Source: Phycisphaeraceae bacterium
GTDB taxonomy: Bacteria > Planctomycetota > Phycisphaerae > Phycisphaerales > Phycisphaeraceae
Reading direction: 5' to 3'
NCBI GenBank assembly: GCA_002686995.1
Contig: NYZC01000416.1
Span: 1-32,806 of the forward strand
DNA: 32,806 nucleotides
Translations under genes and position numbers: made by a program
In this document: piece by piece, positions 1 through 32,806 of the stretch
Numbering within the stretch: the stretch's first letter is position 1
Layout: each line of letters starts with the position of its first letter
The notes under the pieces: model-generated
Told to the model about the DNA's origin: nothing
The model's database searches: none
The model's input: the letters and a program-made list of their open reading frames with translations, nothing else

Positions 1-62
1 GCCATCGATACCGAATAGTGTACGACGCGATAGATCCGGTACGCATATGTTGATTTCTGATC

Positions 63-80
63 TCGGCGTTCACTCGCCGA
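63..80 (-). terminator. possible weak hairpin after the giant RHS gene
   Basis: Six-base arms TCGGCG (63-68) and CGCCGA (75-80) pair perfectly around a six-base loop, 29 bases past the stop codon of the giant gene. No run of T follows on the minus strand, so an intrinsic terminator is only a possibility. The remaining bases 1-108 show no gene start that I can support. Confidence 0.25.
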
Positions 81-108
81 ACAAGACAATGAGTGGCCTG
101 ACATTCGC

Positions 109-3100
109 TCAGTCTCCGGTACTTGCCGAGACGATGAAGTCAAACAACTTGCTAGTGATCGAAATCAGAATACCTGCTTGAACATCTCCTAATCTAACTT
201 CAGAACTAAGGATGTAGATCGAATCTAAAAGATTGGCCGATCTGATAACATCGTCTCCAATATCAATATACGTATCGCCAACCTTCTTTCCTACATGTGT
301 TGTCAAATGTTCCCAGAATGCGTTATTACGATCTCTAATCCACTGCGACACCCGTTGAGTTAATGACTGCGCTGCTCCTTTTTCAAGTCCAACATATCCA
401 CTTTGAACCACAAAATTGGCAATCAACACACTCAGAATTTCAGATCGTGTTAAAGGCGGCTCATCGTCTCTCCTCCTTAGTTCATGCTGAAGCACGAATG
501 CTGTTGTGGCAAACACCGCTCTTGATCCAGCGACTCCCACCACATTGATAGCTGGTGCAAGTAGATACCTAATTGCCTTGGATCCAAAGACCCTCACAGC
601 CCACCTGTTCAGGAATAACTTAGAAATAACATGGCGCCCTACACCACCAATAATCGGTCCCCCGATTACGCCGATGGTACCGTTTACCGCCGCGTCAACA
701 GCAATTCTACCGATTGACTTCTCAGCACCGGCGAATGCAATTGACAACGTATCAACAGTCACACTGATCCCGGCAGAGATCAGACCTGCTGTAATAAGCT
801 GACCCTTTATCGAGAAGGGTGCACGACCACTTGGGTCGATCAGGTTGATCGGATCTGCATACGCGTAGATGTACTTCTGAAAGCTCTTCGGATCAACGAT
901 GTTACCAGAAAAGGGATCAACACGGTTGAACCGACCACTCCTGACATCATAGTAGCGATCGCGCAAATAGACGTTCTCAGTAATATGATCGAACTGCTCA
1001 CCTGCAAAGAGAAGACGGGTCCTGAGATCCACCGCATTTGGCCTGCCGTACCCATCAAAATCATAGGCTTGAAGGAATCTACCGGCATCATCGACGACGA
1101 TTCTTGTTGAACCAAGACCATCGACGATGAGCGCAGAGAAATTCATGTCTTCGACACCTGAATCAACCTGCCCAATCACATCCAAACCAATCAGGTACGA
1201 GCGCTCTGGAACGGCGTCGCCATCGTCAACCCTCTCCTCCACCACCTGCGGATGACCCGAGTGATTCTGTCTATCCACGAGATAGAGAACAGTCCGATCG
1301 TCTTCGGATGAAGTGACGCGCTGCTGAACGCGCATCCCGTCAGGATCATAGACATATTCGCTTACCGTGGTCTGCTGATTCCTGGTGATCGTCGCCCTTT
1401 TCAGCCTTCCCCGCACGCCGTATTCGAATTCATGGGTTTCAGGCCCTTCGAGCGTGACGTCGTCGTAAGGGACGCTCTTCGAGGTGACGAACGTCCAGTC
1501 GCCGGCGACGCCGCTGAGTGGATCGGCGTTCGGGCCGTAGGCGTAGGTTGTCGTGCTTGTCGGGTCGTCGAACCAGGGATCGATATTCTGCTCGAAAAGG
1601 AGACGGTCATTCGAATCGTACCGGTACCGGGTTGTCCGATCTACGGTCTGGTAGGGTGAGATGAAGTTCGGCGACTCGACATGTTGCTTCTCGAGACGGT
1701 TGCCGACCAGGTCGTAATAGTAGAAATCGATGTACTGCTCATCGTACGCCGGCCCGTCGCGCCGCTCCTCGATCAGACGTCCCAGGGCATCGTACCGCCA
1801 TTTGATCTCAGTAAACGAATCATCACTGGGACCCGGCGAGCCGCCGTCACGCTGCTCAAGAGCAGTTGCGCGTCGACCATCCGCACGCAGCTTGTAAGCG
1901 TATCGAGCCAGCACGTCGTTATCGCTCAGATCGCCTGGTGTCGCGTCCGGGTGGTAATGCGTCAACACGACCAGACGATCAAACGCGTCGTACTCGTAGT
2001 CGCTGACGATCCCCGACGCGAACGTCAACTTGTCGAGCTTTCCGACGGGATCGTACGCGTACGACGTGGTCTCCGGAGCAGGTAGACCGCTTCCGTCCAC
2101 AATCAGCTCGCCCTGTCGTACATGAGCGTCGACAGCAGTCAGTCGCCCGCGAACATCGTATCGGTAGCGCGTATCCGTCACCGGATGCTGCTCATCATTA
2201 CCCGTGGACATCCTCGCCAATCTGCCGGTAGTACGATCATACTCATATCGGATCGTGCCTTCAGGACTTCGAATGACCGCTTGGCGGCCGTCGACGTCAT
2301 ATTCGAACGACGTGATCCCTCGTCCATCCGCGACCGATTCGATCCGGCCTGCAGCACCGTATGCATATGCGATCGAGTCAGTAGGAGCGTCGACATCCGT
2401 GTTCAGGTCCGGCGAAAAGAACGCTCTGGAGACGATGCGTCCCTGCGGATCATAGACATATCGGGTTACGTTGCCCTCGAAATCGACGGATCGCTCGAGG
2501 CGACCCGCGTCATAGAAATGACGCTCAATCTGACCGAGCGGCAGCCGACGTGCGATGAGCCGGTTCAAATGATCATAGAAGAAGCGTGTTTCGCGCCCCA
2601 GCGGATCCTGGATGAGGGTCTGGTTTCCGGAGGCGTCGTACTCGTACTCATACCTTGGATTCACCAGTGGACCGCGGTTCAAGGGATCCAGGATGGTCCC
2701 AGGTCCGGCCTCCGGCGGCTGCTCGACCGCGGGCAGCACCACCGCCAGCAACTGCCCTGAAATCGGGTCGTATTCATAGGTCGTCTCGAGCCCCATCGGA
2801 TCGATTGCAGCCACTCGCCTGCCCTGCCTGTCGAATACACTGCGCGCAGTGCTCCCATCCGGAAAGATCGTGCGCGTCGGCTGGTCCGACATGTCGTATT
2901 CGGTACGGATCTCTCGACCCATCGGATCGCGAACGAGAACGCGCCGATCGGCGGCATCATATTCGAAGGAGGATGTCAGTTGATCCTCGAGCGTCGTGAG
3001 GTCACCGTCCTCGTCAACAATGGTCCTGGTCAATCGCCCTGCGACGTCGTAGACAGATTGTTCGACCAGGCCGCCTGCATTCCGCCTCAGCCCGGCCCGT

Positions 3101-6100
3101 CCGGCCCCGTCATAGACCGTCCGGCTCGTCGAGATCGGAGTGGGAGCGCTGCTGACGAATCGGGTCCGTTGGAATCCCGCGTTTGACGGATCGTCTTCGA
3201 TCACAATGTCAACATCCGCCAACCGCTGAACCTCGACGACCCGACCGAGTGCATCGTATCGCGTATACGTCCCCACGGGACCCTCAACGGAGCTATCCAG
3301 AGCCGGTTCGATCGCATCCACGGAATGCGTAATTCTACCACTGGCATCATATACGTTGCGTGAGACCGTCACCGGTCGTTCATCGGGATCGATCTCGCCG
3401 CTGTATGTCCTTGTTTCGATTCGCTTGCCACGGACGTCGTGGACGTGCTGAATCGTCGAAATCGTCAAAGCTCCACGTCGCGCGATGACGCGGCTCACCT
3501 GACCGCTGAGATCGTAAACCGTCTCCGTTTCCGCGCCATCCGAGCCGACCGATCTCACCACGCGACCTTGAGGATCGTGATGCGTCTCCGTCATGATCCG
3601 CACTTCAGATCGATGCAGCGATAATGAATTGAATCTTGCTGATGCGTTGATCGTACCCAGTCCGATCTGTCCGTCGTCGACGTCATTCGCGAACCGATGC
3701 GAGACAACGGTCACTTCGCCGGCCACGACACTGACGTCCCGCCCGTCAGCAATGACCGACACCGGATAAGAGGCTGAAAGGTTCAGTGATCCATCGGCGG
3801 ACGCAAGCACCTCGAACGCGCTATTTCGAATGTGCCCGATGCGCCACTGGTCCGCGCCGAAGAATGCACCGGCAATCTTGAAGTCGTCGTCGTCACGGTA
3901 GTCGAAGACGACGAGGGCGTTGGTCCAGTGAGCAGAACTCTCCCGGCTTCCCTCCAGGACCGTCTTGATTTCGAAGCGTGATGACAGCACGGGCACGTCG
4001 AGCAGCGCAATCGAATGCGCATCGCTTCCGGACGGCGTGACCGGACTTGCTTCGAGCCGTCCCTGATTCACCAGCCATTGTCCTGTCCTCAGGACGAATC
4101 CCCCCTTCGAGGTGCCGGCGGAACCAAACACGTCATCATCGAATGACGTAGCGAAATCAGTCGCGGTCCAGGGGTACTCAGCGGTCTGCTGGTTCCCGAG
4201 CGCGTCATACGTGAACCTGCGGACGATGCCGGCTTCGTCTCGGACCTGATCAACAAGGCCTCGATCATCGTATTCGAAAGCACGATCGTTCTGATCCCGC
4301 GCCAGCCGCACGAGGCGATCCGGCCGATCTGGCGCGTATTCGAATCGCGTCACGATTCCTGATGGCTCAGTCGCGCTGACGAGATTACCGTCGGCATTGT
4401 ATTCGCTCCGTGTCGCACGCCCCAGCGGATCAACGACCGTCCTCAGGTCTCCCCGGCTGTCGTAGTCATACGAAATCACTCTTCCCAGCGCATCGATCGA
4501 TTCGGTCAGCCTGCCGTTATCGTAGGAGGATCGGCTCATCCAGTTGAATTGATCCGGTAACCATCGAAACCGGTCATGACCTTCATCATCTGCAATCGTG
4601 AACGGCAGCCCCTGCCCAGTCTGATTGCCCTCAGCATCGAATTCGAATACCGAGATCTGGTACGCAAGCCGGTTGTCCGGCAGCAGGTGATGCTCGATCC
4701 GACGGATCGTGTTGCCTCTTCCATCCTTGACCAGCTCGATCGTCATCGATGTCTCGGACTCGGTGCTGATCGTTTCGATGTATCGTGTTCCGTTCGGATC
4801 ATCCAGGCGGATGATCGGAGGCGAGAATTGAGCGTTGCCCCCCGCCGCATCGGTGACTGCAGTGACACGTCCGCTTGACGAATCAATACTCAGGCGCAGC
4901 GTCTCCACGCCTCGCGCATCGACCACGCCCGTCAGAAAGTGCTCATCATGCTCATGATAGAGATATTTCGTCGTGGCGGGCTCATCGCCACGAGAGGAGA
5001 AGACGATTAGATTGCCGCGGGCATCGTAGTCATATGACAGAGTATGTCGCGCCCGTTCGGATGTGCCGCGCGGATGCTGTGTCCCGACCGGATCGGTGAC
5101 GGCAATGATGCGACCATTTCGATCGCGTTCGATTTCGATCATCGCGACCGTTCTGCCGACGGGATCGATGCTCGAAATTCGACCCGGATCCACTTCGAGT
5201 CGATTGCCCTGTCGATCCCGTACCTCCAGCAGCCTCCCGTTCGCACCATCAAGCTCGAAGCGGGTCCCGTCAGCCTTGGTGACCCTGAAGACGCTGGACA
5301 ATCTCTCCGAAGTGGGGTTGTAGGCAAGCCCGTCCCCGGTCACGTATCCCTGGTCCGTGCGAAACAGGGTCAGATCTTTGTCAACCTGAAGCCTGCTTCG
5401 CACGCCTCGATCAGCAACGAACGCCGGTTGCGCGATGCCGGTAAACCGGTACAGGAGTGAAGCCGCGATCTCCCCTGCAAGCTGCCCCGCGGGCGGGTCG
5501 ACAGGTTCAGGCACGAACGTGAACGTCTCTCGACGACCACCGGGTAGCGTGACGCTGACACGCGTACCATCACGGAAGGGATTGAAGACACCACGTGCTT
5601 CCTGACCGGTCGGTTCAATGTCTGTCGACACGTCGGTCGAAAGTACATGCATCGACCATCCAAACCCGAACGCGCCCTGCCTGTCGCGACTCAACGTGTC
5701 GTAGGTCCGCTGCACCGTGATCGGTATTCCGCCAAGGTCCACCGCGAGATCGGTCATCGAGATCGCGAAATTACCGAGTTTGAGACCCGTGTCGATTTCA
5801 ACCGTGCGACGATGGATCGCCTGGTCTCCGGCTGCATCTGCCGCTTCCACTACCAGCACGTAGGATCCGTTCGCAAGTGACGTCGGATCGATCCGCGCCA
5901 GGATCGAATCGTGGAGAGGTCCGGCATCGGCGTCGTCGACGAGCACCGTGGTTCCGAAGTCACTATTGAGCGTAATCCGCACATGACGAATCTCATCGCC
6001 GAGCGACATCGAATCCGGAATGATGGAGCCGACGACGTCCAGGGGCTCCGTCACGATTGAACCCGGCGCCGGCGCCAGTATTTCGATGGTCGGAGCTGAA

Positions 6101-9100
6101 GGATCGACAGGATCGTACACTTGCAGATCGAATCGGGATTCCCCCGCAAGGCCAGCGCTGTCCGTCGCTCGGGCAACCAGCGTAACAGCCGTCGAGTTGC
6201 TGATATCGAGTCGGGTCGCCCCGGAGGAATCCAGGATCAGCGGATGGCCGTTCGCAGTGAGTTCCAGCGCTCTGATCGCGCCATTGTCGGTGGCCAGGAC
6301 GTAAACGGTGATCGTTGATCCGGCAATTGCGGGTGCTTCGGAGGGCACGACCTCGACTACAGGTGGCTGGTCATCGGTGACGACGATGACATGGAACTGT
6401 CCGACTGTGGAGCGACCGTACCTGTCGTGAACCTTGATTGCGACAAGTCGGCCGGCGTGACCGGTTGGAGTGACGTCCGCGACACCGGGCGTCCACGTGA
6501 GTACGCCCGTCGTTTGATCAATGACCATTTCAGATGGTGCATCGAGCAACCGGTACGCGTACGGCAGCGAATCGACTTCAACCGTATCCGGAGGCCCAAG
6601 GAACACGCTCATGCTTCCGCCGGCGACGGTCGTGATCCGTTCAGGCAGATCGAGGTGCGGCGGATCATCCGCGAGCAATGTGATGTCGAACCTTTGCGTG
6701 AGTCCCGCGCCGCTACTGTCGAGCGCGGTGATCGCAAACGGATACGTCTCGCCGGCGACGACAGAGGAATCGGGCGTCCAGCCCATCCAGCCCGTCACCG
6801 GATCATAGGTAAAATCCCCGGAAGCCCCCATCACCCCAATCGGCCCCTCAATCGTAATCGACAATGGCAACCCCGCCGCATCATCTTCAGCATCGCTCGC
6901 TTCAATCCGATGTTGATACGATCTGCCGATGATGGCGTATGGCGGCGGTTGCGAGTCAATTACCGGCGGAGAATTGAAAGCGGACACGTACAGGAGGTAA
7001 TCCTGATCCTGTCCTGCTCCAAACGGGTCCGCCACCCGCAAAGTAACCTCGTGAATTCCCGGTGTCGGATCAGGCCACTCGACGATCCCGTCTGCAGACA
7101 CACCCATCTGCTCCGATGGCTTTCGGACGAGCGCGTATTGCAGCGTGTCGCCGTCAGGATCGTATGACTTTGCCTTGTAGCGATAGGGTTTCGACACGTG
7201 CCCCAGCGTCACCGGATCGGAATCGAAGCGCGGTCCCACGTTAGCGCCTCTGACATTGATTCGGAGCGCAAGCTCGTTCCGGGCGCCATGGACATCGTGT
7301 ACCACGGCGATGATGGCGTGCACGCCCAGTTGGGCAACCGTCGGGACCCAGGAGATTCGAGCACCTCCTTCGTGTTCGATCGTCATGCCCGCTGGTGCTT
7401 TCGAATCCGACGCGAAGGACCAGAAGATCGGGTCGCCGTCCGGATCGGTGGCAGACAAGTCGGCCTGGTAGAGTCGACCTGCGACGGCGTGCGTCACAGG
7501 TGATGAGAGAATCACCGGTGCCTCGTTGGAAGTCCGATGATCGACATGCACCTGGAAGGCCTGCAGGTCAGTGAGTCGACCGTCCGATACCATGATCGTC
7601 AGATCGTGCTGGCCCAGTTCGCCTGCACCCGGTGTCCAGCGCAGCAGCCCTATCTGCAGGTCGTCTCGTCCCTGCCTCACGATCGGACTGATCGAGACGC
7701 CGATCGGCGTGTCGGGTGCTTCGACGATTTCAAACTGAAGCCGATCGCCGTCCGGATCAATCGCAGTGATTTCGTATAGATACGTGCGATCAATTCCGAT
7801 GCGCGTCCGCGGTGACGACATGATCAGTGGCGGCCGATTCGTGGGCGCATCGGGATCATGAACGTACACATCAAACGTCTGCTCGGCGCTCGCGTTGTGG
7901 GAATCAGTGGCTACGAGACGCAATCTCAAGACCCCTGGTCCCGCAGGAGTCCATTCCAGCGCCGCGCGGTTGGTATCGATCCAGTCGAACGTCATACCCG
8001 ACTGCGGTTCAATCAGTCCGATCTCGATCACGTCTCCGTTGGGATCGTCAATCATGACTTCATAACGATAGAGCTGACCCGCGATTGCACCGAGCTGGTC
8101 GACATGAGGCCGGGACATGAACCGAGGTGGTGCATTCGGCAGTACGACCAGATCGACGAGCTGCTGCGCAACCTGGCCGTCGTCGTCTTCCGCGTTGATC
8201 TGGACGTGAAAGGTACCGGGCGCCGTCGGCGTCCACTCGATCGCACCGGGCGCCGAGTCGCCAATGATCATTCCGTCGGCGGTCGTTTCGGGACCGATCC
8301 AGAGCGACACTTCCCCTCCATCCGGATCGCGTACCGACACGTCGTAGCGATACGGCAGGTCGATCGCGAGCGGTCCTCGCCACGGCTCCGTCTCGAAGAT
8401 CGGTTCACGATGCATTCCGGCTACGAGCACTGTCAAAGTGAAGGACTGCACGGTGCGCCCACCTCGACCATCCTCTGCGACGACGACGACTGAATGATCA
8501 CCGGCCTGAGACGGTGTCGGCGACCATTTCATCAACCGTGATCCGGAATCAACGAACAGTCCGTTCGGCCCCTCCTCGATCTGAAGCAAAACGGCATCGC
8601 CGTCCGGATCGGTCACAGTCATGACGTATTGCCATCCGGCCTCATCGCCGATGATCGTCGTCGTCACCGGCAGCGAAGTGATCACCGGGTTTCTGTTCGA
8701 TCCTGTCGTGCCCTCCTCGACAGTCAGCACGAACGACTGATGATCGACACCTCCCCTGTGGTCGTCCACAGACACGCCAACGACGTATGATCCGGGCTCG
8801 ATCGGGTGCCAGGTCAGGATGCCCAGATCGGCGTCGATGGACATCCCGAGTGAGGTCGAGATCGGATCAAGCTGGTACTTAAGGACGTCGCCATTCGGAT
8901 CCTCGGCCATGACGTAATACGCGAAGATGTCGCCCGGATACACGGCCCGAATCGGTTCCGAAACGATGATCGGCGCTTCGTTGCCGCTCGTAACATGGAC
9001 GCGAAAGGACTGGAGATCGATACCACCCCGATCATCCATGGCTCGTACGATGACGTTGTGCCCGCCCAATTGCCGCTCGTCAGGCATCCAGCGGAGATGA

Positions 9101-12100
9101 CCGCTTTGAGGGTCGATGACCATTCCCGCGGGCCGCATCGGCAGATCGAACTCGATCGGATCGCCGTCGGGATCCTCAATGACGACTTCATATTCGAATC
9201 CCAGGTCCACGACGGCGGCGCGGATCGGCGCACTGGTGATCTCAGGATTGCGGTTCAGGGGGAGCCCGATACCGGCATTGCCGAATTCGACACCGGTAAC
9301 CACCTCGTCCGCGCCGATCAGAATGTCGAAGTGGCTCTGACCTTCGACTTTGACAGGTCGGCCACCGGCTCCTGCCGTCGGCCCTGCATACACGCCCCCT
9401 GCACTCGACTGCACCCACCCGTCCTGATCCTGCTCACGCACGATATAGGAAGTCGGTTCGAGACCGGTCAATCGAAACACACCAGCATTGTCAGTGCGGG
9501 TCGCACGCTCCTCATCATTCAGCTCACCATCACCGTCGGCATCGAGAAATACGGTCCATCCCGCGAGGCCGGGCTCCCATGGCAGCGGCTCGACCGCCGT
9601 CGTTCCCGAAGGTGAAAACGTCACGTGCGCCCAGATCAGGGGACGTTCGGAATCCGACGTCATGGGTAGCGTTTCGACCTGTATGGCCCGCCCGTCCCAG
9701 AACAGGCGATGGAGTCCAGAGTCCTCCTCGAACGTCTTGGTCTGACTCAGCAGCAGATCGCCCGCCATCGAGCGGAACTGATCTCCGGATGCAACGAGCA
9801 GTCGATCGCCTCCGAGGTCCGCGCCGAACAGGTGACGCCCCGATTCCAGTTCAGAAGGCACCAGATCGATGTCACGTACGGGGACATCGAGGTCGAATAC
9901 GAGCGGCGATTCGACCCCATCGATATCGAACGCGTACAACTCGGTACCGGCGCCCGTGACGATCCTTCCGGACAGCGGGCCGTATCGATCGACATCAGCA
10001 GGAACCAGGACGACACCGGACATCAGTCCGACCAGCGGATCCACTGCCACCGCCGCAACGAGCGTGGCCTGTCCCTGCGAATTGATACGCCACACCTCAC
10101 CGTTCGAAGTCGCTGCAATGAGATCTCCGCCGAGTAGTCCCGTCCGATCGAAGTGCAGCCCTGCGTAGAGCGCGTCACTTTCTGGACCGAGATCCACCCA
10201 AGGGGTGATCACGGTTTCGCCGCCGTCCGTCACCCGCAGGATTCGCCCGGAATCGCCAATCCCCATGAACAGGTCGCCAGGAACGAATCCTCCGGGGTGA
10301 TCGGTCGGCACGGACTCGATGCTCGAATAGGCACGCGAACCCAACACCGTCGCGACAATTCTGTCCGTACCGTCGGAAGCAATGGATCGGATGTCGAACC
10401 CGTTCGAGGAATCAGATGCCGTGCTGAACACGATCGAATCCGACGGTGCATGGTGTGCCACACCGATCGGCTGATCGACCGTTCCTCCGGCGTCGCGCAA
10501 CGTAATCCAGGGTGTCTCGCTCGGACCAGGCATTGGGAGTTCCGGCCGATACCGATTTCGGATCCCATCCCGATTGACGTCTTCGAACTTGCGCCCTTCG
10601 ATCGTCCCGTGAACCACGTCATCGACCTCGACGGAAAAGGACTGCTGATCGAAGCCGCCACGTTCGTCCTCCACGCGCAATACCACGTCCTGCATCGAAC
10701 CGGACTCGATGTTCGCCGGAACCTTCCAGGTGATCTCACCCGACCCGGAATCAAGCATCATGGCCCCTGGCCCGTCCACGAGCACATAAGTGAGTGGCTC
10801 GTCATCATCCGGATCAACTGCATCTGCGTCGTATCGGTAGATACTCAGCGGCATCATCGTGATGTCGCTGAACTCGACTGACTGGGAATGCGCAAACAGC
10901 CCGAAGCGTAGAGGCCCGGAATTCCGAGCGGCACCGTCTGTCGCGAAGTCCTGCAACCAGGTGACGCCACCGGCGTCGGTGATCGAGATCGAGAATCGCG
11001 AACCGAGCCATTCGATCGCGAACCGATAGTCGTGATTCGGCTCCCAGGGAACATCGTTCCGTGCAAGGACGACGACCCCGTCAGAAGGATCAGAGTGGTC
11101 AAAGGCCGAATTCGCCACGGGTCCGGAAGCGTCGAATCGCGTCACGGTCATTCCCCGTTCGAACGCTTCCGTGCCCGAAAGCACGGGATTCGCAACGGAC
11201 GTACTTCTCACCCAGTCGAACAGGTAGAAACGACGCGGATCCTCATAACCGAACACGACGCCGATCGAATCGTCACCAGACGTGCTGTCCGCTCGGAACG
11301 TTCCCGAGAATCGAAACGCGTCGTCGGCAGCGTTCTGAGGAGCAAGCCAGATCGAAGGTCCGCTGAAGTCATGCGCCTGCACTACGGAAGTGCCATCTTC
11401 CGCAACGTTCCAGAGTCCCGGGACGTCGTAGTCGACCGAGCGCCATCCGTCCGGGAATCCGCTCCGAAGGAGCATGGAAGTCGTTTCCTCCCGAACGGGC
11501 TCGACTTGTGTCGGCGGCGAGGACGTGAACAACGGATCGCCATTCGCCTCCTGGACAATCACGATCGCTTCGTATCGATCCTCCGCTTGTCCACCACGGC
11601 CATCGGTCACGGATACGTGGATGACGTGCCTCGCATCATCAGAATGCAGATGATGACGTGTCGGAATCCATGTGATGGCGCCCGACTCGGCATCGACAGC
11701 AAGCCCCTCAGGTCCCTCGACGAGTCCGAACAACAGTGCATCGCCATCCGGATCGACGGCCTCGATCCGATCCTCGAAACGGTCGCCGACGACCGTATGG
11801 GTAATCGGCACGGACGTGATGCGCGGAGGACGATTCGGCGCGAAGGACTCTACCCTGATCGAGAACGTCTGAACGTCGTCGCCCCCGAAGTCGTCGCGAA
11901 CGCGCAGTGTGATCGGGTAGACGCCTGCCTCGGACGGCATCCACTCAAGGCGGCCGGTCAGGCGATCGACTGACATGCCATCCGGGGCCGACTCCACCTC
12001 AAACGTCAGCGCATCTTCGTCGGGATCAGTCGCAATCGGATCGTAGGCGTAATCCATGCCCACCAGGGCACTGATCCGAGGACGAGTCGTAATGACCGGT

Positions 12101-14919
12101 TCCTGGTTTGCTCGCCCAAGAAACCTGATCCTGTGTTCGAACTGCACGGCGTCTGCATTGCCGAACGTCAGGTCCATCGATTCAGATGTCGAATCGGGCA
12201 AGAAAGCCCCGACCTCCGGATCAACCGCAGCATCAGTCAGATCGAGAAACGGAAACCCCTTGGACGTCTGGCCATCCGGTCGAGCAACGTACACCGACGC
12301 GGTATCGACCCTGTCCACAACGACGATGAGTGGAGCCCGCAGCGGGACTGCAGATCGATTCGAAACCGTCAGCCCCACATGAAGCTTGCCACCGCGATCG
12401 TCGTATGTCGTACGCTGATAGGCTGGATCCAGCAGGGCCGTCACATCGATCAGGTCAGAAGTATCGACGGGAGGGCCGGCCGCCGATCGCGGAACCGACG
12501 TCACCGGATCCGCCATCAGCGGCGGACCCGACAGGAACTGCAGATCGGATCGCATCACGACCCGGGTCTGCGAATCGCGATCATTGTTCACCAGGCGGGC
12601 GACCAGACGAGCGGCCGTGCCGGACGGCAGCGTCGACACGTCGAAGGTCACGACCGTGGCCCCATCCACACTGCTGACCGTGGTCCCGCCACCGGTAACC
12701 TGCCCCAGACCTTCCGTCCAGTTGAATGCAGCATCTCTGCCCAGTGCAATCGTCGGCACCCACGGCAAGCCGGCATCGTCCACGATCGCCAACTCGAACG
12801 CATCACGAACGGATGCCCTCGACGAATCCGTCGAGTCGAAGTCGACATCCAGGACCTCGATCGCGATCGCGGTCGCCCCGGGCTCGATGACGAAGGGCCA
12901 TTCATGCTCCACCAGGAAATCCGAGCGCTCGACGAGGACCACGTTCGGACGGGCCGGCACGAGGTCATCGATGGTGGTTTCGAAGACCAGATGGGAATCG
13001 GTGATGCGCCGCTCCGCGAAGAATACGGAGAACGGATACGTTTTTCCCTCAACCAGGTTCAGGCTATCGAGCGACACGAGATCCGCACCGATGGCGGGAT
13101 GAAGTCCACCGAGGTCGACTACGAGACGGTTGTCAATGAAGATCCACAGATCATCGTCGGCCTCGATCACTTCCAGATGCTGTCCACGACGATACGTGAA
13201 TTCGGCATGAAGCTCGAAAGTGACGTGATAGTTATGACAATCGACGATCTCATCGGCATCTCCGTCCTGGTCATCACGGTCACAGGCGGCCGGTTCGTAT
13301 TCCGCATCGGCGTCGCCGGAATTGAACAGCATGCCGTCGATAGGGAAGAACTCGTGGGTCGATGAATAGGCGACAGCAGCATCAAGAGGAGCCGACGTCC
13401 CCACGAACTGGAAGATACCCGGACGCAGCGGGTCCTCCACGAAATGTGCCGACACTTCCGTCCGGCGATTGAAGCGAGGCTCATCGCGGTACCAGTAGTT
13501 GAGCCACGGCGTCGACGACTCGAGATCGAACAGCACCGGGTCGGCCATCTGAAGACCGAAAGGAAGAACGGGACTCGGATTCCGTTGCGGCTTACCATCC
13601 GCAAGCTGTGGCAGGACGAGACCTGGCGTCGGTGCCGGTGCGATGAAGTGCTCGAAATCACGATGCGGCAGCGTCATCCGGCTCTCGGGCGCGGCGCTGG
13701 TCCAGGTGGATGCGTGGAAGTCTCGAACCGTTGCCGTGAGCTCCAGCGTTCTGACGTGTGCTAGAGTCGGGTCCGCGCCGCCGACTCCCGTCGGATCGAG
13801 CCCCAGGTCATTCGTGACCAGTAGCTTGTCGATTTGGAGTCCATCTTCTCGATCCGCAAGATCCAGCGAGTGCTCACCTGCCGTCAATGAGAACATCGTC
13901 GGCGCTTCGTACCAGGACCAGCGCGTCGGCAGTGTTCGGCCCGGTCGAACCTCCCAATTGATCCACGGACCGCCGTCGACGCGAAGCCATATCGAATCGG
14001 CATCCTCATGCGGTGCGATCATTCGTGCCCAGATCCGGTAGTCGTCTTCCGCATCGATCGAAACGTGGTGCTTGACGTCAGCACGCGCCGGCTGATCGAC
14101 GAGAGATTGTCCAGGAGTGAAGTTCGCAAGGAGACGCCCGTTCGAAGCCGTGGGGTCGCCGATCACCTCGAGCGCCGACACCGCCGCCGTACCCATCTCC
14201 GCCTCGCGCCAGATGGCATCACGGTCTCCCATGTCGAACATGAGGTCATAGTGTGAGTGCGTCGCGCCCGACACCGTGAAGTTGGCAAGGAGAACACCGA
14301 GATCGTCACTGCCGACCAGGCCGTCCCCGTTCAGGTCGCCCGCCGTCTTATCTCCGGGTGATACCCGTTTCGTTAGATTCGAAAGCAGGGTCGACAGATC
14401 ATCCGCACCGACCAGACCGTCGAGGTCCAGATCGCCGGGCGGGTAGGCGACCACGCGTGCGACGAATCCCTCGCCATGCGCCGCCGGGATGAATACGTGC
14501 TCGTGATCGGACGAAGTGATCGAGCGCGCGATCTCGGCGCCCTCCGCGTCGTATATATATAGATCCAGATCACCGACGGACGCATCGAACAGAATGGCGA
14601 CGTTGAGCGTGCCGGCGGCCGGAACCAGGACCTCGAAGAAGTCGTCGTTCCCTTCGGCGTGAATGCTCAGACCGTCCAGCGCGGTCGCGACACCGGGCTC
14701 GAGATCGACCGCGATCGCATCGTCAAATCGATCGTTCGGCTCAAACGGATCGCCGTTCAGGAGGATGCGCGGTTCAAGACCCTCCAGAGCTGCCCACCCC
14801 TGCCAGCGCGGACGATGCGCTCGCCACCAGTCACCAACCCGAGATATCCAGTACGGCCACCTGATCGATCCGCTCCTGATCGGCGCAGCGACACCGTCAT
14901 CCCGATCCGTCTCGTACAA
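109..14919 (-). CDS. giant LEPR-xLL / Ig-repeat / RHS (YD-repeat) surface protein
   Basis: A 4936-residue mosaic protein, probably exported and exposed at the cell surface. Approximate domain order: LEPR-xLL motif (residues 48-54, LEPRILL), the N-terminal mark of giant planctomycete proteins; PPC-like domain (58-155); two EF-hand/dockerin-like repeats (163-215, DLDLDGLVGADDL and DLNGDGLVGSDDL); CBM-like beta domain (220-375); fibro-slime domain (about 486-650); about fifteen cadherin/He_PIG-like Ig repeats (938-3045), typically starting NxxPxI and carrying DPDGD; a thrombospondin-C-like domain within them (about 1150-1357); an SdrD_B domain split by a propeller-like insert (1439-1884); RHS/YD shell from 3049 (GNFAISMTDLAV) to the core motif DPSG at 4695-4698, interrupted by a lectin-like insert (3588-3765); C-terminal tip 4699-4936. 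The start is a TTG directly after an in-frame TGA; AGGGA lies 11-12 bases upstream and no early ATG exists. The tip is AT-rich compared with the rest. Function is unknown: adhesion or contact-dependent toxin delivery are the reasonable guesses. Confidence 0.9.
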   Translation of the reverse strand: MYETDRDDGVAAPIRSGSIRWPYWISRVGDWWRAHRPRWQGWAALEGLEPRILLNGDPFEPNDRFDDAIAVDLEPGVATALDGLSIHAEGNDDFFEVLVPAAGTLNVAILFDASVGDLDLYIYDAEGAEIARSITSSDHEHVFIPAAHGEGFVARVVAYPPGDLDLDGLVGADDLSTLLSNLTKRVSPGDKTAGDLNGDGLVGSDDLGVLLANFTVSGATHSHYDLMFDMGDRDAIWREAEMGTAAVSALEVIGDPTASNGRLLANFTPGQSLVDQPARADVKHHVSIDAEDDYRIWARMIAPHEDADSIWLRVDGGPWINWEVRPGRTLPTRWSWYEAPTMFSLTAGEHSLDLADREDGLQIDKLLVTNDLGLDPTGVGGADPTLAHVRTLELTATVRDFHASTWTSAAPESRMTLPHRDFEHFIAPAPTPGLVLPQLADGKPQRNPSPVLPFGLQMADPVLFDLESSTPWLNYWYRDEPRFNRRTEVSAHFVEDPLRPGIFQFVGTSAPLDAAVAYSSTHEFFPIDGMLFNSGDADAEYEPAACDRDDQDGDADEIVDCHNYHVTFELHAEFTYRRGQHLEVIEADDDLWIFIDNRLVVDLGGLHPAIGADLVSLDSLNLVEGKTYPFSVFFAERRITDSHLVFETTIDDLVPARPNVVLVERSDFLVEHEWPFVIEPGATAIAIEVLDVDFDSTDSSRASVRDAFELAIVDDAGLPWVPTIALGRDAAFNWTEGLGQVTGGGTTVSSVDGATVVTFDVSTLPSGTAARLVARLVNNDRDSQTRVVMRSDLQFLSGPPLMADPVTSVPRSAAGPPVDTSDLIDVTALLDPAYQRTTYDDRGGKLHVGLTVSNRSAVPLRAPLIVVVDRVDTASVYVARPDGQTSKGFPFLDLTDAAVDPEVGAFLPDSTSESMDLTFGNADAVQFEHRIRFLGRANQEPVITTRPRISALVGMDYAYDPIATDPDEDALTFEVESAPDGMSVDRLTGRLEWMPSEAGVYPITLRVRDDFGGDDVQTFSIRVESFAPNRPPRITSVPITHTVVGDRFEDRIEAVDPDGDALLFGLVEGPEGLAVDAESGAITWIPTRHHLHSDDARHVIHVSVTDGRGGQAEDRYEAIVIVQEANGDPLFTSSPPTQVEPVREETTSMLLRSGFPDGWRSVDYDVPGLWNVAEDGTSVVQAHDFSGPSIWLAPQNAADDAFRFSGTFRADSTSGDDSIGVVFGYEDPRRFYLFDWVRSTSVANPVLSGTEAFERGMTVTRFDASGPVANSAFDHSDPSDGVVVLARNDVPWEPNHDYRFAIEWLGSRFSISITDAGGVTWLQDFATDGAARNSGPLRFGLFAHSQSVEFSDITMMPLSIYRYDADAVDPDDDEPLTYVLVDGPGAMMLDSGSGEITWKVPANIESGSMQDVVLRVEDERGGFDQQSFSVEVDDVVHGTIEGRKFEDVNRDGIRNRYRPELPMPGPSETPWITLRDAGGTVDQPIGVAHHAPSDSIVFSTASDSSNGFDIRSIASDGTDRIVATVLGSRAYSSIESVPTDHPGGFVPGDLFMGIGDSGRILRVTDGGETVITPWVDLGPESDALYAGLHFDRTGLLGGDLIAATSNGEVWRINSQGQATLVAAVAVDPLVGLMSGVVLVPADVDRYGPLSGRIVTGAGTELYAFDIDGVESPLVFDLDVPVRDIDLVPSELESGRHLFGADLGGDRLLVASGDQFRSMAGDLLLSQTKTFEEDSGLHRLFWDGRAIQVETLPMTSDSERPLIWAHVTFSPSGTTAVEPLPWEPGLAGWTVFLDADGDGELNDEERATRTDNAGVFRLTGLEPTSYIVREQDQDGWVQSSAGGVYAGPTAGAGGRPVKVEGQSHFDILIGADEVVTGVEFGNAGIGLPLNRNPEITSAPIRAAVVDLGFEYEVVIEDPDGDPIEFDLPMRPAGMVIDPQSGHLRWMPDERQLGGHNVIVRAMDDRGGIDLQSFRVHVTSGNEAPIIVSEPIRAVYPGDIFAYYVMAEDPNGDVLKYQLDPISTSLGMSIDADLGILTWHPIEPGSYVVGVSVDDHRGGVDHQSFVLTVEEGTTGSNRNPVITSLPVTTTIIGDEAGWQYVMTVTDPDGDAVLLQIEEGPNGLFVDSGSRLMKWSPTPSQAGDHSVVVVAEDGRGGRTVQSFTLTVLVAGMHREPIFETEPWRGPLAIDLPYRYDVSVRDPDGGEVSLWIGPETTADGMIIGDSAPGAIEWTPTAPGTFHVQINAEDDDGQVAQQLVDLVVLPNAPPRFMSRPHVDQLGAIAGQLYRYEVMIDDPNGDVIEIGLIEPQSGMTFDWIDTNRAALEWTPAGPGVLRLRLVATDSHNASAEQTFDVYVHDPDAPTNRPPLIMSSPRTRIGIDRTYLYEITAIDPDGDRLQFEIVEAPDTPIGVSISPIVRQGRDDLQIGLLRWTPGAGELGQHDLTIMVSDGRLTDLQAFQVHVDHRTSNEAPVILSSPVTHAVAGRLYQADLSATDPDGDPIFWSFASDSKAPAGMTIEHEGGARISWVPTVAQLGVHAIIAVVHDVHGARNELALRINVRGANVGPRFDSDPVTLGHVSKPYRYKAKSYDPDGDTLQYALVRKPSEQMGVSADGIVEWPDPTPGIHEVTLRVADPFGAGQDQDYLLYVSAFNSPPVIDSQPPPYAIIGRSYQHRIEASDAEDDAAGLPLSITIEGPIGVMGASGDFTYDPVTGWMGWTPDSSVVAGETYPFAITALDSSGAGLTQRFDITLLADDPPHLDLPERITTVAGGSMSVFLGPPDTVEVDSLPYAYRLLDAPSEMVIDQTTGVLTWTPGVADVTPTGHAGRLVAIKVHDRYGRSTVGQFHVIVVTDDQPPVVEVVPSEAPAIAGSTITVYVLATDNGAIRALELTANGHPLILDSSGATRLDISNSTAVTLVARATDSAGLAGESRFDLQVYDPVDPSAPTIEILAPAPGSIVTEPLDVVGSIIPDSMSLGDEIRHVRITLNSDFGTTVLVDDADAGPLHDSILARIDPTSLANGSYVLVVEAADAAGDQAIHRRTVEIDTGLKLGNFAISMTDLAVDLGGIPITVQRTYDTLSRDRQGAFGFGWSMHVLSTDVSTDIEPTGQEARGVFNPFRDGTRVSVTLPGGRRETFTFVPEPVDPPAGQLAGEIAASLLYRFTGIAQPAFVADRGVRSRLQVDKDLTLFRTDQGYVTGDGLAYNPTSERLSSVFRVTKADGTRFELDGANGRLLEVRDRQGNRLEVDPGRISSIDPVGRTVAMIEIERDRNGRIIAVTDPVGTQHPRGTSERARHTLSYDYDARGNLIVFSSRGDEPATTKYLYHEHDEHFLTGVVDARGVETLRLSIDSSSGRVTAVTDAAGGNAQFSPPIIRLDDPNGTRYIETISTESETSMTIELVKDGRGNTIRRIEHHLLPDNRLAYQISVFEFDAEGNQTGQGLPFTIADDEGHDRFRWLPDQFNWMSRSSYDNGRLTESIDALGRVISYDYDSRGDLRTVVDPLGRATRSEYNADGNLVSATEPSGIVTRFEYAPDRPDRLVRLARDQNDRAFEYDDRGLVDQVRDEAGIVRRFTYDALGNQQTAEYPWTATDFATSFDDDVFGSAGTSKGGFVLRTGQWLVNQGRLEASPVTPSGSDAHSIALLDVPVLSSRFEIKTVLEGSRESSAHWTNALVVFDYRDDDDFKIAGAFFGADQWRIGHIRNSAFEVLASADGSLNLSASYPVSVIADGRDVSVVAGEVTVVSHRFANDVDDGQIGLGTINASARFNSLSLHRSEVRIMTETHHDPQGRVVRSVGSDGAETETVYDLSGQVSRVIARRGALTISTIQHVHDVRGKRIETRTYSGEIDPDERPVTVSRNVYDASGRITHSVDAIEPALDSSVEGPVGTYTRYDALGRVVEVQRLADVDIVIEDDPSNAGFQRTRFVSSAPTPISTSRTVYDGAGRAGLRRNAGGLVEQSVYDVAGRLTRTIVDEDGDLTTLEDQLTSSFEYDAADRRVLVRDPMGREIRTEYDMSDQPTRTIFPDGSTARSVFDRQGRRVAAIDPMGLETTYEYDPISGQLLAVVLPAVEQPPEAGPGTILDPLNRGPLVNPRYEYEYDASGNQTLIQDPLGRETRFFYDHLNRLIARRLPLGQIERHFYDAGRLERSVDFEGNVTRYVYDPQGRIVSRAFFSPDLNTDVDAPTDSIAYAYGAAGRIESVADGRGITSFEYDVDGRQAVIRSPEGTIRYEYDRTTGRLARMSTGNDEQHPVTDTRYRYDVRGRLTAVDAHVRQGELIVDGSGLPAPETTSYAYDPVGKLDKLTFASGIVSDYEYDAFDRLVVLTHYHPDATPGDLSDNDVLARYAYKLRADGRRATALEQRDGGSPGPSDDSFTEIKWRYDALGRLIEERRDGPAYDEQYIDFYYYDLVGNRLEKQHVESPNFISPYQTVDRTTRYRYDSNDRLLFEQNIDPWFDDPTSTTTYAYGPNADPLSGVAGDWTFVTSKSVPYDDVTLEGPETHEFEYGVRGRLKRATITRNQQTTVSEYVYDPDGMRVQQRVTSSEDDRTVLYLVDRQNHSGHPQVVEERVDDGDAVPERSYLIGLDVIGQVDSGVEDMNFSALIVDGLGSTRIVVDDAGRFLQAYDFDGYGRPNAVDLRTRLLFAGEQFDHITENVYLRDRYYDVRSGRFNRVDPFSGNIVDPKSFQKYIYAYADPINLIDPSGRAPFSIKGQLITAGLISAGISVTVDTLSIAFAGAEKSIGRIAVDAAVNGTIGVIGGPIIGGVGRHVISKLFLNRWAVRVFGSKAIRYLLAPAINVVGVAGSRAVFATTAFVLQHELRRRDDEPPLTRSEILSVLIANFVVQSGYVGLEKGAAQSLTQRVSQWIRDRNNAFWEHLTTHVGKKVGDTYIDIGDDVIRSANLLDSIYILSSEVRLGDVQAGILISITSKLFDFIVSASTGD

Positions 14920-15622
14920 TCAATGAGACTTCCCTGATGAAGTGCCGACATCGCCCTGAATCGGCCCTGATTCGGCCCTGATGCAAACAGACAAGCCAGG
15001 CAATCTGCGCGGACTGCATGAAGTGGATCAACCGCGCAGTTGCTGTCGAGGCTTTCCCTGTAGTTGCCTGAACCTAATCGCGTCTGCTCAAATTCCGCCC
15101 TCGCGCGACGCCGATGGCTCCGCCGTCAAACGTCGCAAACCAAGCCAGTCAGTCACACCCTGATCACGGTACATGACCCGCAATCGACAATCGAACCGGA
15201 TGATAACGGGTCGTAGATCCGTGTCAACACGTGACACAGAAATGTTCAGCATTTTTTTCGACTCCGCGTACCATGGTCGAATTCGAGTACAGTCTCAAAC
15301 AAGCGCGCTGATTCGAGCCTTCAGGGTGACATGCGGCGAAGAGGATCACGATCTGCGGGCGGCATCGCCCTTTCAAAGAACGTTTGTACTCCGCAATCGA
15401 GCAACGACGATCGGCAGAGTACGACCCGCGGGCCTGTTTTCGCGAAAGATGGTCGTAGAGCTGCCAAGGCGTCTCCCGCTGTCACTAAGAGTCTTCGTCA
15501 TCTGGCTCGTGATCGTGATGTGGCGCCGGCAGGCCAATGCCGCATCGGCCAGCGGATAGTCGACGTGTCGGCTGCAACAGGCGAATCTCAAGGCCGGCCG
15601 GAGGTCATACGGGACATCGAGG
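14920..15622. other. 703-bp intergenic region between divergent genes
   Basis: It separates the minus-strand giant gene from the plus-strand exported hydrolase gene and should hold both promoters. Open frames here (for example 15173-15559) have no recognisable domain, no clear ribosome site and arginine-rich, shadow-like composition, so I do not call them genes. Visible structure is limited to a short direct repeat of CGGCCCTGAT around 14960-14982, a perfect inverted repeat at 15221-15237 and a short T tract near 15251-15258. Confidence 0.6.
15221..15237. promoter_or_regulatory. inverted repeat, possible operator
   Basis: GTGTCA and TGACAC pair perfectly around a five-base spacer (GTGTCAACACGTGACAC). 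It sits about 300 bases upstream of the giant gene and 385 bases upstream of the hydrolase gene. The spacing suits a dimeric regulator, but no regulator gene is nearby and the site could be chance. Confidence 0.25.
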
Positions 15623-17206
15623 ATGACACGAATCCACCTGGCTGCTTTCATGTTGGCGTGCTTCTCGTCGCCCGCGCCAATGCTACACGCCGACGAACCT
15701 GTGCCGCACCGATGGCCCCCGAGGTTGCTGTTGAACAGTGACTGCGGGACGCCCGTCTTCTACAAGTTCGATGCGCCGATGAGCGAGAGCCAGCTGTGTC
15801 GCGTCGTCAATGACCTGCCGGGCACGCAGGTGGACGCGTTCCTTCCTTGTCCGCAGTTCAGCGATGATCAGTTCTGGTTTCCGACGCGCGTGGGAGAACC
15901 CTATGACGGCCGGCATGTTCAGGACGACCGATTCGAAGACAGGAACTTCAAGCGTGTCGCCGACCACGTCCGATCATTGAACGAGCGCGGGATCGATCCG
16001 ATGCGGGTGTGGCAGCGGCGAGCCCGCGGGCTCGGACTCCTGTTCGTTCCCTCGCTGCGAATGAACGACGTGCACAAGGATTACGTCGACCGGTGGCCGT
16101 CGTTGCGGAGTCATTGGGAAACACAACGAAAGCACCTTCTGATCGGCGAAGCGATCCCCGCCTGGTACAAGCATCCTTACACGTTCTCGTGGGCGATGGA
16201 CTACGCCCACGAAGAGGTGCGCCGGCGCAAGCTCGACATCATCACAGAGATCTGCACAAGGTACGAAGTGGACGGCTTCGATCTGGATTTCCTGCGCCAC
16301 GTCTACTATTTCCGCCGGGGCCAGGAGGCTGACGGAGCGGAACTGATGAACGAGTTCGTGCGTTCCGTGCGCAAGCGACTGGATGAGATCGGCGAGGCGA
16401 AGGGAAAGCGGCTGAGGCTGCTGGTCCGCGTGCCGCCGCAGATACACCAGTGCGAGCGGATCGGGCTCGATGTGTCGACGTGGATCAGGAGCGGCTGGGT
16501 CGACATGGTGACCGCGATGGCGCCCGGCTATCTCGACATGGATGCCGATATCGCTTCATTCGCCGACCTGGCCAACGGTACGGGCTGCGTGATCGCAGGT
16601 GGCCTGGAGTACTACGTCCGGGGCTACAAGAAAACCGACAAGGAGAAGTCCACCAGTCTGGCGACGCTGCAAATGCTTCGCGCCGGTGCCGCGTCGTTCT
16701 GGGCGCAGGGGGCATCGAGCATCTATCTCTTCAATTACGACTGCCACGGCCCGTTTCCATTCCGCGGGCAGAAACGGCAGGCGCTCATGGAGGTCGGTGA
16801 TCCCGCCCGGCTCGCCGGCCGGGATAAGCGATACCTGGTCACCGTCGACATGGAGGTTCGCACGCCGGAGGAGGGCGGGGACAAGCAACTTCCGGTGACG
16901 CTCGACGAGAAGCATGATCGGCGCGCGCTGCACGTTTTCGTTGCCGATGATCCGGCTTCGGCTCGCGCCAGGGGATCGACGGTGCTGGTGCAATTGACGG
17001 TGACGGGGACCGGCGTTCGCAATTTGCAGGTCTCGATCAACGGCAGCAACGCCGAGCCCGCAGAACGGAGCGATTCGCGATTGCTGTTCAGATCACCACC
17101 CGTGGTGTGGGGCAGAAACACGGTCGAACTGCGACGTGTCCCAGACGCAACCGGGGCGGATTCGCGCGTCACCGGTGTCGATCTGCAGGTGCGGTACCCC
17201 GCTTGA
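15623..17206 (+). CDS. exported glycoside-hydrolase-like TIM-barrel protein
   Basis: A 527-residue protein starting with a Sec-type signal peptide (hydrophobic LAAFMLACFSSPAPML, then HADEP). The body looks like a GH10-like / DUF187-type barrel as found in planctomycete polysaccharide genes. It has a YEVDGFDLDFLRH strand near residues 213-225 with acidic residues in catalytic-type positions, and LRLLVRVPPQ and VDMVTAMAPGY segments typical of barrel strands. A beta-rich domain closes the protein (about 415-527). The substrate cannot be read from the sequence. The ATG at 15623 keeps the full signal peptide; GGGA lies nine bases upstream. The next gene is convergent, with 124 bases between them, so this one is probably transcribed alone. 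Confidence 0.8.
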   Translation: MTRIHLAAFMLACFSSPAPMLHADEPVPHRWPPRLLLNSDCGTPVFYKFDAPMSESQLCRVVNDLPGTQVDAFLPCPQFSDDQFWFPTRVGEPYDGRHVQDDRFEDRNFKRVADHVRSLNERGIDPMRVWQRRARGLGLLFVPSLRMNDVHKDYVDRWPSLRSHWETQRKHLLIGEAIPAWYKHPYTFSWAMDYAHEEVRRRKLDIITEICTRYEVDGFDLDFLRHVYYFRRGQEADGAELMNEFVRSVRKRLDEIGEAKGKRLRLLVRVPPQIHQCERIGLDVSTWIRSGWVDMVTAMAPGYLDMDADIASFADLANGTGCVIAGGLEYYVRGYKKTDKEKSTSLATLQMLRAGAASFWAQGASSIYLFNYDCHGPFPFRGQKRQALMEVGDPARLAGRDKRYLVTVDMEVRTPEEGGDKQLPVTLDEKHDRRALHVFVADDPASARARGSTVLVQLTVTGTGVRNLQVSINGSNAEPAERSDSRLLFRSPPVVWGRNTVELRRVPDATGADSRVTGVDLQVRYPA

Positions 17207-17330
17207 CGAGCCCGGGCCCATGTCGATCGGAGATCAGACAGGTTTCCCAACGCGGCTGAGCCACAACGTTCAGGAAGAATCCAACCTGTCCGAGTATCGA
17301 TTCGCACAGGTCGGAAACCTTTACCACGTC

Positions 17331-19142
17331 TCATTCAAACACGAACACCCCCGCGTACTTCATGTCCGCGTAGACCTCCCACATCGGTGACCATGAGCTC
17401 ACCTCGCGAATCCGGTTGGGCCGGCTGCGGCCGCGACCGAGGTTGGCGCGGCGGCGCTCGCCCGGCTTCGGCGTGCCGCCGACGGCGCTCCACGGGATCG
17501 CCATTTCGCACGTCCATCGGTCGCTGCCGATGTGCGTGCCGCTGCGAAAGTCAGCGTTCCACTTGACGTCCGCCGGCGCGTCCTCGAATTTCGATACGCG
17601 GTCGAACTGCGTGTTCTTCGGGTTCACCACGAACTGGTAATAAGGGCGCATACCTTCGTGGGGCACCAGGAACACTTCGAGGCAGTCCGCGCGCCAGTTG
17701 TCGCTGTCCCGACCGCCGCCGCCGCTCGAATGAATGGTCCCGACACTGGGCTCCGTGCAGGTGAACGCGAAGAAGATGTGGTCGTCGTTCCACGTCACCT
17801 TCGCCACCGTGTCGGCCTCCAGGCCTTTCGACATATCCTGCAGGCGCACCGTAAACGACTGAAGCGGCTCGACGGTCCGCCAGATCGGATCGTCGGGCAC
17901 GCCGTCGATCTTCGGCGGCCGCGCCTGCCCGGGCATCCTTCGGATGACGGCACGGCTTGGCTCTACCGAGTCCATCGCCGTGGCGCGGTAGTGCCCGAGC
18001 GCCGCCCGGGCCCTGGCAAAGGCCGGGTTCTCCAGGCCTTCGAATCGTCGCTGGGCCAGGCGCCGGCGCGCCGATCGGATCGCCTCGACGGTGCCGTGCG
18101 GCAGGTGGTTCCGCCAGAAGCTGTGCGGCGTCGTCTCCAGGTAGAACCATGCGTATCGATCGGTCGTGTCCATCGCGTGAAAAGTGTTGTGCTCGATCAG
18201 CTTCGTCTTCTCGTCACGAGACAGAAAAGCGCCCACCACCCTGATCTCGCCCATGGCGTGGTTCAGGTAGACGGAGGATCCGGCGCGCACGACCTGCCGG
18301 TACTTGCTTCGCAGAGCGGGATCGATCAGGAACAGGCATCGCTGCATGATGTCGACGTAGGCTCGGTCGAATCCTGCGCGATCGATCAGCCCGTACGCCC
18401 CCTCGTTGCCGTCGATGAGCCGCACCTCCGGCCCGGCGGCCTCGATCATGCCCTCGATGAAACCGAGGTAGATGCCGTAGTGCGATTTCGCCAGGAGCGC
18501 GTCGAGATCGGAACCCGTTCCCTGCTCGTCGCGGTAGAACTTCGCGAACGTCGTCATCTGGAAGTAGTTGAGGATCTGCACGTCCGGAAAGATCGACTGA
18601 ACCGCTTCCACGTACTGCGCGCCGCGCCGCCGGGCGATGGCCCGGTACTGCGCATACGTGAACTCGTCCTTCCTCGGCGCATGCCGGTAGTCCCAGATCG
18701 GCGTGTGGTACTGCTCGGGATCGAAGGTCAGGCCGCGGCAGCCCGTCTCCCGGGCGATCCGCGTCTTGATCCGGATGTTGTGGAGGATGTTCTCCCAGTG
18801 GCCGTCGTCGAACCAGTCCATGTCGGTCTTGCTGTCAGCGCCCTTGATCATGATGAATCGTTCGGTGAATCGCTTCCACGCCGTGCGCTCCAGGTCCTGC
18901 TGCTCCTTCACATAGTGGTCGTCCGCCAGCTTCCGATCGTGAATGAAGGCGTCCGAATTCCAGTCGAGGGAAATGTTCAGGCCGTCGAACGGCGCCTGCT
19001 CCATCTTTCGGATGTTGGCGCGGATCTGCGCAGGGGTGCCCGAGTAACCTGCGTGGATCAGCTTCTTGACCGGGTACGTGCCGGCATCGGCCGTTGAAAC
19101 TGCAATCACGGACAGCACGGTGGCGAGGCAAATCGTTCTCAT
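17331..19142 (-). CDS. exported hydrolase-like protein with C-terminal CBM9-like domain
   Basis: 603 residues from the chosen ATG. That start gives a clean signal peptide (MRTICLATVLSVIAVSTADAG); an in-frame start 57 bases further upstream would bury it. Residues 22 to about 400 look like a TIM-barrel hydrolase (FDGLNISLDWNSD near the start, GCRGLTFDPEQY in the middle), but I cannot name the family. From about residue 410 comes a CBM9/DOMON-type beta sandwich, opening with IDGVPDDPIWRTVE and including VTWNDDHIFFAFTCTEP and the DCLEVFLVP strand. The protein ends with the usual CBM9 closing strand (GVFVFE). The likely role is binding and processing of a polysaccharide outside the cytoplasm. It is convergent with the other exported hydrolase and lies downstream of the dehydrogenase gene on the same strand, separated by an AT-rich inverted repeat. 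Confidence 0.8.
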   Translation of the reverse strand: MRTICLATVLSVIAVSTADAGTYPVKKLIHAGYSGTPAQIRANIRKMEQAPFDGLNISLDWNSDAFIHDRKLADDHYVKEQQDLERTAWKRFTERFIMIKGADSKTDMDWFDDGHWENILHNIRIKTRIARETGCRGLTFDPEQYHTPIWDYRHAPRKDEFTYAQYRAIARRRGAQYVEAVQSIFPDVQILNYFQMTTFAKFYRDEQGTGSDLDALLAKSHYGIYLGFIEGMIEAAGPEVRLIDGNEGAYGLIDRAGFDRAYVDIMQRCLFLIDPALRSKYRQVVRAGSSVYLNHAMGEIRVVGAFLSRDEKTKLIEHNTFHAMDTTDRYAWFYLETTPHSFWRNHLPHGTVEAIRSARRRLAQRRFEGLENPAFARARAALGHYRATAMDSVEPSRAVIRRMPGQARPPKIDGVPDDPIWRTVEPLQSFTVRLQDMSKGLEADTVAKVTWNDDHIFFAFTCTEPSVGTIHSSGGGGRDSDNWRADCLEVFLVPHEGMRPYYQFVVNPKNTQFDRVSKFEDAPADVKWNADFRSGTHIGSDRWTCEMAIPWSAVGGTPKPGERRRANLGRGRSRPNRIREVSSWSPMWEVYADMKYAGVFVFE

Positions 19143-19216
19143 GGGTGGACCCGCCAAGATGAGATGAATGGACTCCATACAGTCAATCGCCGGCGCCATT
19201 AATATAAGCTATTAGT

Positions 19217-19282
19217 CATTAGGCCAATCGTTAATAGTCATTGAATTGACAATTACCATGACTAATAACGATTGGCCTAATG
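19217..19282. repeat. AT-rich 24-bp inverted repeat
   Basis: Arms 19217-19240 and 19259-19282 are complementary at 23 of 24 positions around an 18-base loop, which itself contains AATTG-A-CAATT. The element lies right after the stop codon of the dehydrogenase gene and before the CBM9-domain gene on the same strand. Its words (CATTAGGCCAAT, GTTAAT, CAATTACC) resemble those at 32646-32688, so it may belong to a dispersed intergenic repeat family. It could also act as a transcript-end hairpin. Confidence 0.7.
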
Positions 19283-19287
19283 CTGCC

Positions 19288-20091
19288 TCACCACGCCGTC
19301 CAGCCACCGTCCACCGTCAGATTCTGACCCGTGATGTAGCTTCCCGCGTCGCTGGCCAGCAGGATCAGCGCGCCCTTCAGCTCGTACGGCAGGCCCATGC
19401 GCTTCATCGGAAGCTTCGTGCACAGGCGATCGACCATATCCTTCGAGGCAGCCTCGGAGGGAAACGGCCCGGGGCTCAGGCAGTTGACGCGCACGTTGTC
19501 GCGCGCGTAAAAGGCGGCAAGGTGGCGGGTCATGTGGATCGTGCCGCCCTTCAGGGCGTGGTAAGCGACAGGGCTCGCCACGCAGACACCCTCGTACGCA
19601 TCCGGGTAGGACGCGACCTGCCCGTACATGGAACCGATGTTGACGACGCTCCCGCCCGCGCCGCGACCCACGACGTGATCGCGGAACCGTCGGGCCAGGA
19701 TGAAATAGCCGGCGTTGTTCACCTGGTGGCGCGCGAACTCCTCGAACGTAATGTTCGTGAGATCCTTGCCGACGGCATCCAGACCGTTGTTGATGAGAAT
19801 GTCGACCGCGCCCGCACGCTCGACCGCTTCACTGAATCCCGCTTCGAGCGCGCCGCCGTCCATGTGGTCCAGCTGGGCGCCGTGATGAGCGGCGCCGCCG
19901 GGACTCGGAAGCTTCGACGCCGCATCGGACGCCCGCTCCCGATCACGGCTCGAGATGACGACCGATGCGCCCGCTTCGGCCAGGGCCCGGGACATGGCGC
20001 CGCCGAGCCATCCGGTCCCGCCGGTGATGAGGGCCGTGCGCCCTGAGAGATCGAAAAGCTGCTGAACGGTGCGCTCGTCGGAGGTAGGCAT
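19288..20091 (-). CDS. short-chain dehydrogenase/reductase (SDR)
   Basis: A 267-residue classical SDR: a single-domain, cytoplasmic NAD(P)-dependent oxidoreductase that interconverts an alcohol and a ketone. Visible marks are the nucleotide-binding glycine motif TGGTGWLGG (residues 23-31), the ILINNG strand, the catalytic serine in VNIGSMYG, the catalytic pair in YHALK (YxxxK) and the closing LTVDGG. The length is normal for the family. The first N of the usual NNAG is present but the motif reads NNGLDA, a small deviation. The ATG has AGGAA eight bases upstream. The similarity pattern suits the gluconate-5-dehydrogenase / 3-ketoacyl-reductase type, but the substrate is not determinable. The neighbouring hydrolase genes would fit a sugar-derived substrate; this is inference only. 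Confidence 0.9.
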   Translation of the reverse strand: MPTSDERTVQQLFDLSGRTALITGGTGWLGGAMSRALAEAGASVVISSRDRERASDAASKLPSPGGAAHHGAQLDHMDGGALEAGFSEAVERAGAVDILINNGLDAVGKDLTNITFEEFARHQVNNAGYFILARRFRDHVVGRGAGGSVVNIGSMYGQVASYPDAYEGVCVASPVAYHALKGGTIHMTRHLAAFYARDNVRVNCLSPGPFPSEAASKDMVDRLCTKLPMKRMGLPYELKGALILLASDAGSYITGQNLTVDGGWTAW

Positions 20092-20162
20092 GGTCGCATT
20101 CCTGGTTTCAGGGTCGGCCGGCAGTTTACGCCGCGCGCCGACGCATGGCCACCCTTGCCGAC

Positions 20163-20226
20163 CCGGGCCGTCTCCGACCCGGTGTCGGCATCGCCATCAT
20201 CGCACTCCGGGCCGGAGACGGCCCGG
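20163..20226. repeat. GC-rich inverted repeat downstream of the nitrate operon
   Basis: Arms 20163-20175 and 20214-20226 (CCGGGCCGTCTCC / GGAGACGGCCCGG) are perfectly complementary over 13 bases with a 38-base loop. The right arm also forms its own hairpin, CCGGGCC GGAGAC GGCCCGG at 20207-20226. It begins about 50 bases after the last gene of the operon and precedes the SDR gene. No T tract follows, so it is either a rho-type boundary structure or a REP-like repeat. Confidence 0.6.
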
Positions 20227-20276
20227 CTCGGCGATGACATTCAATGTGCGGGAATCGTCAGCGCGTGCCGCTTCAG

Positions 20277-20723
20277 CTACGACGACGGGATCGAATCCGC
20301 CAGCTCGCACAGCGCCTGGTAATACTGCTCGATCTCGAGCCCGAGCAGCGTCGCGCCGTAAAGCTCCGTCTCCTCGCGCGTCACGACGGTGTCGCCGTAG
20401 TTGATGACGGGGATGTGGTACGCGATGAGCAGCGGCAAGGCTTCGGGCTGGTTCTCGAACCAGGGATGCACGAACAGGCAGAAGCCCTCCGAGGGTTGGG
20501 ATCCGAGAGGCTGCGCGAACGCGAACTCGCCCTTCTGCAGCGCCTCGGCGTCGAATCGCAGTCCCGTCGGATATCGGACGACCTCGCGATCGTCGAGCAT
20601 CCGTGAGATCACGTCGGCGTCGATGTAAAGACCGTACTTGAGGCGGGCGGCGTTCGCCTTTTCGACGATATGCTCCGCCAGCGACCGGCGGCCGTCCTCC
20701 TCGGTGAGCTTGCGATCAGGCAT
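20277..20723 (-). CDS. hypothetical protein, last gene of the nitrate operon
   Basis: 148 residues from the ATG at 20723, which overlaps the end of the ferredoxin gene by eight bases and suggests translational coupling. Two more ATG codons lie in frame 9 and 12 bases upstream (20732 and 20735) and could be used instead; none has a good ribosome site. I recognise no domain. Visible are a charged N-terminal helix ([20 protein letters not shown]), a mixed alpha/beta middle with FCLFVHPWF and [15 protein letters not shown] strands, and a closing helix ([15 protein letters not shown]). There is no signal peptide, membrane segment, heme motif or cysteine cluster, so it is probably cytoplasmic. Its place suggests a helper role in nitrate reduction, perhaps maturation or regulation, but that is guesswork. 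Confidence 0.7.
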
Positions 20724-21132
20724 CGACTGCATCATAGCAGCGGCCCGCCGTGCTCTCCGGCGCCGCGCGATACGCGCGGACGCGCAACGACAGCACGCCG
20801 CCGGGGCACGCATCGACGCACGACCCGCATCGCGTGCAGGCCGGATGATCGACCGCCCGGCCCTTCAGTGCGTAGTCCTGCATGACCCGGATGCCCATCG
20901 GGCAGTTGAGCGTGCACTGCACAAGGTTCAACGTGTCGAACGGGCACGCCTGCACGCACTGGCCGCACCGGATGCATGCCGCGAGAAAATGCGACTCGTC
21001 GCGGGCGCCGGGCGGTCGCAACATGGGGGTGGACCACGATCTCGATCCGGCCCGGTAGGCCCCCGCAGCGCCGGCGCCGATCGCCGCCCCGGCCGCCATC
21101 GCAAGCCATTCACGTCGCGTCACCTTCTCCAT
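20716..21132 (-). CDS. Tat-exported 2x[4Fe-4S] ferredoxin, NapG/NapF-like
   Basis: 138 residues. A twin-arginine signal ([21 protein letters not shown]) opens the protein, so it should fold with its clusters and be exported. Two cluster motifs are visible: [12 protein letters not shown] (from about residue 53) and [12 protein letters not shown] (from about residue 98), with an extra CTLNCP between them that is incomplete as a cluster site. NapG proteins usually carry four clusters, so this is a short relative. It probably passes electrons towards the periplasmic nitrate reductase or takes part in its assembly. The ATG lies six bases after the stop of the NapB-like gene, and the 3' end overlaps the next gene. 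A NapF-type role is less likely, because NapF stays in the cytoplasm. Confidence 0.8.
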
Positions 21133-21138
21133 CGCGCG

Positions 21139-21729
21139 TCACGGTTCCGGCACGTCTGCCTCGATGCTGCGCACCTGTACGTGGCAGGATCGGCATTTCG
21201 ACTTGAGCAGGATGCCCGGCATGCCCTTGTGCCGGACGATCGGCGCGCCGCGCAGCCCGTCCTCGTGGCACAGCAAGCAGTCGTCGCGCCGCCAGGTCCG
21301 GCGGTGCGATCCCGATGCGGGAATCATCGGCGGAAAGGCGTTGGCGTTGAACAGGCCCTTGTTCGGCTGCGCGGCGCGCTTCGCGCCGCGGGGCTTGCTG
21401 CCGGGCGCGATGACGTGACACGTACGACACTTCGCAACGAGGAGGATCGGCGGCATTCCGCGATGGACGACCGTCGGAGCCTCGCCGACGCCGGTTTCAT
21501 GGCAGCGCATGCAGTCATGGCGGATCCACGCGTCCTGGTGCCATTCCGTGTCCGGCAGGGTAGGCGGAAAGGCGTTGGCGTCGAACTTCCCGTCGCTCTT
21601 CGCGGCAGGCACCGCCCTGGCAGGTGTGTCCGGCGTCGCCCTGCCGGCGGTCGGCTTGCGGCTCTCGGCGACGGTGACGGCCACCAGCAACATCGTACCG
21701 ATCGAAGCGATCATCACCCAGCGCATCAC
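21139..21729 (-). CDS. duplicated NapB-like tetraheme cytochrome c
   Basis: 196 residues with an N-terminal signal/anchor (VMIASIGTMLLVAVTVA) and four CxxCH heme sites: CMRCH, CRTCH, CLLCH and CRSCH. The mature part is two copies of one module. Each starts NAFPP, goes on with a CxxCH about 18 residues later, then a conserved GMPxILL, and ends KCRxCHV. This is the layout of NapB (PPxIP, CLxCH, then CxxCHV), which normally has two hemes, so the gene appears to be an internal NapB duplication. NapB delivers electrons to NapA in the periplasm. The gene begins 18 bases after the napA stop, with AAAGGAG upstream; either GTG 21729 or ATG 21726 may be the start. Confidence 0.75.
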   Translation of the reverse strand: MMRWVMIASIGTMLLVAVTVAESRKPTAGRATPDTPARAVPAAKSDGKFDANAFPPTLPDTEWHQDAWIRHDCMRCHETGVGEAPTVVHRGMPPILLVAKCRTCHVIAPGSKPRGAKRAAQPNKGLFNANAFPPMIPASGSHRRTWRRDDCLLCHEDGLRGAPIVRHKGMPGILLKSKCRSCHVQVRSIEADVPEP

Positions 21730-21747
21730 AGCGCTCCTTTCAGCACG

Positions 21748-24069
21748 TCAGGCCTTCGCGAGCCTGACCGCGCACACCTTGAACTCAGGCTGCTTCGAGC
21801 CCGGATCGTACGCGTCGATCGTCACCCGGTTGATCAGGCTCGGGTCGTCGTCCCAGTGCATCGGCACGAACACCATGCCGGGGCGCGGGATGTTGACGAC
21901 GCGGGCGCGGATCACGGCCTCGCCACGCCGCGAGGTGATGCGCACCTTGCTTCGGTTGCGGATACCCAGCTTGCGGGCATCCTCGGGATGGATCTCGACG
22001 AAGCACTCGGGATAGGCGCGCTTCAATTCGTCCGCCTTCATGGTCATCGTGCCGGTATGCCAGTGCTCGAGCACGCGACCGGTCGACAGGACGTACGGGT
22101 ACTGTTCGTCGACCGGCTCCGCGGGCGGCTTGTGCGGGCGCAGCCAGACGATCGCCCGGTGATCCGGCGCGGCGTAGAACTTGGTCTCGCCCGGCGCAAG
22201 CTCATGGTCCGCGTACGGTCCGTTGTCGCGCAGCGGGTCCTCGCCCTTGACGAACCGGCGGCTCGTCCCGGGATGATCAGTCGTCGGCGCGGGCCACCGG
22301 ATGCCGCGCTCCCTGCGGAGCCTTTCCCGCGTGATGCCGTGGAAGTCGTACGCCGTGCCCTTACCCGCCTCGCGAAGCTCCTCCCACACGTCGTCGGTCG
22401 TCCTGAACTTCCCGGCGATGTAGCCGCGCGGCACCACGCCCTTCTTCTCGAGGCGACCGGCGAAATCGAGCAGGATGTCGAAGTCGCTGCGCGCCTCGCC
22501 CGGCGCATCGATGATCTGCGGGTGAAGCTGGTAGCGGCGCTCCGACATGCCGAACACGCCCGTCTTCTCGGCCCACATCGCGGCAGGCAGAACGACGTCG
22601 GCAAGCTCGGTCGTGCGCGTCGGGTACGCATCGATGACGCAAACGAAAGGCTTGCCGTCACGCGACTTGCCCATGGCGTCCCGGTGCGGCGTGGCGTTCG
22701 GCATCGAGTGACCGGGATTGGTCGTTAGGACGAGCATCGCCTTGATCTCGTCGCGCCCGAGGGCCTTGAACATCTCGACGGTGTTGAGGCCGGGCTTCGG
22801 ACGGATCGTGCCCTTTCGCGCGCCCCAGAGCTTTTCCATCTCGGCGCGATGCGCGGGCTTCTTCACCGAACGGCCGTACGGAAGGATGTGGCACAGCGAT
22901 CCCGTGTCGCGCACGCCGCCACAGGCGTTGGGCTGACCGGTGAGCGAGAACGGGGTCGCCCCCGGCTTGCCGATATTGCCGGTCAGCAGGTGGAGGTTGT
23001 GAATCAGGTTGTTCGCCCAGACGCCGGTAATGCGCTGGTTCAGGCCCATCGTCCACAGCGACATCGTCGGGCCGAACGAGAACAGCCGAGCGGCCTCCTC
23101 GATGAGGTGCGCCGGCACGCCCGAGATGATCTCGGCCCGCTGCGGCGAATACTGGTCGAGGAACTTCACGTAATCGTCGAAGCCGACCTTCACCGGCTCG
23201 CCGTCCTTCACGGCCTTGAACTGAACGTTTCGCTCGACGAACTCCCGATCGACCTTGTTCTCCCTGACGATCACGTGCGCCATCGCATGAAAAACGGGCA
23301 GGTCATAGCCGGGAATCGGATCCAGATGCACGTCGGCCATCGACACGACGGGGTTCTTGCGCGGGTCGCAGACGATCACCCGCACGTCGCGCCGCTCGGC
23401 CCGCGAAGCGAGAATGCGGTCGAAGATGACCGGGTGGCACTCGGCGGTGTTCGAGCCGATCAGGAAGAACACGCGGGCATGGTCGATGTCGTCGTACGAC
23501 CCCATCGGCTCGTCCTTGCCGAACGTCGTCACGTAGCCGCCGACGGCGCTGGCCATGCACAGCCGCGGGTTGCCCTCGACGTTGTTCGTGCCGATGCCGC
23601 CCTTGAACAGCCGGTTGGCGAGATAGCTCTCCTCCGTCATCGCCTGGCCGGATCCGTAATACGCGACGCTGTCGGCGCCGTGACGACGGATCGCGTCGGC
23701 GAACTTCGACGCGATCAGTTCCATCGCCTCGTCCCAGGGCGCCGGCTCGAGCCGGCCGTTCTTCCGGATCATCGGCCGGCGCAGCCGGTCCTCGGCCTGC
23801 ACGATCTTCGGCAGGAACAGCGCCTTGGCGCAGACGAGCCCGCGCGTGCTGGGGTGCTTCGGATCACCGCGCAGCGCGACCAGTCGGCCGTCGCGCACGC
23901 CCAGCAGGACGCCGCAGCCCGTGCCGCAGAAGCGGCAGACCGACTTGACCCATTTCGTGTCCGGCTGAGCCGTCTGCCCGAGCACCGGCAGCGACACGTT
24001 CGTTCCGACCGCGCCGGCGACACTCGCCATCGCGGCCGTCCTGATGAAATCTCTTCGTGTGGTGTGCAT
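21748..24069 (-). CDS. napA: periplasmic nitrate reductase catalytic subunit NapA
   Basis: 773 residues. Reduces nitrate to nitrite at a molybdenum bis-MGD centre in the periplasm. The Tat signal is TRRDFIRTAA. The [4Fe-4S] site follows (CRFCGTGCG at about residues 46-54, fourth cysteine in GLVCAK), with the conserved lysine just after it and the NapA-type FLPKI segment. The molybdenum ligand cysteine is in NPRLCMASA, the NapA form. The segment GLNQRITGVWANNLIHNLHLL and the following FSLTGQPNACG are characteristic of NapA rather than of formate dehydrogenase. The C-terminal molybdopterin-binding domain runs from about residue 650. The length is somewhat shorter than proteobacterial NapA (about 830), as in shorter lineages. 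The ATG has GAGGA six bases upstream and lies ten bases after napD. A formate dehydrogenase or assimilatory NasA role is unlikely. Confidence 0.9.
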   Translation of the reverse strand: MHTTRRDFIRTAAMASVAGAVGTNVSLPVLGQTAQPDTKWVKSVCRFCGTGCGVLLGVRDGRLVALRGDPKHPSTRGLVCAKALFLPKIVQAEDRLRRPMIRKNGRLEPAPWDEAMELIASKFADAIRRHGADSVAYYGSGQAMTEESYLANRLFKGGIGTNNVEGNPRLCMASAVGGYVTTFGKDEPMGSYDDIDHARVFFLIGSNTAECHPVIFDRILASRAERRDVRVIVCDPRKNPVVSMADVHLDPIPGYDLPVFHAMAHVIVRENKVDREFVERNVQFKAVKDGEPVKVGFDDYVKFLDQYSPQRAEIISGVPAHLIEEAARLFSFGPTMSLWTMGLNQRITGVWANNLIHNLHLLTGNIGKPGATPFSLTGQPNACGGVRDTGSLCHILPYGRSVKKPAHRAEMEKLWGARKGTIRPKPGLNTVEMFKALGRDEIKAMLVLTTNPGHSMPNATPHRDAMGKSRDGKPFVCVIDAYPTRTTELADVVLPAAMWAEKTGVFGMSERRYQLHPQIIDAPGEARSDFDILLDFAGRLEKKGVVPRGYIAGKFRTTDDVWEELREAGKGTAYDFHGITRERLRRERGIRWPAPTTDHPGTSRRFVKGEDPLRDNGPYADHELAPGETKFYAAPDHRAIVWLRPHKPPAEPVDEQYPYVLSTGRVLEHWHTGTMTMKADELKRAYPECFVEIHPEDARKLGIRNRSKVRITSRRGEAVIRARVVNIPRPGMVFVPMHWDDDPSLINRVTIDAYDPGSKQPEFKVCAVRLAKA

Positions 24070-24079
24070 GGCGTCATCC

Positions 24080-24358
24080 TCAAGGCATCTCTGGAGCGCC
24101 CGCCGAGGGGCGCGGGATATCCGATTCGTCCTCGATGTTCACGTAGACGGGAAAGCACCCCGTTACGCCCTCCACCCTCCGCAGATCTCGTTCGAGCACG
24201 CCGTGCGCATCGTCGAGCGAGCCGGCCTCGATGATCACGCCCACCGTGCCGGGCCGGTCGAGATCGAACAGCTCGACCCCGCGGATGGCCGACAGGCCGT
24301 CGCGCACGGATAACTCCTGTCCGGGCAGGAACCGTACATAGCCGCCGATTGTCGCCAC
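24080..24358 (-). CDS. napD: NapD-like chaperone for NapA
   Basis: 92 residues with the ferredoxin-like fold pattern of NapD: an opening strand (IGGYVRF), a helix, then strands GVELFDLDRPGTVGVIIEAG and GVTGCFPVYVNIED. In known systems NapD binds the Tat signal of NapA in the cytoplasm and holds back export until the molybdenum cofactor is loaded. The start is GTG, with AAGGA eight bases upstream lying across the end of the octaheme gene; only four bases separate the two genes. The position directly before napA supports the call. The protein is small and divergent, so the name rests on both fold pattern and neighbourhood. Confidence 0.8.
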   Translation of the reverse strand: MATIGGYVRFLPGQELSVRDGLSAIRGVELFDLDRPGTVGVIIEAGSLDDAHGVLERDLRRVEGVTGCFPVYVNIEDESDIPRPSAGAPEMP

Positions 24359-24362
24359 GGGA

Positions 24363-25817
24363 TCAGTCCTTCTTGTAGCGGGCCTTGAATTCCTCGGCAG
24401 CCTTCTTTCGCGCCGCCTTCTTCGCCGGATCCATCTTCCCGATGAACCAGCGGTGATTGGGCGTGCTGAGCACCTCGTTCAGCTTCGCCTGCAGCTTCTT
24501 CGCCGCCTCGATGCGCTTCGGGTCGCCCGAGGCCTTCGCCTCCTTGACCAGGTGGCGCAGCCCCGAGACGTAGTGGGTGTAGAACGTCTTGGCGACGTCG
24601 TAGGTGCCGTGCCAGTGCGTGTAGTCCGGACCCATCATGGACGCGCCGTGCCGCGCGCGGCGCCCTTCGTGGTGCCACAGCTCCCACCACGACCAGTCGA
24701 CCTCGTGCGTGAAGTTCACGTCCGGAAGCTTCTTCGCGGCCTTGGCCAGCCCGTAGAGCTCCTTGCCGGGTATCGCGAACTTCGTGTTGTAGAGCTTGAT
24801 CAGCTCGTCGTACTGAACGTAGAAGTTGTCGATCCACGAATTGTTGTGGCAGTTCTGGCAGACGTTCTTCATGTTCGCTCGGCGCGTCTGCCATGGCACC
24901 TTCGCGCCGGGCAGGCCGAGCTTGGCGTCGGACGTCTCCGGGCGGATCGAGATCGGCGGACGGTTGTTCCAGCTGATCCGCATGCCGATATCGTGGGTGA
25001 CCGGCTGGTCCTTCGTCGCCGACATGTGGCAGGTCGCACAGGTCGGCGCGGCGCTGTAGTCCTCGCCGACGATCCACTTCTCGTTCTTCAGGTTCATCTT
25101 GTCGATGTTGGCGAAGAAGGCGATGCCGTGCTTCGACTCCTCGTAGATCTCCTTCTGCGGGTGATCGGGGCCGAGATGGCACTTGCCGCAGGTGTCGGGA
25201 TGGCGCGCCTGCGCGGCGGAGAAGCTGTGACGCACGTGGCACGCATTGCACGCGCCTTCGCTGCCGTCGGGATTGATTCGGCCGATGCCGCTGTTGGGCC
25301 AGGTGGCCGGATCCAGCTTGCCGCCGGGCAGCACCTTCACCTCCGAGCCGTGGCACTGCCAGCACCCGTTCACCGCCGCCGCCGAGTTGCCGTGGGGAAA
25401 CCCGGGCGTCTTCATTTCGGCGTTGCCCTCCACGACCTCGGCGAGGAAGTTGTCGAGCGAGCCGAGGATGCGCGCGCCCTTGGCGTGGTGCGACGACGCA
25501 AACTCCTCCACCTCCTTCGAGTGACACTTCGCGCAGTCCCTCGGCGTGACGAGGACCGAGATCGTCTGGTCGTAGTGCCGGATCGCGTCCTTGTCGTCGC
25601 GCTGGGCCGCGTGGCATTCGAAGCAGCCGACGTTCGCGCGATAGTGCTTGCTCGCCCCCCACTGCTCGTACAGCGCGCGGCTTTGCTTCTTGTGACACTC
25701 GATGCACTCCGCCGACTGGCGGCTGATGTCGCGCAGGCCGAACGACTGCGCCCAGGCCGTGGCGTGGAGGCCCGTCCACACGGTGGCGGTCAGGCAGAAG
25801 ATGATCGTGCGTCTCAT
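24363..25817 (-). CDS. octaheme cytochrome c of the hydroxylamine oxidoreductase (HAO) family
   Basis: 484 residues: a signal peptide (FCLTATVWTGLHATAWA), then eight CxxCH heme sites (CIECH, CFECH, CAKCH, CWQCH, CNACH, CGKCH, CATCH, CQNCH). Family marks are RHSFSAAQ after the fifth heme site, PTCATCHM at the seventh with a following TH, and the C-terminal MMGPDYTHWHG. The order and spacing match HAO, not pentaheme NrfA. HAO enzymes either oxidise hydroxylamine/hydrazine or, in lineages such as Campylobacterota and Ignavibacteria, reduce nitrite. Tyr399, in YTHWHG, lies in the part of the protein that carries the heme-crosslinking tyrosine in Nitrosomonas HAO; whether it is equivalent needs an alignment. 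The setting next to nap genes favours nitrite reduction to ammonium. AAAGGAG is seven bases before the ATG. The tail is lysine/alanine-rich. Confidence 0.88.
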   Translation of the reverse strand: MRRTIIFCLTATVWTGLHATAWAQSFGLRDISRQSAECIECHKKQSRALYEQWGASKHYRANVGCFECHAAQRDDKDAIRHYDQTISVLVTPRDCAKCHSKEVEEFASSHHAKGARILGSLDNFLAEVVEGNAEMKTPGFPHGNSAAAVNGCWQCHGSEVKVLPGGKLDPATWPNSGIGRINPDGSEGACNACHVRHSFSAAQARHPDTCGKCHLGPDHPQKEIYEESKHGIAFFANIDKMNLKNEKWIVGEDYSAAPTCATCHMSATKDQPVTHDIGMRISWNNRPPISIRPETSDAKLGLPGAKVPWQTRRANMKNVCQNCHNNSWIDNFYVQYDELIKLYNTKFAIPGKELYGLAKAAKKLPDVNFTHEVDWSWWELWHHEGRRARHGASMMGPDYTHWHGTYDVAKTFYTHYVSGLRHLVKEAKASGDPKRIEAAKKLQAKLNEVLSTPNHRWFIGKMDPAKKAARKKAAEEFKARYKKD

Positions 25818-25830
25818 GGCGGCACTCCTT

Positions 25831-27066
25831 TCAGGTGGCGGCGGGCGGGCGCATCGCGGCCGCGTCGGGCTGGTCGTACGTCAGCCGACCGGACAGGACG
25901 GGGATCGTGATGCGCACGAGAATCGTGAAGATAAGCATGCCGAAGGCCCAGATGCCGAGCGTGACCAGGATCTCGTTGATCGTCGGCTGATACTCGACGA
26001 TCTCGCCGAGGGGCGTCGGGATGAACGCGGGCACGATCAGCCCCATGCCCTTCTCGATCCAGATACCGACGATCAGCAGCACGCACGCGACGTTGAGGTA
26101 GCGCACGCTGCGTGCGAGCGGCAGGTAGAGGATGATCAGGGCGATCGTGCTCAGCACGAGCGACGACCAGATCCACGGCACGAGGCCGTAGTAGCCGTGC
26201 AATCCGAAGTAGAGATAGCGCATCGACGCGATGTGCGTTGATCCGGTGTAGAACTCCGTGAACAGCTCGCTCACGAGCAGGAACACGTTGATCGTCAGCG
26301 CGACGAGGATGATCTGGCGCAACGTCATCAGCGCCTGGCGCGGCACGTGGTACGTCGTGAACCGGTCGATGACCTGCAGGGCGAGAATGATGAACGCGGG
26401 TCCGGCGGCGAACGCCGAGGCCAGGAATCGCGGCGCGATGATCGCCGAGTTCCAGAACGGCCGGCCTCCGAGTCCCACGTAGAGGAAGGCCGTCACGGTG
26501 TGAATGCTGATTGCCCAGATGATCGCGGTGAAGACGAACGGCACGAGGAACAGCGCCTTGCGCGGCTGGCGGCGCCGGTAGGCGCAATAGACCATGTACC
26601 CGGGAATGTGCAGGTTCAGGACCAGGTAGCCGTTGAGGACGATCACGTCCCAGGTCAGCATCGACAGCGGAAAGTTGAAGCGGCGGAACAGGTGGTGGAA
26701 GCGATCGGGACGGCCGAGATCGACCGTGACGAAGAGCAGGCACATGATGATCGCCGATACTGCGAGCAGCTCGCCGAAGATCACCAGGTCGTGAAGCTCG
26801 ACGTTTCGGTAGACGTAGACGGGAATCACGAGCATCACTGCGGCGGCGGCCATACCGACGAGGAAGGTGAAGTTCGCGATGTACAGGCCCCACGAGACCT
26901 GGTCGGTCATGCCGGTGGTGATCAGGCCGCTGACGAGCTGCCGGCAATAGGCGTTGACGCCGAACAGCACGACGATCGTAAGCAGCATCATCCACGCGTA
27001 GTACGTCCATTCGCCGACGAAGCTGATGCGGAAGCAGCGCCAGAGGAAGCGAAGGTACTCCTTCAC
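25831..27066 (-). CDS. NrfD/PsrC-family ten-helix quinol-interacting membrane protein
   Basis: 411 residues, with ten hydrophobic segments by eye (first near residues 16-37, last near 370-395). Ten helices put it with the DsrP/HybB/ActC branch of the NrfD family rather than the eight-helix PsrC branch. Such proteins exchange electrons between menaquinol and a periplasmic Fe-S partner. The start is a GTG at 27066 that overlaps the stop codon of the Fe-S gene by four bases (GTGA). The open frame continues upstream, but only as a shadow of that gene. With the NrfC-like protein and tetraheme cytochrome ahead of it, it probably forms the quinol-oxidising module of the operon, replacing NapC/NrfH, which are absent here. 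Confidence 0.85.
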   Translation of the reverse strand: MKEYLRFLWRCFRISFVGEWTYYAWMMLLTIVVLFGVNAYCRQLVSGLITTGMTDQVSWGLYIANFTFLVGMAAAAVMLVIPVYVYRNVELHDLVIFGELLAVSAIIMCLLFVTVDLGRPDRFHHLFRRFNFPLSMLTWDVIVLNGYLVLNLHIPGYMVYCAYRRRQPRKALFLVPFVFTAIIWAISIHTVTAFLYVGLGGRPFWNSAIIAPRFLASAFAAGPAFIILALQVIDRFTTYHVPRQALMTLRQIILVALTINVFLLVSELFTEFYTGSTHIASMRYLYFGLHGYYGLVPWIWSSLVLSTIALIILYLPLARSVRYLNVACVLLIVGIWIEKGMGLIVPAFIPTPLGEIVEYQPTINEILVTLGIWAFGMLIFTILVRITIPVLSGRLTYDQPDAAAMRPPAAT

Positions 27067-28058
27067 GACGTGCCCTCCCCGTCGGCCGCGCCGCTGCGCG
27101 GGTAGCGCTCGTCGAAGTAGTAGAAGAATCGCGGAAGCGTGCCGAGCTCCTCCTTCAAAACGAAGATGCGCTTCGACTTCAGGATCTCCGACACCTCGCT
27201 GTGCGGGTCGAGCACGTTGCCGAACTTGCGCGCCCCGGTGGGGCACACCTCGAGGCACGCCGGCATCTGCCCTTCGCGGGTGCGGTGCAGGCAGAAATGA
27301 CACTTCTCCATGACGCCCTTCTGGCGCGGGCGGTTCGAGAGATAGCTCATGTCCGCGTTGAGCTTCTGCTTCGGCACCTTCGGCTCGGCGAAGTTGAACC
27401 GCCGCGCCCAGTACGGGCAGGCGGCCTCGCAGTACCTGCACCCGATGCACCAGTCGTAGTCCACGACCGTGATGCCGTCCGGCTCCTGCCACGTCGCTTC
27501 GACCGGGCACACCTTCACGCAAGGTGGCTTGGCGCACTGGTGGCACTGCACCGGCATGTAGAAATGATTCTTGTCCGGTACCGTGGGTCGCTCGTACCGG
27601 TGGTTGCCGCGCTCCATGTCGATCGAACCCCGCGGCATCTCCAGCACGCGGATGTACTGGATCTCCGGATCGCGGCTCTGGTTGTTCTCCTCGACGCACG
27701 CATGCACGCACTTGCGGCAGCCGATACAGCGGCTGAGGTTCAGCGCGTAGACGAACTCGACGCCGTCCTTGGCGCGAACGTCGCGCAGCTCGGGACGAAC
27801 GTCGTAGAGCTTCTCGACCTCCTTGCGGATCCGTCGCAGCGCCGTCTCCATCTCTTCGGGCGTCATCTCCTTGTAGTGCTTCTGCAGGAACTTCTCGATC
27901 GACGGCATGTCATCGGGATCGAGATCCCGCAGCGGGCTCAGCGCCGCCACCGTCGCCGCCATCGCGCTGACCGCAGCGGCGCCGATGCGCAGAAAGCTGC
28001 GGCGCCCGATGGGCTTCGTCCGCGGCGCGTCGCCGTTGGGAAGTACGGGAAGCTCCAT
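27063..28058 (-). CDS. NrfC-like Tat-exported 4x[4Fe-4S] protein
   Basis: 331 residues. The Tat signal is GRRSFLRIGAAAV (residues 18-30). Four cluster motifs in the DMSO-reductase-B/NrfC order are visible: CIGCRKCVHAC (111-121), CHQCAKPPCVKVC, CIGCRYCEAAC and CHFCLHRTREGQMPACLEVC. A charged helical stretch (about residues 50-95) lies between the signal and the first cluster. It should sit on the periplasmic face and wire the NrfD membrane protein to heme proteins. The ATG directly follows the TAG of the tetraheme gene, and the 3' end overlaps the NrfD start, so the three are co-translated. A role as electron subunit of some other molybdoenzyme is possible, but no second one is present. Confidence 0.88.
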   Translation of the reverse strand: MELPVLPNGDAPRTKPIGRRSFLRIGAAAVSAMAATVAALSPLRDLDPDDMPSIEKFLQKHYKEMTPEEMETALRRIRKEVEKLYDVRPELRDVRAKDGVEFVYALNLSRCIGCRKCVHACVEENNQSRDPEIQYIRVLEMPRGSIDMERGNHRYERPTVPDKNHFYMPVQCHQCAKPPCVKVCPVEATWQEPDGITVVDYDWCIGCRYCEAACPYWARRFNFAEPKVPKQKLNADMSYLSNRPRQKGVMEKCHFCLHRTREGQMPACLEVCPTGARKFGNVLDPHSEVSEILKSKRIFVLKEELGTLPRFFYYFDERYPRSGAADGEGTS

Positions 28059-28832
28059 CTACTGGTCGTCCTCCTCGTCTTCGTCGTGCGTGTCGTGCGT
28101 GTCGTGGATATCTGCTTCATGCGGGTCAACCGCGTCATGGGCGTGCGCGGCACGCTGCCACTTGCGCAACGGGTCGGCCTGCATGACAGGCGACTCGTGA
28201 TGGTCCGGCGATGGAGGCTTGAGCTGCATCCGCAACGTGTTCGGGCCGGGCAGCGGTCTGAACTTCGGATAGGCCGGCGCGTGCGGATCGTGGCACTCGA
28301 CGCACGTGAAGCGCCGTGCTTCACCCCGCGTCCGGTCCCAGTACCCCGTCGTCTTGCCGTGCATGCCCTTCTCCCAGTCGCGGTACGTCGGGCCGTGACA
28401 CTGCCGGCAGAGCTTTTGCGACTCGGTGAACGGCACGGTCGTCCCGCCGCGGATCGCCAGGCGATCGCGATTTTCACCGTGATGGCAGTAGGCGCAGCGG
28501 TCGTTGACGCCGTGATCGAGCCGGATGTGCGTGTGCTGCGTCAGCGCACTTGGCTGCTCGCGCATCGTCTGCAGCGACGCGTGACATTCCATGCAAGTCC
28601 AGGTGAACCCGGCGATCTCGATCCTGGGCGGCTCGCCGAGCGGCGTGCGCCGCGGCCCGATGTCGAGCATGCCCGCCTCGACGACAACGGGCTTGCCGGT
28701 CGGCGTCGGCTCGAGGTCGGGACCCACGAGGAACCATGCGGCCAGCGCGATGAACAGCAACGTGATGACGGGAGCGACCCATCGCTCGCCGCCAGCACCT
28801 GCACGAGTTCGAGCATCATCCCGACTGACCAT
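28059..28832 (-). CDS. membrane-anchored tetraheme cytochrome c, first gene of the nitrate operon
   Basis: 257 residues. One N-terminal membrane helix (VAPVITLLFIALAAWFLV, residues 19-36) anchors a periplasmic domain with four CxxCH sites: CMECH (from residue 80), CAYCH, CRQCH and CVECH. The C-terminus (about 225-257) is rich in histidine and acidic residues (HDTHDTHDEDEEDD). The sequence does not look like NapC/NrfH beyond the anchor and the heme count. Next to NrfC- and NrfD-like genes it resembles the cytochrome subunits of Qrc/Act-type complexes, so it probably passes electrons from the NrfCD module to NapB and the octaheme protein. AAAGGA lies eight bases before the ATG. A direct NapC-like role cannot be excluded. 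Confidence 0.82.
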   Translation of the reverse strand: MVSRDDARTRAGAGGERWVAPVITLLFIALAAWFLVGPDLEPTPTGKPVVVEAGMLDIGPRRTPLGEPPRIEIAGFTWTCMECHASLQTMREQPSALTQHTHIRLDHGVNDRCAYCHHGENRDRLAIRGGTTVPFTESQKLCRQCHGPTYRDWEKGMHGKTTGYWDRTRGEARRFTCVECHDPHAPAYPKFRPLPGPNTLRMQLKPPSPDHHESPVMQADPLRKWQRAAHAHDAVDPHEADIHDTHDTHDEDEEDDQ

Positions 28833-28864
28833 ACTGCAATCCTTTATGAATCATCGTGTTACGA

Positions 28865-28880
28865 CGATCCTGCAGGATCG
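28865..28880. promoter_or_regulatory. 16-bp perfect palindrome upstream of the nitrate operon
   Basis: CGATCCTGCAGGATCG is a perfect palindrome whose near end lies 32 bases before the operon start codon. Position and symmetry suit an operator for a dimeric regulator. It does not match the FNR (TTGAT-N4-ATCAA) pattern, and no regulator gene is nearby. No convincing -35/-10 pair is visible. Confidence 0.4.
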
Positions 28881-28913
28881 GAAAATGCCTGATTCTGACG
28901 AACGATATGCCTG

Positions 28914-29290
28914 AAGGGAGGGAGCGGGGAGCCGGGGCCGGGAGCGGGGAGCAGTCAGTGGGCTCGCTTCAATCTCACAATCGATTTCTTCAGGATCGAA
29001 TAGATCTCATTGCAAAGCTCGACACGTTCGTGAAGCAACTGATGCGGCAGCCATTGTCGCAGTCGCTGATAGCGCCCTTTCGTCTCGACCGTCGAACCCC
29101 GCGCGATATCGAAATGGCGCCCCAGTGACCCCATGTCATTGACCACATGGTCAAACAGCGCGAGCGCCTTCCGATACGCCCCAAACTCATTCAATCGATC
29201 AATAGCCACCTGATCCTCCGATCGTTAACCCCGGCCCAATACAAGTGTTCTCCGCTCCCCGCTCCCCGCTACCCGCTACCCGCTCCTCGC
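28914..29290. mobile_element. small cassette: four-helix-bundle gene between inverted G-rich heptamer repeats
   Basis: The left border (28915-28953) is built of GGGAGCG/GGGGAGC units. The right border (29249-29290) is the same text in reverse complement, CCCGCTC / CCCGCTA units repeated every seven bases. Between them lies one small gene. The left repeat touches that gene's stop, and the right repeat supplies the last codons and stop of the alcohol dehydrogenase gene. Genes of this protein family often sit in such repeat-flanked insertions and inside 23S rRNA intervening sequences. No transposase is present, so mobility would depend on something else. Confidence 0.5.
28955..29209 (-). CDS. 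shortened four-helix-bundle (23S rRNA IVS-type) protein
   Basis: 84 residues from a GTG start, with GGAGG five bases upstream. The N-terminus (FGAYRKALALFDHVVNDM) matches the first helix of the four-helix-bundle / S23 family. The rest (FDIARGSTVETKGRYQRLRQWLP, then a helix ending near SILKKSIV) matches its C-terminal half. Family members are about 115-125 residues, and the expected central part, with its NIAEG-like turn, is missing. So this looks like an internally deleted copy, in frame and perhaps still translated. The function of the family is unknown; relatives occur in rRNA intervening sequences and as accessory proteins of diversity-generating retroelements. Confidence 0.6.
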   Translation of the reverse strand: MAIDRLNEFGAYRKALALFDHVVNDMGSLGRHFDIARGSTVETKGRYQRLRQWLPHQLLHERVELCNEIYSILKKSIVRLKRAH

Positions 29291-30406
29291 CCGCTCGTAG
29301 AGCGCGGCGCAGTCTTCGACGGTCATCGGCCTCGGGTTGGATTGCGAGCAGTGGTCGGCCAGGGCGTGCTCGGCCAGGGGTCTCAGGTCGTCGGCCGTCA
29401 CGCCCATGGCGCCGAGCGACGTGGGAAGGCCCAGGTCGCGGACGAGGTCGGCGAACGCGCCCGGGAGGTCGGCCGGGCCGGTCAGGCCGAGGCGATCGGC
29501 CATCATCTGCATCTTTTCCTGGCACGCGTCGAGGTTGAACTCGAGGACGTGCGAAAGAAAGATCGCGTTCAGCGTGCCGTGGTGCAGGTTCAGGCGCTCG
29601 AGCGCCCCGAGCGGGTGGCTGAGCGCGTGGACGGCGCCGAGGCCTTTCTGAAAGGTCATGCCGCCGGCCAGCGCGCATACCATCATCTCCCGGCGATGCT
29701 CGAGATCGTTCGGATGATCGATGGCCCGGCGCAGATGGTGCCAGCCGCGCTCGAGCCCGTCGATCGCGATCGCGTCGGCGATCGGATTGTCGTCCGGGCT
29801 GCAGAGGTTCTCGACGCAGTGGGACAGCGCGTCCATGCCCGTCGCCGCCGTCAGGCCCGCCGGCATCGAGCACGTCAGACGGGGGTCGCAGACCGCCGCG
29901 TCGGGAATGAGCTTCGGATTGATCAGCGCCAGCTTCCGGCCCGTATCCAGGGTGACCAGCGCGGCGCGGCCGACCTCGCTGCCGCTGCCGGCCGTCGTCG
30001 GCACCGCGATCAGCGGCGGCAGTCGATCGCCCCGGATGCGCTCGGCGCCACCATGGATCAGCGCGTAGTTCGACAACGGAGGCTCGTGCTCCACCAGCAG
30101 ACCGGCGGCCTTGGCAAGGTCGATCGACGAACCTCCGCCGACCGCGACCGTCCCGTCGCAGTCGTGCGACCGGTATTGCTCGAGCGCCTCCCGCGCCCCC
30201 GCCTCGGTGGGATTGGTCCGGACCTGATCGTAGATCGCCACCGGCTTCAGACCGAGCCGCTCGATCAGCCCGATCTCGATCAGGGTCGGATCGGTCACCA
30301 GCAGCGGTCGGGCGACGTTCAGATCGGCCAGCAGCGCCGGAAGAACTGCCGCGGCATCGACGTCGAAGTGCACGTTCGTCAGGTACTTGATGTTGGCCTG
30401 CATCAT
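29276..30406 (-). CDS. iron-containing alcohol dehydrogenase
   Basis: 376 residues of the group III, iron-dependent alcohol dehydrogenase family: a cytoplasmic enzyme with an N-terminal NAD(P)-binding half and a C-terminal helical, metal-binding half. Visible marks are GGGSSIDLAKA (near residue 90), PTTAGSGSE (near 137), GMDALSHCVE and the metal-binding histidines in GAVHALSHPLG and LHHGTLNA. The length is normal. The start is one of two adjacent ATG codons. The final residues and TAG come from a heptamer repeat that borders the neighbouring cassette, so the original C-terminus may have been replaced. It is divergent from the arsenate reductase gene. The family oxidises or reduces small alcohols and aldehydes, 4-hydroxybutyrate or maleylacetate; which one applies cannot be read here. 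Confidence 0.92.
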   Translation of the reverse strand: MMQANIKYLTNVHFDVDAAAVLPALLADLNVARPLLVTDPTLIEIGLIERLGLKPVAIYDQVRTNPTEAGAREALEQYRSHDCDGTVAVGGGSSIDLAKAAGLLVEHEPPLSNYALIHGGAERIRGDRLPPLIAVPTTAGSGSEVGRAALVTLDTGRKLALINPKLIPDAAVCDPRLTCSMPAGLTAATGMDALSHCVENLCSPDDNPIADAIAIDGLERGWHHLRRAIDHPNDLEHRREMMVCALAGGMTFQKGLGAVHALSHPLGALERLNLHHGTLNAIFLSHVLEFNLDACQEKMQMMADRLGLTGPADLPGAFADLVRDLGLPTSLGAMGVTADDLRPLAEHALADHCSQSNPRPMTVEDCAALYERARSG

Positions 30407-30537
30407 CTGCGCAGCGTAGCGGATTCAAACGTCAACTTCTTCCAGCCGATCCACCAGGGCCAAAAAAGAAGCGCGGACGACGATCCGGTTAAGCTTGACG
30501 CGACCCCCGCGCCAGGCTGAACCGGAGTCCCGACCCG

Positions 30538-30966
30538 CTGTCAGACACGCCGCCCCGCATCCTCGTTCTCTGCACCGCCAACCGTTGCCGTTCACAGATG
30601 GCCGACGGTTGGCTGCGCCGACTGGGGGCGGGCCGCGTCGAGGTCGCCAGCGCCGGCACGAGGCCCGGCGGCGTGCACCCGCTCGCGATCCGGGTGATGG
30701 AGGAGGCCGACGTAGACATCAGTAGCCATACCAGCGAGCACGTCGATCGCTACGTCGACGAGCCGTTCGATGTCGTCGTCACGGTCTGTGACCGCGCGAA
30801 GGAGCAGTGCCCGATCTTCCCCCGCGCCGCGCGGACGTTGCACCAGCCCTTTCGCGACCCGGACGATCCCTCGAAGAGCAACGATGAGCTGCTACCGGTG
30901 TTCAGGGAAGTGAGGGACGAGATTCGAGCGTGGGCGAAGAGGCTGCTGGACGAACTGGCGGATTGA
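30538..30966 (+). CDS. arsC: thioredoxin-coupled arsenate reductase (low-molecular-weight phosphatase fold), non-ATG start
   Basis: About 142 residues. Reduces arsenate to arsenite in the cytoplasm by a cysteine relay. The P-loop CTANRCRS, with the first catalytic cysteine, is encoded at 30571-30594, upstream of the first ATG (30598), so the gene must begin earlier. The frame is open back to a TGA at 30496, with no ATG, GTG or TTG before the P-loop. CTG at 30538, with GGAG ten bases upstream, gives the expected short lead into ILVLC. The relay cysteines are in VCDRAKEQCPIFP, the thioredoxin-type ArsC signature. The tail DPSKSNDELLPVFREVRDEI is also typical. Other possibilities are a start at the ATC or CTG codons nearby, or a broken 5' end. 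No other ars gene is in view. Confidence 0.82.
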   Translation: MSDTPPRILVLCTANRCRSQMADGWLRRLGAGRVEVASAGTRPGGVHPLAIRVMEEADVDISSHTSEHVDRYVDEPFDVVVTVCDRAKEQCPIFPRAARTLHQPFRDPDDPSKSNDELLPVFREVRDEIRAWAKRLLDELAD

Positions 30967-30969
30967 AAG

Positions 30970-30990
30970 CCCCCCCTTTCCAAGGGGGGG
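30970..30990. repeat. C7/G7 palindrome after arsC
   Basis: Seven C then TT, a three-base loop TCC, AA then seven G: nine-base perfect arms, followed by TTGGGGGGG. It starts three bases after the arsC stop. This kind of C-run/G-run palindrome recurs between genes in many bacterial genomes. It could end the arsC transcript, although no T tract follows. Confidence 0.6.
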
Positions 30991-31039
30991 TTGGGGGGGT
31001 ATCGTCGTCCTCGCAAATCGTTAGAGTTGCCGCAATCCC

Positions 31040-31834
31040 ATGCAGCTCTCCCTCTCCGGATTCCTCTACGAGCGTCGCTACCAGTCCTGCGATCTCGATT
31101 TCGCCGAGTTCGTCGACCTCGCGTGCCGGAAAGGCTTCGAGGCGGTCGAGCTGAGGCGAACGCAGATCGGCGTCGACACGCCGCTGGCTGACGTCGCGAC
31201 GATGCGCCGGATCGTCGACGAAGCGGGACTGTTCGTGAGCTGCATGGAAGCGCGCGGCATGCCCGGTGAAGATCCGGACCGGACCGCGTTCTTCAAAGCC
31301 CTGATCGAACGTGCCGCCGTGATGGGATCGCGCCTGATCAAGTTCCCCGGCATGACCGGCGCCGATTTCACCTGGCACCGGTGGGCCGCCGACCTCGCTG
31401 CGTCGCACGAGATCGCCCTGGCCACCAACAATCATGTCGGCACGATCTTCGAAACCGCTGAAGGATCGCTCGATGCGCTGCGCCGGTTCGGACACGATAA
31501 CTACGGTGTCCTCTACGACTGCCTGCATCTGCGGTTCGGCGGCAGTGACCACGTGAAGGCCATCGATGCCCTGGCGCCATGGATCCGCAACGTGCTCATC
31601 CATGGAGGGCGACCCAACGACAGCGGCGACGACCCTCCGTTCATCGAGACCACGATCGACGATCCGCGCAGCCAGAACTGGCAGGCGGTCTTCTCGGCGC
31701 TGCGCCGCGTCGGGTACGACGGCCTCATCACCGTGATCGAGCACACGGAGGACGGGTCGCTTCGCGAGCGCATCGTGAGCACCTATCCGGCGCTGCTGCG
31801 GGCGTGGTGGGAGCAATGGAAGAACCACGGATGA
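31040..31834 (+). CDS. sugar phosphate isomerase/epimerase-like TIM-barrel protein
   Basis: 264 residues of the xylose-isomerase-like / AP endonuclease 2 barrel superfamily; cytoplasmic. Barrel marks are GFEAVELRR (first glutamate strand), SRLIKFPGM, YDCLHLRFGG (aspartate and histidine), NVLIHGGR (histidine) and LITVIEHT (closing glutamate), the usual metal-binding positions. The glutamate expected in the middle strand is not obvious: that strand reads IALATNNH, so metal binding may differ. The last residues (KNHG) and stop are formed by an ACCACGGATGAACACGG repeat-like text. No good ribosome site precedes the ATG. It is followed closely by a related gene, so both may act on the same sugar-type compound. 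Confidence 0.82.
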   Translation: MQLSLSGFLYERRYQSCDLDFAEFVDLACRKGFEAVELRRTQIGVDTPLADVATMRRIVDEAGLFVSCMEARGMPGEDPDRTAFFKALIERAAVMGSRLIKFPGMTGADFTWHRWAADLAASHEIALATNNHVGTIFETAEGSLDALRRFGHDNYGVLYDCLHLRFGGSDHVKAIDALAPWIRNVLIHGGRPNDSGDDPPFIETTIDDPRSQNWQAVFSALRRVGYDGLITVIEHTEDGSLRERIVSTYPALLRAWWEQWKNHG

Positions 31835-31865
31835 ACACGGATGGGGTGGAGTTCTCATCTTCCGG

Positions 31866-31871
31866 CTACAA
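31866..31871 (+). promoter_or_regulatory. candidate -10 box for a leaderless transcript
   Basis: TACAAT, one mismatch from TATAAT, ends eight bases before the ATG at 31880, preceded by GGC. At this distance transcription would start at or next to the ATG. This fits the absence of a ribosome site there. No good -35 box is visible. Confidence 0.35.
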
Positions 31872-31879
31872 TCCTGCTC

Positions 31880-32644
31880 ATGAAACTCGGACTCGTCACC
31901 TACAATCTCGCCGGCGACTGGGACGCCGACACCCTCATTGCCAACTGTCTCGAAGCGGGCTTCGAAGGCGTCGAGCCGCGAACCACGCACGCGCACGGCA
32001 TCGAGCCGAGCCTCGGTGACGCCCAGCGCGCCGAGATCCGTCGGCGTTTCGAGGGCGCCGGCATCGCGATTTGCGGTCTCGGCACCGTGGCCGAATACCA
32101 CTCGGACGATCCGGCCGAAGTCGCGCGGCACGTCGAGGATACGAAGCAATTCGTCCGTCTCGCCGCCGATCTCGGCGTGCCGGGCGTCAAGGTCCGACCC
32201 AACGGCACGAACACCGACAAGGGCATTCCCCTTGATCAGACGCTGGAGCAGATCGGCCGCACCGCGGGCGAGTGCGCTGCCTTCGCCGCGGACTACGGCG
32301 TGGCCCTGCGCATGGAGGTACACGGCCTGGTCACCTGCGAAATTCCCAACATGAAGAAGATCGCCGATGCGGCCGACCATCCCAACTTCTTCATCTGCTG
32401 GAACTGCAACGACGGTGAGACGATCGACGGCTCGATCAGGCAGCACTTCGACCTGCTGAAGGACCGGATCGAGCATGTCCACATCCAGGATCTCGGCGAC
32501 CCGCGCTACCCGTGGGTGGAGTTGATCGGCCTGCTGAAGGGCATCGGCTACGACGGCTGGTGCTGCGCCGAGATCCAGCCGAACCCCGAGCCGGTGCGGC
32601 TGATGCAGTATTACAGCGCGCTGTGGCGCGCGTACCAGAAATGA
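31880..32644 (+). CDS. sugar phosphate isomerase/epimerase-like TIM-barrel protein
   Basis: 254 residues from the ATG at 31880, which gives the standard barrel opening MKLGLVTYNLAG; the in-frame ATG 39 bases upstream adds a non-family leader (MGWSSHLPATILL). Superfamily marks are GFEGVEPR, VPGVKVRPNG, ALRMEVHG (glutamate), ICWNCNDGE (aspartate), HVHIQDLG (histidine) and CCAEIQPN (glutamate). These are the four metal-ligand positions of the xylose-isomerase-like fold, so an active metalloenzyme is likely. It lies 45 bases after the preceding barrel gene on the same strand. It may have its own promoter just ahead of the start. The substrate is unknown. Confidence 0.88.
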   Translation: MKLGLVTYNLAGDWDADTLIANCLEAGFEGVEPRTTHAHGIEPSLGDAQRAEIRRRFEGAGIAICGLGTVAEYHSDDPAEVARHVEDTKQFVRLAADLGVPGVKVRPNGTNTDKGIPLDQTLEQIGRTAGECAAFAADYGVALRMEVHGLVTCEIPNMKKIADAADHPNFFICWNCNDGETIDGSIRQHFDLLKDRIEHVHIQDLGDPRYPWVELIGLLKGIGYDGWCCAEIQPNPEPVRLMQYYSALWRAYQK

Positions 32645-32645
32645 C

Positions 32646-32688
32646 TCATTAAGCCATTAGCCATTAAGCCAATGGTTAATTGCCAATT
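32646..32688. repeat. AT-rich CATTA/GCCATTA repeat
   Basis: CATTAAGCCATTAGCCATTAAG is a near-tandem of an eight- to nine-base word, followed by CCAATGGTTAATTGCCAATT. It starts right after the isomerase stop. Its words closely resemble those in the inverted repeat at 19217-19282, which suggests a dispersed intergenic repeat. Confidence 0.5.
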
Positions 32689-32711
32689 CGGACTCGGGTC
32701 GGAAGGTGAGT

Positions 32712-32806
32712 CGGCACGGTAGGGACCGCCCTTTCGGGCGGCCCCCCGCACAGATCCCAGCGTGCGGGACTACCGCACTGGGCTCCTACCTTGGGTACTG
32801 ACGCCC
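32712..32806 (-). ncRNA. 3' end of a group II intron (domains V and VI), cut by the window edge
   Basis: On the minus strand, bases 32785-32753 form a domain-V-like hairpin: GAGCCCAGTGCGG, a short loop, then CCGCACGCTGGGATC. It has the AGC triad near its 5' end and the two-base CG bulge in the right place. Then comes TGTGCGGGGGG and a hairpin with arms CCGCCC / GGGCGG and a GAAA loop (32741-32726), ending TCCCTACC, which fits domain VI with its bulged A near the 3' splice site. The exact 3' end is uncertain (about 32712-32719). The intron body and any reverse transcriptase would lie beyond the right edge. Confidence 0.7.

Follow-up and report, generated by a model that had tools for sequence, protein, structure and literature searches.

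The window, a 32,806-nucleotide stretch of DNA from a Phycisphaeraceae bacterium, carries a nine-gene operon that probably reduces nitrate via nitrite to ammonium, with an octaheme cytochrome c (OCC) in place of NrfA, the textbook enzyme of the nitrite to ammonium step. All nine open reading frames are intact and lie on the minus strand from 28832 to 20277 (Table 1); their identities and order were checked by HMM and PDB searches. From the first to the last gene the junctions measure 0, -4, 13, 4, 10, 18, 6 and -8 bases. The start of the NrfD gene was corrected to a GTG at 27066, which gives a 4-base overlap with the Fe-S gene, and the most likely start of the ninth gene is at 20723. The one-strand cluster with small gaps and overlaps described in an earlier note on this DNA was thus recovered, and it is more than a chance arrangement, since other genomes contain matching sets of genes. 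The planctomycete host proposed there is supported by rpoB (73% to Phycisphaerales MAGs). A search for FNR-like sites that tolerated up to 2 mismatches found none in the 440 bases preceding the operon, and neither the Rfam scan nor the tRNA scan of the window gave a hit.

Table 1. Genes of the operon, first to last in the direction of transcription
Product	Position	Strand	Features
cyt4, membrane-anchored tetraheme cytochrome c, 257 aa	28059..28832	-	one N-terminal TM segment, 4 CXXCH; Cytochrome_C7 match just below cut-off
Fe-S electron-transfer subunit, periplasmic, DsrO/NrfC/PsrB family, 331 aa	27063..28058	-	twin-arginine signal; DsrO 175.6 bits (cut-off 200)
NrfD-family integral membrane protein, DsrP type, 411 aa	25831..27066	-	about 9-10 hydrophobic segments; NF045798 DsrP 419.5 bits (cut-off 350)
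OCC, reductive HAO/OCC-family octaheme cytochrome c, 484 aa, candidate nitrite reductase	24363..25817	-	8 CXXCH, Sec-type N-terminus
NapD-like chaperone, 92 aa	24080..24358	-	PF03927, 26.4 bits (cut-off 28)
NapA, catalytic subunit of periplasmic nitrate reductase, 773 aa, Desulfovibrio desulfuricans type	21748..24069	-	Tat signal; 2jio E 2.5e-245
Tandem-duplicated NapB-like tetraheme cytochrome c, 196 aa	21139..21729	-	counterparts in L026 and L155 match PF03892 NapB
NapG/NapF-like periplasmic ferredoxin, 138 aa	20716..21132	-	twin-arginine signal, two 4Fe-4S motifs; NapG N-terminal part 77.5 bits
Conserved cytoplasmic protein, about 148 aa, fifth member of the NrfD-OCC module	20277..20723	-	fold model zincin-like, without HEXXH

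The OCC has eight CXXCH motifs, and its matches to PF13447 and in the PDB show homology to HAO and IhOCC. The nearest solved structure is Ignicoccus IhOCC (E 1.4e-49, versus 1e-17 for HAO-type structures). The alignment column of the NeHAO cross-link residue Y467 holds Trp in 120 of 120 OCCs, and the column of nearby Y399 holds F, I or W in 25 of the 120. In the tree the protein falls among OCCs, far from HAO, HOX and HDH. Because IhOCC is nearest, the cross-link Tyr is absent and the tree position lies away from HAO and HDH, the OCC is assigned on its sequence to the reductive type, as the earlier note had supposed; a grouping with hydroxylamine- or hydrazine-oxidising HAO, named there as telling against this, was not found in the octaheme tree. 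An AlphaFold model built from a 10-row alignment reached a pLDDT of 46, too poor for use in fold searches, and no biochemistry was found in the literature for any OCC of this clade.

Three assignments of the OCC were rejected: oxidative HAO or HDH, on the missing cross-link Tyr and the tree position; NrfA, on a PF02335 score of 18.8 bits (cut-off 24.1) and eight hemes versus five; and ONR, which is defined by CXXCK at the fourth heme (PMC10716430), on a fourth motif of CWQCH, a CXXCH. Membership of the HAO superfamily would fit an operon running in the oxidative direction, with the OCC oxidising hydroxylamine and the NrfD complex passing electrons to quinone. This is highly improbable, as the Tyr conserved for the P460 cross-link is absent, the OCC is associated with a nitrate reductase, and ammonia-oxidation genes are not reported in Phycisphaerae in the available text of PMC11266412.

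HAO-type enzymes that lack the cross-link may go no further than NO, as with Kuenenia HAOr (Ferousi 2021, as cited in PMC12758564), or than hydroxylamine, as in Nautilia (PMC3701875), and this was counted against ammonification. The same machinery could accordingly take nitrite only to NO, in the manner of Kuenenia HAOr, or to hydroxylamine, as in reverse-HURM, and serve partial denitrification or detoxification; such an outcome is considered unlikely. For NO speak the Kuenenia enzyme, which likewise has no Tyr cross-link, the Trp that the window's OCC and the Scalindua HAOr-like protein have in common in the cross-link column, and the proposal of NO or ammonium for the octaheme of Phycisphaerae in the available text of PMC11266412. 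In the tree, however, the window's OCC is nearer to IhOCC than to anammox HAO and HAOr. Against both products stands the culture work of PMC5276818, in which bacteria with a like cluster turned nitrate stoichiometrically into ammonium and neither nitrite nor N2O nor N2 was detected. A hydroxylamine product would also need another outlet, because Hcp was not found in the window's genome.

That genome is 87.6% complete, so gene absences are provisional: within it NrfA, NapC/NrfH, Hcp and NirK were not found, and PF03264 (NapC/NrfH) and PF03063 (Hcp) gave no match. The absence of NapC, NrfH and NrfA claimed in the earlier note for the operon therefore extends to the rest of the genome as assembled, where copies of these genes encoded elsewhere would have weakened its reading.

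DsrMKJOP is a complex of sulfate respiration, and its O and P subunits were compared with the electron module of the operon. The Fe-S and NrfD-family genes, previously labelled NrfC-like and NrfD-like, are indeed present, but the Dsr models score higher: 419 bits for DsrP (cut-off 350) versus 23 for NrfD, and 176 bits for DsrO, below its cut-off of 200, versus 108 for NrfC. By these scores the pair is DsrO/DsrP-like. Canonical Nrf (NrfABCD) was rejected, there being no NrfA and DsrOP rather than NrfCD. Unlike in DsrMKJOP, the cytochrome is a tetraheme standing alongside an octaheme enzyme, and DsrMK are missing from the operon. A weak match of the NrfD-family protein to ACIII subunit C was obtained in the PDB search. 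In relatives, too, the module begins with the tetraheme cyt4.

NapA matches 2jio with 819 bits, versus 432 bits for the best formate dehydrogenase chain, and carries a Tat motif, an N-terminal 4Fe-4S motif and the aligned conserved Cys region NPRLCMASAVGGY. It is below the NCBIfam cut-offs (TIGR01706, 648 bits against 931; PRK13532, 677 against 904); as it belongs to the shorter type known from D. desulfuricans, its assignment to Nap follows the closest solved structure instead. The duplicated NapB of the earlier note did arise by tandem duplication, its two halves sharing 57% identity over 60 aa (E 9e-27), but PF03892 misses the window protein while matching its counterparts beside OCC and NapA in genomes L026 and L155 (2e-8 and 4e-7). 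The operon has no NapM or NapH gene. The ninth protein belongs to no Pfam or NCBIfam family. Its confident fold model has no significant Foldseek match in the PDB (best E 0.41), and a second structure comparison gives Z scores of 7-9 with IrrE, abylysin and selecase. As these values are middling and HEXXH is absent, the protein is not proposed to be a peptidase.

Among 198 genomes of the window's class, OCC and NrfA occur at nearly equal frequency (34 and 36 genomes) and never coincide (Fisher p=0.0005, phylogeny not corrected; 25 of the 34 OCC genomes come from two families). NapA occurs in 15 genomes of this sample, eight of them with OCC (p=0.0009, phylogeny not corrected), and in all eight the two genes adjoin, within 1.4 kb, which bears out the linkage of NapA and OCC. 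At least 570 OCC relatives, from many phyla, were present among the matches listed in a scan of species genomes. A core unit of cyt4, Fe-S protein, NrfD, OCC and small protein is widely present without nap genes, and two NapA lineages are joined to the same NrfD-OCC module; the nap cassettes of both lineages are additions to the five-gene core.

At 61 of 80 OCC loci no NapA lies within the stretch examined, an observation counted against ammonification. It would also suit an NrfD-OCC unit working on another substrate (sulfite, tetrathionate, polysulfide or a metal) with nap as a chance neighbour, as would the closeness of the NrfD and Fe-S subunits to DsrP and DsrO; PMC5276818 itself offers sulfur compounds as an alternative. 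This reading is improbable: against it speak the adjacency in eight of eight genomes of the class sample, the joining of two NapA lineages to the module and the mutual exclusion of OCC and NrfA.

The earlier note knew of no description of this combination, a claim that falls. Nap with an HAO-type protein, NrfD, Fe-S protein and cytochrome c, without NapC or NrfA, was published in 2017 for Thermosulfurimonas dismutans and Dissulfuribacter thermophilus (PMC5276818), whose cluster joins cytochrome c, 4Fe-4S, NrfD-family and HAO-homologue genes to napMADGH and lacks NapC, NapB and NrfA; in that study 10 mM nitrate yielded about 9.9 mM ammonium. The likeness extends to NapA, NapD and ferredoxin beside the octaheme and to the absence of NapC and NrfA from the genome. 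In contrast, that cluster has NapM, NapG, NapH and two other genes, whereas the window has the tandem NapB-like protein, one short ferredoxin and the small conserved protein. The Thermodesulfobacteriota genome L149 has the same 11-gene set and order as the published cluster; its OCC (43%), Fe-S protein (39%) and NapA (46%) are homologous to those of the window, and its NrfD gave no BLAST match to the window's DsrP-type NrfD.

Nap also adjoins a reductive octaheme, without NapC or NrfA, in Caldithrix abyssi (Nap-epsilonHao, PMC5317091) and Deferribacter autotrophicus (napMADGH-hao-hcp, PMC6896113), but there the proposed quinol oxidiser is Rieske/cytochrome b, ACIII or NapGH rather than an NrfD module encoded in the cluster, and Deferribacter, unlike the window's genome, has Hcp. 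The reverse-HURM pathway of Nautilia profundicola (PMC3701875) likewise combines Nap with an HAO-type nitrite reductase without the cross-link Tyr. It uses the NapC/NrfH-type cytochrome cM552 and Hcp; neither such a quinol dehydrogenase nor Hcp was found in the window's genome, and canonical reverse-HURM was rejected.

Within the class or phylum, octaheme cytochromes of the same superfamily have been named Onr in Phycisphaerae (PMC11266412, 2024), a source that names Poriferisphaera corsica as a species in culture with a related octaheme, and Oslofjord MAGs carry hao and napAB (PMC10732223, 2023); the available text of neither source reports an NrfD-OCC-Nap operon. Several Oslofjord MAGs (L050, L060, L069 and L118) carry this OCC, and the fourth heme motif in the window's OCC is CXXCH where ONR by definition has CXXCK.

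In the mechanism proposed, menaquinol would be oxidised at the DsrP-type NrfD protein and electrons would travel by way of the DsrO-like Fe-S protein to cyt4. From there they may reach the OCC, which would reduce nitrite (and hydroxylamine) instead of NrfA, and NapA, directly or via the tandem NapB-like cytochrome, for the reduction of nitrate to nitrite. NapD and the NapG-like ferredoxin could serve maturation or an accessory electron path. The core of this mechanism, an NrfD module that oxidises menaquinol and feeds both enzymes, was put forward in the earlier note; it is well supported but unproven, and we infer both that the NrfD module feeds NapA and OCC and that ammonium is the product. 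Ammonification is favoured by the likeness to IhOCC, the Trp in the cross-link column, the tree position, the NapA match, the absence of NrfA, NapC, NrfH, Hcp and NirK, the NapA-OCC adjacency, the exclusion of NrfA and the two NapA lineages. Ammonium formation from nitrate in cultured bacteria with a like cluster and no NrfA was counted as support, and so was the published gene order in L149 with its homologous OCC.

New here are the planctomycete variant, which has a tandem NapB and a fifth conserved gene but no NapM or NapH, its occurrence across many phyla, and the point that nrfA and onr surveys would miss it. Environmental surveys count nitrate ammonifiers by nrfA and lately by onr too (PMC10716430), and the OCC is neither, since CXXCK is missing and the NrfA score is under the cut-off. 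With relatives in many phyla, this suggests that ammonium production from nitrate is under-counted. More tentatively, the cyt4-DsrO-DsrP-OCC-small protein unit could be a widespread quinol:nitrite reductase, as yet without a name, that takes the place of NrfAH in several phyla, Planctomycetota and Verrucomicrobiota among them, may conserve energy via NrfD, has nap as an add-on and is missed altogether by such counts. The operon suggests that a DsrP-type NrfD module can supply quinol electrons for Nap and nitrite reduction, and if the OCC makes ammonium, part of the nitrogen-retention capacity in sediments and oxygen-poor waters would have been overlooked.

Nine intact genes, running on the minus strand from position 28832 to 20277 with junctions of 0, -4, 13, 4, 10, 18, 6 and -8 bases, were identified by HMM and structure-sequence searches. 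The one-strand operon and the duplicated NapB described in an earlier note are thereby upheld, and the operon is, judged from sequence, real, coherent and probably functional. The pair named there as NrfCD is present as two genes, but is DsrOP-like; the membrane protein scored 419 bits against the DsrP model (cut-off 350) versus 23 bits against the NrfD equivalog.

Features of the operon, of the remaining window and of relative locus L026 (genome G016)
Feature	Position	Strand	Assignment	Basis
Gene 1		-	Tetraheme cytochrome, membrane-anchored	HMM/structure-sequence searches
Gene 2		-	Fe-S protein, Tat-exported	HMM/structure-sequence searches
Gene 3		-	NrfD-family membrane protein, over curated DsrP cut-off	HMM
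Gene 4	24363-25817	-	Octaheme cytochrome (OCC)	HMM/structure-sequence searches
Gene 5		-	NapD	HMM/structure-sequence searches
Gene 6		-	NapA	HMM/structure-sequence searches
Gene 7		-	Tetraheme cytochrome, tandem NapB	Halves share 57% identity
Gene 8		-	NapG-like ferredoxin	HMM/structure-sequence searches
Gene 9	20277-20723	-	Small protein, 148 aa	Alignment A2
Upstream of operon	29276-30406	-	Iron-containing alcohol dehydrogenase, no evident link to operon	Nearest model 4-hydroxybutyrate dehydrogenase, 468 bits (cut-off 500)
4936-aa ORF	109-14919	-	Predicted giant RHS-type protein, surface or secreted	PA14, thrombospondin C-terminal, many Ig-like and RHS repeat domains
G016, directly downstream of small protein	L026:12568-16416		ResB and CcsA-type fusion, 1282 aa

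Taxonomic signals of contig and genome agree. The rpoB of the genome shares 73% identity with its counterparts in two Phycisphaerales MAGs, against 59-69% for most of the other Planctomycetota tested (Scalindua among them) and 45-50% for Verrucomicrobiota, Lentisphaerae, Thermodesulfobacteriota and Thioglobus; Planctomycetota are also the source of OCC and NapA relatives among the matches listed.

The nearest solved structure to the window OCC is Ignicoccus hospitalis IhOCC (4qo5, E 1.4e-49), versus E 7e-17 for Nitrosomonas HAO and E 2e-9 for Kuenenia HDH. In an alignment of 129 proteins, with an exact offset uncertain by a few residues, the column of the Nitrosomonas HAO cross-link Tyr467 holds Trp in 120 of 120 OCCs and Tyr in NeHAO, KsHOX, KsHDH and three Scalindua paralogues. 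Y399, the sole nearby tyrosine of the window OCC, is replaced by F, I or W in 25 of the 120, and no strictly conserved tyrosine occurs anywhere in the cross-link region of these OCCs. In the tree the protein sits among planctomycete OCCs, with HAO, HOX and HDH separated by long branches that leave the deep order uncertain. A grouping with hydroxylamine- or hydrazine-oxidising HAO, which would have contradicted the nitrate-respiration reading, was therefore not seen, and the protein is assigned by sequence to the reductive type.

Profile searches of the window's genome gave no match to NapC/NrfH (PF03264), Hcp (PF03063) or NirK (TIGR02376), and the sole match to NrfA (PF02335) was the OCC itself, below cut-off. 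The claimed lack of NapC/NrfH and NrfA thus agrees with the searches; as the assembly is 87.6% complete, each absence carries roughly one-in-eight doubt.

NrfD, DsrP and PsrC families are quinol-reactive membrane subunits, and DsrO/PsrB Fe-S proteins and multiheme carriers transfer electrons. From these family roles, electrons would likely pass from menaquinol through NrfD and the Fe-S protein to the tetraheme cytochrome of gene 1, which would supply the OCC, where nitrite would be reduced, and NapA for nitrate, perhaps via the tandem NapB. The product may be NO or hydroxylamine; however, cultured Thermodesulfobacteriota with a like cluster form ammonium and Hcp was not found in the 87.6% complete genome, for which reasons ammonium is favoured, by analogy, as the end product.

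The genes for the tetraheme cytochrome, Fe-S protein, NrfD, OCC and small protein are kept in six relatives of the same taxonomic order (OCC 67-76%, NrfD 72-80% identical to the window). Among these and the window, just the window and G016 carry nap genes in the interval from OCC to small protein, and their NapA proteins share only 42% identity. In the NapA tree, the window, L045, L046 and L156 join Thermodesulfobacteriota NapA (D. desulfuricans type), while G016 falls with L155 and Verrucomicrobiota loci (best structures 3ml1 and the canonical 2nya). Different nitrate reductases have therefore joined the same module, even the same slot, and the operon is, by its gene arrangement, read as modular. 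The cytochrome c maturation fusion beside the G016 module fits a multiheme operon. OCC carriers among 80 loci from named species genomes span more than a dozen phyla, with a same-strand NrfD in 47, NapA in the stretch in 19 and both in 11; in L148 the OCC is accompanied by NapA, a DsrP-type NrfD (53%) and a cytochrome resembling NapM. L104, L107 and L076 each hold two OCC genes with 55-66% identity to that of the window, which suggests duplication or neofunctionalisation. The anammox bacterium Candidatus Scalindua sp. (L087) carries the NrfD-OCC module of this clade plus its own HAO/HDH paralogues.

The small protein, which is tied to the NrfD-OCC module and ends in some relatives in a Cys-rich tail (alignment A2), matched no known family in Pfam or NCBIfam. 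Its AlphaFold model (pLDDT 95.8) resembles IrrE, PprI, abylysin and selecase (Z 7-9, about 100 aligned residues), with Y-H-x4-N-Y-G in place of HEXXH on the matching helix. The model tentatively points to a possible zincin-like fold, catalytically dead, and perhaps, with equally low confidence, to a chaperone or assembly factor.

Co-occurrence was scored in 198 Phycisphaerae genomes chosen for completeness of at least 85%, using cut-offs placed by the analyst at gaps in the score lists (strong OCC >700 bits, true NrfA >200 bits, NapA >450 bits in sum). Strong OCC was found in 34 genomes, true NrfA in 36 and both in none (expected 6.2; one-sided Fisher p 0.0005, genomes treated as independent). 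Two families hold 25 of the 34 OCC genomes, and five families hold both OCC genomes and NrfA genomes. NapA was present in 15 genomes, of which eight also have OCC, three have NrfA and four have neither (association with OCC p 0.0009, genomes treated as independent); it lies at most 1.4 kb from OCC in all eight having both. Some of the 34, in families f8 and f19, have a longer OCC adjoining NapA without NrfD genes (L153, L154, L158). These loci and L032-L034 hold a second OCC type of about 550 aa. A third, of about 420 aa with eight hemes (L035-L044), is 31-35% identical to the window OCC, and the operon's other genes are nowhere near it.

The earlier note knew of no description of this exact combination, but its core was published in 2017 for T. 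dismutans and D. thermophilus. In their 11-gene cluster, napMADGH and two unknown genes accompany a locus encoding an HAO homologue, NrfD, a 4Fe-4S protein and a cytochrome c; without NapC, NapB or NrfA, they convert 10.0 mM nitrate to 9.85 and 9.91 mM ammonium (PMC5276818). The same set is carried by L149 (Thermodesulfobacteriota): cytochrome (191 aa, 4 hemes), Fe-S protein (255 aa), NrfD (394 aa), OCC (542 aa), two unknowns, NapM, NapA, NapD, NapG and NapH, with 43% (OCC), 39% (Fe-S) and 46% (NapA) identity to the window. The window differs in its tandem NapB and single short ferredoxin and in lacking NapM and NapH; DsrP-type NrfD and the conserved small protein further mark the planctomycete variant. 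Nap with a reductive HAO is also reported for Caldithrix (PMC5317091) and Deferribacter (PMC6896113), whose quinol feeds differ from the NrfD module proposed for the window. Octaheme 'Onr' proteins are mentioned for Phycisphaerae, including the cultured Poriferisphaera corsica (PMC11266412), and hao with napAB for Oslofjord MAGs (PMC10732223), some of which carry this OCC among the matches listed (L050, L060, L069, L118).

Several points are new: the planctomycete variant, the reading of the operon as a module joined by two NapA lineages, the wide spread of the NrfD-OCC unit and, within the class, the mutual exclusion of OCC and NrfA. As ONR is defined by a CXXCK fourth heme motif (PMC10716430), which this protein lacks, and the protein falls below the NrfA cut-off, ammonifier surveys would not count the window OCC. 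An overlooked, widespread nitrite reductase system is a credible larger claim.
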